Notes under the pieces: model-generated
Seen by the model: the letters and a program-made list of their open reading frames with translations, nothing else
What the model was told of the DNA's origin: nothing
Database searches by the model: none
Shown here: positions 1 to 64,000 of the stretch, one piece after another
Layout of the letters: each line of letters starts with the position of its first letter
Numbering within the stretch: the first letter of the stretch is position 1
Made by a program: the position numbers and the translations under genes
NCBI GenBank assembly: GCA_035873375.1
Contig: JAYWMQ010000058.1
Span: 1-64,000, forward strand
Direction: 5' to 3'
From: Nitrospirota bacterium
GTDB lineage: Bacteria > Nitrospirota > Thermodesulfovibrionia > Thermodesulfovibrionales > JdFR-85
DNA length: 64,000 bases

Positions 1-229
1 ACAATAAAATCTTGCATACGTGACATGGTGATGGACATGTAATCAATTAATATAACTCAAAAAGGGGACGGGTTGCAATGCGGGCCGTAATTTTGCAAGG
101 TTATTGGACATAGTAAAGAGTTTTGTATCCGGGAGTCTTAATTATATATAATATACTGAATTGAGGAAGGTGTGGTTGAAGAAGTAATAGATAACGGATG
201 GGAACATTTGACATGCTGACCGGGAATTT

Positions 230-979
230 GTGATGGAGAAAAAGAAGATACTGATAGTTGAGGATGAGAAGGAACAGGCTGATTGCCTTAAGGAACTCCT
301 TACTTTAAAGCCAGGCAATAGTTGGGAATCCGTTGATGTGCTCTATGCTGCAAGCGGGAACGAGGCGATTAATCAGCTCTCTTCTGATATCGATATAGTT
401 GTGCTGGATATAATACTGCCTGACATGAGCGGTCTCGAGGTTCTCAGACACATCAAGGAACGCTACCCCTCTATTCCTGTAATTGTTGTCACAGCTTACG
501 GGACAGAGGACCTGTGCCTGAGGGCTTTCAGGCTCGGGGCAAAGGACTATATAAAGAAGCCCTTCAGTTTTGATGAGTTACTGAAGAAGATCGAAGCAAT
601 TATTTCAGGGAGTTTCTGCGAGATCAATGCTGATTCCGAAGTAAGTGAATCCCCTATGATTCCACCGCAGATTCTATCAAAATTGGTGAAGGTAAAGACG
701 TATATTGATTACAACTATATGTTGCCAATCACTATTTCAGAGCTCAGCTCTGTTTCCGGTCTGAACAGGGTTTATTTGTGCAGGTATTTCAGGGCACTTA
801 CAGGATTTACCTGCAATGCCTATATAAGAAGGTTGAGACTGGATCATGCAATTCAGTTACTGAAGGAAGGTGACAATAGTATATCCGATGTTTCAATGAA
901 GCTTGGTTACAGCCCCAAATACTTCTCTACCCTCTTTAAGAAGACCTACGGTATTGTCCCGAAAAAGATAAAGGAATGA
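230..979 (+). CDS. Response regulator with AraC-type HTH output
   Basis: Two-component response regulator. Residues about 5-125 form a CheY-like receiver: acidic pair near D12/E13, phospho-acceptor D60 in VVLDIILPD, T near 88 in VVTAYG and K in YIKKPF. Residues about 150-249 are a double helix-turn-helix of the AraC/XylS family (ISELSSVSGLNRVYLCRYF, then SDVSMKLGYSPKYFSTLFKK). It should therefore bind DNA when phosphorylated. The start is GTG at 230 or, just as plausible, ATG at 233. The stop overlaps the next ATG (ATGA), so translation with the Cys-rich gene is probably coupled. No histidine kinase lies in the window; a partner may lie upstream of position 1. The target is unknown. Confidence 0.9.
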   Translation: MMEKKKILIVEDEKEQADCLKELLTLKPGNSWESVDVLYAASGNEAINQLSSDIDIVVLDIILPDMSGLEVLRHIKERYPSIPVIVVTAYGTEDLCLRAFRLGAKDYIKKPFSFDELLKKIEAIISGSFCEINADSEVSESPMIPPQILSKLVKVKTYIDYNYMLPITISELSSVSGLNRVYLCRYFRALTGFTCNAYIRRLRLDHAIQLLKEGDNSISDVSMKLGYSPKYFSTLFKKTYGIVPKKIKE

Positions 980-1431
980 TTTTTTTAGCCCAGCCTCAAC
1001 TCAGTGAAGCGGCCTGCCGCAGAATAGAAGATGTATTGTTCAGACTGAGGGGCCTCTTTGAAGAGATAAGCCCGTTAATCGAGGGTTATACCTCGGAAGT
1101 CTGTCCTAACTGTGAGGACGTCTGTTGTAAACAGAGACACGCATATTATGACAGTGAGGACTTGATTTGCATCTCTGCCCTTGGCCTTGCAGTTCCTGAA
1201 TATAGCGAGAGAGGTCTTGAGGCGCGATGTGAATTCCTCTCCTTTAACGGGTGTTCAAGACCAAGATGGCAGAGACCCTTCAGGTGTACCTGGTATTTCT
1301 GTGAACCCCTTTTGAGGCATATGAGCGACGGGCCTGGCAGACCACACCGTCGCCTTGTCAGCCTGCTGCAGGATATAGTTGAATTAAGAGGGAATTTAAT
1401 TAATTCGGAAACAGTAATCGGATGCAAATGA
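976..1431 (+). CDS. Cys-rich hypothetical protein (putative metal-binding, CxxCxxxCC)
   Basis: A 151-aa protein of unrecognised function. The central part has a dense cysteine set, CPNCEDVCCKQRH, followed by further Cys in CEFLSFNGCSRP and RCTWYFCEP. The CxxCxxxCC pattern resembles the YkgJ-type metal-chelating family, but that match is by eye only. The N-terminal 40 residues look helical. It overlaps the regulator gene by 4 bp and the ketosynthase gene by 10 bp, so the three are almost certainly co-transcribed. The Cys pattern suggests Zn or Fe-S binding; no catalytic activity can be assigned. Confidence 0.75.
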   Translation: MIFLAQPQLSEAACRRIEDVLFRLRGLFEEISPLIEGYTSEVCPNCEDVCCKQRHAYYDSEDLICISALGLAVPEYSERGLEARCEFLSFNGCSRPRWQRPFRCTWYFCEPLLRHMSDGPGRPHRRLVSLLQDIVELRGNLINSETVIGCK

Positions 1432-2630
1432 GGCGGGTGGTTATAACAGGTATTGGCGCAGTTACTCCCTTGGGGCTTAACTTTCAGGAGACCTGGGATG
1501 GGTTGAAGAAAGGTCTCTCCGGGCTTTCCGGATGCAGCAGGGTTGAGGTGGATGATATACCGTGGAAGGTGACCGGAGAGTTAAGAGGGTTTGATACCCT
1601 CTCTTTCCTGACTCCCAAGGAGAAGAACCGTCTTGACCCATTTATACAGTTTTCCCTCGCTGCTGCCCTTTCTGCATTTGAAGACACCTCTTTATATCCC
1701 GAGCCGAATATTATGGTCATAATAGGTTCGAGCAGGGGAGGGGTCAGCAGGATTGAAGAATCCCTGAGTGCATATTTTAAGGAGGGACGGCCCCTGTCAG
1801 CCTATCTGATGCCGGCTACAACAATAAGTATGGCACCGTCATATATTGCGCACAAACTCGGTTTAAGGGGATACTGTCTTGGCATATCCAATGCCTGTGC
1901 ATCGGGCACCATGGCAATTGGGGAAGCATTCAGGCTGATAAGGACTGGGTATGCGGACATTGCCCTGACAGGCGGGACAGAGGCGCCTTTATGCAGGTTA
2001 TGTCTTGAAGGATATGGCAGGACAGGTGCGCTCTCCACAGGTACAGACAGCAGCGCAAGCCGCCCCTTTGACAGGGACCGCGATGGGTTTGTCCTCTCAG
2101 AGGGTGCCTGTGTCATGGTTGTTGAGGAGATGCAGCATGCCATAAAGAGGGGGGCCGTGATTTATGCCGAGATTATGGGTTATGCCAGCATTAATGACGG
2201 GTTTCATCAGACAATGCCCTCAGAGGCTGGTGAGGCTGCGACGATAAGTCTGGCACTTCAATATGCGGGTATCACGACAGAGGAGGTTGATATGGTTAAT
2301 GCCCACGGAACTTCCACGGTATCAGGTGACAGGGTGGAGGCCCTTGCACTGAAAGAGGTTTTTGGAACGAGGTTACGGGATATCCATGTAACGGCAAACA
2401 AGTCCATGACAGGGCATATGCTTGCAGCATCAGGCGCCCTGGAGGTGGCAGCCACAGCCATGAGTCTTCATGAGGGACTGATTCCTCCAACCATAAACCT
2501 TGCCCTGCCTGACAGGGAGTGTGGTCTTAATATTTCCTCAGACCTTGTAGAGAAGGACATCCGGGTGGCCCTGAGCACTTCTTTCGGTTTTGGGGGAATT
2601 AATGCAGCCCTTGTATTGAAAAAGGTTTAG
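1422..2630 (+). CDS. fabF: Beta-ketoacyl-ACP synthase II (FabF-like)
   Basis: Condensing enzyme of the thiolase fold, expected to elongate acyl-ACP with malonyl-ACP. At 402 aa it is near normal FabF length. The Cys-His-His triad is visible: Cys159 in ISNACASGT, His in NAHGTST, and His in KSMTGHMLAASGA, plus the glycine-rich GFGGINAALV tail. ATG at 1422 overlaps the preceding stop; ATG 1428 is an alternative start. It is last in a three-gene unit with a response regulator and a Cys-rich protein, not in a fab cluster. It ends 5 bp from the convergent sphingolipid genes, so it may be a pathway-specific ketosynthase rather than the housekeeping FabF. Confidence 0.85.
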   Translation: MQMRRVVITGIGAVTPLGLNFQETWDGLKKGLSGLSGCSRVEVDDIPWKVTGELRGFDTLSFLTPKEKNRLDPFIQFSLAAALSAFEDTSLYPEPNIMVIIGSSRGGVSRIEESLSAYFKEGRPLSAYLMPATTISMAPSYIAHKLGLRGYCLGISNACASGTMAIGEAFRLIRTGYADIALTGGTEAPLCRLCLEGYGRTGALSTGTDSSASRPFDRDRDGFVLSEGACVMVVEEMQHAIKRGAVIYAEIMGYASINDGFHQTMPSEAGEAATISLALQYAGITTEEVDMVNAHGTSTVSGDRVEALALKEVFGTRLRDIHVTANKSMTGHMLAASGALEVAATAMSLHEGLIPPTINLALPDRECGLNISSDLVEKDIRVALSTSFGFGGINAALVLKKV

Positions 2631-2635
2631 GTTCC

Positions 2636-3739
2636 TTATATTCCCTTTTCATATATTCGGTATCTCTTATACAAGCTGCTTCCGAACATCTCGATAAGTC
2701 TTATAACCGGCTCATTGTCTTCCAGAATCCATGACATTTCCACCCGTTTATGGCGTTTCCTTGCGGCCTTAAATGCCTCTCTGAACATCAGGGCATCCAC
2801 TCCCCTGTGCCTGTATGCGGACTTAACGCCAAGGAGTAGAAGCCTGAGGTCCGTTATTGTTCTCTGGTAGTAGAGGGCCTTAAGAATGGATATCGCGGTT
2901 AATCTGCCATTCATCTTTCTGAGGAGGAGATTGAAATCAGGCAGCAGACCGAGGAATCCAACAGGCTCACCATCCTTCTCTGCAATCAGCGTCATCTCGG
3001 GTGGGGCAATGGGTTTTAGACGTTTTCCAAGGTACTCCAGATCGTCGTCTGTGAGGGGGATGAATCCCCAGTTTGTATTCCATGCCTCATTATAAACCTC
3101 CTTGAATGCACGGAGTTCTTCGCTGAACCTCTTCTTTTCAATCTGTCTTATCTTTATGCCCCTGCGCTCGGCCAGACGGGCGACACGAAGTACTTTTTCG
3201 GGTAATTCCTTAGGGACATCAAGAATAAATGCGAGGAGGTCCTTTGCCTTTATCATCCCGCACTGTTGCATCAGCTCTGGATAATAAGGGGGGTTGTATG
3301 GGGTCATGAGCATGGGTGGTTCATGGAATCCGTCTATCAGAAAGCCGCACTGCTCATTTGTTGAAAAGTCCATGGGCCCCCTCATAACTGTCATTCCTGC
3401 CTCGCTGAGGTCCTTTGAAACCGTATCTAACAGGGTATTTGCGATATCGGGGTCATTGCGGGACTCAAAGAAACCAAAGAATCCGGCTTTTTCATTATGA
3501 TATCCGATGTGCTGTTGATTGACTATTGATGTGACCCTTCCAACTATTTTCCCTCCCTCCCTGGCAAGAAAAAATTTTACAGCGGCATTCTTGAAAAAGG
3601 GGTTTGCAGGAGAAAAGTGTTCTTTCTGGTCCTTTATAAGCTCAGGGCTGTAATAGGGGTCGTTTTTATATAATTTAAAAGGGAACTTTATAAATTCTTT
3701 TATCTCCTGATCTGTTTTTGCTTCAGTGACCTCTATCAT
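2636..3739 (-). CDS. GNAT-fold acyltransferase, candidate bacterial ceramide synthase
   Basis: A 367-aa protein of the long GNAT-like N-acyltransferase family. It has an N-terminal FPFKLYKNDPYYSPEL-type segment, KIVGRVTSIVNQ typical of a GNAT strand, and a C-terminal GNAT region (GVKSAYRHRGVDALMF, WILEDNEPVIRLIEMFG). It lies 16 bp downstream of a serine palmitoyltransferase-like gene and is last in the operon. In Caulobacter a GNAT-family protein N-acylates the long-chain base (bCerS); that precedent plus the neighbours suggests the same role here. The assignment to ceramide synthesis rests on context. A generic acetyltransferase is the alternative. It should act at the inner membrane or cytosol on 3-ketosphinganine. 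Confidence 0.7.
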   Translation of the reverse strand: MIEVTEAKTDQEIKEFIKFPFKLYKNDPYYSPELIKDQKEHFSPANPFFKNAAVKFFLAREGGKIVGRVTSIVNQQHIGYHNEKAGFFGFFESRNDPDIANTLLDTVSKDLSEAGMTVMRGPMDFSTNEQCGFLIDGFHEPPMLMTPYNPPYYPELMQQCGMIKAKDLLAFILDVPKELPEKVLRVARLAERRGIKIRQIEKKRFSEELRAFKEVYNEAWNTNWGFIPLTDDDLEYLGKRLKPIAPPEMTLIAEKDGEPVGFLGLLPDFNLLLRKMNGRLTAISILKALYYQRTITDLRLLLLGVKSAYRHRGVDALMFREAFKAARKRHKRVEMSWILEDNEPVIRLIEMFGSSLYKRYRIYEKGI

Positions 3740-3755
3740 TGGTTGCTCCTTGTTA

Positions 3756-4979
3756 TTAAATCAGTCCCAGACTGGTTCCTACCTTTTTGAATGCCTTTAA
3801 GACTGTTTCAAGGTGCTCATCTGTGTGTGTAGCCATATAGCTGGTTCTGATAAGTGCCTTTCCATTGGGAACCGCAGGACTTACAGCCACATTGGCAAAG
3901 ACCCCTTCATCCTGCAGCATCATGGCCATTCTGAAAGCGATTTCATCATCCTTAACAATTATGGGTATGATCGGTGTCTGACTCGGGCCAACCTCAAATC
4001 CGAGTTCCTTGAAAGCCCTGAGCATCTTTGTTGTAATCTGACTCAGTCTCTGAATCCTTTCCGGTTCCTCATCGATTATATCCAGTGCTGCACTGACAGC
4101 AGCCACAGAGGCAGGAGGAGGGCTGGCACTGAAGATAAGAGAACGGGCAAAGTGTTTAATGTAATGTATCACCTTCTCGTCTCCAGCAATAAAGCCGCCA
4201 ATTGAGGCAAGGGATTTGCTGTAGGTGCCCATAATCAGATCTACATCGTCTTCCATTCCGAAATATTCGCATGTTCCACGGCCTGTCTCGCCCAGCACGC
4301 CTATTCCATGGGCGTCGTCAACCATCAGCCTGGCCTTATACTGTTTTGCAAGGCCGGAAACCCCTGGCAGGTCAACTATATCACCTTCCATGCTGAAGAC
4401 ACCATCGACAACAATAAGTTTTCCTTTTCCATTACAATTTTTCAGGACCCTTTCAAGGTCATCCATATCATTATGGCGGAACTTCTTTATATCTCCATAG
4501 GACAGCCTGCAACCATCAATAATACTGGCGTGGTCCATCTTATCGATTATGACAATGTCGTTCTTTCCTATGAGGGCTGAAATTACCCCGAGATTTACCT
4601 GAAAACCTGTGGAAAAGACCATGGCAGCCTCTTTTCTCATGAAACGGGCGAGTTTTTCTTCAAGCTCTACGTGTATTTCCAGTGTGCCGTTAAGGAATCG
4701 TGAACCTGCGCAGCCGGTTCCATACTTCTCTATAGCCTTTATGGCAGCCTCTTTAACCCGTGGATCATTAGTCAGTCCCAGGTAGTTATTGGACCCGACC
4801 ATTATCATCTTCTTGCCATTTGAGCAGACGACCGGATCCTGGGCACTCTCGATAACCCGGAAGTAGGGGTATAGTCCCAGTTCCATCAGTTCCCTGGCCT
4901 TGTTAAAATGAAGACACTTTTCAAAGAGGTCTTCTTTTTTCACAGCCATCTGTTTATTCTGTACCAGTCTGCCGTCCAT
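3756..4979 (-). CDS. spt: Serine palmitoyltransferase-like alpha-oxoamine synthase
   Basis: PLP-dependent alpha-oxoamine synthase, 407 aa. Visible residues are stacking His150 (DHASI), Asp222/His224 (DDAHG) and Schiff-base Lys255 (GTYSKSLASIGGF). The segment GSRFLNGT follows the serine palmitoyltransferase form (GSRMLNGT in Sphingomonas, as recalled) rather than the GSRLVTG of BioF or the VRFICGT of KBL. The C-terminus KKVGTSLGLI also matches SPT. The reaction would condense serine with an acyl thioester to 3-ketosphinganine. ATG at 4979 has a good AAGGAAGGG site and overlaps the upstream reductase gene by 40 bp. No acyl carrier protein or acyl-CoA ligase is adjacent, unlike Caulobacter. Confidence 0.85.
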   Translation of the reverse strand: MDGRLVQNKQMAVKKEDLFEKCLHFNKARELMELGLYPYFRVIESAQDPVVCSNGKKMIMVGSNNYLGLTNDPRVKEAAIKAIEKYGTGCAGSRFLNGTLEIHVELEEKLARFMRKEAAMVFSTGFQVNLGVISALIGKNDIVIIDKMDHASIIDGCRLSYGDIKKFRHNDMDDLERVLKNCNGKGKLIVVDGVFSMEGDIVDLPGVSGLAKQYKARLMVDDAHGIGVLGETGRGTCEYFGMEDDVDLIMGTYSKSLASIGGFIAGDEKVIHYIKHFARSLIFSASPPPASVAAVSAALDIIDEEPERIQRLSQITTKMLRAFKELGFEVGPSQTPIIPIIVKDDEIAFRMAMMLQDEGVFANVAVSPAVPNGKALIRTSYMATHTDEHLETVLKAFKKVGTSLGLI

Positions 4980-5941
4980 TTCATCCCTTCCTTTAATGTT
5001 ACAGTTGATTTATATCCCAGTTCTTGTGTCGCAAGAGTTGAATCACATATCCAATATGGGTGATGCAACTCCCGTATTTTGTCTCTATTGATTATCCCCC
5101 CTTTACTGAACCGCTCACTGATACCTGCAAAAAGAGGCATCACGGCCTTTGGTATCCGCAACTTTATAAAAGACCGTTCAAAAATCCCGGCTATCTCAAA
5201 GGCTATCTCTTCATTTGTATAGACCTTCGAGTCCGAGATGAAATAGAGCTTGCCGGTGGCAATCTCATTTGCTATGGAAAATAGTATACCATTTATCAGG
5301 TCATCGACATAAACCAAAGAATAAACGGTCTTCCCCCAATATGGAAATACCCCTCGTTTTATCATCTTGAAGAGCATATGAAAATCCCGGTCCCTCGGGC
5401 CGTAAACCGCCGGAGGTCTTATTATTGTTACAGGTATCTTGTCCCTTACGCTGTAAACGACGCCTTCGGCCTCGAGTTTGCTCTTTCCGTAAAAAGAGAC
5501 AGGGTGAGGTTCCGTACTCTCTGTAACAGGTGTTCCGTTGAGGCTCGGGCCTACGGCAGCAAGGCTGCTGAGAAAGACGAATCTCTTTAGTCTCCTGCCC
5601 TTATCTATTAAGGCATTAACAATGTTTTCCGTCCCCTTAACATTAACAGCAAAAAAATTATCCTCTTCCACGGTCTTTGTAAGTCCTGCAAGGTGGAAGA
5701 CGTAATCACAATCCTCGACAGCCCCTTTTAAACTATTGATATCCTGACAATCTCCGTAAAAGAGCTCAACGGAGGGGGCTTCCGGAAGGTTTGTCATCTT
5801 CGAAGGGAAAAGTAGTGTTTCTATCCATCTAAGGTCTGAAGACGACCTTACAAGACATTTAACACTATAGCCCCGGCCCGCAAGAGCCTCGACTAAATGG
5901 CTTCCAATAAATCCTGTAGCACCTGTAACAAGTACTTTCAT
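4940..5941 (-). CDS. NAD(P)-dependent epimerase/reductase, candidate ceramide reductase (CerR)
   Basis: Extended short-chain dehydrogenase. The Rossmann motif GATGFIGSH is at the N-terminus, the catalytic Ser is in FLSSLAAVG and YxxxK is in YGKSKLEAE. I place the start at the ATG of MKVLVTGATG (5941); the frame stays open to 5986 but the extra 15 residues precede the conserved strand. It is first in the operon with the SPT and GNAT genes. In Caulobacter an epimerase-like protein, CerR, reduces the keto group of the ceramide backbone, so that role is inferred here. A nucleotide-sugar epimerase is the alternative from sequence alone. Confidence 0.75.
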   Translation of the reverse strand: MKVLVTGATGFIGSHLVEALAGRGYSVKCLVRSSSDLRWIETLLFPSKMTNLPEAPSVELFYGDCQDINSLKGAVEDCDYVFHLAGLTKTVEEDNFFAVNVKGTENIVNALIDKGRRLKRFVFLSSLAAVGPSLNGTPVTESTEPHPVSFYGKSKLEAEGVVYSVRDKIPVTIIRPPAVYGPRDRDFHMLFKMIKRGVFPYWGKTVYSLVYVDDLINGILFSIANEIATGKLYFISDSKVYTNEEIAFEIAGIFERSFIKLRIPKAVMPLFAGISERFSKGGIINRDKIRELHHPYWICDSTLATQELGYKSTVTLKEGMKWTADWYRINRWL

Positions 5942-6018
5942 TATGGTTATAACAGTTAATCCATTAGCCCGGTATTTATGACTCATTGCTGTTAGCGGTT
6001 AGCTGTGGATGATGGACG

Positions 6019-6046
6019 TAGATATTTTGATGTATAGGCATGTCAA
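6019..6046 (-). promoter_or_regulatory. Possible sigma70 promoter of the sphingolipid operon
   Basis: On the minus strand a perfect TTGACA (6041-6046) is followed after 16 bp by TATCTA (6019-6024), about 75 bp before the reductase start. The -10 is poor (TAT then mismatches), so the call is tentative. Confidence 0.35.
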
Positions 6047-6094
6047 GAGTCAAGTTTTCGGGCTTTCTTAAACTCCACATAGAATTTAAAGTAT

Positions 6095-6102
6095 GTTATA
6101 AT
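6095..6102 (+). promoter_or_regulatory. Extended -10 promoter for the DUF948 gene
   Basis: TGTTATAAT-type extended -10 (TATAAT at 6097-6102) lies 9 nt before the likely ATG at 6112. No good -35 and no Shine-Dalgarno sequence are visible, so the transcript could be leaderless. Confidence 0.5.
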
Positions 6103-6111
6103 GTTTTTATT

Positions 6112-6498
6112 ATGAGTGAGATTGCAGTTGTTATAATAGCGGTGGTTGTCATAATTTCTGCTGGTTTTTTAATCCCTGTGCTTATTGAGTTCAGGAAGAC
6201 GATGAAGGGACTTAATGAGTTTCTTGATACCACAGGAAAAGAGCTTCCACCAGCAATTGATGAACTTAAACAGACCCTTGAAAACCTCAAGAGTATTTCC
6301 GGAGATATTCAATCGGTAACAGGGGGAGTAAGGGAGATTACCGATGTCCTTACAGATACAGCCAATAATGTCCGGTCAATATCAACTGTAATCAGCAGAG
6401 TTGGAAGCGAGACAAATGCCGCTATTGCCGGTTTTAAAAGCGGTGTTAAAACAGCAGTTATAGTTTTCTTTAAGAATTTATTGCGTAAGGGAGGTTAA
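6112..6498 (+). CDS. DUF948-family membrane protein
   Basis: About 128 aa from ATG 6112. One N-terminal membrane helix (about residues 3-25, very Ile/Val-rich) is followed by an amphipathic coiled-coil-like stretch with heptads (LNEFLDTTGKELPPAIDEL and onward) typical of DUF948 and methyl-accepting-like helices. The frame extends upstream to 6040, but the conserved part begins with MSEIAVVIIAVV. It sits 4 bp before a YtxH-family gene; this pair is a common envelope or stress-associated association of unknown function. There is no ribosome binding site before 6112. Confidence 0.75.
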   Translation: MSEIAVVIIAVVVIISAGFLIPVLIEFRKTMKGLNEFLDTTGKELPPAIDELKQTLENLKSISGDIQSVTGGVREITDVLTDTANNVRSISTVISRVGSETNAAIAGFKSGVKTAVIVFFKNLLRKGG

Positions 6499-6502
6499 TA
6501 TT

Positions 6503-6835
6503 ATGGAGGAAAGAGAGGGTTATGGTGTCGGCTCGATGTTTTTTGCCTTTTTGCTTGGTGGCTTTGTTGGTGCAGGTGTGGCCTTGATTCTGGCCCCTCA
6601 GTCAGGACCTGAGACGAGAAGACGGGTAATGGACCTTGCAGAGGATGTTAAGGAGAAGACGTCCGGGATTAAGGAGAAAGTCACAAAAGGGGTTGAGCAG
6701 GGTAAGGGAACGGTTTCTACAACCCTTGAGAAGGGCAAGGAGTTTATTGAGGAGAAAAAATCAGCCCTCAGCTCTGCTATTGAGGCCGGGAAAGAGGCAT
6801 TTGAGCAGGAAAGGGAAAAGCACAAGAAGACCTGA
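6503..6835 (+). CDS. YtxH domain-containing protein
   Basis: A 110-aa protein with one N-terminal glycine-rich membrane helix (FFAFLLGGFVGAGVALILAP) followed by the YtxH signature PQSGPETRR and a long Lys/Glu-rich amphipathic helix (repeated KEK/EKG heptads). The family is found in envelope-stress contexts; its biochemical role is not established. A strong GGGAGG site precedes ATG 6503. The stop overlaps the hypA start (TGATG), so expression is coupled with hypAB. Confidence 0.8.
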   Translation: MEEREGYGVGSMFFAFLLGGFVGAGVALILAPQSGPETRRRVMDLAEDVKEKTSGIKEKVTKGVEQGKGTVSTTLEKGKEFIEEKKSALSSAIEAGKEAFEQEREKHKKT

Positions 6836-7179
6836 TGCATGAGGTGTCCATAGCCCAAAGCATTCTGGATATAGCAATAACAGAGTGCCGGAAAGCTGAG
6901 TACAAGAGGATAAATTCTATTTCATTACGTATAGGGAAGGTTTCAGGAGTAAAGGTCCAGTCTCTCCTTTTTGCATTTGATATAATCAAAATTGATACCA
7001 TTGCCCAAGGTGCAACCCTGATCTGTGAAGAGGTTCCTGTAGCCGGGTATTGCCCGCAATGTCATAATAATTTTGAGGTTGCATCCGACTTGATCCTTGC
7101 CTGTCCTGAATGTGGTGGAACCCGCTTCAAAATCAATGGGGGAAGAGAACTTGATATTGTGGAGATTGATGTTGACTGA
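6835..7179 (+). CDS. hypA: Hydrogenase nickel incorporation protein HypA
   Basis: Nickel metallochaperone for NiFe hydrogenase maturation, 114 aa, normal length. The N-terminal MHE motif supplies the Ni ligands including His2. The zinc site has paired CxxC motifs (CPQC and CPEC). It overlaps the upstream ytxH stop by 1 bp and is followed 23 bp later by hypB. No hydrogenase structural genes or hypCDEF occur in the window, so the client enzyme is encoded elsewhere. Confidence 0.95.
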   Translation: MHEVSIAQSILDIAITECRKAEYKRINSISLRIGKVSGVKVQSLLFAFDIIKIDTIAQGATLICEEVPVAGYCPQCHNNFEVASDLILACPECGGTRFKINGGRELDIVEIDVD

Positions 7180-7202
7180 GCTGTTGCCAGGGAGGCCATT
7201 TC

Positions 7203-7850
7203 ATGAAGGTAAAGGTAGTAAGGCGTATACTTGAAGCCAACGAGAAGATCGCAGAAGAAAACAGGAGGCTTTTTAAAGAGAAAGGGATTTTTACAATAAA
7301 TCTGATGAGCGGCCCCGGTGCCGGAAAAACCTCTCTTCTTGTGAGGACCATAGAGGCATTGAAAGACAGGGTTTCAATAGGGGTAGTAGAGGGCGATATT
7401 ACCGGCACAGATGATGCAGAAAGGATAAATGCCCTTGATGTCCCTGTGGTTCAGATAAATACGGAAGGGGCATGTCACCTTGATGCCAACATGATAAGGG
7501 AGGCGCTTGATGAGATTCCCCTTAATGATATAAGCCTTCTGTTCATCGAGAATGTAGGCAACCTTGTCTGTCCTGCTGAGTTTAATGTTGGCGAAGATAT
7601 GAAGGCAATGGTGCTTAGTATCTCTGAGGGTGATGACAAGCCTTTAAAATATCCCTTGATGTTTCAGGAATCAGGTGCACTCATCATCAACAAGACGGAC
7701 CTCCTTCCTTATACGGATGTAGACATGGAAAAGATAAGAAGGAGTGCCCTGTCTCTTAATTCCGGTTTGAAAATATTTGAGGTCTCCTGCAGGACCGGTG
7801 CAGGTTTGCCTGACTGGACCGATTATTTGACCACGCTGTTAGCCACGTAG
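7203..7850 (+). CDS. hypB: Hydrogenase/urease nickel incorporation GTPase HypB
   Basis: SIMIBI-class GTPase that works with HypA to load nickel. It has a P-loop GPGAGKTSLL, a metal/switch region EGDITGTDDAERI, ENVGNLVCPAEF with the conserved metal-binding Cys, and the guanine-specificity motif NKTDLLPY. At 215 aa it lacks the N-terminal His-rich nickel-storage stretch and the CCxGC high-affinity site found in some HypBs. ATG at 7203 is preceded by AGGGAGG. Confidence 0.95.
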   Translation: MKVKVVRRILEANEKIAEENRRLFKEKGIFTINLMSGPGAGKTSLLVRTIEALKDRVSIGVVEGDITGTDDAERINALDVPVVQINTEGACHLDANMIREALDEIPLNDISLLFIENVGNLVCPAEFNVGEDMKAMVLSISEGDDKPLKYPLMFQESGALIINKTDLLPYTDVDMEKIRRSALSLNSGLKIFEVSCRTGAGLPDWTDYLTTLLAT

Positions 7851-7857
7851 CAAGCAT

Positions 7858-7982
7858 TAGCCACGAATAATCACGAGAGTATTTGAGACTTGTTTTAATG
7901 TTTTCTGCTTTTCCCGTGTCTCCGAGTTTTAACAAACTCAGTTTCAACTTGAATGCGAAGAAGAGAATTTTAAGTATTCGTG
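7858..7982. repeat. Decayed intergenic repeat with short inverted ends
   Basis: The 214-bp gap after hypB has CACGAATA near 7863 and its inverse complement TATTCGTG near 7975, enclosing non-coding AT-rich DNA. CACGAAT-type strings resemble short repeats seen scattered in related metagenomic genomes. No ORF is visible. Confidence 0.35.
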
Positions 7983-7990
7983 ATCCCCGA

Positions 7991-8033
7991 TATGACTTAA
8001 ATCATAACAAAATATCTTTTAAGGCATTATTAT
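7991..8033 (+). promoter_or_regulatory. CRP/FNR-type site at a class II position with -10 box
   Basis: A perfect dyad TATGACTTAAATCATA (7991-8006) has the TGA-N6-TCA core of CRP/FNR regulators. Its centre is 7998.5. A -10 element TATTAT (8028-8033) predicts a start near 8040, which places the dyad centre at about -41.5, the classical class II activator position. It precedes the DUF1858 gene by 60 bp. Confidence 0.6.
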
Positions 8034-8064
8034 AAAGATAAGATTAAATTGAAGGAGGAAAAAA

Positions 8065-8277
8065 ATGGCGACAACCAGGAAAGAAGTTGACAGGGATACC
8101 ATAATCGGGGACATAATCAGGGAGATGCCCGAGGCCACGAAGGTTATTGAGAAGTATTTTGGAAATGGTTGCTTTACGTGTCCGGGAATTAACGTGGAGT
8201 CAATTGCCTTTGGTGCAACGATGCATAACGTTGACCCCGAGGTGGTGGTAAAAGAAATAAACGAACTGGAGGACTGA
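8065..8277 (+). CDS. DUF1858 domain-containing protein
   Basis: A 70-aa protein that is essentially one DUF1858 domain: DTIIGDIIREMPEATKVIEKY, then the diagnostic CFTCPG with two Cys, and a C-terminal helix. This family is common in anaerobes and appears as the N-terminal part of ScdA/RIC-like and hybrid-cluster-associated proteins. The Cys pair may bind metal or sense redox state. A strong GGAGGA site precedes ATG 8065. It is followed 2 bp later by a 42-aa CxxC protein, and a CRP/FNR-like promoter precedes the pair. Confidence 0.9.
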   Translation: MATTRKEVDRDTIIGDIIREMPEATKVIEKYFGNGCFTCPGINVESIAFGATMHNVDPEVVVKEINELED

Positions 8278-8279
8278 TT

Positions 8280-8408
8280 ATGGAAACAAAGTGTTTTGTA
8301 TGTGGTGCGGCTGATAAGGAGAGGGTATATCTTTCCTGTGTTCAGGGCGGCGAAGAGAAGCTGGTATGTGTGCTTTGTCTGCCGGTTTTGATTCACGGAG
8401 CCCATTAA
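8280..8408 (+). CDS. 42-aa double-CxxC microprotein
   Basis: A short ORF, ATG at 8280, TAA ending at 8408. The protein begins METKCFVCGAADKERV and ends CVLCLPVLIHGAH, with CxxC motifs (CFVC, CVLC) spaced to form a zinc ribbon or rubredoxin-like knuckle, and a C-terminal His. It starts 2 bp after the DUF1858 stop, so it is translationally coupled, and a hairpin follows. Function is unknown; a redox or metal partner of the DUF1858 protein is an inference. It is short enough to be missed by gene callers. Confidence 0.7.
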   Translation: METKCFVCGAADKERVYLSCVQGGEEKLVCVLCLPVLIHGAH

Positions 8409-8422
8409 TCCACTCTCTATTA

Positions 8423-8451
8423 TTGACCAGGGGCTTCATCCCCCTGGTCAA
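8423..8451 (+). terminator. Hairpin after the DUF1858/CxxC pair
   Basis: Perfect 11-bp inverted repeat TTGACCAGGGG / CCCCTGGTCAA with a 7-nt loop, 14 bp after the microprotein stop. There is no T-run afterwards, so it may be a non-canonical terminator or a 3-prime stability element. Confidence 0.5.
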
Positions 8452-8691
8452 ACCTCAATGTATCACTGGTTTTACTTCGATAATAGCTCGTTCATAACCG
8501 TTATTCTCCTGAAAGTATTCTGTAGCTTGACAATTTATCCTATCGTCGGACCGGTAAGTATGTGATTGCCTCAAAGTCTGTAGTAATGTCAGAATAAACC
8601 ATGAACCTGAGGATCTTTTCCAATCACTACAGCCTTGGCTAAGCAGGGCTTGATTGCCAAATAACCGGAACGAATAATATCAGGAGGGAGC

Positions 8692-9234
8692 ATGAAGAAA
8701 CTCACAGAGTATTTTTTAAAGGGTCTTTTGTTTTTAGTACCGTTGGTGGCAACGGTTTATGTCGTGTATCTTGTTTTTATAAAGATAGACAGGCTTTTCA
8801 GCTTCAGGATCCCGGGGGTGGGGTTTGTAGTTACAATACTGACAATAACCGCTGTGGGATTTATTGCCTCAAATTTCCTGACAAAGAGACTGGTGCTCCT
8901 GGTTGACAGAACCTTTGCCAGGCTGCCGTTCATAAAGATGATTTACACATCCATAAAAGACCTGATAGGTGCATTTGTTGGCGATAAGAAGAGTTTTAAC
9001 AAACCTGTTTTAGTTACCCTTATGCCGGGGAGCAAGATACAGGTTATAGGGTTTGTAACTCGTGAAGGCCTGCATAATTTAGGGCTTTCAGACAGTGTTG
9101 CCGTATATCTTCCCCAGTCATACAACTTTGCAGGAAATCTCATAATTGTGCCAAAAGAACAGGTTGCCCCCCTTAGCGCTGACAGCGGAGACGTTATGGC
9201 CTTCATCGTATCAGGGGGCGTGACAGCGAATTAA
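8692..9234 (+). CDS. DUF502 family inner-membrane protein
   Basis: A 180-aa protein with two N-terminal membrane helices (about 8-30 and 42-65) and a soluble beta-rich C-terminal part. The motifs PFIKMIYTSIKDLI and VYLPQSYNFAGNLIIVPKE are characteristic of DUF502. The family's function is not established. ATG 8692 has a strong AGGAGGG site. It stands alone between a hairpin and the sigma54-controlled operon. The 283 bp upstream (8409-8691) hold the hairpin and no recognisable promoter: a TTGACA near 8527 has no matching -10. Confidence 0.85.
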   Translation: MKKLTEYFLKGLLFLVPLVATVYVVYLVFIKIDRLFSFRIPGVGFVVTILTITAVGFIASNFLTKRLVLLVDRTFARLPFIKMIYTSIKDLIGAFVGDKKSFNKPVLVTLMPGSKIQVIGFVTREGLHNLGLSDSVAVYLPQSYNFAGNLIIVPKEQVAPLSADSGDVMAFIVSGGVTAN

Positions 9235-9280
9235 GGTTTACCCAATTAACTTCTACCAGGATATTCAGGCAGAATTATGA

Positions 9281-9313
9281 AACCGGTTACATAGTTTGTG
9301 AAGCCGGTTATGC
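9281..9313 (+). promoter_or_regulatory. Upstream activating element A
   Basis: Two direct copies of CCGGTTA, 21 bp apart, enclose a CATAGTTTGTG dyad-like core (9290-9300). The identical 11-mer occurs upstream of pilV (50745-50755), at almost the same distance from its sigma54 promoter. This suggests a binding site for a shared enhancer-binding protein. Confidence 0.6.
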
Positions 9314-9343
9314 AATTTTCTTCTGTCTCAAAATAAAAGCACC

Positions 9344-9380
9344 TGAAATACAAGGAAAATTTTATAGGCATTGATCTTGC
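9344..9380 (+). promoter_or_regulatory. Sigma54 (-24/-12) promoter A with TGAAATACAAG block
   Basis: AGGCATTGATCTTGCTT has GG at 9367-9368 and GC at 9379-9380 with exactly 10 bp between, fitting the sigma54 consensus TGGCAC-N5-TTGCW. A block TGAAATACAAG (9344-9354) lies 12 bp upstream of the GG, as at the other three sigma54 promoters here. Predicted start is near 9392, giving a roughly 200-nt AT-rich leader before the TPR gene. No riboswitch is recognised in that leader. Confidence 0.75.
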
Positions 9381-9593
9381 TTTATTAAAAGTTTAAGATT
9401 AAAAAAAATCAATAAATTAAAAGTTTTTTAAGATAAATAATTGGAAGAGTCCCTAATGGATACCGGGCTGATAAAGTAATATCTGACAAATAATTCCTCG
9501 CTTTATTTTGCTTTCAATATCATATCCGGTGTCCCGGCATCCTGATATACAGGGCTTACTCTATAAATATAAATTAAGAAAGAAGGAGCTGGG

Positions 9594-10889
9594 TTGCTGA
9601 TGAGGTATTTATGCATAGCATTAGTATTTATATTCCTTTCTACAGTGTCACCACTTTATGCCGGGTCAGAAGATTACGAGTTATATATTGCACAGGGTAT
9701 CCAGAAGATAAATCAGGGGAAAACGAAGGATGCTATCGTGTTACTCAGGAAAGCACTGAAATTAACGCCGGAAAGTCCGGAAGCCGCTTATTACGCAGGA
9801 GTTGCCTATTCAATAAATGGTAACTATAAAGAGGCGGAGAGCCTGTTTTTACAGACACTTCAACTGGATGAGACATCCGCAAATGCATATCTCGAACTTG
9901 GCCGTATCTATTATGTCACATCGAGATGTGACGATTTGGAAGAGCTTCTTTCAAAATTTATAGACCGTTCAAAAGACAAGGCCTTAAAAGGGGAGGCAGC
10001 TGAATTAGTGGATGGTTGCAGGAATAAGGCTGAAGAGAAACCATACAGGCTTGATATTTCTGCAGGCACTCAGTATGACAGCAACGTAATACTTGAGCCC
10101 TCCAACCCCCCTGTCAGTGCGGAGAGAAAGTCGGACACCAGGGCTGTGTTATATGTAACGTCCGGAGCCGTTCTCTTAAAAGACAGGGTCATAAAGCTGA
10201 CGCTGGATTATAACTTCTACCAGAGTCTTCACATGAACCTGAATGAATTCAATGTGCAGTACCATAAAATCACGCCTGTCTTAGAGATGACTTTTTCCGA
10301 TGCACTCAGGTCTTCAGTGGGATACTCCCTGGAGTATACGCTCCTTGGCAGTGACCTATACAGCAGATTCCATACCTTTTACGGCAAGTTTACCGTGAAA
10401 GAGAGTGAGAAGCTCTCAACAGAGGCAATATATGAATACAGGAGTCTTAAGTACTGGGACGGCGATATATTTCAGACCAATTCCATACGCACAGGATATC
10501 AAAACACCGTGGGTATAAAGCAGAATTTTTATTTAAACCGGCTATCAGGGGAGATATATTACTTTAGTGATTTTAACAGGGCAAAAGAGGGCTACTGGGC
10601 TTTTGACGGACAGAGGTTAGGTGCTGAACTTGCCTATAAGATAACACCTCATCTGCATATTAATGTTTCAGGTGAATACAATGAGAGGCGGTACCATGAT
10701 GACTTCCCGGGCTTTCAGGAGAAACGGTTGGACAGGATGCAGCAATACTCTCTAAGGCTGATATACTTCATTTCTGAGAGGATGAGTGCCTCTGTAACAG
10801 AGAGCTATACTGTTAATGATTCGAATATTGCTCTTTTTAATTACAAGAGGAATATAACAGGGATATTCTTAACAATAGATGTATTGTGA
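9594..10889 (+). CDS. Secreted TPR protein with outer-membrane beta-barrel-like C-terminus
   Basis: A 431-aa exported protein. A signal peptide (about 1-23, ending near LYAGS) is followed by about three TPR units (residues about 25-140, e.g. GKTKDAIVLLRKALKLTPE and NYKEAESLFLQTLQLD). Residues 150-431 are a series of alternating amphipathic strands ending in an aromatic/hydrophobic strand, typical of an outer-membrane barrel. The TPR-plus-barrel layout resembles SLAM/YaiO-like proteins, but no family is certain. TTG 9594 has best spacing from AAGGAG; ATG 9600 is an alternative start. It is first gene after sigma54 promoter A and overlaps the FecR frame. A surface export or display role is inferred. 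Confidence 0.75.
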   Translation: MLMRYLCIALVFIFLSTVSPLYAGSEDYELYIAQGIQKINQGKTKDAIVLLRKALKLTPESPEAAYYAGVAYSINGNYKEAESLFLQTLQLDETSANAYLELGRIYYVTSRCDDLEELLSKFIDRSKDKALKGEAAELVDGCRNKAEEKPYRLDISAGTQYDSNVILEPSNPPVSAERKSDTRAVLYVTSGAVLLKDRVIKLTLDYNFYQSLHMNLNEFNVQYHKITPVLEMTFSDALRSSVGYSLEYTLLGSDLYSRFHTFYGKFTVKESEKLSTEAIYEYRSLKYWDGDIFQTNSIRTGYQNTVGIKQNFYLNRLSGEIYYFSDFNRAKEGYWAFDGQRLGAELAYKITPHLHINVSGEYNERRYHDDFPGFQEKRLDRMQQYSLRLIYFISERMSASVTESYTVNDSNIALFNYKRNITGIFLTIDVL

Positions 10890-10897
10890 GGTGTATT

Positions 10898-11689
10898 ATG
10901 AAAAAATATGGACTGGTAATGCTCATTTGTCTTGCCTTGATTCTCATTGTCACATCAAAATCATATTCCGGGATATCTGATACAGATGATGATACAGAGG
11001 CGGGACAGGTCTTGACGGTAAAAGGTAGCGTGTATCTGGTAAGGAATGCTCAAAAGAACAACGCAGAGCCACAGATGCAGCTTTTACTCAAAGATACAGT
11101 TGTAACAGACAGGGGGGCAAGGACAAAACTCTTTTTTATGGATGACAGTATCCTCAATCTTGGCGAGTTAAGCAGGGTTGAGGTCAAAGAATATTTATAT
11201 ACTCCGGAGAAGAAGAGATCAAGGTCTGTGTACAGGCTGATTAGCGGTTCTCTGAGGATGGTAGTGGGGAGGTCGGATCTTGAGATTCATACACCGACTG
11301 CAGTGGCAGCCGCAAGGGGGACGAAATTTATAGTATGGGTTGAAGGCAGCGGAGATAACATGTTTACAGGAATAATAACCCTTGAGTCTGAGGTTGTAGT
11401 AAAGAATATCGTTAAGGGCATAGCTGGAGAGGTTACGGTAAAGAGTGGTCAGATGAGCCGTGTTTACATGGATAAGCCACCAGAGGCAGCACAACCGATT
11501 GATATCGGAATAATGAGACAATTAAGTGACCAGACCATGGTTTTAGGAAATACAATAAAGGGTCCTGACAGATTGCCCGAGGGAATACCGATGCAATTTA
11601 CTGAGGGTTTATACATGTTTCAGCCACCGGTGTCTCAGGAACCGGTAGAGACGTCTGTTCCGGTAACCATAAATGTAATCTTTCCATAG
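10898..11689 (+). CDS. FecR-domain periplasmic protein
   Basis: About 263 aa, with an N-terminal signal peptide (LVMLICLALILIVTSKSYS) followed by a FecR domain: GQVLTVKGSVYLVRN, SVYRLISGSLRMVVG and the hallmark TPTAVAAARGTKF. FecR domains relay or scaffold envelope signals, but here there is no adjacent sigma/FecI or TonB receptor. The ATG at 10898 has a GAGG site; a GTG at 10886 overlaps the previous stop. It is the second gene of the sigma54-driven operon. Its C-terminus is Pro/Glu-rich and unassigned. Confidence 0.85.
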   Translation: MKKYGLVMLICLALILIVTSKSYSGISDTDDDTEAGQVLTVKGSVYLVRNAQKNNAEPQMQLLLKDTVVTDRGARTKLFFMDDSILNLGELSRVEVKEYLYTPEKKRSRSVYRLISGSLRMVVGRSDLEIHTPTAVAAARGTKFIVWVEGSGDNMFTGIITLESEVVVKNIVKGIAGEVTVKSGQMSRVYMDKPPEAAQPIDIGIMRQLSDQTMVLGNTIKGPDRLPEGIPMQFTEGLYMFQPPVSQEPVETSVPVTINVIFP

Positions 11690-11700
11690 GAGTGAAAATT

Positions 11701-13371
11701 ATGAAATATACGCTATACATAAGCCTGATTGTTTTAACCCTGATGGGTGCTTCCTGTGGAGGCGGCAGTGACGGCGTGCTCAGCTCAGACAGTACAACCG
11801 TGGTGATCGGACTTGGTCAGCAGGCAACTGAAAGAGATGCAGCTCCTGCCCAGGTAATTCCTTCCGCAGTAAGCTACGTGAAATTTTATATCTCCGGATC
11901 CGGAATGAGTCCCATAGAACGCACGATAAGCGTTACCGGAAGCAACACTATCGAAGAGGTATTTCAGGTTCCAAATGGCCAAAACAGGCATTTTACCGTC
12001 TTTGCCTATGATGATGCCAATACCCTGCTCTACTATGGCGATACTCATAAAACCCTCCTGGGAGTCCCGACAACGGTAACCGTGACAATGGTTTCCGTGG
12101 CAGAGCAAATACCGCCAACTTTTGGAGGAGTTGATACAGCGACAGTCGTTTCGAGCACGGAGATAGACCTGACATGGACGGCAGCCACAGACGATGTAAC
12201 GCCTTCAGCAAACATAGTCTATCTGATATACATATCAACAACACCGGGGGGGCAGGACTTTCTGGTGCCGCCGAACTTTACCACAGCAGCCGGTGCTACC
12301 ACTTATTCGGTAACAGGACTTAGTTCCTCAACAACCTATTACTTTGTAGTGAGGGCCAGGGATGAGGCAGGCAATGTGGATACAAACACCGTGGAAATGT
12401 CAGCTATCACCCTTGATGCAATACCACCAACCTTTGGAGGAGCTGATACAGCAGCGGTCGTTTCGAGCACGGAGATTGACCTTACATGGACAGCAGCCAC
12501 AGACGATGTAACACTACAGTCAAACATAGTCTATCTGGTATACATGTCAACAACACCCGGAGGAGAAAACTTCCTGGTGCCTCCAAGCTTTACCACAGCA
12601 GCAGGTGCTACCGCATATACGGTAACCGGACTTAATCCCTCAACAACCTATTACTTTGTAGTGAGGGCCAGGGATGAGGCAGGCAATGTGGATACAAACA
12701 CCGTGGAGGTCTCAGCCACTACCTTGACACCAACGGATGCAACACCTCCAACCTTTGGAGGAGCTGGGTCAGCCACAACCGTATCAAGCAGCCAGATAGA
12801 CCTGACATGGACGGCAGCTACAGACAATGTAACACTACAGTCAAACATAGTCTATCTGGTATATATATCAACAACACCGGGGGGAGAGAACTTCCTGACG
12901 CCGAACTATACCACTGCAGCCGGAGCTACTTCTTTCTCGGTAACAGGACTTACCACCTCGACGACCTACTACTTTGTGGTGAGGGCAAAGGATGAGGCAG
13001 GTAACGTGGATACCAACACCGTAGAGGTCTCAGCCACTACACTTGATGCAATTCCTCCAACCTTCGGCGGTGTTGAGACAGCCACCACAATTTCAAGCAG
13101 CCAGGTAGACCTGACATGGACGGCAGCCACAGACAATGTAACGCCTTCAGCGAACATAGTCTATCTGATATACATATCAACAACATCCGGGGGACAGGAT
13201 TTCCTGCTTCCGCCGAGCTATACCACGGCTGCCGGAGCTACCACTTACTCGGTAACAGGACTTACATCCTCAACAACCTACTACTTTGTGGTGAGGGCAA
13301 AGGATGAGGCAGGCAACGTAGAGACCAACACCGTGGAGGTTTCAGCTACCACCCTGTCTTCAAGGCATTAA
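11701..13371 (+). CDS. Lipoprotein with four fibronectin type III repeats
   Basis: A lipoprotein by its signal: hydrophobic stretch, then LMGASC with Cys as the acylation site, then a Gly-rich linker. After an N-terminal domain of about 120 residues come four FN3 repeats of 103-107 aa. Each begins PPTFGG and contains SSTEIDLTWTAATD or variants, TTYYFVVRA(R/K)DEAGN and NTVEVSATTL. Repeats are nearly identical at DNA level, indicating recent duplication. Such repeats act as spacers or adhesive modules on cell surfaces. ATG 11701 has GGAG at optimal distance. It is third in the sigma54 operon. Confidence 0.85.
   Translation: MKYTLYISLIVLTLMGASCGGGSDGVLSSDSTTVVIGLGQQATERDAAPAQVIPSAVSYVKFYISGSGMSPIERTISVTGSNTIEEVFQVPNGQNRHFTVFAYDDANTLLYYGDTHKTLLGVPTTVTVTMVSVAEQIPPTFGGVDTATVVSSTEIDLTWTAATDDVTPSANIVYLIYISTTPGGQDFLVPPNFTTAAGATTYSVTGLSSSTTYYFVVRARDEAGNVDTNTVEMSAITLDAIPPTFGGADTAAVVSSTEIDLTWTAATDDVTLQSNIVYLVYMSTTPGGENFLVPPSFTTAAGATAYTVTGLNPSTTYYFVVRARDEAGNVDTNTVEVSATTLTPTDATPPTFGGAGSATTVSSSQIDLTWTAATDNVTLQSNIVYLVYISTTPGGENFLTPNYTTAAGATSFSVTGLTTSTTYYFVVRAKDEAGNVDTNTVEVSATTLDAIPPTFGGVETATTISSSQVDLTWTAATDNVTPSANIVYLIYISTTSGGQDFLLPPSYTTAAGATTYSVTGLTSSTTYYFVVRAKDEAGNVETNTVEVSATTLSSRH
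12109..13371 (+). repeat. Four tandem FN3-encoding repeats (309-321 bp units)
   Basis: Units begin near 12109, 12421, 12742 and 13051, each encoding one FN3 domain. They share long blocks of identical codons. Unit 2 has a short TPTDA insertion at its end and unit 3 lacks two residues, so copy number could change by recombination in frame. Confidence 0.85.
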
Positions 13372-13428
13372 GTTTATGTTTTTAAAAACCCTTGAATTGT
13401 TCAAACAGGATTTTTTGATAAACGTTTA

Positions 13429-13437
13429 TGCTAAAAT
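13429..13437 (+). promoter_or_regulatory. Extended -10 promoter before the MBL-fold gene
   Basis: TGCTAAAAT (TG-N-TAAAAT, hexamer 13432-13437) ends 9 nt before the ATG at 13447. No Shine-Dalgarno sequence and no convincing -35 are visible. This is the same arrangement as before the DUF948 gene, suggesting a leaderless or very short-leader transcript. Confidence 0.45.
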
Positions 13438-13446
13438 ATTTATCAA

Positions 13447-14907
13447 ATGACTGACGGTATTACAGTCCGCATACTCGGTGACTTTGGCCCCTTTTCCAGC
13501 ATGGGGAAAAGCATCACTTATCAGATAACGATCGGGCGGTCTATTTATCTTATAGACTGCGGTGCACCGTTGTTTCAACAAATCGGAAGTCAAGGGCTTA
13601 AAGAGATAAAGGGTCTTATAATTACTCACTGCCATGACGACCACAAGCGGTGGTTTACTGATCTTGCCCTCTTTAATATGTATGCACCGGATATCAGCAA
13701 CAAGATTTTCTTCCTTACATCAGAGGATATTCATAATGAACTTATCAGGTCATCAGGCCCGGCACTGGACAGAAGCCTTTCAAATGATTCGAAAAATATA
13801 ATAGATATTGCCTGCGAGGAATACACTGATTTCAGGATAGTGGGGCCACGTGCAAAATACAGAATAGTCTCCGTAGATGAAGGTGACGGGAAAACAGCTC
13901 TTTGTATAATTGACAGGAATGGTAATGTTGTTGGTCCTGATATTGCGAAGATTGTTATAAGTAAGAAGACAAAAAGACCGAGGATGCTCTTTAAAGACCC
14001 TGATTACAATGAATGGGTTGAGCCGGAGAGCTTTTATCCATTTTCTTCATCCATATTCTATGAGGAAGACAGAAATATTTACAAAACCCCGGAGGGTTTT
14101 ACCTTTGAAGCTATTAAGTCAGCTGTGTGGCATGGTGTTCCATGTATAGGTATAAAGATTACAACTGATAGTGAGACGCTTATTTTCAGTTCTGATACCG
14201 TTAATGATAGAGAACTGTGGAGGCAACTCTATACCGAGAAGAGGGTTCAGAGGCTTACGATGTCAAGAGAACAATTTGAGTCTGCTGCTGTTATTTTCGG
14301 GGATATAAACGACTATATAGAGCGGATATGGGGTGAGGAACGGTACAAGGCGGCAATCAATGCCTTTAATAATGCCATAGTTATTCATGATATAGCTGCA
14401 AGAAACAGTATAGTCCACACAGACTATGAGAAATTAAAAAATACTTCTCTGAAGAAAGAAAAGGTTATATTAACCCACAGTCTTGACGGAATAACCTCGG
14501 AATGGGTGCTGTGCGATGCAGGAAAGAGTTTTAAGATCAGGGGAGATACTTTCGTTGAGATGGTAGGTGATAAATATTATCCTATGAATGCAGATATTTA
14601 TCACAAGGAAGGCGGGAGATACTTTGTTGGTTACAAGAATGAAGAAGGAAGATATAACGTGTATGAAAAAGGCGGGCTCCTCAGCCTTTCCACGGAGGCA
14701 GTTCCAGATCTTGGCACACTGCTTTACAGGGTTGATATGTATGAGGATATATCAGGGAGGTACTTCCCGAAGCTGGAAGAGGAAAACGTCATGTATCTGG
14801 AGCGGGGAGATGGAAGGGTTGAGCTTATCGAATTTACCGGGGAAGGAAGCAGAGGCAGGATTGTAGAGGACCATCGAGCCAGACTCCCGAAGGGATGCTG
14901 TACATAA
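13447..14907 (+). CDS. Metallo-beta-lactamase-fold hydrolase
   Basis: A 486-aa protein. The N-terminus has the MBL strand pattern ending in LIDCG, then the di-metal motif THCHDDH (HxHxDH) and a later FSSDTV aspartate. Candidate third-shell His residues are in VIHDIAARN and ILTHSLDG. Residues about 340-486 look like an extra sensory or binding domain, with a cyclic-nucleotide-like flavour that I cannot confirm. It overlaps the CHASE2 cyclase gene by 13 bp. MBL-fold class II phosphodiesterases act on cyclic nucleotides, so a paired cyclase/hydrolase role is a reasonable guess but unproven. Confidence 0.75.
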   Translation: MTDGITVRILGDFGPFSSMGKSITYQITIGRSIYLIDCGAPLFQQIGSQGLKEIKGLIITHCHDDHKRWFTDLALFNMYAPDISNKIFFLTSEDIHNELIRSSGPALDRSLSNDSKNIIDIACEEYTDFRIVGPRAKYRIVSVDEGDGKTALCIIDRNGNVVGPDIAKIVISKKTKRPRMLFKDPDYNEWVEPESFYPFSSSIFYEEDRNIYKTPEGFTFEAIKSAVWHGVPCIGIKITTDSETLIFSSDTVNDRELWRQLYTEKRVQRLTMSREQFESAAVIFGDINDYIERIWGEERYKAAINAFNNAIVIHDIAARNSIVHTDYEKLKNTSLKKEKVILTHSLDGITSEWVLCDAGKSFKIRGDTFVEMVGDKYYPMNADIYHKEGGRYFVGYKNEEGRYNVYEKGGLLSLSTEAVPDLGTLLYRVDMYEDISGRYFPKLEEENVMYLERGDGRVELIEFTGEGSRGRIVEDHRARLPKGCCT

Positions 14908-16898
14908 AAACCTTATTCGGGCTACGCAATCCTAAATGGTTCGGGAAGCCAACTGTTTTTATTCCCCTGCTTATAACTCTCGTCTTTGCAGCCCTGACGG
15001 TCAAGAACCCCCCGATTATTGATGAGTATATAGAGACACTCCTCCTGGATTACAGATTTAAGATCAGAAACCTTATCTTGCCTCCTCCGGTTCCATCCGA
15101 TATCGTAATAGTTACCATTGATGAAAAGAGCCTTTCAATCTATGGGAGATGGCCATGGAGCAGGAAGCTGCAGGCAGAGTTGATAGGGAAGGTATTTGAG
15201 GGAAACCCAAAGGCTGTAGTGGTAGATATTTTTTATCCCGAAGCTGGATCTCCCGAATCGGACAGGGCACTTGCAGAAATGATAAGGAAACATAAAGACA
15301 GCCTTGTTATGGCCCTTGGTTTTGAGGTTGAAGAAGGAAAGGTTTTTGATGGTGAGGTAGAGGAGATTCTTTATGACCAGGCAATCACGAGGATTGAAAA
15401 CCTGAAATACCTTCGCTCTGTAGAGGCATACAAGGTACTCCTTCCACCTGAGTCGTTATCCCGTTCTGCAATATTCGGACATGTCTATCCCCTGCCTGAC
15501 AGGGATGGAAAACTGAGATGGGAAAACCTGTATATCAAATATGACGGTGAGTATTTCCCTTCATTGACACTCCAGGCTGCCCGTGTTGCCCTGGGCATTG
15601 CACGGGACAGGGTGTGTATCATAGGTGGTGCAGGGGTTGAACTGGGGGGGAGGTTTATACCCACTGATGAGTTTGGACGGCTTCATATCAACTACATAGG
15701 AAGAGAGGGCAGCATTATCCACAAATCAGCAGCAGATGTCCTTTCAGGGCGTATCCCCGCCTCTTTTTTTACGGGTAAAATTGTATTTATCGGTACCACT
15801 GCCATGGCAACATATGACCAGAAAATTACCCCTTTTTCTGCAAACATGCCGGGTGTTGAAAAGAATGCAACTGTTGTTGCCAATATCCTCAGCGGTAATT
15901 TCATAAAGAAGACCCCGGTTTATATTGATCTGCTTGTGGTTTTGCTGGCTGGTATTCTTGCCCTGTTTATAGGTCAAAAAAAGAGGGCATTATACCTGGT
16001 TGCCGGCTATACGGCGCTGACCTCAATGGTTGTCATTACAAATCAGGTCCTTTTTACCTGGTATGGAATCAGGCTTAATCTGATATACCCCCTCCTTACT
16101 GTCATATCGGAAGGGACTTTTATTATATGTTATGGGTATTTTGTTGAAGAGAAGAAGGCAAGAGAGATCAGAAGGATGTTTTCGAGTTATGTGACCGAGA
16201 GGGTCGTTAATGAACTGATTAAAAACCCTGAACTGGCAAGGCTGGGTGGGGAGAGGAAGGAAGTAACCGTTCTCTTTTCCGATATAATGGGGTTTACAGG
16301 ATTTTCAGAAGGACATGCACCTGAGGAAGTGGTTGCCATGCTTAATGAGTATTTGGGGGCAATGACAGAGGTCATCTTTAAATGGGAGGGGACACTGGAT
16401 AAATTCGTGGGAGATGAAATCGTTGCCTTCTGGGGCGCGCCTTTGGAGCAGAAAGACCATGCGGGGTTAGCAGTCAGGTGTGCGCTTGATATGGTCAGGA
16501 GACTTGAAGAGCTCCAGCGAAAATGGAAGTCTGAAGGCAAACAGGTTCTTGATGCAGGGATAGGGATAAATACAGGAGAAGTGGTAGTTGGAAACATTGG
16601 AGCAGAAGGGAAAAAAATGGACTATACGGTTATCGGTGACCATGTAAACGTTGGTGCAAGGATTGAGACACTTACAAGGAAATATAATACACATATCCTG
16701 ATAACACAATTTACACTGAACAGGATAGGGGAGTTATTGACAACGGATTCTCTCTACCGTACACATACGTCCATAAAGGGGCTGGAGAAGGTGATAGTTA
16801 AGGGCAAGGAACGGCCTGTTGAGATATACGAGGTTAAGTCCCTGATATCAGGGAATGCATTGGAAACAGATGAACGCAAAGAACCTTTATCTTCATAA
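14895..16898 (+). CDS. CHASE2-domain class III adenylate cyclase
   Basis: A 667-aa membrane sensor cyclase. There is an N-terminal helix (about 17-35), a periplasmic CHASE2 domain (about 45-330; DIVIVTIDEKSLSIYGRWPW is typical), three membrane helices (about 350-420), then a class III cyclase domain (about 450-640). Catalytic features: metal Asp in LFSDIMGFT, substrate Lys in GTLDKFVGDEIVAF with the second Asp, and NVGARIE transition-state residues. The Lys points to ATP, making cAMP. It overlaps the MBL gene and its 3-prime end overlaps the convergent HD-GYP gene by 6 bp. Confidence 0.93.
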   Translation: MLYIKTLFGLRNPKWFGKPTVFIPLLITLVFAALTVKNPPIIDEYIETLLLDYRFKIRNLILPPPVPSDIVIVTIDEKSLSIYGRWPWSRKLQAELIGKVFEGNPKAVVVDIFYPEAGSPESDRALAEMIRKHKDSLVMALGFEVEEGKVFDGEVEEILYDQAITRIENLKYLRSVEAYKVLLPPESLSRSAIFGHVYPLPDRDGKLRWENLYIKYDGEYFPSLTLQAARVALGIARDRVCIIGGAGVELGGRFIPTDEFGRLHINYIGREGSIIHKSAADVLSGRIPASFFTGKIVFIGTTAMATYDQKITPFSANMPGVEKNATVVANILSGNFIKKTPVYIDLLVVLLAGILALFIGQKKRALYLVAGYTALTSMVVITNQVLFTWYGIRLNLIYPLLTVISEGTFIICYGYFVEEKKAREIRRMFSSYVTERVVNELIKNPELARLGGERKEVTVLFSDIMGFTGFSEGHAPEEVVAMLNEYLGAMTEVIFKWEGTLDKFVGDEIVAFWGAPLEQKDHAGLAVRCALDMVRRLEELQRKWKSEGKQVLDAGIGINTGEVVVGNIGAEGKKMDYTVIGDHVNVGARIETLTRKYNTHILITQFTLNRIGELLTTDSLYRTHTSIKGLEKVIVKGKERPVEIYEVKSLISGNALETDERKEPLSS

Positions 16899-17984
16899 TG
16901 ATACCGTTCCATCAGCAAAGGCCTGGAGGAATGCCTCAACAACTTTCGGATCAAACTGTGCACCTGCTACTCGTTTGAGTTGTTCCAGGGCTGCCTCTGG
17001 TGAGATTCTTTTTTTATATGGCCTATGAGTTGTCATTGCATCAAAGCTGTCGGCTACCGACAGTATTCTCGCCAAAAGGGAAATTTCGTCACCTTTAAGT
17101 CCGTCAGGATAACCGGCTCCATCATATCGTTCATGATGATGCCTGATAACGGGCAGTATTTCCTTGAGCTGCTTGATGCTTTGCAGGAGCTCTGCTCCGT
17201 AAATTGAATGCATCTTCATCTTCAGCATCTCCTCTTCACTGAGTTTCCCCTTTTTCAGGAGTATATCGTCCCTGATTCCAATCTTCCCTATATCGTGCAA
17301 TATTGCGGCAAGCTCCAGGTTTTCGAGTTCCGCCTTGCTTAATCCCAGATATCTGCCGATAATCATGCTGTAGTTCTTTACCCTTCTTGTATGTCCGCCT
17401 GTACAAGGGTCTCTCAGTTCAATCGTCTCGGTAAGGGTCTCGGCTGTGGTGTAAAATGTCTCTTTCAGTTCTGAATAAAGGCGTGCATTTTCAATTGCGA
17501 CTGCAATATAATTTGCGAGGGTCTCTGTCAACTCAAGGTCACTGTTATCAAACCGGCCATCCTTTTTGTTTATTCCCTCAAGCACCCCGATAATCCGTTC
17601 CTTGCTTTTTAAGGGAACACAGATGATATTTCTTGTCACAAAACCGCTGAATTTGTCTGCGGTTTTAAAGAATCTTGGGTCTGACTGTGCATCATGTATA
17701 ATCAGGGGGGTCCCATGTTCAGCCACCCAGCCTGCAATGCCGACACCCTTTTTGAGCCTGATCTGTTTGACCCTTCCCCCTTTTTCTCCGGTTGCTACAT
17801 CAAAATACAGCTCCCCGGAGGCCTCGTCCAGCAGCAGCAGGCTGGCCGCCTCTGCATTCAGAACCTTTGTTGTTGCCTCGATAGCCCTTTTTCTTATCTC
17901 ACCCTGGTCAAAAGATGAATTAATCAGAGAGCCCAGTTCAATAAGGGTTTTAAGTTGTATTACCTGTTTTTCTAATGCCGTCAT
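16893..17984 (-). CDS. GAF-HD-GYP cyclic-di-GMP phosphodiesterase
   Basis: A 363-aa cytosolic protein. A GAF domain (about 20-165) is followed by a complete HD-GYP domain (about 180-355) with GGHTRRV, HDIGKIGI, HHHERYDGAGYPDGLKG and SVADSFDAMTTHRPY. HD-GYP proteins hydrolyse cyclic di-GMP. GAF may bind a small ligand. It is last in the minus-strand unit after a small nuclease-like protein and overlaps the adenylate cyclase tail by 6 bp, tail to tail. Its start follows a short GGAGT-rich repeat and has only a weak ribosome binding site. Confidence 0.92.
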   Translation of the reverse strand: MTALEKQVIQLKTLIELGSLINSSFDQGEIRKRAIEATTKVLNAEAASLLLLDEASGELYFDVATGEKGGRVKQIRLKKGVGIAGWVAEHGTPLIIHDAQSDPRFFKTADKFSGFVTRNIICVPLKSKERIIGVLEGINKKDGRFDNSDLELTETLANYIAVAIENARLYSELKETFYTTAETLTETIELRDPCTGGHTRRVKNYSMIIGRYLGLSKAELENLELAAILHDIGKIGIRDDILLKKGKLSEEEMLKMKMHSIYGAELLQSIKQLKEILPVIRHHHERYDGAGYPDGLKGDEISLLARILSVADSFDAMTTHRPYKKRISPEAALEQLKRVAGAQFDPKVVEAFLQAFADGTVSL

Positions 17985-17993
17985 CTTTTATGT

Positions 17994-18017
17994 CACCACT
18001 CCACCACTCCATAACTC
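17994..18017. repeat. Short CCACTCCA-type direct repeat
   Basis: Imperfect 8-bp units (CACCACTCCACCACTCCATA) lie just upstream of the HD-GYP start. They belong to the same family as the longer array at the scpA 3-prime end. Confidence 0.5.
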
Positions 18018-18030
18018 CAGTTTTTAATTC

Positions 18031-18390
18031 TTATGGCATATTGATTACAACATCGTAGGTCCCTATGGAGACCCTGTCTGCTATTGATTCCTCCCAAAGG
18101 AGTTCTGTCACGGTTTTAACAACCTTTTTTGGCAACATAAGGATAAGTTTTGTCCCTGTTTCAGAAATGGCCTTCCACTGCAGAGCCTTTTCCTTGCTGA
18201 CGCTATGCTCTGTTTCAACCTCAACAACGGCGAGTACCATACCGTGATTTCCGAGTATGAGATCAGGATAGTATCCCCTGAATTCGTGCTTCTGACCTTC
18301 CAGATTATCCGTAATATCATTATACTCCCTTGACAACCTTGACTTCAGTGTACGGACAATCCAGTCATGGATCAGTCGTTCCTCTTCCAT
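18031..18390 (-). CDS. Small PD-(D/E)XK-nuclease-like hypothetical protein
   Basis: A 119-aa protein of unknown function. A segment YPDLILGNHGMVLAVVEVETE has the spacing of a restriction-endonuclease-like core (PD...ExE), but the usual catalytic Lys is not obvious: Lys residues come later in VSKEKALQWK. It overlaps the rpiB-like gene by 19 bp and sits upstream of the HD-GYP gene, so it is co-transcribed with metabolic and signalling genes rather than a restriction system. I would call it a conserved hypothetical; nuclease activity is doubtful. Confidence 0.65.
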   Translation of the reverse strand: MEEERLIHDWIVRTLKSRLSREYNDITDNLEGQKHEFRGYYPDLILGNHGMVLAVVEVETEHSVSKEKALQWKAISETGTKLILMLPKKVVKTVTELLWEESIADRVSIGTYDVVINMP

Positions 18391-18830
18391 TGTCTTTCAA
18401 ACTCCTTTATCTTGAATAGTCTTTTTCGGTACCTTTCGAGATCCTTGAATTCCGCCTGCAGATAAGCCTTTACTATCTCTTTTGCCAGTTCCTCTCCGAT
18501 TACTCTTGCCCCAAGGCAGAGTATATTCATGGCATCATCTTCAACTCCCTGGCGGGAGGAGTAGGTATCATGGCATACAGCTGCCCTTATGTCCCCAAAT
18601 TTATTTGCAGCCACCGAGGCTCCAACACCACTCCCACAGATTAATATACCTCTCCATGCCTCTTTGGACTGAACTTTTTCAGCCACGAGGCGGGCATAGT
18701 CTGGATAGTCGGACGATTCATGGCTGAAAGCTCCGATATCAATGACCTCGTATCCTGATTGCCTGATAAAGTCAGAAAGGGTCTTTTTCAGATAATATCC
18801 TCCATGGTCCGCACCTATAACGATCTTCAT
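18372..18830 (-). CDS. rpiB: RpiB/LacAB-family sugar-phosphate isomerase
   Basis: About 152 aa. N-terminal MKIVIGADHGGYYLK and the catalytic Cys in LICGSGVG mark the RpiB/LacA/LacB family, which interconverts ribose-5-phosphate and ribulose-5-phosphate or other hexose phosphates. The segment RAAVCHDTYSSRQGVEDDA keeps the His but lacks the RxHND of the second copy at 39.6-40.1 kb, so substrates may differ. Start set at the ATG 18830 with GGGGA in front; in-frame ATGs at 18842 and 18863 are possible. It lies downstream of ilvD. Confidence 0.85.
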   Translation of the reverse strand: MKIVIGADHGGYYLKKTLSDFIRQSGYEVIDIGAFSHESSDYPDYARLVAEKVQSKEAWRGILICGSGVGASVAANKFGDIRAAVCHDTYSSRQGVEDDAMNILCLGARVIGEELAKEIVKAYLQAEFKDLERYRKRLFKIKEFERQWKRND

Positions 18831-18903
18831 TCTGATCCCCATATTCCGTCTTTCTCTATGCATCCCCTGTCTGTTCTGTGACGATTTTGGGGTAATGTTT
18901 GCG

Positions 18904-20556
18904 TTATTTCATTATTGCGCCGGTGGCTGCAGAACTCACCAGGCGTGCATACCTTGACAGATACCCTTTCTTTATCTTCGGTTCCGGTTTTTTCCACTTG
19001 CTGAGTCTTTTCTCTATCTCCTTGTCAGACAGGAGTACATCCATCTTTCTTTTGGGTATATCTATTTTTATCCTGTCGCCGGTACGCAGTATTGCTATAG
19101 GTCCTCCTTCCATGGCCTCTGGAGAGATATGTCCGATACAGGGGCCCCTGGTGCCGCCTGAGAACCTCCCGTCAGTAATAAGAGCAACTGATTCACTGAG
19201 TCCCAGTCCTGCAATTGTAGCAGTTGGTGACAGCATCTCCCTCATGCCGGGTCCCCCTTTGGGTCCCTCGTATCTGATTACAACGATATCCCCGGGAGCA
19301 ATCTTCCCATTCAGGATTGCCTTCATCCCATCCTCTTCAGAGTCAAACACTATGGCCGTGCCTTCAAATCGCATCATCTTTTTGCTTACAGCAGACTGTT
19401 TCACCACAGCACCATCAGGTGCAAGGTTTCCTCTCAGTATTGCAATCCCGCCTTCCAGGTGATGGGCCTTTTTGACAGGTCTTATAACCTCAGGGTCAGA
19501 TATCGTGGCCATTTCAGCTATTTTCCTGGTCTTCAATCCACTAACTGATGAGGTGTTATGCATGAGGTCTTCCAGAGTCCGGAGTACAGCAGGTATGCCG
19601 CCGGCATAGTGGAGGTCCTCAAGATAGTGCTTTCCCCCGGGAAGCATGTCAGCTATATGAGGTGTTGTCTTGCTCAGTTTGTCAAAGAGCTCGAGAGGGA
19701 GTTTTATCCCTGCATCATGGGCAATTGCAGGGATGTGCAATACTGTATTGGTTGAACCTCCAAGGGCCATATCCACTCTTATGGCATTTTCAAAGGCCTT
19801 AAGTGTCATTATTTTCCGGGGAGTAATATCCTTTTTTGTGAGTTCAACGACTCTTCGGCCACTCTCAAAGGCTATCCTTCTCTTTTCAGCATCAGAGGCA
19901 AGAGCGGTTGCACAATAGGGGATGCTCATGCCAAGGGCCTCTGTGACGCAGGCCATGGTGTTGGCGGTATACATTCCCTGACAGGATCCAGCCCCGGGGC
20001 AGGCGCACATCTCAAGTGCCTGCAGTTCGTTATCCTTGATGAGTCCCTTTTTGAATTTTCCTATGGCCTCAAAGGTGTCATTAACAAGGGATAGCCTTTT
20101 CCCCTTGAGATGGCCTGAATGCATTGGACCCGCCGTTACTACGACAGCAGGGATATTAATCCTGCCCGCAGCCATCAGCATTCCAGGGGTGATCTTGTCA
20201 CAATTTGTGAGGAGCACAAGGCCGTCAAACTTATGTGCCTCTGTAACGCTCTCCACCATGTCAGCTATGAGTTCTCTTGAGGGCAGAGAATAGTGCATGC
20301 CACTGTGTCCCATCGCAATACCGTCACATATTCCGGGTACGCCAAAAAAGAAGGGATAACCACCACCTGTGTGAACACCCTTTTCAATAAATCTCTCAAG
20401 GTCTCTCATCCCGATGTGCCCCGGGATGATATCTGTAAAGCTGGTGACCACACCAATGAAGGGTTTGTTTATTTCACTCCTGGGAATACCTGTTGCATAA
20501 AGAAGTGCCCTGTGAGGAACGCGCTCGATCCCCTCCTTGATAGTCTTGCTTCTCAA
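18904..20556 (-). CDS. ilvD: Dihydroxy-acid dehydratase
   Basis: A 550-aa Fe-S dehydratase of branched-chain amino-acid and pantothenate synthesis, converting 2,3-dihydroxy acids to 2-keto acids. Cluster cysteines are visible in [10 protein letters not shown] and [35 protein letters not shown] is the conserved C-terminal core with the active-site Ser region. Full length. It works with the citramalate synthase at 25.8-27.4 kb toward isoleucine. It is followed by the rpiB-like gene and preceded by a DUF465 gene 14 bp upstream. Confidence 0.95.
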
Positions 20557-20570
20557 TCTCTTTAACCTCC

Positions 20571-20801
20571 TCAGTTTATTGTTGCAGGTTTTTTGAATTC
20601 CCTTATCAATTTGGCCATCCTGTCTTTCTTGATAAGTTTCTGTTTCTTCATAGCCTTGATCTTCAACTCATCTTCAGCTGTCAGAAAGTTTTTGTTTTCC
20701 AATTCTGAAAGCTTTGCATCCAGTGTCCTGTGTTCTTCTTCGAGATGACGGAACTCGTTGCTTTCCTTCCTCAGAATCTCAAGGACTTCCTGGTCGTTCA
20801 T
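20571..20801 (-). CDS. DUF465/YdcH-like small coiled-coil protein
   Basis: About 76 aa from the ATG at 20801, which has an excellent GGAGGAG site; in-frame ATGs upstream (20867, 20822) lack one. The sequence is one long amphipathic helix pair: [17 protein letters not shown], then [21 protein letters not shown]. This matches the DUF465 pattern with the conserved HxxLdxxixxle and LKKxKLxlKD. Function unknown. It sits between hemY and ilvD. Confidence 0.8.
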
Positions 20802-20838
20802 AAGCTCCTCCTCCTTCTCCATCCACACGGGATGGGTG

Positions 20839-22197
20839 TTAAGTTTTTGAGTGCAATTCCCGGGCAAGGTTACGGGAATTCTCTATGCAGTCATTAACCC
20901 CAATGCCCCTGTATGCGTTGCCGGTCAGGTAAAGGCCACGGTATCCTGAGACGACATTGTCAACCTCTTGAAGACGTGCTGCATGACCGACATTATATTG
21001 GGGGATGGCCTTTTCATGTCTGTATATCCTTACGAAATCCGGAGAGACATCAATGCCCATAATATCCCTTAATTCATCAAGCACAATACCTGTCACTCTT
21101 TCTTCATCCTCCAGTGCGAGTTCAGTGGCCCTTGCACCACCAATCATGCTTCTAAGGAGGACGTAACCCTCTGGTGCCCTGTTGGGGAATATGCTCGAGT
21201 CCCAGAGGGTGCCGAGGATCTTTCTTTTTTCAGATGCAGGCACAAGAAAGCCGAACCCGTTGATCTTCTGACCTATGTCTTCCTGCCTGAACCCCAGACA
21301 CGCAACAGAGACAGCAGGGTAGGGGATTTCAGACAGGTGAGCTGACAGGGCAGGGTCGAGGTTTCTTAATATCTCTGAGGCTGCATATGCAGGACAGGCA
21401 AGTATAACCATATCTGATTCCATCACACTGCCGTCCTCAAGATAAATATTATAACCGTTTTCTCTTTTATCAATAGCCGTAACCCTTTTGGATACAAGGA
21501 GTTTCTGCCCCAGAAAATCCCTTAGAGACTTGACGAGTGTCTCCATTCCATCATAAAAGGATGTAAGTCTTCCACCAGGTCCAGGTCCGACGCTTTTGCC
21601 GCTCTTTTTTGCCGCCTTCTGCAGCTTAAGAAGTGCTTTTATAAGACTTCCATACTTTCTTTCAAGTTCGTGTATTCTTGGAAAACAGCTCTTGAGGCTC
21701 ATTTTTTCAGGGTCCCCTGCATATATGCCTGATGCCATGGGGTCAATCAGTTTTTCATAAGCCTCTTTACCGAGACGCCTTTTGGCAAAGGAGGCAAGGG
21801 TTTCGTCTTCTTCCTTTCCTTTAGGGCTCAGTATCTCATAGAAAATCCTTCCCCTTCCGCATGGACTTAACAGGCCTGAGAATAAAAATGCCTGGGGTGA
21901 TTCCGGAAGAGGATAAAGCCTACCCCTTGAATAAATAAATCTTTTTTTTGCAGCGTCATTACTTCTCAGGGGTTTAAGTGAGAGTTTTCTTGCAAGCTCA
22001 AGAGTATAGGGTTTGTTATCAAGAAAGCCGTTTACGCCACGTTCGCAGAGGAAACCGTCAGTGCTGTCAGAGCAAATCTTGCCGCCTGGTCTGTTCTCAG
22101 CCTCAAGCACCCGGATTTCAAGGCCCGGGTCTTTTTCCAAGAGAAAATAAGCTAATGAGAGCCCCGAGATACCACCACCCACAATGGTAATACTCAT
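20839..22197 (-). CDS. hemY: Protoporphyrinogen/coproporphyrinogen oxidase (HemY type)
   Basis: A 452-aa FAD-dependent oxidase of late haem synthesis. The N-terminal dinucleotide-binding motif is GGGISGLSLAYF with ENRPGGKI, and C-terminal LYLTGNAYRGIGVNDCIENS closes the FAD fold as in HemY. Depending on the pathway it oxidises protoporphyrinogen IX or coproporphyrinogen III. The start has GGAGGTCCCGGG directly upstream and an extended -10 about 50 bp before it. Other haem genes are not in the window. Confidence 0.92.
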   Translation of the reverse strand: MSITIVGGGISGLSLAYFLLEKDPGLEIRVLEAENRPGGKICSDSTDGFLCERGVNGFLDNKPYTLELARKLSLKPLRSNDAAKKRFIYSRGRLYPLPESPQAFLFSGLLSPCGRGRIFYEILSPKGKEEDETLASFAKRRLGKEAYEKLIDPMASGIYAGDPEKMSLKSCFPRIHELERKYGSLIKALLKLQKAAKKSGKSVGPGPGGRLTSFYDGMETLVKSLRDFLGQKLLVSKRVTAIDKRENGYNIYLEDGSVMESDMVILACPAYAASEILRNLDPALSAHLSEIPYPAVSVACLGFRQEDIGQKINGFGFLVPASEKRKILGTLWDSSIFPNRAPEGYVLLRSMIGGARATELALEDEERVTGIVLDELRDIMGIDVSPDFVRIYRHEKAIPQYNVGHAARLQEVDNVVSGYRGLYLTGNAYRGIGVNDCIENSRNLARELHSKT

Positions 22198-22245
22198 CCC
22201 GGGACCTCCGTATCTGAAATGTTTTCTCTCTCCATCTATTAATAA

Positions 22246-22254
22246 ATTATACCA
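22246..22254 (-). promoter_or_regulatory. Extended -10 promoter for hemY
   Basis: On the minus strand TGGTATAAT (TG-N-TATAAT) lies about 50 bp before hemY, in the gap after aroD. The -35 is weak. Confidence 0.5.
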
Positions 22255-22271
22255 CCTTTCCGGAATAAATG

Positions 22272-22961
22272 CTATCCTTCTATAAGTGCCTCCATATACT
22301 TTCTCAGCTCAAGCACCGGTATCTGGCCGGGGGCCTTTGAATTACCGATCGAGGCAAAGGTGAAGAGTGAGCCCACGGATGGGAAAAACAGCCTTGATAT
22401 CAAGCCCTTCACCCCCATGCAAATAGAGACGATACCCTCCTGATAGTGATCAAGTGTAAGACGGGTCATTGTCCTCAGGTCGTCCTTGCTGTTTGCTGTT
22501 GTAGCGATTTTTACAATATCTGCGCCCCTCTCCCTGTATTCTGTTATAAACCCGGAGAGCTCGTCATAAGAAGGGGTGCCTTCAAAATTATGGTATGATG
22601 CTATCAGGGTAATCCCGGCATCCCTTGCAAGATTCATTACCTTATCAAATATCTCTGCCCTTGCCTCAATGTCGATGAAGTCTGTAGAATTCCTTGTCAG
22701 ATTAAAAAGCCTTATCCTTTCGCTGTCGGAAATATCTCTCTGTCCGCCTTCTTCTGTAGACCTGACCGTTGCTATCAGGGGTTTTCCCAGGGCTTCGGCT
22801 TTTTTAAAAACATCCACGATGTGTCCATCTGTGAGGCTGGAGAAGTGGTCAATCCTGAGTTCAATGAGGTCCAGAGCCTTCAGGATATCTTCAGATATAT
22901 ATTTTAGGTCGCTGTCTGAGGCAGCACCTGCAATTGCAGGCCTTTTGAAGTCAGGTCTCAT
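22272..22961 (-). CDS. aroD: Type I 3-dehydroquinate dehydratase
   Basis: A 229-aa type I enzyme of the shikimate pathway. ELRIDHF carries the conserved Glu, SYHNFEGTP the catalytic His, and VKIATTA the Schiff-base Lys. The C-terminal SLFTFASIG and KAPGQIP loop is present. It makes 3-dehydroshikimate, the substrate of AroE encoded at 34.4-35.2 kb. It begins 4 bp after the EamA gene and ends 74 bp before hemY. Confidence 0.94.
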   Translation of the reverse strand: MRPDFKRPAIAGAASDSDLKYISEDILKALDLIELRIDHFSSLTDGHIVDVFKKAEALGKPLIATVRSTEEGGQRDISDSERIRLFNLTRNSTDFIDIEARAEIFDKVMNLARDAGITLIASYHNFEGTPSYDELSGFITEYRERGADIVKIATTANSKDDLRTMTRLTLDHYQEGIVSICMGVKGLISRLFFPSVGSLFTFASIGNSKAPGQIPVLELRKYMEALIEG

Positions 22962-22965
22962 GTTG

Positions 22966-23826
22966 TTAACCCGCCTTAACCGTTAAATATCCTGACAGAA
23001 GTATAAGCCCTCCGCCTATGTAAGCATTCATGGGGGGGAATTCAGATAGAAAGATCATACTGAAGATTATAGCACCAACCGGTTCAAGATAACCAAGCAC
23101 TGCCGCCCTGTTTGCCTGCACTGAACTCAATCCCTTGTAATAGAGAAAAGGGGCTGCGGTTGAATGCAATATGCCCATAAGTGCAAATATCCACATCTTC
23201 TCTACCGGGAATGAGCTTATAAATGGCAGCAATATCAGGGCCATGAAAAAATTCTGAATAAATACGAGCACATAGGGGTTGAACTTCTGGGTAAAGACCC
23301 TGACGAGTATGACGAGTACGGCGTAGACAACTCCTGATACAAGCCCTGAAATTATTCCTATAAGGTCGGGGGTGAGGTGGAGGCCATGTGAAAAGACATT
23401 CCTGAGACACTCCATTATGGTGGCACCGCCAAGCATTATCCAGAGGCCTGTTGAGGCAAGGATTATGGATATAATAACCTTCCTGGTTATCCGTTCACCA
23501 AGAAACAGGACTGCAAGAAATGCGACTATTACAGGGGCAATGTAATGGGTTAATACAGCGTTTGCTATCGAAGTTTTTGAGTAGGCAAACAGGAATGTAA
23601 AGGTGTTCAGCAGGAGGCAGACGCTCAGCAGAAATATGTAGGGTATCTTACTTAAAGGAGGGAATGCCTTTCTGTAATGTCTGCCTGTAAACATAAGACT
23701 CTGAAAAATAAGGGAAAAACAGGTGGAGTAGAAGATGAGGATATGGACTTCCACTCCTGCCAACCTTACTATCAAGCCAAGGGAGCTCCAGATCAGAATG
23801 GCTGCTACAATATACAGGGATGGCAT
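22966..23826 (-). CDS. EamA/DMT-family transporter
   Basis: A 286-aa protein with about ten hydrophobic helices in two EamA halves (about 5-135 and 150-284). Motifs such as YSKTSIANAVLTHYIAPVIVAFLA and LGYLEPVGAIIFSMIFL are typical of drug/metabolite transporters. The cargo is not predictable. It overlaps the NAPRTase stop by 1 bp and is followed closely by aroD. Confidence 0.88.
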   Translation of the reverse strand: MPSLYIVAAILIWSSLGLIVRLAGVEVHILIFYSTCFSLIFQSLMFTGRHYRKAFPPLSKIPYIFLLSVCLLLNTFTFLFAYSKTSIANAVLTHYIAPVIVAFLAVLFLGERITRKVIISIILASTGLWIMLGGATIMECLRNVFSHGLHLTPDLIGIISGLVSGVVYAVLVILVRVFTQKFNPYVLVFIQNFFMALILLPFISSFPVEKMWIFALMGILHSTAAPFLYYKGLSSVQANRAAVLGYLEPVGAIIFSMIFLSEFPPMNAYIGGGLILLSGYLTVKAG

Positions 23827-24986
23827 CAGGAAAGACTCAGCCTTTTTATCTGCTCCAGCACGCTCTGTCGGATTTCAGAGGCTGATTTTTTATCAATAAG
23901 AAGGTTGCCCGAATCGAGGACAGGAATAAGGATATCCTCAAGCTCTCCCTTGCAATCACAACTTGGTGTTACAGGGCCGGCCGGTACAATCCGTCTGGAG
24001 CCGCATGAGCGACACCTGAGTACCCTCTTGCTCCCCGAACACTTCCCCCTCTTGGCTATGGGTGTTCCCTCAACCTCCATGATATCCATGGCGAAATCCA
24101 CCACAGGTGCATTACTGATGGAGGTTCCAATGCCATAGGCATCAACAAGGGGGTTTAATACAGGGATATCCTCCTCCTTGATCCCGCCGCTTACAAAGAG
24201 CCTTACGTGTTTAAATCCCCGGAGGTCAAGTTCCCACCTGACCTCTTCAAGGATACGGTAGAAATCTCCACGCCTTGAAGACGGGGTGTCGAGCCTTACG
24301 GCAAATAGCTTGTCCCCAAGTGCCTTGGCAACGTTAATAGCCTCAAACTTTTCATCAAGAAAGGTATCTATAAGTGCAACCCTTTTGAACTTCGGCTCCA
24401 GTATTTCGTCATAAGCCCTGACAGCCTCAACAGTGGATCCCATGCAGATTATAAGTGCATGGGGCATTGTCCCGATGGGATCCTCTCCGATCATCTCGCC
24501 ACTCTTGATTACGGCAACCCCGTCGCATCCCCCGATGTAGGCGTTTCTCTCAATCATCGGGGCCAGGATAGGGTGCATCCTCCGTGCCCCAAAGCTGGCC
24601 ACAAGACGACCATCGGCAAGGCTCTTGAATCTGGCAGCCTTGGTTGCAATCCCTGAGGCCTGACATATAAGACCAAGGATGGCTGTTTCATAAACACAGA
24701 AATCCTGATAACGCCCCTCTATTTCCATAACAGGCTCGTAGGGATAAAAAACAGTTCCCTCTTTCATTGCCCTCACTTTTACAGGCAGCCCCTGCAGGAG
24801 GTAAATTGCCTCTTCAAGCCCGGCAAATACAGCCCAGGGCCAGTTTCCGGGCAGAACCTTTGCTATAAATTCAGCCTTGACAACAGGGTTAACACCCTTG
24901 CCCTTAAGTATTCTCAGGGTACGCTCAAAGTAGACGTCGGTTATGCTGCCATCCAGAATATCTTCAGGCCGTGCAGTATGAAACAT
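23826..24986 (-). CDS. pncB: Nicotinate phosphoribosyltransferase-like protein
   Basis: About 386 aa of the short bacterial/archaeal NAPRTase-like family, salvaging nicotinate to NaMN with PRPP. RLVASFGARRMHPILAPMI, LIDTFLDEKFEA and LFVSGGIKEEDIPVLNP are characteristic barrel segments. The C-terminus has an added zinc-ribbon-like element (CRSCGS with CDC). The ATG at 24986 follows AAGGAGGGCAAG; the frame is open to 25040 but that extension is encoded by the 8-bp tandem array. PRPP would come from the nearby prs product. Confidence 0.88.
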   Translation of the reverse strand: MFHTARPEDILDGSITDVYFERTLRILKGKGVNPVVKAEFIAKVLPGNWPWAVFAGLEEAIYLLQGLPVKVRAMKEGTVFYPYEPVMEIEGRYQDFCVYETAILGLICQASGIATKAARFKSLADGRLVASFGARRMHPILAPMIERNAYIGGCDGVAVIKSGEMIGEDPIGTMPHALIICMGSTVEAVRAYDEILEPKFKRVALIDTFLDEKFEAINVAKALGDKLFAVRLDTPSSRRGDFYRILEEVRWELDLRGFKHVRLFVSGGIKEEDIPVLNPLVDAYGIGTSISNAPVVDFAMDIMEVEGTPIAKRGKCSGSKRVLRCRSCGSRRIVPAGPVTPSCDCKGELEDILIPVLDSGNLLIDKKSASEIRQSVLEQIKRLSLS

Positions 24987-25010
24987 CTTGCCCTCCTTGG
25001 GGGTTACAGA

Positions 25011-25089
25011 TTGGAGGATTGGAGGATTGGAGAACTGCACTCCACTACTCCATCACTCCATCACTCCATTCTCCACTACTCCATCACTA
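25011..25089. repeat. 8-bp tandem array spanning the scpA 3-prime end
   Basis: Two families of imperfect 8-bp units: TCCTCCAA-type on the left and CATCACTC/CTACTCCA-type on the right. The array contains the scpA stop codon and encodes its last residues, so copy number could alter the ScpA tail. Spacing and length exclude a CRISPR. Confidence 0.7.
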
Positions 25090-25808
25090 TTGTCACGCCT
25101 CAATATCCATATCTGATCAAAGAGATTTTCCTGATAGACCTTTACCACACCCAGTCTCAACAGTTCCAGGAGTGCAAGGAAGGTGACTATGAATTGGGCG
25201 GGTGTATGGTTGTCTTCAAATATATCCTCAAACCTCAGGGTCTTCTCTCCTTCTAATTTTTCAGTAATAAGATTCATTCTGTCCTTTACGGTAAGTGTCT
25301 CTCTCGTGATAGTCACCATCTCGGGAGGTGCTGTATCAAGAAGCTTTTTAAGTGCAGCTATCAGATCAAAGATATTTGCATCGAAGAGATATGGCTGACT
25401 TTTCGTCTCTTCAGTCTCGGGAAGGGAGGGCTCCCTCCAGAAATAATCAGACCACCTTTCCTGTCTGTCCTTCAGGTCAAAGGCCATATTCCTGAAGGCC
25501 TGATACTCTATAAGCCTCTCAACAAGCTCTATCCTCGGGTCTTCCCGGTCCTCAGGCGGCACATCCTCATCAACCGGCAGCAGCATCCTGGTCTTTATCT
25601 GAATAAGAGTGGCTGCCATTACAATAAACTCCCCTGCAATCTCGAGGTTCAGTTCCTTCATCAGGTCAAGATACTCTATATACTGACGTGTAATTTCGGA
25701 TATAGGTATGTCATAGATATCTATCTTGTTTTCCCTGATAAGGTGCAGGAGGAGGTCCAGGGGGCCCTCAAAGAGGGGTAGTTTTATGCTGTAGCCGGTC
25801 TCTGCCAT
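25053..25808 (-). CDS. scpA: Segregation and condensation protein A
   Basis: A 251-aa kleisin of the SMC-ScpAB condensin. The N-terminal FEGPLDLLLHLIRENKIDIYDIPI motif is the SMC-binding head and the C-terminal winged helix has TPAQFIVTFLALLELLRLG. The last residues (after RRDNSD) are encoded by the tandem-repeat array and are probably not functional. It lies 18 bp downstream of cimA. scpB is not in the window. Confidence 0.95.
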   Translation of the reverse strand: MAETGYSIKLPLFEGPLDLLLHLIRENKIDIYDIPISEITRQYIEYLDLMKELNLEIAGEFIVMAATLIQIKTRMLLPVDEDVPPEDREDPRIELVERLIEYQAFRNMAFDLKDRQERWSDYFWREPSLPETEETKSQPYLFDANIFDLIAALKKLLDTAPPEMVTITRETLTVKDRMNLITEKLEGEKTLRFEDIFEDNHTPAQFIVTFLALLELLRLGVVKVYQENLFDQIWILRRDNSDGVVENGVME

Positions 25809-25826
25809 TTTCGTGCAGTAATTATC

Positions 25827-27395
25827 TTACTCTTCTTCCTTCAGAAGTTTGTACTCGATACTGTCAACAAGTGCCTGCCAGGAGGCCTCGATTATATTCT
25901 CGCTGACGCCCACAGTGTTCCATCGGCCCTCGGCATCACCTGATTCAATCAGTACCCTCACCTTTGCCGAGGTCCCACTGCCGGCAGCCAGAACCCTTAC
26001 CTTATAGTCAATGAGTTTGACGGCCTTCAATTGAGGATAGAAGTTTTCAATCGCTTTTCTCAGGGCATTGTCAAGGGCATTTACAGGGCCATCACCTGTG
26101 GCAGCTGTGTGTTCAATATGGCCGCCCACCTTCACCATTATGGTGGCTTCACTCAGGGGGTCCTCTCCTTCCTTCCTCTTCTCTACAATTACCCGGAACC
26201 CTATAAGATCAAAAAACCTCCTGTGGAGTCCCAGTGTTTTCTTCATTAGCAGCTCAAATGATGCCTCTGCTGCCTCAAACTGAAAACCCCTGTTCTCAAG
26301 GTCTTTGATTGTGGCCAGTATCTCCATAAGCTGGGGTGAGTCTTTGTCTATATGGAGTCCGAATTCCTCAGCCTTTCTCAGGACGTTACTCCTGCCCGCA
26401 AGGTCGGAGATGAGAATCCTGCGTGAGTTTCCAACAAGCTCAGGCCTTATGTGTTCATAGGTCTCCGGCCTTTTTGCAATGGCAGAGACATGGATTCCGC
26501 CCTTGTGTGCAAATGCGCTTTCCCCCACATAGGGCTGTCGCTTGAAATGTCTCAGGTTTGCAATCTCGGTTACAAACCGTGATGTCTCCATGAGCCTGTT
26601 GAGCTGCCTCTCAGTGATGCACCCGTAACCAAGCTTGATCTGGAGGTTTGGGATTATGGAGCAGAGGTTGGCATTACCGCATCTCTCTCCAAGGCCGTTT
26701 ATTGTGCCCTGTACATGCCGGGCCCCTGCCTGGACTGCTATCACAGAGTTTGCCACACCACACTCGGAGTCATTATGGGCATGTATGCCTATAGGGGTTT
26801 TTAATATCTTCTTTATTCCGGATGTTATCTTTTTGACTTCTCCAGGGAGGGTGCCGCCGTTTGTGTCGCACAGGACAAGACAGTCTGCGCCTGCCTCCCT
26901 GGCTGCAAGCAGGGATTTTACGGCATAATCCGGGTTGTCCTTGTAGCCGTCGTAGAAGTGTTCGGCATCAAAGAAGACCTTATCCAGCCTCTCCCTGAGA
27001 TAGCGGATTGTGTTGTATATGATGTCGAGGTTTTCCTTAAGACTTATCCGCAGTGCATGTTTTACATGAAAATCCCAGGACTTGCCAAAGATAGTGGCAA
27101 TTCCGGTCTCTGCTGCAAGGATGGATTTTACGTTGCCGTCATTTTCCACCTTGATTCCCGCCCTGTGGGTACTGCCAAAGGCCACAACAGCGGCATTCTG
27201 CAGGTGCAGTTTCCTTGCCTTTCTGAAATAGCGGGCATCCTTTGGATTGGCCCCTGGAAAGCCGCCTTCAATGTAATGGACGCCGAACTCATCAAGTTTC
27301 TCTGTAATCCTGAGCTTGTCCTCTACAGAGAAATTTACATCCTCGGCCTGAGAGCCATCTCTCAATGTTGTATCATAAATTTCTATTTTTGTCAT
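25827..27395 (-). CDS. cimA: (R)-citramalate synthase
   Basis: A 522-aa HMGL-family condensing enzyme joining pyruvate and acetyl-CoA to citramalate for threonine-independent isoleucine synthesis. The barrel begins [12 protein letters not shown], metal ligands are in [11 protein letters not shown] and the [11 protein letters not shown] signature follows; a C-terminal LeuA-type regulatory domain is present (about 390-520). Length and the [13 protein letters not shown] motif match the CimA type rather than LeuA. It starts the minus-strand unit; scpA follows. Confidence 0.92.
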
Positions 27396-27488
27396 TTTCC
27401 TGCTCCTCTGAATCGCTAACAGTTATTTATAAATTACTCTAAATTTGATTTAAAAAACAAGAAACATTCGGTATTTTGAGTTGTTGAG

Positions 27489-27518
27489 TTGAAAGAAACT
27501 CGCTTTAAGAGTTAAAAT
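27489..27518 (+). promoter_or_regulatory. Sigma70-type promoter for prs
   Basis: TTGAAA (27489-27494), 18 bp, TAAAAT (27513-27518), about 50 bp before the prs ATG. It lies in the divergent gap with cimA. Confidence 0.45.
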
Positions 27519-27570
27519 AGATGCCCAAGGTTATAGTTCCCCCTATAAATTCAGTGAAAGGAGTTGTCTT

Positions 27571-28515
27571 ATGCCTGAAGGAATCAAGATACTTACGGGT
27601 AATGCCAATAGGCCGCTTGCTGAGGAGATCTCGAATTTTCTCGGTGAACCCCTTACGGCAGCTACTGTTACAGCTTTTATCGATGGAGAGATAATGGTCC
27701 ATATTGATGAGAATGTCAGGGGGGCTGATACTTTTGTCATCCAGCCTACATGTACCCCTGTTAATCATAATATAATGGAGTTATTATTGATCATTGATGC
27801 CCTGAAGAGGGCGTCTGCAAGGAGAATTACCGCTGTTATCCCTTACTATGGGTATGCCAGACAGGACAGGAAGGTGCAGCCCAGAGTCCCGATCTCTTCA
27901 AAGCTTGTGGCAGACCTTATTGAGACTGCCGGAACTCACAGGGTCCTTGCCATGGACCTGCACGCCGGGCAGATACAGGGGTTTTTCGATATTCCGGTTG
28001 ATCATCTCTATGCCACTCCGGTTCTTCTTGATCATATAAGAGAGCACTATCCCAATGGCGACCTGGTCATTGTATCCCCGGATGCCGGTGGTGTTGAGAG
28101 GGCAAGGGCCTTTGCAAAAAGACTCGGATGCTCCCTTGCCATAATTGATAAACGGAGAGAGCGTGCAAATGTCTCTCAGGTAATGAATGTTATCGGTGAT
28201 GTCAGGAACAAGGATGCAATGATACTCGATGACATAATTGATACTGCCGGAACTACAGTACAGGCAGTGGAGGCCTTGAAAGAGAGAGGGGCAAAGAGGG
28301 TTTCTGCCGCTTGTACACATGCCGTGCTTTCGGGTCCGGCTATAGACAGGATAAATGCCTCTCCCCTTGAAGAGGTTATAGTCACAAATACCATACCCCT
28401 TGACAGTAAAATGGAGAAATGTAGTAAAATAGTCAGTTTAAGTATAGCCCTTATTTTTGCTGAATCAATAAAGAGAATACACGAGGAGACATCGATCAGT
28501 TCCTTGTTTGTGTAA
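27571..28515 (+). CDS. prs: Ribose-phosphate pyrophosphokinase
   Basis: A 314-aa PRPP synthetase that transfers pyrophosphate from ATP to ribose-5-phosphate. Visible motifs are [10 protein letters not shown] (ATP loop), [18 protein letters not shown], the flexible-loop KRRERAN and the PRPP loop [10 protein letters not shown]. Full length, with an AAGGAG site. It leads the plus-strand operon with rplY and pth. Its product serves the NAPRTase across the gap, and RpiB-type enzymes here feed its substrate. Confidence 0.97.
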
Positions 28516-28594
28516 TTAAAAATACTGTTTTTGATGCAGATTAACCTGGATATAAAAATCTGCGTCCTAATTTCGAAGTTTGAAGGAGGAATAA

Positions 28595-29242
28595 ATGGAA
28601 AGGATTACTTTGAGTGCAGAACACAGGACCGAGGCTGGAAAGGGAATTGCCAGGTCATTGAGACGTCAGGGATATATGCCTGCCGTGATTTACAGGGCAG
28701 GCAAGGCAACGCCTATAAAACTGAAGAAGCAGGATATTGTTAATTTTCTGAATTCCACGATGGGCGAACAGGTGATGGTTAATCTCCGGTTTTCTGATGG
28801 TAACCTAAGGCTGGCCCTGTTGAAGGATTATCAGGTTGACCCTGTAAAGGGAGAGCTCCTTCATACTGATTTTTATGAGGTTTCACTCAAGGAAAGGGTG
28901 AGGGTAACGGTTTCCATAGTACTGACCGGTGAACCGGTAGGAGTCAAGAAAGAAGGGGGAATCCTGCAGCAGGCCCATTCTGAACTGGAGATAGAGTGTT
29001 TACCTGATATTATCCCCTCGCATCTTGAGATTGATGTCAGCGGGCTGAAAGTCGGTCACTCTTTACACGTCAGTGACCTCTCCCTTCAGGAGGGCATCAG
29101 GGTTTTTGATAATCCTGAGGAAGTTATAGCAACGGTCATAGCGCCGACTATGGAGGTTGAAGAAGTTGCTCCTGAAGAAGCAGAGACTGCCGAGCCCGAG
29201 GTAATAAAGAAGGGGAAGAAGGAAGAGGCTGAAGAGGGTTGA
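28595..29242 (+). CDS. rplY: 50S ribosomal protein L25 (CTC family)
   Basis: A 215-aa long-form L25: N-terminal 5S-rRNA-binding domain (about 1-95, HRTEAGKGIARSLRRQGYMPAV) and the C-terminal TL5/CTC beta domain (about 96-185), then an acidic Glu-rich tail (residues 185-215). Strong GAAGGAGGAA before ATG 28595. The prs-rplY-pth order is widely conserved. Confidence 0.96.
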   Translation: MERITLSAEHRTEAGKGIARSLRRQGYMPAVIYRAGKATPIKLKKQDIVNFLNSTMGEQVMVNLRFSDGNLRLALLKDYQVDPVKGELLHTDFYEVSLKERVRVTVSIVLTGEPVGVKKEGGILQQAHSELEIECLPDIIPSHLEIDVSGLKVGHSLHVSDLSLQEGIRVFDNPEEVIATVIAPTMEVEEVAPEEAETAEPEVIKKGKKEEAEEG

Positions 29243-29247
29243 TATAG

Positions 29248-29802
29248 TTGTGGGTGATAGTCGGCCTGGGCAATCCCGGCAGAAAATACAGTTTAACCCG
29301 GCATAACATAGGGTTCATGGTAATCGATTCCCTGTCAGAGAGACTACAGATAGTCTTTACTGAAAAAGAGAAGTATCTGAGGGGTGAGGGGCTTTACAAG
29401 AATAACAGGCTTATTCTTGTAAAGCCCCTCACTTATATGAACCTGAGCGGATCAGCGGTCAGGGAGGTTTTAAGGATGAGGAATTGTCCTCCTGAGAGGC
29501 TCATTGTTGTTCATGACGACCTTGCCCTGCCGGTGGGAAGGATCAGGATCAGGGAGAGAGGCTCTTCCGGAGGACACAGGGGCATTCAGTCCATTATCGA
29601 ATCCATAGGCACAAATGAATTCATTCGTGTAAAGATAGGGATCGGCAGGTCGCCGGAGATTCCTGCTGAAGTCTATGTCCTTAAAAAATTCATTCCTCAG
29701 GAGAGAGAGATTATTAATGAGGCTGTTGAGTCGGCATCTGATGCAGTCCTGTCTATCATTGAGAAAGGTGTAAGCAGGGCAATGACCGAGTACAACAGAT
29801 AA
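29248..29802 (+). CDS. pth: Peptidyl-tRNA hydrolase
   Basis: A 184-aa enzyme that releases peptides from stalled peptidyl-tRNA. VGLGNPGRKYSLTRHNIGF holds the catalytic His, PLTYMNLSG and VHDDLALPVGRIRIR the remaining active-site residues. The start is TTG at 29248, with a GAGGG site 9 nt upstream; GTG 29254 is a less likely alternative. It follows rplY by 5 bp. Confidence 0.95.
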   Translation: MWVIVGLGNPGRKYSLTRHNIGFMVIDSLSERLQIVFTEKEKYLRGEGLYKNNRLILVKPLTYMNLSGSAVREVLRMRNCPPERLIVVHDDLALPVGRIRIRERGSSGGHRGIQSIIESIGTNEFIRVKIGIGRSPEIPAEVYVLKKFIPQEREIINEAVESASDAVLSIIEKGVSRAMTEYNR

Positions 29803-29812
29803 CCCCCTTCCT

Positions 29813-31159
29813 ATGAAAAAGAATAATCCACGGTTGCTGGCACTTCGTGCTTTAAATGAAATATGGCGGAAGGACAAGAGGCCCCGGGAGGTGCTTGACT
29901 CTTATGCCGACACACTTGACAGCAGGGACATGGCCTTCATCCAGGAGCTGGTTTATGGCGTTATCAGGAACAGGCTTTACATTGACTGGTGTCTGACTGC
30001 ATATTTAAAAGACCCATCAGGACTTAAATATGCTACCCTGAATAACCTGAGACTTGGCGTCTATCAGGCATTTTTTATGCGGGTCCCTGACAGGGCTGTA
30101 GTATTTGAGACAACAGAGGTTGAAAAGTTTGCAGGAAGAAATACAGGGCTCGTCAATGCAGTACTCAGAAAGATTATAACCGGAAAGGCATGCCCTCCCT
30201 TGCCGGAGGACCCCGTAGAGAGGCTATCAATCCTCACATCTCATCCCGTATGGCTTGTAAGAAGATGGATTGAACGGTTTGGCATTAGTGAGGCAGAGGC
30301 CCTGGCAAAGGCAAATAATACGATACCTCCGCTGACCCTTCGTGTAAATACACTCAGAACAGACAGGGAACAAGTGGCCGCGAGGTTGTCGGAGATGGGC
30401 ATAGAGTTCAAATACACAGACTTCTCACCTGTCGGGATAAAGATACAGGGTAGTTATGTATTCAGGGAGATAGAGGGTTTACTGGGTGATGTATTTATTC
30501 AGGATGAGGCGGCTCAACTGATAACTTATCTCCTGCAGCCGCAGGAGGGTCAGGCAATACTCGATGCCTGTGCAGCCCCGGGAGGAAAGACGACCCATAT
30601 TGCCGAGTTGACCGTGGACAGGGCCAGGGTCTATGCAGTGGAGAGCAGTGCCGAACGGTTAAGGATATTACAGGAAAACGTCAGGAGACAAGGCCTCGGT
30701 TCAGTCAGGATGATATGCTCGGACATAGGGGAGTTCAAGCCCCCCGAAGGTTTTCACAGAGTTCTGCTCGATGCCCCCTGTTCGTCCCTTGGTGTTATCA
30801 GGCGTAATCCGGATGTCCGGTACAAACACAGCCCGGAGGTGCTGGGACGTTTTCATGAAAAACAGGTGGAGATGCTTACCGCTGTCAGCAGGCATCTTCT
30901 TCCTGGCGGGATACTGCTGTACTCTGTCTGCTCTACAGAGCCTGAGGAAGGGGAAGAGGTTATAAGGAGTTTCTTGCATAAAGAGAGGGATTTTTTTATT
31001 ATAGATGATACGGAAAGTTTGCCCTCAACTTGTGATGAAGACCCTTTAGTGGATAATTTGAGAGAACTGATAAGTGATGAGGGATACTTCAGGACCTATC
31101 CGCACAGGCATGATATGGACGGTTTCTTTGCAGTAAGACTCTCAAAAAAGGGAATATGA
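29813..31159 (+). CDS. rsmB: 16S rRNA (cytosine-5) methyltransferase RsmB
   Basis: A 448-aa SAM enzyme. The N-terminal NusB-like RNA-binding domain (about 1-140) is followed by the methyltransferase domain: SAM site DACAAPGGKTTHIAE, and the two Cys motifs LDAPCSSLGV and YSVCSTEPEEGE of m5C methyltransferases. It targets C967 in E. coli numbering. Its stop overlaps the PASTA gene start by 4 bp. Confidence 0.95.
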   Translation: MKKNNPRLLALRALNEIWRKDKRPREVLDSYADTLDSRDMAFIQELVYGVIRNRLYIDWCLTAYLKDPSGLKYATLNNLRLGVYQAFFMRVPDRAVVFETTEVEKFAGRNTGLVNAVLRKIITGKACPPLPEDPVERLSILTSHPVWLVRRWIERFGISEAEALAKANNTIPPLTLRVNTLRTDREQVAARLSEMGIEFKYTDFSPVGIKIQGSYVFREIEGLLGDVFIQDEAAQLITYLLQPQEGQAILDACAAPGGKTTHIAELTVDRARVYAVESSAERLRILQENVRRQGLGSVRMICSDIGEFKPPEGFHRVLLDAPCSSLGVIRRNPDVRYKHSPEVLGRFHEKQVEMLTAVSRHLLPGGILLYSVCSTEPEEGEEVIRSFLHKERDFFIIDDTESLPSTCDEDPLVDNLRELISDEGYFRTYPHRHDMDGFFAVRLSKKGI

Positions 31160-31866
31160 AAGGTTTTATAAAAATAAGCCTCTACATCTCGCTGTTTATC
31201 TTTCTGGCCATTGTGAGCAGTTATCTTACCTTTTGGGTGATGGGCTCCAAGAAGACTGTTACAGTCCCTGACCTCAGGGGACAGAGCCTTGTTGATGCCA
31301 ACAAGGAACTCCTGTCAAAGAGGCTTTATCTGAAGATAGGGGGTGAAGACTTCAGCACTGAAGTGCCGACCGGATATATCATCAGGCAGGAAATCCCCCC
31401 GGATAACAAGATAAAAGAAGGGCGAACCATAAGGGTAATAATCAGCAAGGGGCCACGGATATACTATATGCCGTCATTTGTCGGCCTCAATCTGGACGAG
31501 GCAAGAGAACTTGCAATAAAAAAGAGTATAAAGATCAGAAAGATTATCAAGGTTCACTCCGAGAGTTTTGAAAAGGGAACAGTGATTGCACAGAGACCTG
31601 CCCCTGAGGAGAAGGGTTCGGATAATATTACATTTCTCCTGAGTAAAGGACCCTTTCAGACACTTTACTCCTGCCCTGACTTTACGAAGATGTCCCTTGA
31701 TGAGGCAAAGACCCTGTCAGACCGGCTGGGGATAGAGCTTGAATTGATCGATTACGGCAGTGTCATAGCTGAGCAGACACCTCAACCAGGAAGTATTATA
31801 AGGAAAGGAGAGTCTGTTAAATTAAGATTAAAGTACGAGGAGGAACAGGAAATCAGATGGTTATGA
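31156..31866 (+). CDS. Membrane-anchored PASTA-domain protein
   Basis: A 236-aa protein with an N-terminal membrane helix (about 5-28) and three extracytoplasmic PASTA repeats: about 35-100 ([15 protein letters not shown]), 103-165 ([15 protein letters not shown]) and 170-232 ([15 protein letters not shown]). PASTA domains usually bind peptidoglycan or muropeptides in PknB kinases and PBPs, but no kinase or transpeptidase domain is present. The rsmB-PASTA-rpe order resembles the Gram-positive rsmB-prpC-prkC-rsgA-rpe order with the kinase reduced to its sensor. It overlaps rpe by 10 bp. Confidence 0.88.
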
Positions 31867-32513
31867 TTGCGCCGTCCATACTTTCGGCTGATTTTACCCG
31901 GCTTGGCGAAGAGATCAGGAAGGCAGAGGAAGCCGGCGCTGATATGATTCACATTGATGTAATGGATGGCCACTTTGTTCCGAATATCTCCATAGGCCAG
32001 GAAGTGGTGAGAGGGATCAGGAAGGCCACAGGTCTGCCCTTTGATGTTCACCTCATGATAGAAGACCCTGACAGGTATCTCTCTGACTTTGTTAATGCCG
32101 GGGCTGACATAATTACAGTGCATCTGGAAGCTACCTCTCATCTGCACAGAACAGTTCAGTGGATAAAGGAGAGCGGTAAGAAGGCTGGAGTATCAATCAA
32201 TCCCGCCACCCCGGTGTGGAGCCTTGAAAGCATTCTTTCAGAGGTCGATCTTGTCCTTGTAATGTCGGTCAACCCGGGGTTTGGCGGGCAGAGCTTTATT
32301 CCACAGAGTCTTGACAAGATAAGGATGCTGAAGAGGATTATCCGGGAGAGGGGGCTTGATATCCTTATTGAGGTTGATGGGGGTGTCAAGATAGATAACG
32401 CACGAGAGATTGCTGATGCAGGTGCAGATATACTGGTTATGGGGTCGGCTTTCTTTAACTCAGTGGATTATTCTGAAGTTGTCAGGAGATTCAGGGTGGA
32501 GAATGGGGCCTGA
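31857..32513 (+). CDS. rpe: Ribulose-phosphate 3-epimerase
   Basis: A 218-aa TIM-barrel epimerase of the pentose phosphate pathway. [31 protein letters not shown] and VNPGFGGQ are the standard active-site and metal-binding segments; EVDGGVK and GSAFF form the phosphate site. It overlaps the PASTA gene by 10 bp and pgsA by 11 bp. Confidence 0.96.
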
Positions 32514-33072
32514 TATTGCCGTTTCAGACTCCGGGGAGATGACATTGAAGCATTTCAATATACCTAACTCACTGACCACCCTCAGAATTATCCTTGTACC
32601 CGTCTTTGTGAGTGCTTTAGTCTACAAAAAATATGACTATGCCCTCTATGTATTTATTGTTGCAGCAGTTACGGATTTCTTTGATGGACTGATTGCAAGG
32701 GCGAGAAACCAACAGACTGCACTTGGTAAATTCCTTGACCCTGTGGCCGATAAATTTCTTCTTGTCACCTCCTTTGTCCTCTTTGCCGTATATGGTCTGG
32801 TGCCGAAATGGCTGACAATAACAGTTATCAGCAGGGATATTATCATAGTGACAGGGTGGTTGATACTGTATTTGACTTCTCACAGGACGAGAGTCGAGCC
32901 GAGTCTTCTTGGAAAGCTTGCAAATGCCTCCCAGCTTATTTTACTCGTTTATATCCTCCTTCGTGTAAATCTTGACAGGGATGTATTGCCCGCACCGGAA
33001 CCATTGATTATTGTGACAGCTGTTTTAACGGTTCTCTCAGGGGTACATTATATCTACAGGGGGCTTGCCTGA
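32503..33072 (+). CDS. pgsA: CDP-diacylglycerol-glycerol-3-phosphate 3-phosphatidyltransferase
   Basis: About 189 aa with several membrane helices. It makes phosphatidylglycerol phosphate at the inner membrane. The CDP-alcohol phosphotransferase motif DG-x2-AR-x8-G-x3-D-x3-D is exact: [19 protein letters not shown] then PVAD. ATG 32503 has AGGG upstream and overlaps rpe by 11 bp; ATG 32539 is an alternative. The frame extends back to 32410 inside rpe but that part is not conserved-looking. The stop overlaps the DUF512 gene. Confidence 0.92.
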
Positions 33073-34358
33073 TGTCAGGAGGTGTAAGCGGAAATATAGT
33101 TGGAACTGCAAGGCCTGACAGTCCTGCTGAAAGAGCCGGTATCAGGCCTGGTGATATGTTGCTGACCGTTAACAAAAAAAGAATACACGACTCAATTGAT
33201 CTTGTTTTTTATACTGATAGCCTGGATTTGAATATCTCGGTAAAGAGAAAGGACAGGATTATACGGACCACGGTAATCAGAGATGAAGGAGAGGATCTCG
33301 GGATAGAGCTTCGTCCGTTCCGCGTAAAGACTTGCAGGAACCGGTGCATTTTCTGCTTTGTAAGTCAGTTGCCAAAGGGGTTGAGGCGTAGCCTTTACAT
33401 CAAGGACGAGGATTTCAGGATGTCCTTTCTCTACGGCAGCTACATTACCCTTTCCAGCATAACCCCTGCAGAGAAGAAGAGGATTATTGAACAGAGGTTG
33501 AGCCCCCTTTACATCTCGGTCCATTCTACAGACAGGGAGATAAGAAACACCCTTCTTGGTAACAATAATGCTGCGGATATAATGAAGGAATTGAAGTGGC
33601 TCGCAAAGAACAGAATACGTATTCATGTGCAGGTTGTCCTCTGCCCGGGATACAATGATGGGGATAAACTCGTTAGCACCATAAATGACCTGCATAAATT
33701 CTATCCATATGTCTCATCTATTGCAGTTGTGCCTGTTGGTCTGACGAGGCACAGGAAGTCCCCGCTGAAGCCGGTGGGGAAAGACGAAGCCCTTGAAACC
33801 GTTTCTATAATATCGGATTTTCAGAAGAGGTTTATGAAAAAGCACGGGGATGCCCTGGTATATGGCTCTGATGAGCTTTATATCCGGGCGGAAAAGAAGT
33901 TTCCTTCCCTTAAGTATTATGGTGAATTTCCACAGATTGAAAACGGTGTTGGCATGGTTCCACTTTTTCTCCATAAGGCTGCAAGGATAAAATCCCTCAA
34001 AAGGCCCTCCGGACAGAGATTTCTGACCGTAACCGGCACATCCTTTTATCCATTTCTCAGCAGGTTTGTTGAGCGTCTGAAGAACCAGGTCTGTATTGAT
34101 GTTATCCCTGTAGAGAACAGGTTTTTTGGTGAAACGGTGACAGTAGCAGGACTGCTTACAGGAAGGGATATCATACAGAGCGTTGCTGATTTGTCCTCTG
34201 ACCATGATGTGCTGCTTCTCCCTGACGTTATATTCAGGGACGGTCAGGATATCCTTCTCGATGACATAACAGTGGAAGAGCTGGAGCGTATACTGAGGAT
34301 CAAGGTGAAGGTGATTGATCCTACACCCCGGGGATTAATAAACGCACTGGAGGAATAA
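33072..34358 (+). CDS. PDZ / radical-SAM-like DUF512 protein
   Basis: A 428-aa protein: N-terminal PDZ-like domain (about 1-65, DSPAERAGIRPGDMLLTVN), then CRNRCIFCF, a CxxxCxFC-type radical SAM cluster site (about 92-100), and the C-terminal DUF512 domain (about 210-425). This fixed layout is common in anaerobes; substrate and function are not established. It overlaps pgsA by 1 bp and precedes aroE by 4 bp. Confidence 0.88.
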   Translation: MSGGVSGNIVGTARPDSPAERAGIRPGDMLLTVNKKRIHDSIDLVFYTDSLDLNISVKRKDRIIRTTVIRDEGEDLGIELRPFRVKTCRNRCIFCFVSQLPKGLRRSLYIKDEDFRMSFLYGSYITLSSITPAEKKRIIEQRLSPLYISVHSTDREIRNTLLGNNNAADIMKELKWLAKNRIRIHVQVVLCPGYNDGDKLVSTINDLHKFYPYVSSIAVVPVGLTRHRKSPLKPVGKDEALETVSIISDFQKRFMKKHGDALVYGSDELYIRAEKKFPSLKYYGEFPQIENGVGMVPLFLHKAARIKSLKRPSGQRFLTVTGTSFYPFLSRFVERLKNQVCIDVIPVENRFFGETVTVAGLLTGRDIIQSVADLSSDHDVLLLPDVIFRDGQDILLDDITVEELERILRIKVKVIDPTPRGLINALEE

Positions 34359-34362
34359 AAAT

Positions 34363-35196
34363 ATGTCTATAAATGCCAGAACAAAAATAACAGGTCTTAT
34401 CGGTTATCCTGTAGAGCATAGCCTGTCGCCTGACATGCACAATGCTGCCTTTGAACACCTTGGTCTGAATTACTGCTATATTGCCATGCCTGTTAAACCG
34501 GGAGGACTTCCGGATGCCGTTAAGGGCATAAGGGCGCTGAACTTCCATGGCAGCAATGTTACCGTGCCGTATAAACAGGATGTAATTCCGCTTCTGGATG
34601 AGATTGATGATGAGGCAGGGTTTATTGGTGCTGTAAATACCATAAGGAATGACACTGGTCTGTTGAAGGGATTTAATACAGACGGCAGGGGGTTTATGGA
34701 GTCATTAAAAGAGGCAGGGGTTGACCCGTTTGGAAAGGATATATTCATCATAGGTGCCGGAGGGGCGGCAAGGGCTATAGGTTATTACCTTGCTCAGAGG
34801 GCATTGAGACTCTATATCTTTGATGTTGATTCCGCTAAGAGCCTGCCGCTTGTGAGAGATCTTAAGAAGCTGAACAGAGAGGTTTTTGCAGTGGAGGACA
34901 GGGATAGTATACGTTCATCTGATATAGTTATTAATGCAACCCCCCTTGGTCTGAAAAAGGATGACCCGCTTCCGCTGCAGATGGACCTCCTCCGGAGAGA
35001 ACAGGTTGTTTGTGACCTTATTTACTGGGATACCCCGCTCATAAGGGGTGCAGGAGAGAAGGGGTGCAAGACTGTTAACGGCCTTGGAATGTTGCTCTGG
35101 CAGGGGGTGTTAGCTTTTCAGATATGGACAGGTATTATCCCTCCGGTTGACTTGATGCGAGAGGTTTTAGTCAGGGGAATGGAAGGCCGGGAATAA
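34363..35196 (+). CDS. aroE: Shikimate dehydrogenase
   Basis: A 277-aa NADPH-dependent enzyme reducing 3-dehydroshikimate. GYPVEHSLSPDMHN binds substrate, VTVPYKQ carries the catalytic Lys, AVNTIRN the conserved Asn, GAGGAARAIGYYL is the nucleotide loop and NGLGMLLWQG the C-terminal closure. Full length. It pairs with aroD at 22.3-23.0 kb. A strong hairpin follows its stop by 2 bp. Confidence 0.96.
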   Translation: MSINARTKITGLIGYPVEHSLSPDMHNAAFEHLGLNYCYIAMPVKPGGLPDAVKGIRALNFHGSNVTVPYKQDVIPLLDEIDDEAGFIGAVNTIRNDTGLLKGFNTDGRGFMESLKEAGVDPFGKDIFIIGAGGAARAIGYYLAQRALRLYIFDVDSAKSLPLVRDLKKLNREVFAVEDRDSIRSSDIVINATPLGLKKDDPLPLQMDLLRREQVVCDLIYWDTPLIRGAGEKGCKTVNGLGMLLWQGVLAFQIWTGIIPPVDLMREVLVRGMEGRE

Positions 35197-35198
35197 TA

Positions 35199-35220
35199 CC
35201 CCGCCGTTTTAGCGGCGGGG
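35199..35220. terminator. Bidirectional-type hairpin between aroE and DUF2155 gene
   Basis: Perfect 8-bp GC stem CCCCGCCG / CGGCGGGG with a 6-nt loop, placed between convergent genes. T-runs on either side are short. Confidence 0.7.
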
Positions 35221-35240
35221 AGTGCTGTAATTTTCCATGG

Positions 35241-35753
35241 TTATTTTTTTGCGGGTATTGCTTCAATAAGGGTCAGGCTGTACTTTTCGTGCTGAAAAGG
35301 ATGAATTGTAGGGAAGTTTGAGTAGAGCCAGCTTTTAAATATCTCCTTGTCTCCCTCATAAACTGTAATATGGACTGCCGGATTTTTGAGTTCGTCCGAA
35401 GCCGATGTTATGCTCAGTCCATCCATTCTGAAATCGGGCAGAAAATCTCCAATCTTGATCTTTATATTCGAGTTTGGGATTGTGTACTCAGAGCCAAGCT
35501 TTATAGTGACCACTTCCTTTTTGTTTGAAGTCTTATCAAGTATCTCTATTTTAACGGCCTCCCATTTGCCCTTGACAGAATCCGGGACAACAATCCTGGT
35601 CTCCCCCTTGGGCATCATTGATTCCCCTTTAGGCATCATTGTTTCATGAGCTGGTGCCTGAGCCTGTTGTACAGGCTCTTCTTTCTTTTTACATGCCCCA
35701 AAAGATAACAGTAATCCGATTCCTGCAGCTATAGCGATTATCCTGATTTTCAT
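35241..35753 (-). CDS. DUF2155 lipoprotein
   Basis: A 170-aa lipoprotein: hydrophobic signal then LSFGAC with the acyl-accepting Cys, a Lys/Glu/Gln linker with a duplicated MMPKGE unit, and a C-terminal DUF2155-like beta domain (about 85-165, ending FPTIHPFQHEKYSLTLIEA). Function is unknown; it is monocistronic on the minus strand inside a plus-strand housekeeping run. Confidence 0.8.
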   Translation of the reverse strand: MKIRIIAIAAGIGLLLSFGACKKKEEPVQQAQAPAHETMMPKGESMMPKGETRIVVPDSVKGKWEAVKIEILDKTSNKKEVVTIKLGSEYTIPNSNIKIKIGDFLPDFRMDGLSITSASDELKNPAVHITVYEGDKEIFKSWLYSNFPTIHPFQHEKYSLTLIEAIPAKK

Positions 35754-35880
35754 GTCTCCTCCTATAGAGATTAGATGTTAAATTAGAGTCAGATTTTAGC
35801 ACGTTATTTAATAATTTATCAATCCTGAATCACAAGCGTGAATTGCTGATATGCCCGGCTTTCTCCCCGTGCCCTCGAGG

Positions 35881-35889
35881 TGTTATAAT
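35881..35889 (+). promoter_or_regulatory. Extended -10 promoter for the rsmD operon
   Basis: TGTTATAAT lies about 45 bp before the rsmD start. There is no clear -35. AAGG precedes the ATG, so this transcript has a normal leader. Confidence 0.5.
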
Positions 35890-35932
35890 AAAAAATGGTT
35901 TTATAACAGAATAACCTTTTTATATTAAGGAT

Positions 35933-36538
35933 ATGATGAAGGAATTGAGGATTACAGCGGGTACGGCAAAGGGAAGAAGGCTGAAGGCCGTTGCTGTCTC
36001 GGAAGGGTCACCTCTAAGGCCGACAGCCTCAAAGGTGAGGGAGGCTCTTTTTAATATAACAGGCCCCGGGATTTGTGGTGCAAGGTTTCTTGACCTTTAC
36101 GCCGGTACAGGTGCCGTAGGCTTTGAAGCACTAAGCAGGGGGGCTGGATTTGTTGTATTTGTTGAGATAAACCCCGTCAGGGTAGAACTTATAAGGAAGA
36201 CCGGCCTGGAACTTGGTTTTTTGACACGTATGAAGGTTTACAGGATGCAAGCCTTTGAATATCTCAAAAAGGCCGAAGACTATGGTGACACCTTTGATTT
36301 TATCTTTATAGACCCTGCATATCAATCTGACGAAGTGATGAAGGTCTTGCCATTCATTGCAGAGGGAGGGATGCTGAATGACCGGGGAATGGTTATGGTA
36401 GAGCATTTCTCCGGAAAGTTGCTCCCGGAATCAGTGGGGGGGTTGAGGCAGAAGAAGAGATATATTTACGGGGATACCGTCTTGACGACATTTAAGTCTG
36501 AACCAGAGATAAACGGTTATTGGAAGGAGTTTGAATGA
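35933..36538 (+). CDS. rsmD: 16S rRNA (guanine966-N2)-methyltransferase RsmD
   Basis: A 201-aa SAM methyltransferase: RITAGTAKGRRL start, RPTASKVREALFNI, SAM loop LDLYAGTGAVGFEA and catalytic FIDPAY. ATG 35933 or 35936. It overlaps coaD by 4 bp; rsmD-coaD is a widespread pair. Confidence 0.95.
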   Translation: MMKELRITAGTAKGRRLKAVAVSEGSPLRPTASKVREALFNITGPGICGARFLDLYAGTGAVGFEALSRGAGFVVFVEINPVRVELIRKTGLELGFLTRMKVYRMQAFEYLKKAEDYGDTFDFIFIDPAYQSDEVMKVLPFIAEGGMLNDRGMVMVEHFSGKLLPESVGGLRQKKRYIYGDTVLTTFKSEPEINGYWKEFE

Positions 36539-37020
36539 AAAGAATTGCTATCTGTCCGGGAACATTTGATCCCATCACCAATGGGCATATTGATATAGTC
36601 ATGAGGAGTCTCAGTATCTTTGATGAGATTGTCGTTGCTGTTGCCCCGAATCCCAAGAAGACGCCTCTTTTTGAAGTTGAAGACAGGATGGACCTGATTC
36701 GGGAGTCTTTTAAGACCCTGGAACGGGTTACAATTGAATCATTTGACGGGTTACTGGTAAATTATGTGAAACAGAAAGGCGGGGTTGCCATTGTAAGGGG
36801 ACTCAGGGCAATTTCGGATTTTGAATATGAGCTGCAGATGGCCCTGATGAACAGGAGGCTTGATTCCGGAATCGAGACGGTCTTCATGATGCCCAGTGAG
36901 GAGTACTCTTTTTTGACCTCAACAATGATAAAGGAGATTGCCTCCTTTGGCGGGTCTGTCAAAGGGCTTGTGCCTGAAATTGTTGAGAAGGCGCTGAGTG
37001 AAGTATTTAAACTCAAATAG
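36535..37020 (+). CDS. coaD: Phosphopantetheine adenylyltransferase
   Basis: A 161-aa hexameric nucleotidyltransferase of CoA synthesis: PGTFDPITNGHIDIV with the TNGH motif, VRGLRAISDFEYELQMA, and EYSFLTSTMIKEIA near the C-terminus. Normal length. It ends directly before queE with no gap. Confidence 0.97.
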   Translation: MKRIAICPGTFDPITNGHIDIVMRSLSIFDEIVVAVAPNPKKTPLFEVEDRMDLIRESFKTLERVTIESFDGLLVNYVKQKGGVAIVRGLRAISDFEYELQMALMNRRLDSGIETVFMMPSEEYSFLTSTMIKEIASFGGSVKGLVPEIVEKALSEVFKLK

Positions 37021-37668
37021 ATGACTGATGGCGTAAGACTTAAGATATGTGAAACCTTTGTCAGCATACAGGGTGAGTCGAGTTATGCCGGGCAGCCCTG
37101 TTTTTTTGTTAGACTGACAGGATGTAATCTCCGGTGTCATTGCTGTGATACCACCTATGCCTACTCTGATGGTAAAGAGATGGATATAGGGGAAATTCTG
37201 TCCGGAGCAAGAGACTCAGGGGTAGGGCTGGTTGAGGTTACCGGAGGTGAGCCCTTGCTGCAAAAAGGTACTCCCGCACTTATAAAGAGTCTGTGCGATG
37301 AGGGTTTCAGCGTGCTGGTAGAGACTAATGGTTCAATGAAGATTGATGGCATAGACAGCCGTGCAGTGGCTATCCTTGACATAAAGACACCGGGCAGCGG
37401 TATGGCAGAGGAGATGTTCTTTGGAAACCTTGAGATACTCAGACCCCATGACGAGATAAAGTTTGTTATTGCAGACAGGGCTGACTATGTCTGGACAAAG
37501 GGTGTTATCGAAAAGTTCGGACTTGCGGGGAGAAATATCCTCCTTTCCCCTTCATTTGGCCTGCTTGCCCCTGAGGTCCTTGTTGGATGGATAATTGCGG
37601 ACTGTCTGAACGTGAGATTAAACCTGCAATTACATAAATATGTATTTGGCGACAGGAGAGGGGTTTGA
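37021..37668 (+). CDS. queE: 7-carboxy-7-deazaguanine synthase
   Basis: A 215-aa radical SAM enzyme of queuosine/7-deazaguanine synthesis. The cluster motif CNLRCHCC fits CX3CX2C, preceded by ETFVSIQGES and FVRLTGC; EVTGGEPLLQ is the SAM-binding GGEP. Its C-terminus NLQLHKYVFG matches QueE. No queC/D/F is adjacent. It is convergent with nrdR, 7 bp apart. Confidence 0.93.
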   Translation: MTDGVRLKICETFVSIQGESSYAGQPCFFVRLTGCNLRCHCCDTTYAYSDGKEMDIGEILSGARDSGVGLVEVTGGEPLLQKGTPALIKSLCDEGFSVLVETNGSMKIDGIDSRAVAILDIKTPGSGMAEEMFFGNLEILRPHDEIKFVIADRADYVWTKGVIEKFGLAGRNILLSPSFGLLAPEVLVGWIIADCLNVRLNLQLHKYVFGDRRGV

Positions 37669-37675
37669 CGCTTGC

Positions 37676-38140
37676 TTACTCTTTCTTTTTTGCCTCAAAA
37701 AGACTTTTTACTTCATCCATGAGTTCATTTATGTCCTTAAACTGCCTGTAAACAGAGGCAAACCTGACATATGCAACCTTGTCAAGTTCCTTTAGGGCAT
37801 TCATAACCTCTTCCCCTATCCATGTGCTCTGTATCTCTTTTACCCCCAGCTCAAGGAGTTTCTTTTCAATTCCGTCTACTATTCCTTCAAGGGTTTCAGT
37901 TGAAATGGGTCTCTTTTCACATGCCTTTTTCAGACCTGACAGTATCTTGTATCGCTCAAAAGTCTCTCTGCGGGCATCTTTTTTAACCACCATCGGCAAA
38001 ACATCCTCTATCCGCTCATACGAGGTAAAACGGCGTTCACACCCAAGACATTCCCGCCGCCTCCGTATGAGGTCCCCCTCCTTACTCATTCGTGAATCTA
38101 TAACCCTGTCATCTAAATTTCCGCAGAATGGACATTTCAT
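37676..38140 (-). CDS. nrdR: Transcriptional repressor NrdR
   Basis: A 154-aa nucleotide-sensing repressor of ribonucleotide reductase genes: zinc ribbon with CPFCG and CLGC (residues about 3-34), RRRRECLGCERRFTSYER, then the ATP-cone (about 49-139, VVKKDARRETFERYKI). It is downstream of glyA across a 221-bp gap filled by a repeat element. No nrd genes are present here. Confidence 0.96.
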   Translation of the reverse strand: MKCPFCGNLDDRVIDSRMSKEGDLIRRRRECLGCERRFTSYERIEDVLPMVVKKDARRETFERYKILSGLKKACEKRPISTETLEGIVDGIEKKLLELGVKEIQSTWIGEEVMNALKELDKVAYVRFASVYRQFKDINELMDEVKSLFEAKKKE

Positions 38141-38174
38141 GGTTTTGACTCCGATAAGACAGTTTTAAAAATAA

Positions 38175-38337
38175 TTAACCACAGAGACACAGAGCCACAG
38201 AGAAAGACAGAATAGAATTTCTGGACACTGATTGCACAGGTTTTTTGAGATTTACTGCTCTTAACTATATAATTTCAGGGATTTAAGTTAGAATTTTGTT
38301 GAAATCTCAGTGTCTCAGTGTCTCTGTGTTATTTATA
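38175..38337. repeat. MITE-like element with about 34-bp inverted ends
   Basis: Left end AACCACAGAGACACAGAG (from about 38176) is matched in inverse complement by CTCAGTGTCTCTGTGTTATT at about 38315-38335, enclosing about 100 bp without coding capacity. It fills the glyA-nrdR gap. A half-copy, ACACAGAGACACAGA, recurs after icd at about 42731. Confidence 0.5.
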
Positions 38338-38361
38338 CCAAGGTAGTTATCTATCATCATT

Positions 38362-39597
38362 TCAGTAAATGGGGAACTTGTTACAGAGGGTAAGCACACG
38401 TTCCTTCAAGACCCTAAGCTCCTCCTCATTCTTTGAATTATTAATAACCTCATCAATAATCGCGGCAATCTCTGCCATCTCTTCCTCAGCCATTCCCCTG
38501 GTAGTTACACAAGGGGAGCCAAGCCTTATTCCACTGGTTATTGTAGGTGGTTTTTCATCATAGGGTATCGAGTTTTTATTCACGGTTATTCCGGCTATAT
38601 CAAGGCTTGTCTCGGCTTCCTTGCCTGTGATGCCCTTCCCTGTAAGGTCAACAAGCATCAGGTGGTTGTCGGTTCCGCCCGAGACTATATCAAAACCCCT
38701 TTGAACAAGCTCTGCAGAGAGCCTTTTGGCGTTGTCAACGACTCTTCTCTGATAGCTTTTAAACTCCCCGGTCAGTGCCTCTTTAAAGGCAACCGCCTTT
38801 GCAGCAATGACATGGACAAGAGGGCCGCCCTGCGTACCTGGAAATATCATTTTATCTATTTTTTTTCCAAACTCCGACTTGCACATAATCATCCCACCAC
38901 GGGGCCCCCTGAGGGTCTTGTGGGTGGTTGTTGTGACAAAATCCGAGTAGGGAAATGGTGAGGGATGTACTCCGGCGGCAATAAGTCCGGCAATGTGGGC
39001 AATATCAGCAAGCAGGTAGGCGCCTACCTCGCTGGCTATGTCGGCAAATGCCCTGAAATCAATAGTCCTTGAGTATGCGCTTGCCCCTGTAATTATAAGT
39101 CCCGGACGATGCTTCCTTGCAATGTCCCTGACTTCATCCATACCAATATAGCCGTCTTTATTTACTCCGTAGGTTACCGGATTGTATAAAAAACCTGAAA
39201 AATTTACAGAGGCTCCGTGAGAGAGGTGCCCTCCATGGTTCAGGCTCATTCCAAGTACAGTATCTCCAGGCTTAAGGACAGAGAAGTAGACGGCCATATT
39301 GGCCTGTGTCCCTGAGTGGGGCTGTACATTAATGTGCTCAGCTCCAAAGAGCTCCCTCGCCCTCTGAATTGCGAGGTCCTCAACCTGATCGGCAAATTCG
39401 CAGCCTCCATAATAGCGTCTTCCAGGATATCCCTCAGCGTATTTGTTTGTGAATACAGAACCCTGAGCTTCAAGGACTGCCTGTGAGGCATAGTTTTCCG
39501 AGGCAATAAGAAGTATCTTGTTTTTTTCTCTCTCTGTCTCGTTAATAACTGCATCATAGACAGCGGGGTCAACAATTTTCAATGATTCAAGACTCAT
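38362..39597 (-). CDS. glyA: Serine hydroxymethyltransferase
   Basis: A 411-aa PLP enzyme interconverting serine and glycine with tetrahydrofolate. [28 protein letters not shown], the PLP Lys in [14 protein letters not shown] and HIAGLIAAG are all present. Normal length. It lies 13 bp downstream of rpiB, the common rpiB-glyA-nrdR order. Confidence 0.97.
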
Positions 39598-39610
39598 CTC
39601 TGCTCCTTCA

Positions 39611-40072
39611 TCACTCTTTGTTTCCTTCGTTGAGTTTTGTTTCTATTTTTGAAATCTTTTCAAGTCTCCTTGAATGCCTCTGTCCTTCAAAAGGGGTTTC
39701 AAGCCATATCTTTACTATCTCCGCAGCAATCTCATCATCTATTATTTTTGCACCAAGGACAAGAACATTTGAATCATTATGAAGACGGCCCATCCTGGCA
39801 GTAAGGGGGTTGTGGCAGAGTGTTGCACGGACACCCGGAAATTTATTGGCTACAATTGACATGCCGAGTCCTGTGCCGCATATCAGGATGCCCCTTTCAA
39901 TCTCTCCTGAAGCGACAGCATCTGATACCCTTTCACCATAATCAGGGTAATCAACAGAGCAGTTATCACCTGTTCCATAATCCCGGGTATCTATCCCGAA
40001 TCTCTGGAGCAGTGTTTTAATGCTTTCCTTTAGTTCCAGACCAGCGTGGTCACAAGCAATGGCAATTTTCAT
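39611..40072 (-). CDS. rpiB: Ribose-5-phosphate isomerase B
   Basis: About 153 aa. [15 protein letters not shown] start, DYPDYGERV, catalytic Cys in [11 protein letters not shown], and [21 protein letters not shown] with the His and HND that bind phosphate. These mark it as the canonical RpiB, unlike the diverged copy at 18.4-18.8 kb. Start at ATG 40072; the frame stays open to 40150 and ATG 40081 is also possible. No clear ribosome binding site. Confidence 0.92.
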
Positions 40073-40165
40073 TGAAGACATAATATTTTTTAGTGTTCTG
40101 TTTCTGGTGTCATTTTGAGGTTTATAGACAACGACACTGGAAATTATCATAAATAACCAAAAGCA

Positions 40166-40195
40166 TTGAAGTCAAGAAAAGAAATATTGTATAAT
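40166..40195 (+). promoter_or_regulatory. Sigma70-type promoter for the citrate synthase-like gene
   Basis: TTGAAG (40166-40171), 18 bp, then a perfect TATAAT (40190-40195). It gives a leader of roughly 190 nt with the palindromic repeat at 40308-40326. Confidence 0.5.
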
Positions 40196-40307
40196 TTATA
40201 TTCAATCCGGAGAATGGACAAGAGACTGTGTTAAAGTACCTCCTGATGTGGGTTCGCTGATTTCCCGGCAGTAACCAAATAATTTCGTGAAACGTCTCTA
40301 TTTGTCA

Positions 40308-40326
40308 CCCTGAACTTGTTTCAGGG
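40308..40326. repeat. Short palindromic repeat (CCCTGAA / TTCAGGG)
   Basis: CCCTGAAcTTGtTTCAGGG, flanked by GTCA and TCTCATAAATTC. It is a hairpin form widely seen as a dispersed intergenic element, here in the leader of the citrate synthase-like gene. Confidence 0.5.
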
Positions 40327-40390
40327 TCTCATAAATTCGAGGATTTACACAAGAAACAAAAAAATAAATATTAAAGAGGGAGATATATAT

Positions 40391-41632
40391 ATGACTGAAA
40401 AAGGAAAGGTTTACCTGATTGATGTCACCAACCGCGATGGTGTTCAGACATCGAGGATTTTGCTTCCAAAACTTTCAAAGACCATGATAAACCTCTATCT
40501 TGACGAGATGGGAGTTTATCAGAGCGAGGTTGGTTTTCCAACCCTGAAACATGAGATAAACTATATCAATGCTAACATAGAGCTCGCACGTCTGGGACGG
40601 ATAAAGACCCTCCACCTTGAGGGATGGTGCAGGGCTGTTCCTGAGGACGTGGAACTCTCTTTCAAAAACTGTCCCGGACTGAAACATATAAATATCTCGA
40701 TCTCGACTTCCGAGATAATGATACAGGGAAAATTTCAGGGGAGAAAGGTTTTTAAGGACCTTCTGAAGACAACGATTGAGGCCTTGAAGACTGCAAAGGC
40801 CCTTGGTGCCGAGACAGTCGGTATTAATGCAGAGGATGCTTCAAGGACGGAGCTGGAGCGTCTTATAGAATTTGTCATTGCCGGTAAGGAGGCTGGGGCT
40901 GACAGGTTCCGTTACTGTGATACCCTTGGCGCAGATGACCCCATAACGATTTATGAGCGGATTAATGCCCTTTCTGCTGCCACAAAGTTTCCGATAGAGA
41001 TGCACTGTCATAATGACCTTGGTATGGCCGAGGCTGTCTCCGTTGCAGGGGCAAGGGCAGCGATAGAGAGCGGTATGCATACTTACATAAACACTACAAT
41101 AAACGGTTATGGAGAGAGGGCCGGCAATGCCGACCTGGTATCCACCATGCTGGCATTGAAGTTCTCAACGGGTCTCAGGGAGAGGGCGCCCCTTGACGAA
41201 CGGGTCAATCTGAAGATGGCCTGGAGGATAGCAAAGTATGCCTCCTATGCCTTTAACATACCCATACCGATTACACAGGCCGGTGTTGGCGCCAATGCCT
41301 TTGCCCATGAGTCCGGTATTCATGCTGACGGTGCATTGAAGGACAGGCGTAATTATGAGCTCTATGACCCTGAAGATGTCGGCAGGGGAGAGCCTGACCT
41401 GCTTCAGTCAGGTAGAGTGATTACTACAGGGGCCTATGGTGGAGTCAAAGGCTTCCGCCATGTCTATGACGGGCTGGGTATCCATTTTAAAAGCGATGAA
41501 GAGGCAAGGAGGGTACTCGAGCTGGTACAGTATGCAAACCTCCATACCCAGAAACCACTGACTGATGATGAGTTGAGGTTTATTGCTTCCTATCCTGACG
41601 TGGTCAAGAAAATTCTGACGGTGAACTTCTGA
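40391..41632 (+). CDS. Re-citrate synthase-like HMGL-family enzyme
   Basis: About 413 aa of the homocitrate/isopropylmalate synthase superfamily. [11 protein letters not shown] replaces the usual DTTLRDGEQ; metal ligands lie in EMHCHNDLG and [15 protein letters not shown]. The NRDGVQT form and the [11 protein letters not shown] segment resemble the Re-citrate synthases of clostridia and Dehalococcoides as I recall them. The neighbours icd and mdh put it in the TCA cycle, so Re-citrate synthase (acetyl-CoA plus oxaloacetate) is favoured over homocitrate synthase. ATG 40391 has AGAGGGAG; the frame is open to 40316. It overlaps icd by 1 bp. Confidence 0.75.
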
Positions 41633-42711
41633 TGCACAGGATAACACTTATTCCGGGTGATGGAGTTGGACCTGAGATAACAGAGGCTACTGTCAGGGTT
41701 ATAGAGGCAACCGGTGTTCCTATAGAGTGGGATGTGCAGGAGGCTGGTGAGGATGTTTATCAGAGCGAGGGAACTCCCCTTCCCGATCGTGTTATTGAAT
41801 CTATAAGAAAGAACAGGGTTGCCATCAAGGGGCCTGTTACCACACCTGTCGGCAAGGGGTTCAGGAGTGTCAATGTTACATTGAGACAGACCCTAGACCT
41901 CTATGCATGTCTGAGGCCCTGCAGGGCTTTTAAGGGTGCACGGACCAAATTCGAAGGGCTAAACCTTGTAGTCGTAAGAGAAAACACCGAAGACCTCTAT
42001 GCCGGCATCGAGTTTGCCAAGGGTTCTCAGGAGGCATTGGGGTTGATCGACTACATTGAGAAGGCCGCTCAGAAGCGGATAAGGGAAGATTCCGGGATAA
42101 GTATCAAGCCTATATCCGTGTTTGGTACGGAGAGAATAGTGAGGTTTGCCTTTGAGTATGCCAGGGCCAATGGAAGGAAAAAGGTTACTGCTGTGCACAA
42201 GGCGAATATTATGAAATTCTCTGACGGGCTTTTTCTTGATGTGGCAAGAGAGGTCGCGGCAGATTACCCGGATATCGGGTTTGAGGACAGGATTATTGAC
42301 AATATGTGTATGCAGCTTGTTCAGAAACCTGAATTATATGATGTCCTTGTCCTGCCGAACCTTTACGGGGATATCGTTTCAGATCTTGCCGCCGGTCTTA
42401 TCGGGGGACTGGGTCTTGCGCCCGGGGCCAATATAGGTAAGGATATAGCGGTTTTTGAGCCAACCCATGGCAGTGCACCCAAATATAAGGGACTGAACAA
42501 GGTAAATCCCCTTGCCATGATCCTCTCAGGAGTGATGCTGCTCAGGCATATAGGCGAGCGTGAGGCTGCCGTGCGGCTTGAGACGGCCGTTGCTGAGATT
42601 ATAGAGGAAGGCAGGAGCGTGACCTATGATATGAAACCTGCTGCTGATGACCCCACTGCTGTCGGGACCTCAGAGGTGGCGGATGCAATTATTGAGAAAA
42701 TGGCACGGTGA
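41632..42711 (+). CDS. NAD-type isocitrate/isopropylmalate-family dehydrogenase
   Basis: A 359-aa beta-decarboxylating dehydrogenase. [62 protein letters not shown] and [11 protein letters not shown] are present. The absence of a leu operon and adjacency to a citrate synthase-like gene and mdh favour isocitrate dehydrogenase (the short, NAD-linked form) over LeuB. It yields 2-oxoglutarate. Confidence 0.88.
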
Positions 42712-42720
42712 AATGTACAG

Positions 42721-42845
42721 GAAGTTGTAAACACAGAGACACAGAACATATATAATATTCCATTTATCATTTATCATTTTTTTCTGTCGGTTGTTTGTTC
42801 TTTCAATAGTAAATGAAAAATAGCAAATGACAAATGATAAATATT
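42721..42845. repeat. Intergenic dispersed repeats between icd and mdh
   Basis: The gap holds ACACAGAGACACAGA (shared with the glyA-nrdR element) and an imperfect inverted pair built of TTTATCATTTATCAT and AAATGACAAATGATAAAT. No coding sequence is visible. Confidence 0.5.
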
Positions 42846-42860
42846 CCGGGTAGATAGAGA

Positions 42861-43799
42861 ATGAGAAAATTGGTTACAGTTATAGGGGCTGGAAATGTGG
42901 GAGCTACGCTTGCACAGCTTATTGTGCAGTCGGGCCTGTCTGATGTTGTTCTGTATGATATTGTTGAGGGGATGCCTCAGGGCAAGGCCCTGGACATGAT
43001 GGAGGCATCTCCGTTGTGGGATGTCAGCGTTAATATAAGGGGAGTAAACGATTTAAAGGATATTGCCGGCTCTCATATAGTCGTAATTACTGCAGGGGCG
43101 GCAAGAAAGCCCGGCATGTCAAGGGATGACCTTTTGAATATAAATGCCGGTGTTGTCAGGACTGTCAGTAAGGGGATTGCAGAATATTGTCCTGGGAGCA
43201 TTGTCGTTGTTGTGACAAACCCTATGGATGTAATGGCCCAGTTATGCCGGGCAACGACCGGTTTCCCTGCTGAGAGGGTTATGGGAATGGGTGGTGTCCT
43301 TGATTCGGCAAGGTTCAGGACTTTTGTTGCAGAAGAATTGGGTGTTTCGCCTCAGGATGTTGAGGCACTTGTATTGGGTGGTCACGGGGACCAGATGGTT
43401 CCCATGCCGAGGTATACTACGGTAAGGGGGGTGCCGATAACAGACCTGCTCCCTGCCGTGAAGATCGAATCATTGAGTGAGAGAACAAGAAACGGTGGTG
43501 CAGAGATAGTTGCGCTCCTTAAAACCGGGAGTGCGTATTATGCACCGGCAGCCTCTGCCTTCCAGATGGTCAGGGCTATACTGCTTGACGAGAAGAGGGT
43601 GGTGCCGGCAGCAGTCCGTCTAAACGGTGAATACGGAATTGACGGCCTGTATGCAGGTGTGCCTGTTGTTCTTGGCTCTAAGGGTGTAGAGAGGATTATA
43701 GAGCTTCAGCTTGAAGCGGATGAGAAGGCTTTTTTTGAAAGATCGGTTCAGGCTGTAAAGGGACTTATTGAGAAGATAGGATTGATGATTGACGATTGA
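42861..43799 (+). CDS. mdh: Malate dehydrogenase (lactate-dehydrogenase-like type)
   Basis: A 312-aa NAD-dependent enzyme converting malate and oxaloacetate. GAGNVGATLAQ nucleotide loop, substrate-loop Arg residues in GAARKPGMSRDDLL, VVTNPMDVM, and catalytic His in GGHGDQMVPMPRY. The Arg in place of Gln at the loop supports malate. It works with the adjacent icd and citrate synthase-like products. Confidence 0.95.
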   Translation: MRKLVTVIGAGNVGATLAQLIVQSGLSDVVLYDIVEGMPQGKALDMMEASPLWDVSVNIRGVNDLKDIAGSHIVVITAGAARKPGMSRDDLLNINAGVVRTVSKGIAEYCPGSIVVVVTNPMDVMAQLCRATTGFPAERVMGMGGVLDSARFRTFVAEELGVSPQDVEALVLGGHGDQMVPMPRYTTVRGVPITDLLPAVKIESLSERTRNGGAEIVALLKTGSAYYAPAASAFQMVRAILLDEKRVVPAAVRLNGEYGIDGLYAGVPVVLGSKGVERIIELQLEADEKAFFERSVQAVKGLIEKIGLMIDD

Positions 43800-43824
43800 C
43801 CATTTTCGATTGAGTATTGATTAT

Positions 43825-43857
43825 TTCTCTGCGAACTCCGCGCTCTCTGCGTGAAAA
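43825..43857. repeat. CTCTGCG-type dispersed repeat
   Basis: TCTCTGCGAACTCCGCGCTC and the following TCTGCGTGAAAA are short CTCTGCG units. A related copy sits at 56160-56200. It occupies the mdh-ndk gap. Confidence 0.45.
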
Positions 43858-43932
43858 AAATCAGTATTTATAATAAACGTTTTATGTCTGTAAGAATCTG
43901 TGGCTAACGAAAAAATGAGGAGGAATTGGTAT

Positions 43933-44358
43933 ATGGAGAGGACGCTTTCAATTGTTAAGCCTGATGGGGTCAAGAATAATTTCATTGGAGATGTGGTTGG
44001 CAGATTTGAGAAAAACGGATTAAGGGTTGCAGCTCTCAAGATGATAAGGATGAGCAGGGATGAGGCAAAGGGTTTTTATATAGTCCATAAGGAGAGACCG
44101 TTTTATGAGAGCCTTACTGATTTCATGTCTGAAGGGCCCATTGTTGTGATGGTACTGGAGGGTGAGGATGCCATATCAAAGGTGAGGGGCATCATGGGAG
44201 CTACAAACCCAAAAGAGGCTGACCAGGGGACGATAAGGGCAGATTTGGCATCTGATATAGAGAGGAATATAGTCCATGGCTCTGACTCCCCGGAGTCCGC
44301 AAAGTATGAGATTGGCTATTTTTTCTCTTTCCTTGAGATTGTTAATACCGGGAAATAA
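43933..44358 (+). CDS. ndk: Nucleoside diphosphate kinase
   Basis: About 141 aa. [14 protein letters not shown] start, AALKMIRMS, and catalytic phospho-His in [15 protein letters not shown] 43933 has GAGGAGGAA at ideal distance; ATG 43900 is less likely. It ends the plus-strand TCA cluster and is followed by a strong terminator shared with the convergent pilY1. Confidence 0.97.
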
Positions 44359-44369
44359 GATAAAAAAAG

Positions 44370-44398
44370 AACCCCTCCCCCCTATGAAGGGAGGGGTT
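44370..44398. terminator. Bidirectional intrinsic terminator between ndk and pilY1
   Basis: Stem AACCCCTCCC / GGGAGGGGTT, 9-nt loop, followed by TTTT on the plus strand and preceded by AAAAAAAG, which gives U-runs for the minus-strand transcript. Confidence 0.88.
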
Positions 44399-44435
44399 TT
44401 ATAAGGAGGAGGTTTGGGGTTGAAGCCACTTTATG

Positions 44436-47400
44436 CTACCGAATTCCGCCTCTTTTGAAGCGCTGTATATAGTTGTAAGGCTTAATCGGAGCGTCAAGTT
44501 CAAACTCTTTAATCTCGCCTGTTGACGTCTGTGCAAAACCTTTAATGGTACCTTTTTTGGTTATCATTCCAACTATGCTCGACGGTGCGCCCCTGCCTAT
44601 GTCCTTTCTCCTGTCAACAGTGGGCTTGCCGGTTCCCTTGTCTTCCACAAATACATGACTTCTGAAGGCGGTTCCTGTCTCATAATATACAACGTAAACA
44701 TTGCTCTCTCCTTCAGGAGAACACAGATTGGTGTCAGGCAGGTAAGTTGCCCAGGCAACGAGACCTCCCATGACCAGGGGTTTTACAAAGTTCCTCTCTC
44801 CGGAGATCGGGAAGTCTATATACCACCCATCGGATGAGTTAATTTTACTGATTAGTTCCGTCCAGTTGGAAGCACCTGAAACCCCTGCTATGGTGCCGCC
44901 TCCTACAGAGACAACAGCACTGCTTACATTGAGCAGGTTTCCCAGGGAGACAGTATCGGTACATGAGTAATTGTCGGAGATCCAGGGTTTACAGATGTCC
45001 TTTATTCCGTAAAAAGCCTGCTGGTCGGTGTTTTCCTTGTCTGACTGGTCAAGGAATTTGCCGGTGCCGAAGAATACCCACAGGTTGCCGTCTCCATCCA
45101 GTGATGCAGAGGGTGAAGCTGTCACAGGTCTACCCGGGTTATAAAGTGTTGAGAGGTTCCAGGTAGCGGGATCCGAGCTATTTTGTGTTACCAGCCTTAA
45201 CATCTTCCCCTGCCACGCGTTTCCCTGTTCATATGCCGTGCCGATATAAACCACGTCGGAAGTTTGATCGTTGTTTACATCTACTGAAATGGCGTCTGCC
45301 ATAAAGGAATTGTTATTCCCTGAAGGGATTTTTTTCCAGTAGTTGTTTGAGAGATTCCAGTCGGAAACCACGCCGTATGTCCCTGTTAAATCAAGGATAT
45401 AGACTGAGCCTTTGGTGCTGCGGGAACATTTGACATTTGTTGTCGGCCCCGAGCCGAAGACGGTGAACCATTTATCAGCGCCTACTTTCACGATAGCGGG
45501 ATAGACGGAAGTAAAGCCGAGGTTGTCATCGGTGAACGTCCACAGGAGCGTTGGTTCCTTTTCAGGGTCAGTGATATCCAGCGCAAAATATGTTGACCTG
45601 AAGGTCCTGTTTTCCGTGCCTGATCCAAAATCGTCTGTTACACATATAGGCTTGCCTCCATATCGCATTCCGCCTATAAGGATTGTACCCCATCCGCCGG
45701 GATGGGCATCGTCAGTAGGGTCAAAAATCCTGACATCGGCAATCCTTGGTTTCAGATCCACGTAATAGACATGAGTATAGTCAGGATCAGTGAGCCACTT
45801 TAGCTGGGGCAGCAGGTCCCTTGGGATAAATGACCATAGTTCTTCGCCAAGATTGTAAGTGCCTGATGAGCATTCCGAATCGCTGATGATTCCGTCGCTG
45901 TTGCCGTCACCACCAATACAGAATTTATTGATATTCTCACCGGCGTCGTTTTGCAGGTCATAAAACCCTCCGTTAAACGCATGGAGCATACCGTCATTGG
46001 CACCTGCATAGACAACCGTCCTCCGGTTATAGTATTTATTCCTGAATGCTGCATATGTATTGTCATAAATATAAAACTTCTCGTTGGGCCGTGCCACACT
46101 TGTAGGTGTAGAATAGATTATATCCCCTAACTTCCACGTTGCGGTGTTCCCGTCAATGGTGCGTGTCCGTGACCTGTATCCGTCAGGATGGCCGGAGTCG
46201 GTTACGCCGTTGAGGTCGTCTCCACGTATCCAGTTGATAATATTTTCTGCCTCTGTGTTGTCTGCCGCCCTCAGGAACGGCCTTAGGGTGGAGGCGTTGG
46301 ATGCAGAGAAGCCGTTTGTAAGGAGTGTTGAGCCGTCCTCTGTGGTGTAGATTTTCCTGTCAGCAGGGTCTCTTTCAAAGAGAAGCATTCCCGCCTCCCA
46401 CAACGGGGTTATATCATTAAACTCTATAGAGTCAACTTTCAGGTCGTTGGTGCAGGTATCGGTATTGATCCTGCCGTCACCATCCGAGTCAATGCAGTCA
46501 AAAAAGCCGTTTTCATCTGCATCGCTAAACCGGTCTACCATAACCTTCTTTTCTGTCTCATTAAACCATGTCCGTATTATTAAATCTGTTCCGAGATCAA
46601 GGCTCTTGTTTCCATTCGTATCTTCTCTCAGATTTCCATAAGCATCAATCGATAACCCCTGTAGATAGCCAAGCCACTTTACCTCATTGAGTCCCTCCAT
46701 CTTTGATGGATAGAAATAAGCCTGGTAAACCGCACCTTCACCTTCGCCTGTTGTTGTAAGCACGCTTACCGCAGTTCCTGAAAGGACGCGGCTAAGTATA
46801 CCGGTGAGTGCATTAATAAGGGCATTTTCAAGGGCATATCCTTCCTGGGCCTCAAAATAATTGTCAGGGTCTCCATCTCCGTTTTTGTCATACTCCTCGG
46901 GAATATCCGGGAGGAAGTTTCCGTTCAGGTCTTCGAACCCGCCGTTTTTTGCCGCCTGTTTCAGAAGCTGGCGGCCGTCAGGGGATCCCCCGCTGAAGGC
47001 TGCATATACGAAATATGATGTAATATACTGGTCTCCTTCCAGGTCGGGTCTCAGATCCCTGTACTTACCGTTTGAGACATCAGTACGGCCCCAGAGGGCA
47101 ATGTCGTCTATGTAGTGTGAACCCTTTGATGACCAGAAATAATCCGGCCCGGCCCACGGGGGTACCGGGGCTGATCCGTCTGTATAGTCCGGATAATATC
47201 CCTCTATTCCTGATGGTAACATCAAGTCATATGTCGGCTCTCCATCTGTAATAACAAGGACAAAACTCTTTGCACACCAGACATAATCTGCCTGTGCACC
47301 TGTTCCCGTGCCAAAATTAAACGGGTCTGCAGTAGCGCCCACTCTGTATGACTTGCTGTTGGATGTATAATATCTCGGGCCGGTATCACCGGTTGTGCTG

Positions 47401-48287
47401 TCCTGGGCAAAATACCCTGTTGCGGTCCAGAGCGCCTCGGCCAAGGGCGTCCATGTGCTTGGACGCTCATTCTCTATGGCAGTGATCATGCTGCTTGGAA
47501 GACCGTCATCGATCTCGGTCTTTATGCGTCCGCCCTGCGAGGTGTTAAAGAACTCAAGTCCCCACCTCACCTTGTCCTGCAGTGTTTGTAAAACCCCGAG
47601 GGGCTCGTCGGACAGATGTACCTTGACATTAAATACATAGCCGTTAGTGACCAGTTTACTGTAAGAGCAATCTCCGTCGGAGGGGCCGACCCCGAATTTT
47701 GAAACACTGCTTGACCCCCGGTTGAACCTGAAACATCTCTCCCCGCCGTAGGGAGTATAATCCCCGGCATCGCTGTACCGTTTCAGGTATCCCCTGCCAT
47801 CATAATCAGCCTGTTCACTAAAGAGGTCGTGGGGGTTTCCCTGTCCTGACCTTGAAACGGCCTTTCCCCCTACAAGAACCTTTCTGGCAATATCGACTCT
47901 TCTCATTGTGAGCCAGTTCAGGAAATTACCGTCCCACTCACTTGATGTCTTTACACGGTCTGATTTGTTTCCTGTCTCATCGAACCTTGAGTTTTGATAC
48001 GTGTACCATTTTTCAGGATTGAAATAACCGTAATAGGCTGTTCCCGGGACGAAACCTTCGCTGACATCAGAGCCGTTGAAGTCATAGGCAAAGAAGAACA
48101 TGGAGCCGGAGTTGTCGAGCAGGATAAGCACGTTGGGTTTCACAACACTTCCAATAAACGGCGGATAGGAAGTGTAGTCGCCAGGGGTCGGGACAGTGCA
48201 GGATGCTGAGAATGCCTGCCCCTGAAAAACCATAAGGCTCATTATCGAGACTGAAATCGCAAGCCATATTTTATTTAAATATTTCAT
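44436..48287 (-). CDS. pilY1: PilY1-like type IV pilus tip adhesin, copy 1
   Basis: A 1283-aa exported protein. Signal peptide (about 1-28), then a von Willebrand-like region with MIDAS-type D58-N-S-G-S-M, Ca-binding DxDxDG-type loops (DKNGDGDPD, DADENGFFD, DSDGDGRIN), and the PilY1/PilC C-terminal propeller (about 720-1280) with a calcium loop DVNNDQTSD corresponding to the P. aeruginosa regulatory site. It should cap or retract-regulate the pilus. It is last in the pilVWX-orf94-pilY1 operon. It is the most divergent of the three copies, with a proper DxSGS and far more Asp-rich loops. Confidence 0.93.
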   Translation of the reverse strand: MKYLNKIWLAISVSIMSLMVFQGQAFSASCTVPTPGDYTSYPPFIGSVVKPNVLILLDNSGSMFFFAYDFNGSDVSEGFVPGTAYYGYFNPEKWYTYQNSRFDETGNKSDRVKTSSEWDGNFLNWLTMRRVDIARKVLVGGKAVSRSGQGNPHDLFSEQADYDGRGYLKRYSDAGDYTPYGGERCFRFNRGSSSVSKFGVGPSDGDCSYSKLVTNGYVFNVKVHLSDEPLGVLQTLQDKVRWGLEFFNTSQGGRIKTEIDDGLPSSMITAIENERPSTWTPLAEALWTATGYFAQDSTTGDTGPRYYTSNSKSYRVGATADPFNFGTGTGAQADYVWCAKSFVLVITDGEPTYDLMLPSGIEGYYPDYTDGSAPVPPWAGPDYFWSSKGSHYIDDIALWGRTDVSNGKYRDLRPDLEGDQYITSYFVYAAFSGGSPDGRQLLKQAAKNGGFEDLNGNFLPDIPEEYDKNGDGDPDNYFEAQEGYALENALINALTGILSRVLSGTAVSVLTTTGEGEGAVYQAYFYPSKMEGLNEVKWLGYLQGLSIDAYGNLREDTNGNKSLDLGTDLIIRTWFNETEKKVMVDRFSDADENGFFDCIDSDGDGRINTDTCTNDLKVDSIEFNDITPLWEAGMLLFERDPADRKIYTTEDGSTLLTNGFSASNASTLRPFLRAADNTEAENIINWIRGDDLNGVTDSGHPDGYRSRTRTIDGNTATWKLGDIIYSTPTSVARPNEKFYIYDNTYAAFRNKYYNRRTVVYAGANDGMLHAFNGGFYDLQNDAGENINKFCIGGDGNSDGIISDSECSSGTYNLGEELWSFIPRDLLPQLKWLTDPDYTHVYYVDLKPRIADVRIFDPTDDAHPGGWGTILIGGMRYGGKPICVTDDFGSGTENRTFRSTYFALDITDPEKEPTLLWTFTDDNLGFTSVYPAIVKVGADKWFTVFGSGPTTNVKCSRSTKGSVYILDLTGTYGVVSDWNLSNNYWKKIPSGNNNSFMADAISVDVNNDQTSDVVYIGTAYEQGNAWQGKMLRLVTQNSSDPATWNLSTLYNPGRPVTASPSASLDGDGNLWVFFGTGKFLDQSDKENTDQQAFYGIKDICKPWISDNYSCTDTVSLGNLLNVSSAVVSVGGGTIAGVSGASNWTELISKINSSDGWYIDFPISGERNFVKPLVMGGLVAWATYLPDTNLCSPEGESNVYVVYYETGTAFRSHVFVEDKGTGKPTVDRRKDIGRGAPSSIVGMITKKGTIKGFAQTSTGEIKEFELDAPIKPYNYIQRFKRGGIR

Positions 48288-48288
48288 G

Positions 48289-48573
48289 TCAGTTCCTCAC
48301 AACCATTGCCTTAATTTCTGCGGCACATGTATCTTTTAAAGTGACCGTTACTGTTTCAACAGCAATCAGGCCATCCGTACTTGCCTCTTCCTCCGCATCA
48401 ATGGATTCGGATATTTTGTAATCGTCGCAGAGTTCGATCTTTTTACCATCTACAACTATAAAATCCTTTCCATATCCTGACAGATTGCCTGTTATGGTCT
48501 CCTCTCCCATGGCAGGGGAGAAGGTTATAAACAGGATTAAAAACATGGTTGTTATCACGAGTAATTTTTTCAT
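48289..48573 (-). CDS. Small exported protein between pilX and pilY1
   Basis: A 94-aa protein with a signal peptide (about 1-23, ending AMGEE) and a mature part that is beta-rich and acidic: GNLSGYGKDFIVVDGKKIEL, with two Cys (CDDYKIS and DTCAAEIK) that could form a disulfide. No family recognised. It starts 18 bp after pilX and ends 1 bp before pilY1 in the same transcript, so a periplasmic accessory of PilY1 or pilus tip assembly is inferred from position only. Confidence 0.7.
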   Translation of the reverse strand: MKKLLVITTMFLILFITFSPAMGEETITGNLSGYGKDFIVVDGKKIELCDDYKISESIDAEEEASTDGLIAVETVTVTLKDTCAAEIKAMVVRN

Positions 48574-48591
48574 GGTCCCTCCTCTTGGATG

Positions 48592-49137
48592 TTAATCACA
48601 CCAACCTACGAGGAAATACACTGCACCGACTCTGGTTTCAGAGCCTGATGCTCCCCTGCTTGTTGCGTTAATTATGTAGTTCTTTCTTACAATCGGTGGT
48701 CCCCCTTCTTCGAGTGCATAACCAGGACCTGGGTCACCAGCACTGACATAATCAACATCAACACTGACATTATTATTGCCTCCTATACTAACCGGAAAAT
48801 TTTCAGTGTCGGGATTCAGTTGAGATACGCAGTTTCTTTCAGCCCTTAAGTCCTGCATTCTGTCACTCAGCTCAGCCTGTGGAATATCTGTGAATTCAAG
48901 ATTATCGGTATTTCTCAATATCGGCTCAGTCAGCTCTATCCCTGAATCAGCAGCAGAGAGGCCAATCTCCCTGAGCCTCGTGTTCCCTGCAATCATGACT
49001 TCTGTCGTGGATGTCGAGATTGCCAGAATCCCGATAGCTGTTAAAGCCAGTAGGGAAAGAAGGGAGATGATCAGGATGAACCCATCTGCTCCCTTAAATG
49101 TATCACTTGAGGTTATGTTCCTCTGTCTATTTTTCAT
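48592..49137 (-). CDS. pilX: PilX-like minor pilin (cluster III)
   Basis: About 181 aa from ATG 49137, which overlaps the pilW stop. After a basic leader comes ADG|FILIISLLSLLALTAIGIL: a type III prepilin-like helix lacking Glu at +5, as in PilX. STSTTEVMIAGNTRL and AADSGIE are the usual PilX neck motifs. It forms part of the PilVWX-Y1 priming complex. Confidence 0.87.
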   Translation of the reverse strand: MKNRQRNITSSDTFKGADGFILIISLLSLLALTAIGILAISTSTTEVMIAGNTRLREIGLSAADSGIELTEPILRNTDNLEFTDIPQAELSDRMQDLRAERNCVSQLNPDTENFPVSIGGNNNVSVDVDYVSAGDPGPGYALEEGGPPIVRKNYIINATSRGASGSETRVGAVYFLVGWCD

Positions 49138-50054
49138 TACAGGTTCCTCACAGCAACTTCCATCTGCCACCATCTCCTTCTCAGAGCGTCATTGGTGGCA
49201 GGCAGGTTACGGTTTTCTATTGTTTGGGGCGGGTTGCCCAGTCCCTGAAAATTCGGGTCAGGCCGTGCTGTTGATGCAAGGATATTTACCCTGACCGTAT
49301 TACTATTCACCAAAGCAAATTGCAGATCTTCAATGTTTTGAGCAATTATATCAATGTCAGGGTCAGGATCGTTTAATCTCCTGACCCTCTGTAATTCGTT
49401 TCCGACTACCCGATAGGTGTAGTCCTCAATCAGGTAAACAGGCACTCCCTCGCCGTCGTCACAGTTGCCGTTAGCGTTTAAGTCAGTATACAACGGGAAG
49501 GATTCGCCTACACGGTCCTGTAATTGTATCCTGAACTCTGCACCGCCACCTGAAGTAACTATTCCGTACCTGATACCTGCTATACTGATGTTCCTCTTGT
49601 CAGTGGTGTTTATATTATCCAGCCCCTCACTGCCTTCAGGCGGTACGAGTCTGAGGGTGGTATCATCCGGGCTTATGGCATTACCATTGCCATTGCTGCA
49701 TAAGGTCCCGGCTTTTCTGAAGGCTCCTATCAAGGTAATCTGATCAGGGGCGCTGGCATTATCTGTAAGGGTAAGCACCTGTGTGAAGCCGTTTATGTTG
49801 AATGCCCCGTTTTCCAGCAGGCCAAAGCCTGTCTCTCTGAGGTCGTTGGCAATTATGTTGAGAGATATCCTGGATGTAGAGTTCAACTCAGTGACCTGGT
49901 CCTGTGCAGTAAAGGAACGCTGCTGGGATATATATGACGAATATATAGCGCCTGTTATTATCAGGCTGATGACTATAACGACCAGCAGTTCAACAAGTGA
50001 ATAGCCGTTTTGTCCCGTGCACTCAGATTGTTTTTTATGGTGTTGCTGTTTCAT
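49137..50054 (-). CDS. pilW: PilW-like minor pilin (cluster III)
   Basis: About 305 aa. Prepilin cleavage NG|YSLVELLVVIVIS has Glu at +5 and an unusual Tyr at +1. SYISQQRSFTAQDQV is the PilW neck. ATG 50054 has GGAG 9 nt upstream; ATG 50069 is an alternative. It overlaps pilV and pilX. Minor pilin of the tip complex with PilV, PilX and PilY1. Confidence 0.9.
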   Translation of the reverse strand: MKQQHHKKQSECTGQNGYSLVELLVVIVISLIITGAIYSSYISQQRSFTAQDQVTELNSTSRISLNIIANDLRETGFGLLENGAFNINGFTQVLTLTDNASAPDQITLIGAFRKAGTLCSNGNGNAISPDDTTLRLVPPEGSEGLDNINTTDKRNISIAGIRYGIVTSGGGAEFRIQLQDRVGESFPLYTDLNANGNCDDGEGVPVYLIEDYTYRVVGNELQRVRRLNDPDPDIDIIAQNIEDLQFALVNSNTVRVNILASTARPDPNFQGLGNPPQTIENRNLPATNDALRRRWWQMEVAVRNL

Positions 50055-50619
50055 CCCATTTAACTCCATTTAGTGTGACTGTATGATTGCTGCCGTTTTT
50101 GTCGGTCCAGCATACCCTGACTGCAAGTGCCTTTACATTGTTCATCCCGGCACCGCCGGCACACGCGCCCGGAGGGGCAGGGGTACAGAGAAGTGCAGTG
50201 GGAATCGGGTCGTTTATGTCCACGCTCCTGCAATCATCCTCAACCCACCATATCCTGGTAAAAGTCATTCCTCCTGCTCTTGTTACAGGGTCGTAGTCAG
50301 CGTCTCCTGAACCTACAGGGTTCTGCAGGATTGTGTCGTCTTCCGGTGTCGGATGAGTGCCGGCCACAAATATGCTGTTGACGGTACCTGTATCGTCTCT
50401 GACAGGAGTAGACCGCATCTTTTCCAATAATTCCTGGCCCAATTCCGATGCAATCTGTGTCTCTCTTCCGAATGCATTGCCTGCCACTGCCATATACTGC
50501 ATCATGGCAACGCTTGTCAGGCCGACTGTCAGGATTACAATCGCCACAAGGACCTCAATAAGGGTAACCCCTTTTTTGTTTGTGATTGGTGATGAATATG
50601 AATTAAATTGTTTTTCCAT
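50035..50619 (-). CDS. pilV: PilV-like minor pilin (cluster III)
   Basis: A 194-aa prepilin: leader ending KKG|VTLIEVLVAIVILTVGL with Glu at +5. It has a short C-terminal globular domain with several Cys. It is first gene of cluster III, about 35 nt downstream of the predicted start of sigma54 promoter B; only a weak GAGA-type ribosome binding site is visible. Confidence 0.9.
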   Translation of the reverse strand: MEKQFNSYSSPITNKKGVTLIEVLVAIVILTVGLTSVAMMQYMAVAGNAFGRETQIASELGQELLEKMRSTPVRDDTGTVNSIFVAGTHPTPEDDTILQNPVGSGDADYDPVTRAGGMTFTRIWWVEDDCRSVDINDPIPTALLCTPAPPGACAGGAGMNNVKALAVRVCWTDKNGSNHTVTLNGVKWDETATP

Positions 50620-50665
50620 CGTTTTCTCTATATGCGTGTGAGCTATGTTTACAGTAGGCGGAGTT

Positions 50666-50701
50666 GCAAAATCAATACCAAAATAAATTTACTTGTTTTT
50701 C
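50666..50701 (-). promoter_or_regulatory. Sigma54 promoter B (pilVWX-pilY1, cluster III)
   Basis: Minus-strand TGGTATTGATTTTGCA: GG and GC separated by exactly 10 bp (complement at 50678-50679 and 50666-50667). GAAAAACAAG (50692-50701) is 12 bp upstream of the GG, as in the other copies. Predicted start near 50654. Confidence 0.78.
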
Positions 50702-50730
50702 GGGGGGTTTGTTGTTGCAGCAAAAAGAAT

Positions 50731-50766
50731 TATGGAATCTGATTCATAGTTTGTGTAAACGGTTGT
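50731..50766 (-). promoter_or_regulatory. Upstream activating element B
   Basis: Contains CATAGTTTGTG (50745-50755 on the plus strand), identical to element A, plus matching flanks. The dyad CAYA-N3-TRTG makes it readable in both directions. It lies 66 bp upstream of the -24 box, as element A does (67 bp). Confidence 0.6.
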
Positions 50767-50768
50767 CA

Positions 50769-50804
50769 GGAGGAGAATGACAGGTCGTTCAGTCATTCTC
50801 CTCC
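50769..50804. terminator. Perfect 13-bp hairpin after pilY1 copy 2
   Basis: GGAGGAGAATGAC / GTCATTCTCCTCC around a 10-nt loop, just past the pilY1 stop. The T-run is on the plus-strand side, so termination of the minus transcript may rely on the hairpin alone. It abuts activating element B. Confidence 0.6.
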
Positions 50805-50835
50805 TTTTCCCCGTCTTCCCGGATATGGATTAAGC

Positions 50836-53800
50836 TTATTTTTCCTGACAGGTACCTGTTTTAAAGCCTACGATACCGCTCTGTAATGAAAAGGGCGCTT
50901 TTATTTCGATTCCAGGGATATTTCCCAATGAGGTCTGGGCAAGCGCTTTGAGTGAACCACCCCTTGTAACCATTGCGCTGACACTTGCAAAACCCTCTCC
51001 GAGTTGTTGTTCCCTTCCAACAGTGGCAGGTTCAGTCGCTATCTCGTCTGTAAAGACATAGTCCTTATAGGCTGTGCCTGTTTCGTAATAGACGGCCCAG
51101 AGGTATCCATTTCCCTGGCTATCACTGCAGAGGTCTTCTTCCGGTATGTATGAGGTGAAGATGACGAGGCCTCCGAGTACAACAGGTTTTGCGAATGAAC
51201 GCTCACCTTTGAGACTTTCATGTCCCGCAACAGAGGGGAAGTTTATGACCCAGCCGTTCTTCGTGTTTATAGCATGTAAGAGGTCACACCATTCAATAGC
51301 GGTTGTATCACCACACGTACTGCCTGAAATTGTTGTCCCAGTTGCAGTGATATTTGTAGCGCCAACATCGACTGTTACACCGGATACATCAAGGAGGTTT
51401 GTTTCTGAGACAGCAGCGGTGCAAGCGTAATCCTTCCAGGGCTGGCATATCTCTTTTATGCCGTAAAATGCCTGGGCATCATTGCTTAACTTGTCATCGG
51501 AGCCAATGAACTTGCCGGCTCCGAAAAAGACCCACATATTTCCTTTTTTATCGAGTGCTACGGATGGCGCGGATGTTATCGGCTTATAACCGGAGGTGGA
51601 GATAAGGGTTGAAAGTTTCCACTCATTGAAGACATCGGTGCTGTTCTTTGTAACAAGCCTGTACATGTTGCCGCTGAGCTGATTATATCCCGTCCCTGCA
51701 TCATAAGCCTCTCCTATATATCCAACATCGACCTTGTAATCAAGGTTGACGTCAACGGTGATGGGGTCTGTCATAAAGGCATTGCCGACACCTGTGTCAA
51801 AGGACTTCAAAAGGCTGCCGGTCTTAAGATCAACTACAAAGACCTTGCCTGTCTGGTCACTGCTTACATTGGAGCCTGCATCAAACTCAGTGGGGCCGGA
51901 GCCGACAATCATGACCCACAGATCTTTAGTATCGGTATTCACCCTTGCAACTGCCGGGTATGACATGGTAAGCCCGAGTCCCAGATCAGGGACACCATCA
52001 GCGTCTGAATCCTGGTCTGTAAAAGTCCAGAGGAGTTTTGGAGGGACCTCGGGGTTAGTTATATCAAGGGCAAAGTAGGCAGAGTAAAATGTTTCGTTGG
52101 TTCCGTTAATATCAGCGCTGATTTGTTTGCCCCCGAGTCTCATCCCTCCTATGAGTATGGTACCCCATCCAGAAGGATGTAATACATTAGACTGTCCATT
52201 AATGCAGTCTGCACTGGAATTGGTAGCATCGCAGAATATCCGGATATCGGTAACCTTGGGCTTCAGATCAACATAGTAGACATGGGTGTAGTTGGGATTT
52301 GTAAGCCATTTAAGGTGAGGAAGTAGCTGTTTTGGTATAAATCCCCAGAGTTCATCCCCGAGGGCGAGTTCCTTGCCGATAGGAGGGTATGTCCCGCCGT
52401 TTTCGTACTGGCCGGTAGCTGCGTTGTATTTGCCTCCGTTAAAGGCATGGAGCATTCCGTCATTGGCGCCGACATAGACAACATTCCTCCTGTCTTTATA
52501 TGTTCGATAAAAGCCTGTGTAAGAGATGTCCCTGTAAAGCCTGTCGTAGTTTTCGCCGGGCAAGCCGACAGGTGTCGGTGATGAGTAAATGATGTCCCCT
52601 AATTTCCAGACCTTTCCGTTAATAGTCCTTGGCCTGTATCCGGGTATATCTTCGCCCTGAATGTATTTGATTATATTTGTGGCCTCTGCACTGTTTGCTG
52701 CTCTGAGATAATCATCCAGGCCATTGCCGTCCTTGAACTCAATGAGGCTCAATCCGTCTGTAGTGGTGTATATTAAACGGGGCAGGGTTGAAAGTTCCCT
52801 TTCCCGGAGTTTCTCCCCGGCCTCCCATAACGGGGTGTCCGAAACATTGCCATCAGTATCCACCTCCAATGCCTGCAAATAACCTATCCAGTCCCTTTTA
52901 CCTTCAGGAAATGTCTTTTCAGGATAAAAATATGCCTGATAAACAATATTCCCCTCTCCGTTCCTCGAACCTGCAAGAGCGGGTGCAGTGCCTGATGCTG
53001 TTTGTTCGATAATTTTAAACAGCGCCTTTATCAGGGCTGCCTCAAGTTCATCTCCTGTTTTCGCTGCATAGAAATTGTCGTCAAAATCATCATTGTTAGT
53101 GTTGTACTCACTGGTCTGATCAGGCTCATTGTTGCTGTTCGAATCTATAAATCCGCCGTTCCTTGCCGCTCCGCCACCACCGCTTGAATAATCATTGGGA
53201 GAGGTGCCTGTACCGGAAGACCAGTTCAGTAGTCTTCTGCCATCAGGTGTGTTACTGCCAAAAGTTGCATATATAAAATAATGTGTGAGATATTGTCTTT
53301 CATTGTCAACAACGGCACTACCATCGGGATTCGTCTTATCACTGAGGTTTCTGAGGTCATTGGTATGACCATAGTAGGCAACATTGTCAATGTAATGTGA
53401 TCCTTCGAGGTCCTGGTCCCAGAAATAGTTGAGAAGGGCACCGTCTACAGTGGTAGTTGTGTCTGCCCAGTCTGGTATTCCGGTTGATTTTTCATTAGCC
53501 GGACTATCGGCATAGGCTGAACCATAGCTTCTTAGTGCAGATGGAATTTCCAGGTCAGCAGTCGGTTCTCCATCTGTGATAGTAATGACAAAGCAACTGG
53601 CGCAGGGGACCCATCTTGTATCAGCAGCCGGATCAAGTGCATAGTTGAATGGATCGGTTTCATCGCTTACAGTATAGGACCCGGAAGAATTTGAAGTATA
53701 TCGAGGCCCAGTACTGCCGGTGGTGCTGTCCTGAGCGAAGTATCCGGTTGCCGTCCAGAGTGATTCGGCAAGAGGTGTTGAGGGAGCTGAAGGACTGTTT

Positions 53801-54774
53801 GCGATGTTGTTTATTATGTCATCCTTTACTGCATCATAGTACCCAACCGGAACTACTACGGTTCCACCGTCTATCGGAATTATCGCCCCCCCACCAGAGG
53901 TGCCTGTCTCTCCCCTGCAATTACCGCCGCCGTTATCGTCAAATGTACCGTCGGTTATCAGTTCAAGACCCCATCTTACGCTGCTGCCGACTCTCTGAAT
54001 TACCCCTCCGGGCTCTGAGCCCCTGTGTACAGTGACATAATGTGTAGTGGAATTAACGTTGAAATAAGCTATCGGCTCTGTTGACGTGCCTGTTGCATTA
54101 TCAAAGGCGAATGTCAGGGGACAGTCACTGTAAGGTGTATAGTTTGCTGAATTGAGGTTTCCGTCTTCTGCAACACAAATTTTCTTTTCATACCCCTCAA
54201 GTTTAATGTGTGCCGCCTTTCCAATGAGGTCATGAGGGTGTCCACCGGTTATACCGGCCCTTGCCTTTGTTCTTCCGCCAATAAGTGCCTTCTTTATTAT
54301 GTCGGACCGTCTCATGGTAAGCCAGTTCAGGAAGTTACCGTCCCACCACGCTGCTCCTGCAGGTTTGGAGTCACTGATTGTACTCTTATTGCCAACAGCC
54401 TCGAACTCGCTTACAGATGATGTGTACTGATACCATTTGTAAGGATCAAAGTAACCGTAATATTCTCTGTTTGGATAAAACCCTACACTTGTCGGGATAG
54501 CTGCACGTCCACCACTTGAAGTCCTTGCATTCCAGTTAAAATCATAGGCAAAGTAGTTCAGGGAAATCGAGGTGTCCAGATTGATAAGCACATTCGGCTT
54601 TATCAGCTTGCCGCCAAAGGGCGGATATGCAGTATATTGTGCAATTGAGGGAGAATCGTCTGAGAGTGCAAAGCTGGCGGAAGTGAGTATAAAGACCATA
54701 ATTGTCATCAGGAAAAGGAGTTTCCTGAAAAATCTCCCTGTTATTTCCTTTCTTACATTTTCTGAAGCCTTCAT
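50836..54774 (-). CDS. pilY1: PilY1-like type IV pilus tip adhesin, copy 2
   Basis: A 1312-aa exported protein with an N-terminal signal (about 20-38). MIDAS-like D67-T-S-I-S replaces the usual DxSGS. The C-terminal PilY1 propeller has the calcium loop DVNLDYKVD. It is extremely close to copy 3 over the C-terminal half, in protein and in DNA. A strong GGAGGAAGGAGG site precedes the ATG. It is a stand-alone gene, with no pilins upstream, under sigma54 promoter C. Alternative tip adhesin is the likely role. Confidence 0.92.
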   Translation of the reverse strand: MKASENVRKEITGRFFRKLLFLMTIMVFILTSASFALSDDSPSIAQYTAYPPFGGKLIKPNVLINLDTSISLNYFAYDFNWNARTSSGGRAAIPTSVGFYPNREYYGYFDPYKWYQYTSSVSEFEAVGNKSTISDSKPAGAAWWDGNFLNWLTMRRSDIIKKALIGGRTKARAGITGGHPHDLIGKAAHIKLEGYEKKICVAEDGNLNSANYTPYSDCPLTFAFDNATGTSTEPIAYFNVNSTTHYVTVHRGSEPGGVIQRVGSSVRWGLELITDGTFDDNGGGNCRGETGTSGGGAIIPIDGGTVVVPVGYYDAVKDDIINNIANSPSAPSTPLAESLWTATGYFAQDSTTGSTGPRYTSNSSGSYTVSDETDPFNYALDPAADTRWVPCASCFVITITDGEPTADLEIPSALRSYGSAYADSPANEKSTGIPDWADTTTTVDGALLNYFWDQDLEGSHYIDNVAYYGHTNDLRNLSDKTNPDGSAVVDNERQYLTHYFIYATFGSNTPDGRRLLNWSSGTGTSPNDYSSGGGGAARNGGFIDSNSNNEPDQTSEYNTNNDDFDDNFYAAKTGDELEAALIKALFKIIEQTASGTAPALAGSRNGEGNIVYQAYFYPEKTFPEGKRDWIGYLQALEVDTDGNVSDTPLWEAGEKLRERELSTLPRLIYTTTDGLSLIEFKDGNGLDDYLRAANSAEATNIIKYIQGEDIPGYRPRTINGKVWKLGDIIYSSPTPVGLPGENYDRLYRDISYTGFYRTYKDRRNVVYVGANDGMLHAFNGGKYNAATGQYENGGTYPPIGKELALGDELWGFIPKQLLPHLKWLTNPNYTHVYYVDLKPKVTDIRIFCDATNSSADCINGQSNVLHPSGWGTILIGGMRLGGKQISADINGTNETFYSAYFALDITNPEVPPKLLWTFTDQDSDADGVPDLGLGLTMSYPAVARVNTDTKDLWVMIVGSGPTEFDAGSNVSSDQTGKVFVVDLKTGSLLKSFDTGVGNAFMTDPITVDVNLDYKVDVGYIGEAYDAGTGYNQLSGNMYRLVTKNSTDVFNEWKLSTLISTSGYKPITSAPSVALDKKGNMWVFFGAGKFIGSDDKLSNDAQAFYGIKEICQPWKDYACTAAVSETNLLDVSGVTVDVGATNITATGTTISGSTCGDTTAIEWCDLLHAINTKNGWVINFPSVAGHESLKGERSFAKPVVLGGLVIFTSYIPEEDLCSDSQGNGYLWAVYYETGTAYKDYVFTDEIATEPATVGREQQLGEGFASVSAMVTRGGSLKALAQTSLGNIPGIEIKAPFSLQSGIVGFKTGTCQEK

Positions 54775-54819
54775 TCTACCTCCTTCCTCCTGTAGTCTGT
54801 TATAAAGTCGAACAGTGTA

Positions 54820-54887
54820 AAATCCCCTGGTCCCCCTCTACAGAGGGGGACTCCTTAAAACCCCTTTTAAGGGGGCAGGGGGATTTC
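54820..54887. repeat. Palindromic GC-rich element in the pilY1 copy 2 leader
   Basis: Outer arms AAAATCCCC and GGGGGATTT flank an inner hairpin CCCCCTCT / AGAGGGGG and a second CCCCTTTTAAGGGG. It lies between sigma54 promoter C and the coding start and could attenuate transcription or be a dispersed repeat insertion. Confidence 0.6.
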
Positions 54888-54939
54888 GTGTTGTCCCTTT
54901 GGTGAACTCTTAAGTTTTTTTAATGTTACTGGTTATAAA

Positions 54940-54976
54940 GCAATATCAATGCCTGAATTTTTTTGCTTATATTTCA
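54940..54976 (-). promoter_or_regulatory. Sigma54 promoter C (pilY1 copy 2)
   Basis: Minus-strand AGGCATTGATATTGCTTT: GG and GC 10 bp apart (54952-54953, 54940-54941). TGAAATATAAG (54966-54976) is 12 bp further upstream. Nearly identical to promoter A over about 40 bp. Predicted start near 54928, leader of about 150 nt. Confidence 0.8.
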
Positions 54977-55017
54977 GGATGTTGCAGGAAGGGTATATCC
55001 TTGGCAGAAAAAAATAT

Positions 55018-55056
55018 GTAATCAGCTTCACAGATTGTGGAAGCAACTACCATAGA
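55018..55056 (-). promoter_or_regulatory. Upstream activating element C
   Basis: Core dyad CACAGATTGTG (55029-55039) is a perfect CACA-N3-TGTG, matching elements A and B with substitutions in the spacer. It lies 76 bp upstream of the -24 box, one helical turn further than A and B. Confidence 0.5.
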
Positions 55057-55136
55057 ATTATCAGCAGAAAGCAGTTTAGGGGAAAGAACTGAGGTGAAAA
55101 CCCCGGGTCCATTTGTAAAAAGTTGAAGATATTTGA

Positions 55137-56045
55137 TCAGCCTGTACGTTCAAGAAAACCTATTGTGGTGCTAAAAGGCAGGATGATCTCACCGCCATGA
55201 CCGTCTTTTACCGACACCGTTATGTCGTGCTCTCCTTCGTCATCAGGTGTTACCAGCCAGGTTATAACGCCGGTTTCGGGGTCGATCGTCATGCCCTCAG
55301 GAGCCTGCTTAAGGGTATAGGTGAGCGTGTCGCCGTCTGGGTCAAATGCTTTGATTTTTGCCGAGTAGACAGAGCCGTTAAATTCTGTTTCCAGTTCATC
55401 AGAGACGACCGGTGCGGAATTGGCAACACGGCTTTCAAGAATTATTGCACGGCCTCTTGTTTCGCCGTCAGATGGGGTTATTTTTACAGAGACCCTGTCG
55501 CCTCTTTTTATAAGATTGCCGTTCAATATCCCGGGGTCGTCAAGTGCCTGTTGCGGTATGATCTCACCATTTATAAACCACTCGTAATCAACGGTTACGT
55601 TATCACCGTCTCCGTCAAATGTCTTTATTTTAACGTGCAGGTCGTTCCCTTTTCGGGGTGGGCTGGGCAGGAGTGCGGCTGACTGGATCTTGGGTTGGAT
55701 GTTGGCAATAACCAATGGGTCGGAAAGACATTCACCGAGGTCTTTAGTTGAGACCCTTACTCTCACCTCATCGTGCTTTCTGAGTCCGGAGTATTTGAGA
55801 ACAAGGCCATTGGCCCCTGTGATCTCTGTATTGTTTACAAACCACTGGTAGCTCAGATCCCGGGGATTTGCTCCCCTTACGTACACTGTGATTGAGTTTT
55901 TCCTTGTTGCGTCCTCAGGAATTAAATTAATCGTGTAAGGACATTTTTTTTGAGGCTGTGACGCTTGTACAGCTTTTTCCTGCTCTGCATTTCCACAGGA
56001 TATTATCAATAAAAGTGTTAGCGCCAGTACTATTGGTTTCATCAT
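55137..56045 (-). CDS. Surface lipoprotein with Ig/cadherin-like repeats
   Basis: A 302-aa lipoprotein: signal then LIISCG with the acylated Cys. The mature part has two PKD/Ig-like repeats (about 35-115 and 115-205; YQWFVNNTEITGA and YEWFINGEIIP mark equivalent strands) and a C-terminal He_PIG/cadherin-like domain (about 215-295; SAPVVSDELETEF, GMTIDPETGVITW). DxDGD loops suggest Ca binding. It lies between two pilY1 genes and 92 bp upstream of element C, but has no visible sigma54 promoter of its own. Adhesive or scaffold role inferred. Confidence 0.75.
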   Translation of the reverse strand: MMKPIVLALTLLLIISCGNAEQEKAVQASQPQKKCPYTINLIPEDATRKNSITVYVRGANPRDLSYQWFVNNTEITGANGLVLKYSGLRKHDEVRVRVSTKDLGECLSDPLVIANIQPKIQSAALLPSPPRKGNDLHVKIKTFDGDGDNVTVDYEWFINGEIIPQQALDDPGILNGNLIKRGDRVSVKITPSDGETRGRAIILESRVANSAPVVSDELETEFNGSVYSAKIKAFDPDGDTLTYTLKQAPEGMTIDPETGVITWLVTPDDEGEHDITVSVKDGHGGEIILPFSTTIGFLERTG

Positions 56046-56159
56046 CAGATTTATTTTAGCACAATTTGGCCGTGTTTTCTTGATGTGCAGGAATTTGAGT
56101 AATTATTCAGACAGGATTAACAGGATATTTTTAAAAGTATTATTCTAATCTTTTACTGT

Positions 56160-56200
56160 TTTCTCTGCATTCTCAGCGAGCTCTGCGGTGAACTATTTCT
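56160..56200. repeat. CTCTGC-type dispersed repeat
   Basis: TTCTCTGCATTCTCAGCGAG followed by CTCTGCGGTGAA, related to the copy at 43825. It fills the gap between pilY1 copy 3 and the lipoprotein gene. Confidence 0.4.
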
Positions 56201-56214
56201 CTTTAGTACGGTAA

Positions 56215-56242
56215 AACTCCCCCTTTTTCTGAAGGGGGAGTT
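56215..56242 (-). terminator. Intrinsic terminator of the cluster I pil operon
   Basis: Minus-strand stem AACTCCCCCTT / AAGGGGGAGTT with a 6-nt loop followed by a T-run, about 20 bp after the pilY1 copy 3 stop. Confidence 0.8.
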
Positions 56243-56264
56243 CAATCTGTCCGTCACCCGCTAC

Positions 56265-59200
56265 CTACTGCCTGCACTCGCCTGTCTTCCAGCCAGCGAT
56301 ACCGCTTGTTAAGCTAAAGGGCGTTTCTGTTTCTATCTGGAATTCTGCATCTATCGAAGTCTGGGCAAATGCCTTAAGTGAACCGCCCCTTGTAACCATG
56401 GCGCTGACATTTGCAAAACCCTCTCCGAGATCTCTTGTTCTGCTTACAGTACTCGAAGTATCGTCTGTAAAGATATAGTTTTTATAGGCTGTGCCTGTCT
56501 CGTAATAGACGGCCCAGAGGTATCCACTTCCCTGGCTATTACTGCAGAGGTCTTCTTCCGGTATGTATGAGGTGAAGATGAGAAGACCTCCAAGCACAAC
56601 AGGTTTTGCGAATGAACGCTCACCTTTGAGGCTCGCGTGTCCCGGTACAGATGGGAAGTTTATAGTCCAGCCATCTGCAGCAGCAGATGCACTAATGATG
56701 CTGCTCCATGTCTGGGCATTTGTGCTGCAGTCCGTAACAGTGCCGCCTTCGCAGACATCTACTGCAGATGCATCGTAAAGATCCGCCTCTAAGACAGTAG
56801 TTGTGCACGTGTAATTTTGCCAGGGTTTGCATACATCCTTTATGCCGTAGAAGGTCTGTGCATCCGAGGTCAACTGGTCATCCGAGCCGATGAACTTGCC
56901 TGTACCGAAGAAAATCCACATGTTCCCTTTTCCATCAAGTGCAGCAGATGGTGCAGAGGTTATCACTTTATAACCTGAGGTGGAGATAAGGGTTGAGAGT
57001 TGCCACTCATTGAACACATCTGTGCTGTTCTTTGTAACAAGCCTGTACATGTTGCCACTGAGCCGGTTATATCCTGTTCCAGGATCATAAGCCTCTCCTA
57101 TATATGCAACATCAACCTTGTAGTCAAGATTAACATCAACGGTGATGGGGTCTGTCATAAAGGCATTACTGGCTGTGTCAAAGGACTTCAAAAGGCTGCC
57201 AGTTTTCAGATCAACTACAAAGACCTTGCCTGTCTGGTCACTGCTTACATTGGAGCCTGCATCAAACTCGGTAGGACCTGAGCCCACGATCATGACCCAG
57301 AGGTCATCGGTATCTGATGCCTTGACTCTTGCCACTGCCGGGTATGACGTGGTAAGGCCGAGGCCCATATCCGGGATTCCATCAGAGTCTGCATCCTGAT
57401 CTGTAAATGTCCAGAGGAGTTTCGGCGGAACCTCAGGGTTGGTTATATCAAGGGCAAAATAGGCCGAGAATGTCCGGTACTTATTGCCCCCCGCTGTCCA
57501 CTCCATGTCTTTCCCTCCAAGTCTCATGCCGCCAATGAGTATGGTCCCCCATCCGTTGGGGTGGTCGGTATCAGGCGTAAATATCTGTACATCTGTAACC
57601 TTTGGTTTCAGGTCAACATAATAGACATGGGTGTATTTGTTGTATGTCAGCCATTTAAGGTGGGGGAGGAGCTGCTGAGGTATAAATCCCCAGAGTTCAT
57701 CACCGAGGGCAGTCCCTCCTGTGATACAGTTTCCGTTCGTGTCCCTGGCTGTGGCATACGTATATTTGGCAGCGCTTGTGTCATAGCAATAGAACCCTGC
57801 GTTAAAGGCATGGAGCATGCCGTCATTGGCGCCGGCATAGACAACATTTCTCCTGCCTTTATATGTTCTGTAGAAGCTTGTGTAGGAGATGTCCTTATAC
57901 CGTCTGTCATAGTTTTCCTCGGGAGTACCTACAGGTGTCGGGGATGAGTAGATAATGTCCCCGAGCTTCCATGTATTTGTCGTACCGTCAATGGTAACGG
58001 TCCTGGGCCTGTAACCGGCTTTATCCACTCCTCTTATGTAATCTATAATGTCTGCTGCTTCTGTATTATCCTCTGCCCTGAGATAGTCCTTCAGTGCGGA
58101 AGCGTTTGATGTCACAAAGCTATAATCAGTTCCATCAATTGTGGTGTAGATTACCCTGTCCCCGGCCGGTTTTTCCCATAGTTTCTTCCCGGCTTCCCAT
58201 AGTGGAGTAGCGGTAACATTGCCATCTGCATCAACCTCCGATGCCTTCAGGTAACCCAGCCACTGTCTGAATGTGGAATTTCCCATCATGTCGGTAAATT
58301 CCCTTTCAGGATAGAAAGATGCCTGATAAATTATGCCGTTGCTGCCAGCACCCCTTGAGCCGGCAAAGGCTGGCGCTGAGCCTGATGCTGTCTTTGCCAG
58401 TATATCAAACAGGGCCTTCAACAGGGCTGCCTCAAGTTCGTCTCCGGTTTTCGCCTCATAAAAGGTGTCGTCATAATCATCATTGTCGGTGTTATACTCA
58501 CTGGCCTGGTTTGGCACGAAATCGGTGCCTGACTCAATAAAGCCGCCGTTTCTTGCTGCCCCGCCGCCGCCACTTAAATAATCATTAGGGGGTGTGCCGG
58601 TACCGGAAGACCAGTTCAGGAGTCTTCTTGCATCAGGTTTTCCATCACCGAAGTTGGCATAGATGAAGTAGTGAGAAAGATACTGCTCCGCAGGCAGTTC
58701 AGGCTGAGTCCGCAGGTCCCTGTAAGAATTTCCGGTGTCAACATGACCCCAGAGTGCTACATTATCAACAAAGTGGGAGCCGTTTAATCTTGAATCCCAG
58801 AAGTAGTTAAGGATACTGCCCTCGGCAGTTTTGGTGCTCAGGTCTTCCCACCCTGGTAAACGGTTTGTGCCGTCGGCATAGGTGTTACCGTATCCCCTCG
58901 GGGGGGCTGGAGCCGGAAGAAAGTCTGTATCCTGGGTCGGCTCTCCGTCTGTGATGGTTATGACAAAGCTGTCACCGCAGCCCACCGGCTTAGGATCTGA
59001 AACAGTCAAGCCATAATTATAAGGATCTACAGGTATATTATCAGTTACGTCGGTTTCTAACGGATAGGAGCTTGAATAATATCGTCCCACACTATTTCCC
59101 GTAGCACTCTCCTGCCTGAAATATCCGGTTGCCGTCCAGATGGACTCTGCAAGGGGAGTCGCCGGTGTCCAGGGAACCATTTGTGCAATCGTATCCACTA

Positions 59201-60239
59201 TTATGTCTACCTTGTTATACCCTACAGGTACCTTTATCTTTCCCCCCTTAACGTTAATGATCGAGGTTGCCCTGCCCATTCCCTGTCCCCCCATGCGCCG
59301 ATAGCCGCCTGCTTCGTCCCTTCCCTTGTAATGTCCCATTCCCATGCCCTTGTTGGCTTGCCTCTCTGCCTTGGCAACAACGTCATCATCCATGAATTCA
59401 AGTCCCCACCTCACACTGTTGCCAATCCGCTGTATTACACCCAGTGGCGCTCCATCTGCTAAGTCACGATGGACAATGACCTTGAAATTATTAGTTGCGC
59501 TTTCCGTATAGGAATTGCCGATACTGAAGGCAGGAATATCGTTAAAGGAGGTATTGTTTGAGCCCATTCCACCCATTTTTATTCCCTCGTCATTGTCAAA
59601 GGTGAATACTACCGTACCAGTATAAGGCGTATAGTTTTGTGCGTTGGAGACTTTCTTCTGATATCCCACATACTTGGTATAGACATACGGGGGTTCTGCT
59701 ACAATATCCTGTGCGTGAGTGTCTGAGCTGTCAGTTATTATACCGGCCCTGAGCTTTGTCTTGCCGCCGATGAGAGCCTTTTTCAGCAGGTCGGATCGTC
59801 TCATGGTCAGCCAGTTAAGGAAATTGCCGTTCCATGGGCCGCCATCACCCTTAAACTCGTCGCCACTATATGTATAGCCCTTATCAGAATCAAAGTAGCC
59901 ATAGTAAGTTTTATTTGGATTATATCCGGTGCTGGGATTCGGTTCTGCAGGTCTTGGAGGCCCCCCCCCTTTTACTGTCGGGGCTGTCATTGCGTTGTAG
60001 TCAAAATTATACGCAAAGTAGTTGAGGGAAGTGGATGTATCCAGGTTTATAAGTACGTTCGGCTTTAGTATCTTGCCGCCAAAGGGCGGATATGCTGTGT
60101 ATTGTCCAATTGAAGGGGAGTTGTCCGAGAGCACAAAGCCACCTGAAGTCAGGATAAAGATTGTGACTGTTATCAGGGAGACGAGGCCCCTGAAGACCTT
60201 GCCCCTTCTTTTTCCTCTTATATCTCTTAACGCTTTCAT
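56265..60239 (-). CDS. pilY1: PilY1-like type IV pilus tip adhesin, copy 3
   Basis: A 1324-aa exported protein, last gene of fimT-pilVWX-pilY1. Signal about 18-38; MIDAS-like D67-T-S-T-S. It has the C-terminal propeller with calcium loop DVNLDYKVD. Near-identical to copy 2 for long stretches (e.g. GSGPTEFDAGSNVSSDQTGK). It differs by an insertion of about 35 residues near 285-320 that is rich in Gly, Met, His and Arg (GMGMGHYKGRDEAGGYRRMG), where copy 2 has a Gly/Cys segment. This loop could bind metal or ligand. Confidence 0.93.
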   Translation of the reverse strand: MKALRDIRGKRRGKVFRGLVSLITVTIFILTSGGFVLSDNSPSIGQYTAYPPFGGKILKPNVLINLDTSTSLNYFAYNFDYNAMTAPTVKGGGPPRPAEPNPSTGYNPNKTYYGYFDSDKGYTYSGDEFKGDGGPWNGNFLNWLTMRRSDLLKKALIGGKTKLRAGIITDSSDTHAQDIVAEPPYVYTKYVGYQKKVSNAQNYTPYTGTVVFTFDNDEGIKMGGMGSNNTSFNDIPAFSIGNSYTESATNNFKVIVHRDLADGAPLGVIQRIGNSVRWGLEFMDDDVVAKAERQANKGMGMGHYKGRDEAGGYRRMGGQGMGRATSIINVKGGKIKVPVGYNKVDIIVDTIAQMVPWTPATPLAESIWTATGYFRQESATGNSVGRYYSSSYPLETDVTDNIPVDPYNYGLTVSDPKPVGCGDSFVITITDGEPTQDTDFLPAPAPPRGYGNTYADGTNRLPGWEDLSTKTAEGSILNYFWDSRLNGSHFVDNVALWGHVDTGNSYRDLRTQPELPAEQYLSHYFIYANFGDGKPDARRLLNWSSGTGTPPNDYLSGGGGAARNGGFIESGTDFVPNQASEYNTDNDDYDDTFYEAKTGDELEAALLKALFDILAKTASGSAPAFAGSRGAGSNGIIYQASFYPEREFTDMMGNSTFRQWLGYLKASEVDADGNVTATPLWEAGKKLWEKPAGDRVIYTTIDGTDYSFVTSNASALKDYLRAEDNTEAADIIDYIRGVDKAGYRPRTVTIDGTTNTWKLGDIIYSSPTPVGTPEENYDRRYKDISYTSFYRTYKGRRNVVYAGANDGMLHAFNAGFYCYDTSAAKYTYATARDTNGNCITGGTALGDELWGFIPQQLLPHLKWLTYNKYTHVYYVDLKPKVTDVQIFTPDTDHPNGWGTILIGGMRLGGKDMEWTAGGNKYRTFSAYFALDITNPEVPPKLLWTFTDQDADSDGIPDMGLGLTTSYPAVARVKASDTDDLWVMIVGSGPTEFDAGSNVSSDQTGKVFVVDLKTGSLLKSFDTASNAFMTDPITVDVNLDYKVDVAYIGEAYDPGTGYNRLSGNMYRLVTKNSTDVFNEWQLSTLISTSGYKVITSAPSAALDGKGNMWIFFGTGKFIGSDDQLTSDAQTFYGIKDVCKPWQNYTCTTTVLEADLYDASAVDVCEGGTVTDCSTNAQTWSSIISASAAADGWTINFPSVPGHASLKGERSFAKPVVLGGLLIFTSYIPEEDLCSNSQGSGYLWAVYYETGTAYKNYIFTDDTSSTVSRTRDLGEGFANVSAMVTRGGSLKAFAQTSIDAEFQIETETPFSLTSGIAGWKTGECRQ

Positions 60240-60254
60240 TTAACTTACCCCCTT

Positions 60255-60830
60255 TTATTTATCCCTGTATATTGCACATACTTCCGTCTCAGAGCCTACG
60301 TTGCCTATGCCCAGGGAGTTTATTGCATAATAGACCTCAACACTCCCTTTGCCTCCGGCGCCCTTGCCGATACCTTCATAGCCCGAGGCATATTCTATGG
60401 CCGTGCCTTTGGCATAATCCCTGTAAAGATAATCCACGTCCACGTTGACTGTTGTGTTCCCGAGTAAAAAGCTCAGGTTAGGGTCTTTTGATGCGGTATC
60501 ATTGTCCACAGGCAATTCTCCCACCAGCTCGTCAATGAAATCAGGGATACCGTTTGACGGGTCTGTATCAGAGATATCCACGGTTATCTCCCCATATGGA
60601 GAGGCTATGTCTCTTTCGAAGATTGCGCTTTTAATAACAGGTATGCTGACAGATACCCCGCTGTCGGCAGCGGCAAAATTGATTTCGCTGAGCCTCTGGT
60701 TACCGGAGATCATCACATTGGTAGTGGACGTTGAAAGGGCTATCACCCCCACAGCAGTTGCCACAAGCAGCAGCAGAGTGCCCACAACAAGGGCCACGCC
60801 CTTTTCATTATTTGTTATCCTGTATCTCAT
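60255..60830 (-). CDS. pilX: PilX-like minor pilin (cluster I)
   Basis: A 191-aa protein with leader NEKG|VALVVGTLLLLVATAVGVIAL and no Glu at +5, as in PilX. STSTTNVMISGNQRLSEINFAAADSG is the PilX neck signature. A Gly/Lys-rich segment (GIGKGAGGKG) lies near residue 155. It follows pilW by 53 bp and precedes pilY1 by 15 bp. Confidence 0.88.
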   Translation of the reverse strand: MRYRITNNEKGVALVVGTLLLLVATAVGVIALSTSTTNVMISGNQRLSEINFAAADSGVSVSIPVIKSAIFERDIASPYGEITVDISDTDPSNGIPDFIDELVGELPVDNDTASKDPNLSFLLGNTTVNVDVDYLYRDYAKGTAIEYASGYEGIGKGAGGKGSVEVYYAINSLGIGNVGSETEVCAIYRDK

Positions 60831-60883
60831 CGTTTACCTCCTTTATGGTTCTTTTTCGTTATTAATCCTGTTTCCCTGTTCTA

Positions 60884-61864
60884 TTAATTCTTCAGTGCCA
60901 CTTCCATCGACCATATCCTCCTTCTGCTCCTGTCGGTGTCGGGAGTGATATTGCCTTCGAGGTCAATGCCTGTTGCATAGTACGGCTTTGTGCTCGGTTC
61001 AAGCGTCGGGTCTTCCCTTGCCGTCCTGGCCAGGAGACTTACCCTGACACGGTCTGTATTTCCATCTGCATTCTGGTCTATTTCTTCAAATTGAAGGTCT
61101 TCGATATCTGAGGCTATTGTAACTGTACCACTGGCAGTGATCACCCTCTGCAAACATATATCACCGGCTTTAGCATTATTACAGTTAGTCATCCCGTCGG
61201 CTGTCGTTAACCGGTATGTTACATCCTCTACAAGATAAACAGGTCTGTCCACAGGGAATGCCTTGTCAACAGGCCTGTCAAGGATCAGTCTTTCGGTATC
61301 TGCGCAATTTGCTGAACTGCCTGATTCTATACTTGTTATTTCAGCATAGGTTACCCCGTCTATTGATATGTATTTTTTGTCTGTGTCATTAAATTTTGTT
61401 GTACCCGTGTAACATACATCGAGATAAGGGTTGTCTGCTGCATCTGTTTGCCCAACCTCAACATTGGTCTGGCCTGCCGGCAGTCCTATAGTTGCAATAT
61501 CCCTGAACCCGCCGACAAGGGTTATAATATCACTGCCATTTGGTCCGAGGGCGTCACCAAGTGTTATTGCGCTGGTGTATCCGTTTACCTGGGGCGCTTC
61601 GGCGGCAGGGTATCCGTAGCCGGCATTCCTTATGTCGTTTACGATCATGTCAAATGCTATCTTTGAAGAGCCCTGTGTTTCTGTGACCTGATCCTGGGCA
61701 ATGAAGGAACGCTGCTGGACAACAAAAGCCGTATATATCCCACCCAGCACCAGGGCGGTAATCAGGAGTGCAATCATTAATTCAACGAGGCTGAACCCAT
61801 GCTGCGAATTGCGGATTGCGAATCTGAAATTTTTTGTTCTGTCTTCTGTTTTCAGTTTTTTCAT
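60884..61864 (-). CDS. pilW: PilW-like minor pilin (cluster I)
   Basis: A 326-aa prepilin, HG|FSLVELMIALLITAL with Glu at +5, then FVVQQRSFIAQDQVTE. The 23-residue leader is long and contains RFAIRNSQ encoded by three 7-bp repeats. It overlaps pilV by 4 bp. Part of the tip-priming complex. Confidence 0.92.
   Translation of the reverse strand: MKKLKTEDRTKNFRFAIRNSQHGFSLVELMIALLITALVLGGIYTAFVVQQRSFIAQDQVTETQGSSKIAFDMIVNDIRNAGYGYPAAEAPQVNGYTSAITLGDALGPNGSDIITLVGGFRDIATIGLPAGQTNVEVGQTDAADNPYLDVCYTGTTKFNDTDKKYISIDGVTYAEITSIESGSSANCADTERLILDRPVDKAFPVDRPVYLVEDVTYRLTTADGMTNCNNAKAGDICLQRVITASGTVTIASDIEDLQFEEIDQNADGNTDRVRVSLLARTAREDPTLEPSTKPYYATGIDLEGNITPDTDRSRRRIWSMEVALKN
61804..61824 (-). repeat. 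Heptanucleotide repeat in the pilW leader
   Basis: Three 7-bp units GCGAATT, GCGGATT, GCGAATC (plus-strand notation) encode part of the PilW leader. A change of one unit shifts the frame. The motif is the same family as in pilV. Confidence 0.6.
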
Positions 61865-62415
61865 TCCTGCACCTTTACTCCGGATATTGTGACTGATCGG
61901 TCGGTTGTGCCTTTTTCCTTCCAGATTACAGTGACATCAATAGTCTTCATGTTTGTTGCCGGCTGGTCATCGGTAATTGTCCATGTCCTGATATAAATCA
62001 GGGGACCCCTGCCTGTATCTGCAGCCCCAAAACCCCGCTCGTCTATGATGTTGGCAGTTCCGGCAGCTACAGCAAGGAATGGGGGATTGTTATCTCCATC
62101 AAGGTCCCTGTTTATGTCGGCGGGGATTGGGTGATCCCCTGCTGTTAAGGCAGGGTCAACATTAAGTTCCGTCCATTGCAGTGTCTTGAGCTTTTCAAGC
62201 ATGTCCTGACCAAGCCCTGTTGCAACAGCCATCTCCCTGCTGAAGGTATTGCCCTGAATGGAGACCACCTGCAGCAGGGCAACCCCCAGAAGTCCTATGA
62301 CGAGGATTGTCAGGGCAACGAGCACCTCAACAAGGGTGAAGCCGAGTTCTCCGCCCCGGCGGGTTGCGGGTTGCGAGTTGCGAGTTGCGAGTTGCTTTTT
62401 GTTTTTTAATCTCAT
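61861..62415 (-). CDS. pilV: PilV-like minor pilin (cluster I)
   Basis: A 184-aa prepilin, LG|FTLVEVLVALTILVIGLLG with Glu at +5. Its leader is unusually long (25 aa) and contains ATRNSQPATRR, encoded by five 7-bp tandem repeats. Overlaps pilW and fimT by 4 bp each. Minor pilin of the PilVWXY1 complex; expression may vary by slippage in the repeats. Confidence 0.92.
   Translation of the reverse strand: MRLKNKKQLATRNSQPATRRGGELGFTLVEVLVALTILVIGLLGVALLQVVSIQGNTFSREMAVATGLGQDMLEKLKTLQWTELNVDPALTAGDHPIPADINRDLDGDNNPPFLAVAAGTANIIDERGFGAADTGRGPLIYIRTWTITDDQPATNMKTIDVTVIWKEKGTTDRSVTISGVKVQE
62361..62395 (-). repeat. Five-copy heptanucleotide repeat in the pilV leader
   Basis: Units GGGTTGC, GGGTTGC, GAGTTGC, GAGTTGC, GAGTTGC (plus-strand notation) in direct succession. 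Seven is not a multiple of three, so gain or loss of one unit would frameshift pilV just after its start codon. Confidence 0.85.
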
Positions 62416-63140
62416 CTTATTTCCGTCCAGTTTGTTTCCGAGGTGTTATCTTTATCCCCATCCCATTTCCACATATTCGTAGTGCCTGAGAGATTGCTTA
62501 TCCTGACACAATAACTGAATCCCCTGCCAGTCTGCTGGAAATAAACGGAACCTAACTTATCCGTGGAGCCGTCAGGGTCGAACTCTGCAGTCGGCGGTGT
62601 TCCGGAAAAAGTTATGCCGGAGACAGGGATTGATGTGCCGTTAGGGCCGATTGGGGGTGTTGTCCCTGATGAATAGCCGAAAATAATTTCAGTTCCGCAA
62701 TCACTCAGGTTTACCACCCTTACACAATCCGGTACACCATCGCTGTTTGCATCAGCATCGTTATTGGGCAGCCTGTCACTGTCCGTGTCCTTGCATACAC
62801 CGAATGTGTCCCCGTCATTAGTAGCACTGATGGTGGTAAGATCATTGTCTCCGTCGAAATCAAATCCTATCAAATACCTGCCCTGGGGGTTGACGGTACT
62901 ATCCGGAGTCCCTGCCGGCTGAAAGACGATGAGATACTCCCTGTTCTCCTTTATCGCCATTGCCCGTGCAACCCTCATGTTCTGGATCAGATCCGTTGCG
63001 CAGGAGCGCACGTTATAATTTGATCCGAAACGCCCGATCTCCGGGGCAACCAGGGCAAGGATTACAATACCCATTATTGCTACCACAACAACGAGCTCAA
63101 TTAATGTTACACCTTCAGTTTCTACAAGGTATCTCTTCAT
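62412..63140 (-). CDS. fimT: FimT/GspH-like pseudopilin (cluster I)
   Basis: A 242-aa protein with leader ETEG|VTLIELVVVVAIMGIVILAL and Glu at +5. CATDLIQNMRVARAMAIKENR is the FimT/GspH neck. Mature domain has DSDRLPNNDADANSDG, an Asp-rich possible Ca loop. It is first in cluster I, about 90 nt downstream of the predicted sigma54 start D, with GGGAGG before the ATG. Its stop overlaps pilV. Confidence 0.9.
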   Translation of the reverse strand: MKRYLVETEGVTLIELVVVVAIMGIVILALVAPEIGRFGSNYNVRSCATDLIQNMRVARAMAIKENREYLIVFQPAGTPDSTVNPQGRYLIGFDFDGDNDLTTISATNDGDTFGVCKDTDSDRLPNNDADANSDGVPDCVRVVNLSDCGTEIIFGYSSGTTPPIGPNGTSIPVSGITFSGTPPTAEFDPDGSTDKLGSVYFQQTGRGFSYCVRISNLSGTTNMWKWDGDKDNTSETNWTEIR

Positions 63141-63240
63141 CCTCCCATCTCCCTGTTATGTTTCAACATCAATTGAGCAATTCCTTAACAGTACATTTTT
63201 ATTGTGTTAGATTTTTTCCTTAATTTTTTTTAATATAGCA

Positions 63241-63276
63241 GCAAAAAGAGTGCCCAAAAATTTTTCTTATATTTCA
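63241..63276 (-). promoter_or_regulatory. Sigma54 promoter D (fimT-pilVWX-pilY1, cluster I)
   Basis: Minus-strand GGGCACTCTTTTTGCTG: the last GG of the triplet and GC are 10 bp apart (63253-63254, 63241-63242), with a perfect GGCAC. TGAAATATAAG (63266-63276) is 11 bp upstream. It is the best -24 match of the four. Predicted start near 63229. Confidence 0.82.
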
Positions 63277-63299
63277 AGGACTTCTATCCTAAAACAGAA

Positions 63300-63340
63300 A
63301 GTCACTATGTAATTTGTTTCCTATCTTGGGTGACTGACTA
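63300..63340 (-). promoter_or_regulatory. Possible upstream element D
   Basis: AGTCAC and GTGACT form an inverted pair around TATGTAATTTGTTTCC, located where elements A-C lie. It shares only a weak TATG/TTTG resemblance with them. Confidence 0.25.
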
Positions 63341-63372
63341 CACAACTTGCCTATAACCTCTCGTTTATCCTT

Positions 63373-63522
63373 TTATATCATCGAAAAGACCTCGTTCAAT
63401 GTCGCTTTAAAACCCTTCAGAACCGTGGACTCAACCTCTCCTTCTATTAACTGGTAAGGTGCACCTTCGGGAAGGAGTTTGTAATCCTTGATGTTGTGAG
63501 CTTTTTCCTTTAATGCAACCAT
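63373..63522 (-). pseudogene. Truncated Uma2/DUF820-like fragment
   Basis: A 49-residue ORF starting at ATG 63522 after AAAGGAGACGGGG. It opens with DYKLLPEGAPYQLIEGE, the N-terminal signature of Uma2-family endonuclease-like proteins (usually about 190 aa), then runs into an unrelated tail and stops. It lacks the catalytic region, so it is a remnant or a very small expressed protein. It sits alone in the 559-bp gap between fimT and the antiporter; the rest of that gap holds sigma54 promoter D and AT-rich DNA with two GCAAGCCGGG copies (from about 63609 and 63640). Confidence 0.6.
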
Positions 63523-63699
63523 CCCCGTCTCCTTTAACCTGAATTGCGAAAGGACATAATTATTTTTTAGTTTTACATATTATAACACAAAAAAGCTATC
63601 CGGCAGGCTGGCAAGCCGGGCATATTAATTCGCCAAAATAAGCAAGCCGGGTATATAATGTATTAAGTTCAGCATGACAGTGAGGAGAGAAGGAGGTAA

Positions 63700-64000
63700 A
63701 TGGAATTTCCTGGTAGAGATGTCCTTGTCTGGTTCGGACTCTGCCTTGTAGCCGGATATTATGGAGGGGTGATAGCCAACAGGCTGAGGCTTCCCCGGGT
63801 GAGCGGTTATATATTTGCAGGCATAGTCATGAGCCCGTCTGTTTTTCACATTCTCCCTGAATGGTTTATGAAGAGTTCAGAGCCTGTAGTGAACTTTTCC
63901 CTTGCAATAATAACCTGTCTTATCGGCGGGAGTCTCAAGTGGAATAATATCAAGTATTTGGGTAAAAGCATCCTGACCATTACCTTTGGCGAGGCAGAGC
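63700..64000 (+). CDS. Kef/CPA2-type cation:proton antiporter, N-terminal part
   Basis: Starts at ATG 63700 after GAAGGAGGT and runs off the window end. The first 100 residues show alternating hydrophobic helices with RLRLPRVSGYIFAGIVMSP, the classic first-helix region of CPA2 antiporters. The gene is cut by the window, so the domain content beyond (RCK or TrkA-N) is unknown. Likely exchanges Na+ or K+ for H+. Confidence 0.8.
   Translation, partial: MEFPGRDVLVWFGLCLVAGYYGGVIANRLRLPRVSGYIFAGIVMSPSVFHILPEWFMKSSEPVVNFSLAIITCLIGGSLKWNNIKYLGKSILTITFGEAE

Follow-up and report, generated by a model that had tools for sequence, protein, structure and literature searches.

The window, i.e. the whole stretch of 64,000 nucleotides analysed here, is part of a 2.67-Mb genome (99% complete; G000) of an uncultured Nitrospirota bacterium and carries a plus-strand operon of five genes as well as a minus-strand pilus region (44436–63140), in which three PilY1 paralogues and two minor-pilin operons lie within 19 kb, with an Ig-domain protein (55137–56045) in between. 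The first operon gene encodes a TPR domain followed by an outer-membrane beta-barrel; its AlphaFold model (pLDDT 88) shows TPR helices at 21–144 and 14 strands at 149–427 and matches OmpG and BcsC (9b8a) in Foldseek. It is followed by genes for a FecR-domain protein, a four-FN3 protein, a metallo-beta-lactamase (MBL)-fold protein and a CHASE2-linked class III adenylate cyclase (Table 1). The five genes overlap or sit at most 75 bp apart, which fits a single transcript. The initial annotation had named the TPR barrel, FecR and FN3 proteins, all three of which are encoded; however, the MBL-fold protein and the cyclase were not listed there, and the adenylate cyclase is the most interesting and most telling product of the operon. 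It carries D463, K503, D507, T578, N585 and R589, i.e. the metal Asp pair, the Lys/Thr substrate pair, the Asn and the Arg are all there. The catalytic residues are also found in the orthologues, and PDB matches were class III cyclases including CyaB (3r5g). Because all catalytic residues are kept, the protein is probably an active adenylate cyclase. For the MBL-fold protein, PDB sequence matches were only weak (E 0.003–0.005; structure model pLDDT 37) and of one kind, Apyc1-type hydrolases, which we take to be cyclic-nucleotide phosphodiesterases. We regard the protein as a weak candidate for such an enzyme, and since the matches are weak and of Apyc1 type only, this role is a lead and nothing further. 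Five cNMP-binding proteins are encoded in the genome. Convergent with the cyclase gene lies a gene for a GAF-HD-GYP protein (16893–17984, minus strand), a likely c-di-GMP phosphodiesterase, which is also present in the congener G001; HD-GYP relatives occur near the operon in other genera as well.

Table 1. Predicted features of the five-gene operon, its control region and the pilus units of the window
Feature	Position	Strand	Basis or remark
Upper dyad of enhancer, TATGAAACCGGTTACATA	9276..9293	+	direct reading; kept in congeners
Enhancer, 32-bp unit GGTTACATAGTTTGTGAAGCCGGTTATGCAAT, including lower dyad TGTGAAGCCGGTTATGCA (9297–9314)	9285..9316	+	in all 18 promoters
Upstream element CCTGAAATACAAGGAAA	9342..9358	+	about −51 to −35, just 5′ of core
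Sigma54 −24/−12 core AGGCATTGATCTTGCT, GG-N10-GC	9366..9381	+	start of transcription expected near 9392
TPR domain and 14-strand outer-membrane beta-barrel, predicted signal sequence	9600..10889	+	Pfam TPR, BBP2_2
FecR-domain protein, probably periplasmic	10886..11689	+	PF04773, E=4.5e-11
Four-FN3 protein, probable lipoprotein (non-ideal lipobox MGASC)	11692..13371	+	PF00041, four stretches
Metallo-beta-lactamase-fold protein, HCHDDH motif	13447..14907	+	PF00753; motif conserved
CHASE2 sensor and class III adenylate cyclase	14895..16898	+	PF05226, PF00211
Minor-pilin operon 2: two N-methyl pilin-like proteins, PilX, PilY1	44436..50619	−	Pfam
Upstream element and sigma54 core, minor-pilin operon 2	50665..50702	−	pattern search
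Enhancer (UAS) of minor-pilin operon 2	50729..50760	−	enhancer pattern, 0 mismatches
Lone PilY1	50836..54774	−	PF05567
Upstream element and sigma54 core, lone pilY1	54939..54976	−	pattern search
Enhancer (UAS) of lone pilY1 promoter, GCTTCCACAATCTGTGAAGCTGATTACATATT	55013..55044	−	enhancer pattern
Minor-pilin operon 1: GspH/FimU-like, two N-methyl pilin-like proteins, PilX, PilY1	56265..63140	−	Pfam
Upstream element and sigma54 core, minor-pilin operon 1, spacer 1 nt shorter	63240..63276	−	pattern search
Enhancer (UAS) of minor-pilin operon 1, weaker match	63304..63335	−	enhancer alignment

In front of the operon, a pilus-type sigma54 promoter had been described in the initial annotation as almost identical over about 40 bp to the promoter of the lone pilY1 gene. 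Both sites are present, ∼45 kb apart on opposite strands: positions 9344–9380 (+) read TGAAATACAAGGAAAATTTTATAGGCATTGATCTTGC and positions 54940–54976 (−) read TGAAATATAAGCAAAAAAATTCAGGCATTGATATTGC. They are alike in 29 of 37 positions (78%), a similarity far above chance. However, 'almost identical' is slightly strong, because the identity is concentrated in two near-identical blocks, TGAAATAYAAG and AGGCATTGATNTTGC, separated by AT-rich sequence that is free to vary. Of the two, the latter is a sigma54 core (GG-N10-GC); at the operon it is intergenic, lies 228 bp ahead of the TPR gene and is TGGCAC-N5-TTGC-like with GG and GC 10 nt apart. The corresponding sigma factor gene, rpoN, is encoded on contig C6 (PF04552, E=5.1e-62), a different contig from that of the operon. 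With core and upstream element both recurring at pilus operons and rpoN encoded, the assignment to a pilus-type sigma54 promoter holds. We predict from the sequence that the site comprises two parts, sigma54 core and upstream element, of a complete promoter of the enhancer-dependent kind. A simple scan of 9200–9700 revealed no sigma70-like promoter on the plus strand. Also, no RNA family was found in an Rfam search of the window at gathering scores, so the leaders contain no known riboswitch at this threshold.

Scanning of the window yielded two further sites of like build, located before the minor-pilin operons that start at 50619 and 63140; neither these sites nor the enhancer described below (9276–9316 at the operon) had been noted in the initial annotation. 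When the whole genome was searched with the 37-bp pattern at up to 3 mismatches, we obtained 9344–9380 and 54940–54976 (0 mismatches), 50666–50702 (2 mismatches) and two chance-like matches (3 mismatches); the reversed-pattern control gave 0 matches. The fourth promoter, at 63241–63276, was found with a pattern whose spacer is 1 nt shorter. Beyond these four promoters, the 2.67-Mb genome contains no copy with 2 or fewer mismatches. All four are intergenic and located 61–228 bp 5′ of a start codon. Elsewhere in the genome, at C25:26368, a sigma54-type core with a similar upstream element and no enhancer precedes the gene of a 609-aa protein starting MCGIVGYIG, and a sigma54 activator gene lies ∼1.2 kb away. 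Furthermore, a near-consensus sigma54 core, TGGCACCATTCTTGCT, is found at C3:64587, 37 bp before a 295-aa gene with an LpxC-like start.

A third shared element was found by aligning the operon upstream regions of six genomes of the genus: a block of ∼32 bp above the core (consensus GGTTACATAATCTGTGAAGCAGATTACATAAT) that stands above every pilus promoter and is common to all 18 promoters. At the operon promoter, the dyads TATGAAACCGGTTACATA and TGTGAAGCCGGTTATGCA are 21 bp apart, i.e. two helical turns. The enhancer starts either 79–83 or 90–92 bp before the core in the 18 promoters, two classes that differ by about one helical turn. The helical phase expected of a UAS at a sigma54 promoter was thereby found across the 18 promoters, with a phase concentration of R=0.85 and a p-value (2e-5) that is not strict since the promoters are related and not independent. 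Position, tandem layout and phasing of the dyads are those of sigma54-activator enhancer sites. Used alone on its own genome, the enhancer pattern gave three matches at 2 or fewer mismatches, all of them in the regulon proposed below; chance-type matches appeared only at 3 mismatches and the reversed control gave 0. A PWM made from the pil promoters only scored the operon enhancer at 21.3; the strongest background score within the window was 9.6. In the congener G005, the enhancer of the operon promoter (upstream of the TPR gene on G005:C34) contains a perfect 16-bp palindrome, GTGTAACCGGTTACAC. We also considered the upstream element as an IHF site (WATCAANNNNTTR between enhancer and core) and rejected this, the best matches being at shuffle level in all 18 promoters.

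Since TGTGA-N6-TTACA resembles the CRP site TGTGA-N6-TCACA, with the lower dyad before the lone pilY1 gene agreeing with CRP half-sites in 9/10 positions, the enhancer could alternatively be bound by a CRP-type cAMP receptor, through which the cyclase would exert feedback on the pilus operons as well as on the operon that encodes it. An operon-encoded adenylate cyclase and the set of cNMP-binding proteins would suit such a circuit. However, direct activation of sigma54 polymerase is not known for CRP, TGT-N10-ACA is equally a NifA-type site, and dyads at a distance of 21 bp in phase with the GG-N10-GC core fit a sigma54 activator; we consider control by CRP unlikely.

Profile R2 was built from 12 pilus promoters of this genus and of G010, with every operon promoter left out, and run on 23 genomes. 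In its own genome it returned the three pilus promoters together with the operon promoter (E=2.1e-15), and the next match followed at 5e-4, i.e. the four sites stand apart from the other matches in this genome by ∼11 orders of magnitude in E. The operon promoters of the congeners G002, G004, G003 and G005 were found at E values of 2.6e-15, 9.6e-14, 9.9e-12 and 1.6e-10, respectively. For the operon promoter of G001 the value was 0.14; here enhancer and upstream element have decayed and the core alone is clear. The profile also gave two new strong matches outside the training set, one in G003, ahead of gspH in operon 1, and one in G004. A genome with further sigma54-like promoters, the one at C25:26368 included, could in principle offer another account, in which the operon has an ordinary sigma54 promoter that resembles those of the pilus genes through the common consensus. 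This is hardly credible, as it is already contradicted by the enhancer match: enhancer and upstream element are common to the sites too, and the separation by the profile is equally against it.

Orthologues of the TPR gene occur in all five congeners, with identities of 64–89%; the orthologue in G010 has 56% and those across the order have ∼30–37%. BMS3Bbin07 and SZUA-77 (Nitrospirae) are named genomes related to ours. The order TPR, FecR, FN3, (MBL), CHASE2-cyclase is widely kept, in part, across the order. The pairing of promoter and operon, suggested in the initial annotation as a check in related genomes, is present in all six genomes of the genus: a sigma54 core lies 5′ of the TPR gene in 6/6 (our genome and G001–G005), even where the leader has diverged. 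In G001 and G005 a different gene lies upstream of the operon and the core is still there, closer to the sigma54 consensus (CGGCACCGATCTTGC). The pilus operons of these genomes carry the same tripartite region, and in G004 this promoter type is also found at an additional, diverged PilY1-type gene. However, the pairing does not extend to G010 and the more distant genera examined, which keep the operon without a pilus-type promoter upstream; the pilus locus of G010 carries the full promoter. Just before the TPR gene of G010 and of some others we noted −35/−10-like sequences (read by eye). The promoter link belongs to this genus and does not characterize the operon in general, and the simplest reading of the comparison would be that the pilus-type promoter was gained or swapped in here. 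A pilus control region that was copied before the operon and has no present function, the similarity being residual, would be in line with the high similarity of the operon and pilY1 sites within one genome and with sister genera that are devoid of the promoter. We judge this very unlikely: six species, diverged to as little as 64% protein identity, have retained the promoter through changes in the leader and the upstream gene, and the cores of G001 and G005 are nearer to the sigma54 consensus, not decayed.

From these comparisons, shared control of four units, namely the two minor-pilin/PilY1 operons, the lone pilY1 and the five-gene envelope operon, is strongly supported. The operon had been linked to T4P surface biology in the initial annotation. 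Because the pairing occurs in 6/6 genomes and the same tripartite region is found at the pilus operons, the regulatory link to T4P tip genes is well supported; it is right and stronger than had been stated, although it applies to the genus only and 'surface biology' is drawn from co-regulation alone. The common control region suggests that the cAMP module and the pilus tips are made together. Our preferred reading, to which we assign a probability of roughly 0.7, is that one sigma54 activator, likeliest PilR, co-induces the pilus-tip operons and an envelope-sensing cAMP module. In the proposed mechanism an activated enhancer-binding protein would bind, on one helix face, the TRTGAA-N6-TTACAYA dyads arranged in tandem between about −85 and −110 and contact sigma54-RNA polymerase at the GG-N10-GC core, whereby pilus-tip proteins and operon products would be made together. 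This activator would most likely be PilR, phosphorylated by PilS. Barrel, FecR and FN3 proteins may act as a sensor from the outer membrane to the periplasm, the state of which would be read by the CHASE2 domain; we infer the coupling of barrel, FecR and CHASE2 from gene order. cAMP would then be produced when pilus tips are built and could act via one or more of the five cNMP-binding proteins. We likewise infer that the operon may have a physical or signalling link to pili.

Our choice of PilR as the activator goes by gene neighbourhood only. The genome contains 15 full sigma54-activator genes, none of them on the contig of the operon. PilR is encoded on contig C30 in a pilB-pilT-pilC-pilS-pilR cluster (6TM_PilS kinase and sigma54 activator domains) and, with pilus genes as its prospective targets, is the obvious candidate. 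In a pilR mutant of P. aeruginosa the minor-pilin genes and pilY1 change, a class that was related to PilA loss (PMC6058289). The published hallmark of PilR sites is TGT-N11-AGA plus GTCT elements (PMC6058289); the enhancer has TGT-N10-ACA-type dyads, no clear GTCT elements and no clear match to this hallmark. We found no pilA promoter that carries this enhancer, NCBIfam models did not distinguish PilR from the other activators, and no activator gene adjoins the pilus operons in the pilus loci examined. We name PilR tentatively, at somewhat less than even odds. In G008, which belongs to another genus of the same family, a related promoter (G008:C113:4061–4164, E=1.1e-7) is flanked by a sigma54 activator gene on one side and a STAS plus methyl-accepting-type gene pair on the other. 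Because this promoter adjoins an activator gene, the promoter type may be regulated by a protein other than PilR. The same regulon would then be served by one of the other 14 activators and respond to another signal (e.g. redox, nutrients), with pilus tips as one output among surface proteins. The nearest homologue of the G008 protein in our genome is encoded on C3 (44.6%; HTH region 46%). However, the C3 protein has its own 71% orthologue in G008, which makes the G008 gene a paralogue, and this route does not name the activator. The target genes, moreover, are nearly all pilus genes, which speaks against this alternative; an activator other than PilR is nevertheless a real possibility, if one that we do not favor.

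The reading of a sigma54 activator, likeliest PilR, that joins pilus tips and a cAMP module bears on a subject, the transcriptional control of pilus-tip genes outside Proteobacteria, that is little known. No function for the widespread TPR-barrel/FecR/CHASE2-cyclase operon was found in the literature, and our literature search returned no paper linking FecR/CHASE2/TPR operons to pili; the shared lineage-specific enhancer gives the operon a testable role. With an operon spread across an order and the promoter in one genus only, the locus is also a clean case of regulon recruitment.

Among known systems, magnetotactic bacteria carry a gene pair of mtxA and a CHASE2-adenylate cyclase, and deletion of mtxA gave no visible phenotype (PMC4439547). 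A TPR-containing exported protein adjoining a CHASE2 adenylate cyclase is common to both cases; MtxA, however, combines TPR with an Ig-like domain, with no 14-strand barrel reported and no pilus-type promoter described (PMC4439547). BcsC-type exporters likewise have a periplasmic TPR domain ahead of a beta-barrel (Foldseek 9b8a), whereas the operon protein has a shorter TPR array and 14 strands (OmpG-like), and the operon contains no polysaccharide synthase. The PilS-PilR/RpoN control of pilin in Pseudomonas, Geobacter and Dichelobacter has in common with our regulon the sigma54 core, upstream activator sites, pilus targets and the pilB-pilT-pilC-pilS-pilR cluster; the targets here, however, are minor-pilin/PilY1 operons and the cyclase operon. 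In P. aeruginosa, the type IV pilus signals surface contact through CyaB and cAMP, and the cyclase has a functional connection to pili and PilY1. The operon cyclase resembles CyaB (3r5g) in its catalytic domain. In contrast to the CyaB route, the proposed tie in our case is shared transcription, and the cyclase comes with a CHASE2 sensor and envelope partner genes. A more far-reaching and rather doubtful possibility is that in this genus a dedicated sigma54 regulon, which arose by promoter capture, joins the pilus tips to an outer-membrane TPR-barrel/FecR/FN3 sensor wired to the CHASE2 cyclase and possibly to a cyclic-nucleotide phosphodiesterase, and would thus provide a pilus-tip-coupled cAMP surface sensing unlike the Chp-CyaB system of Pseudomonas.
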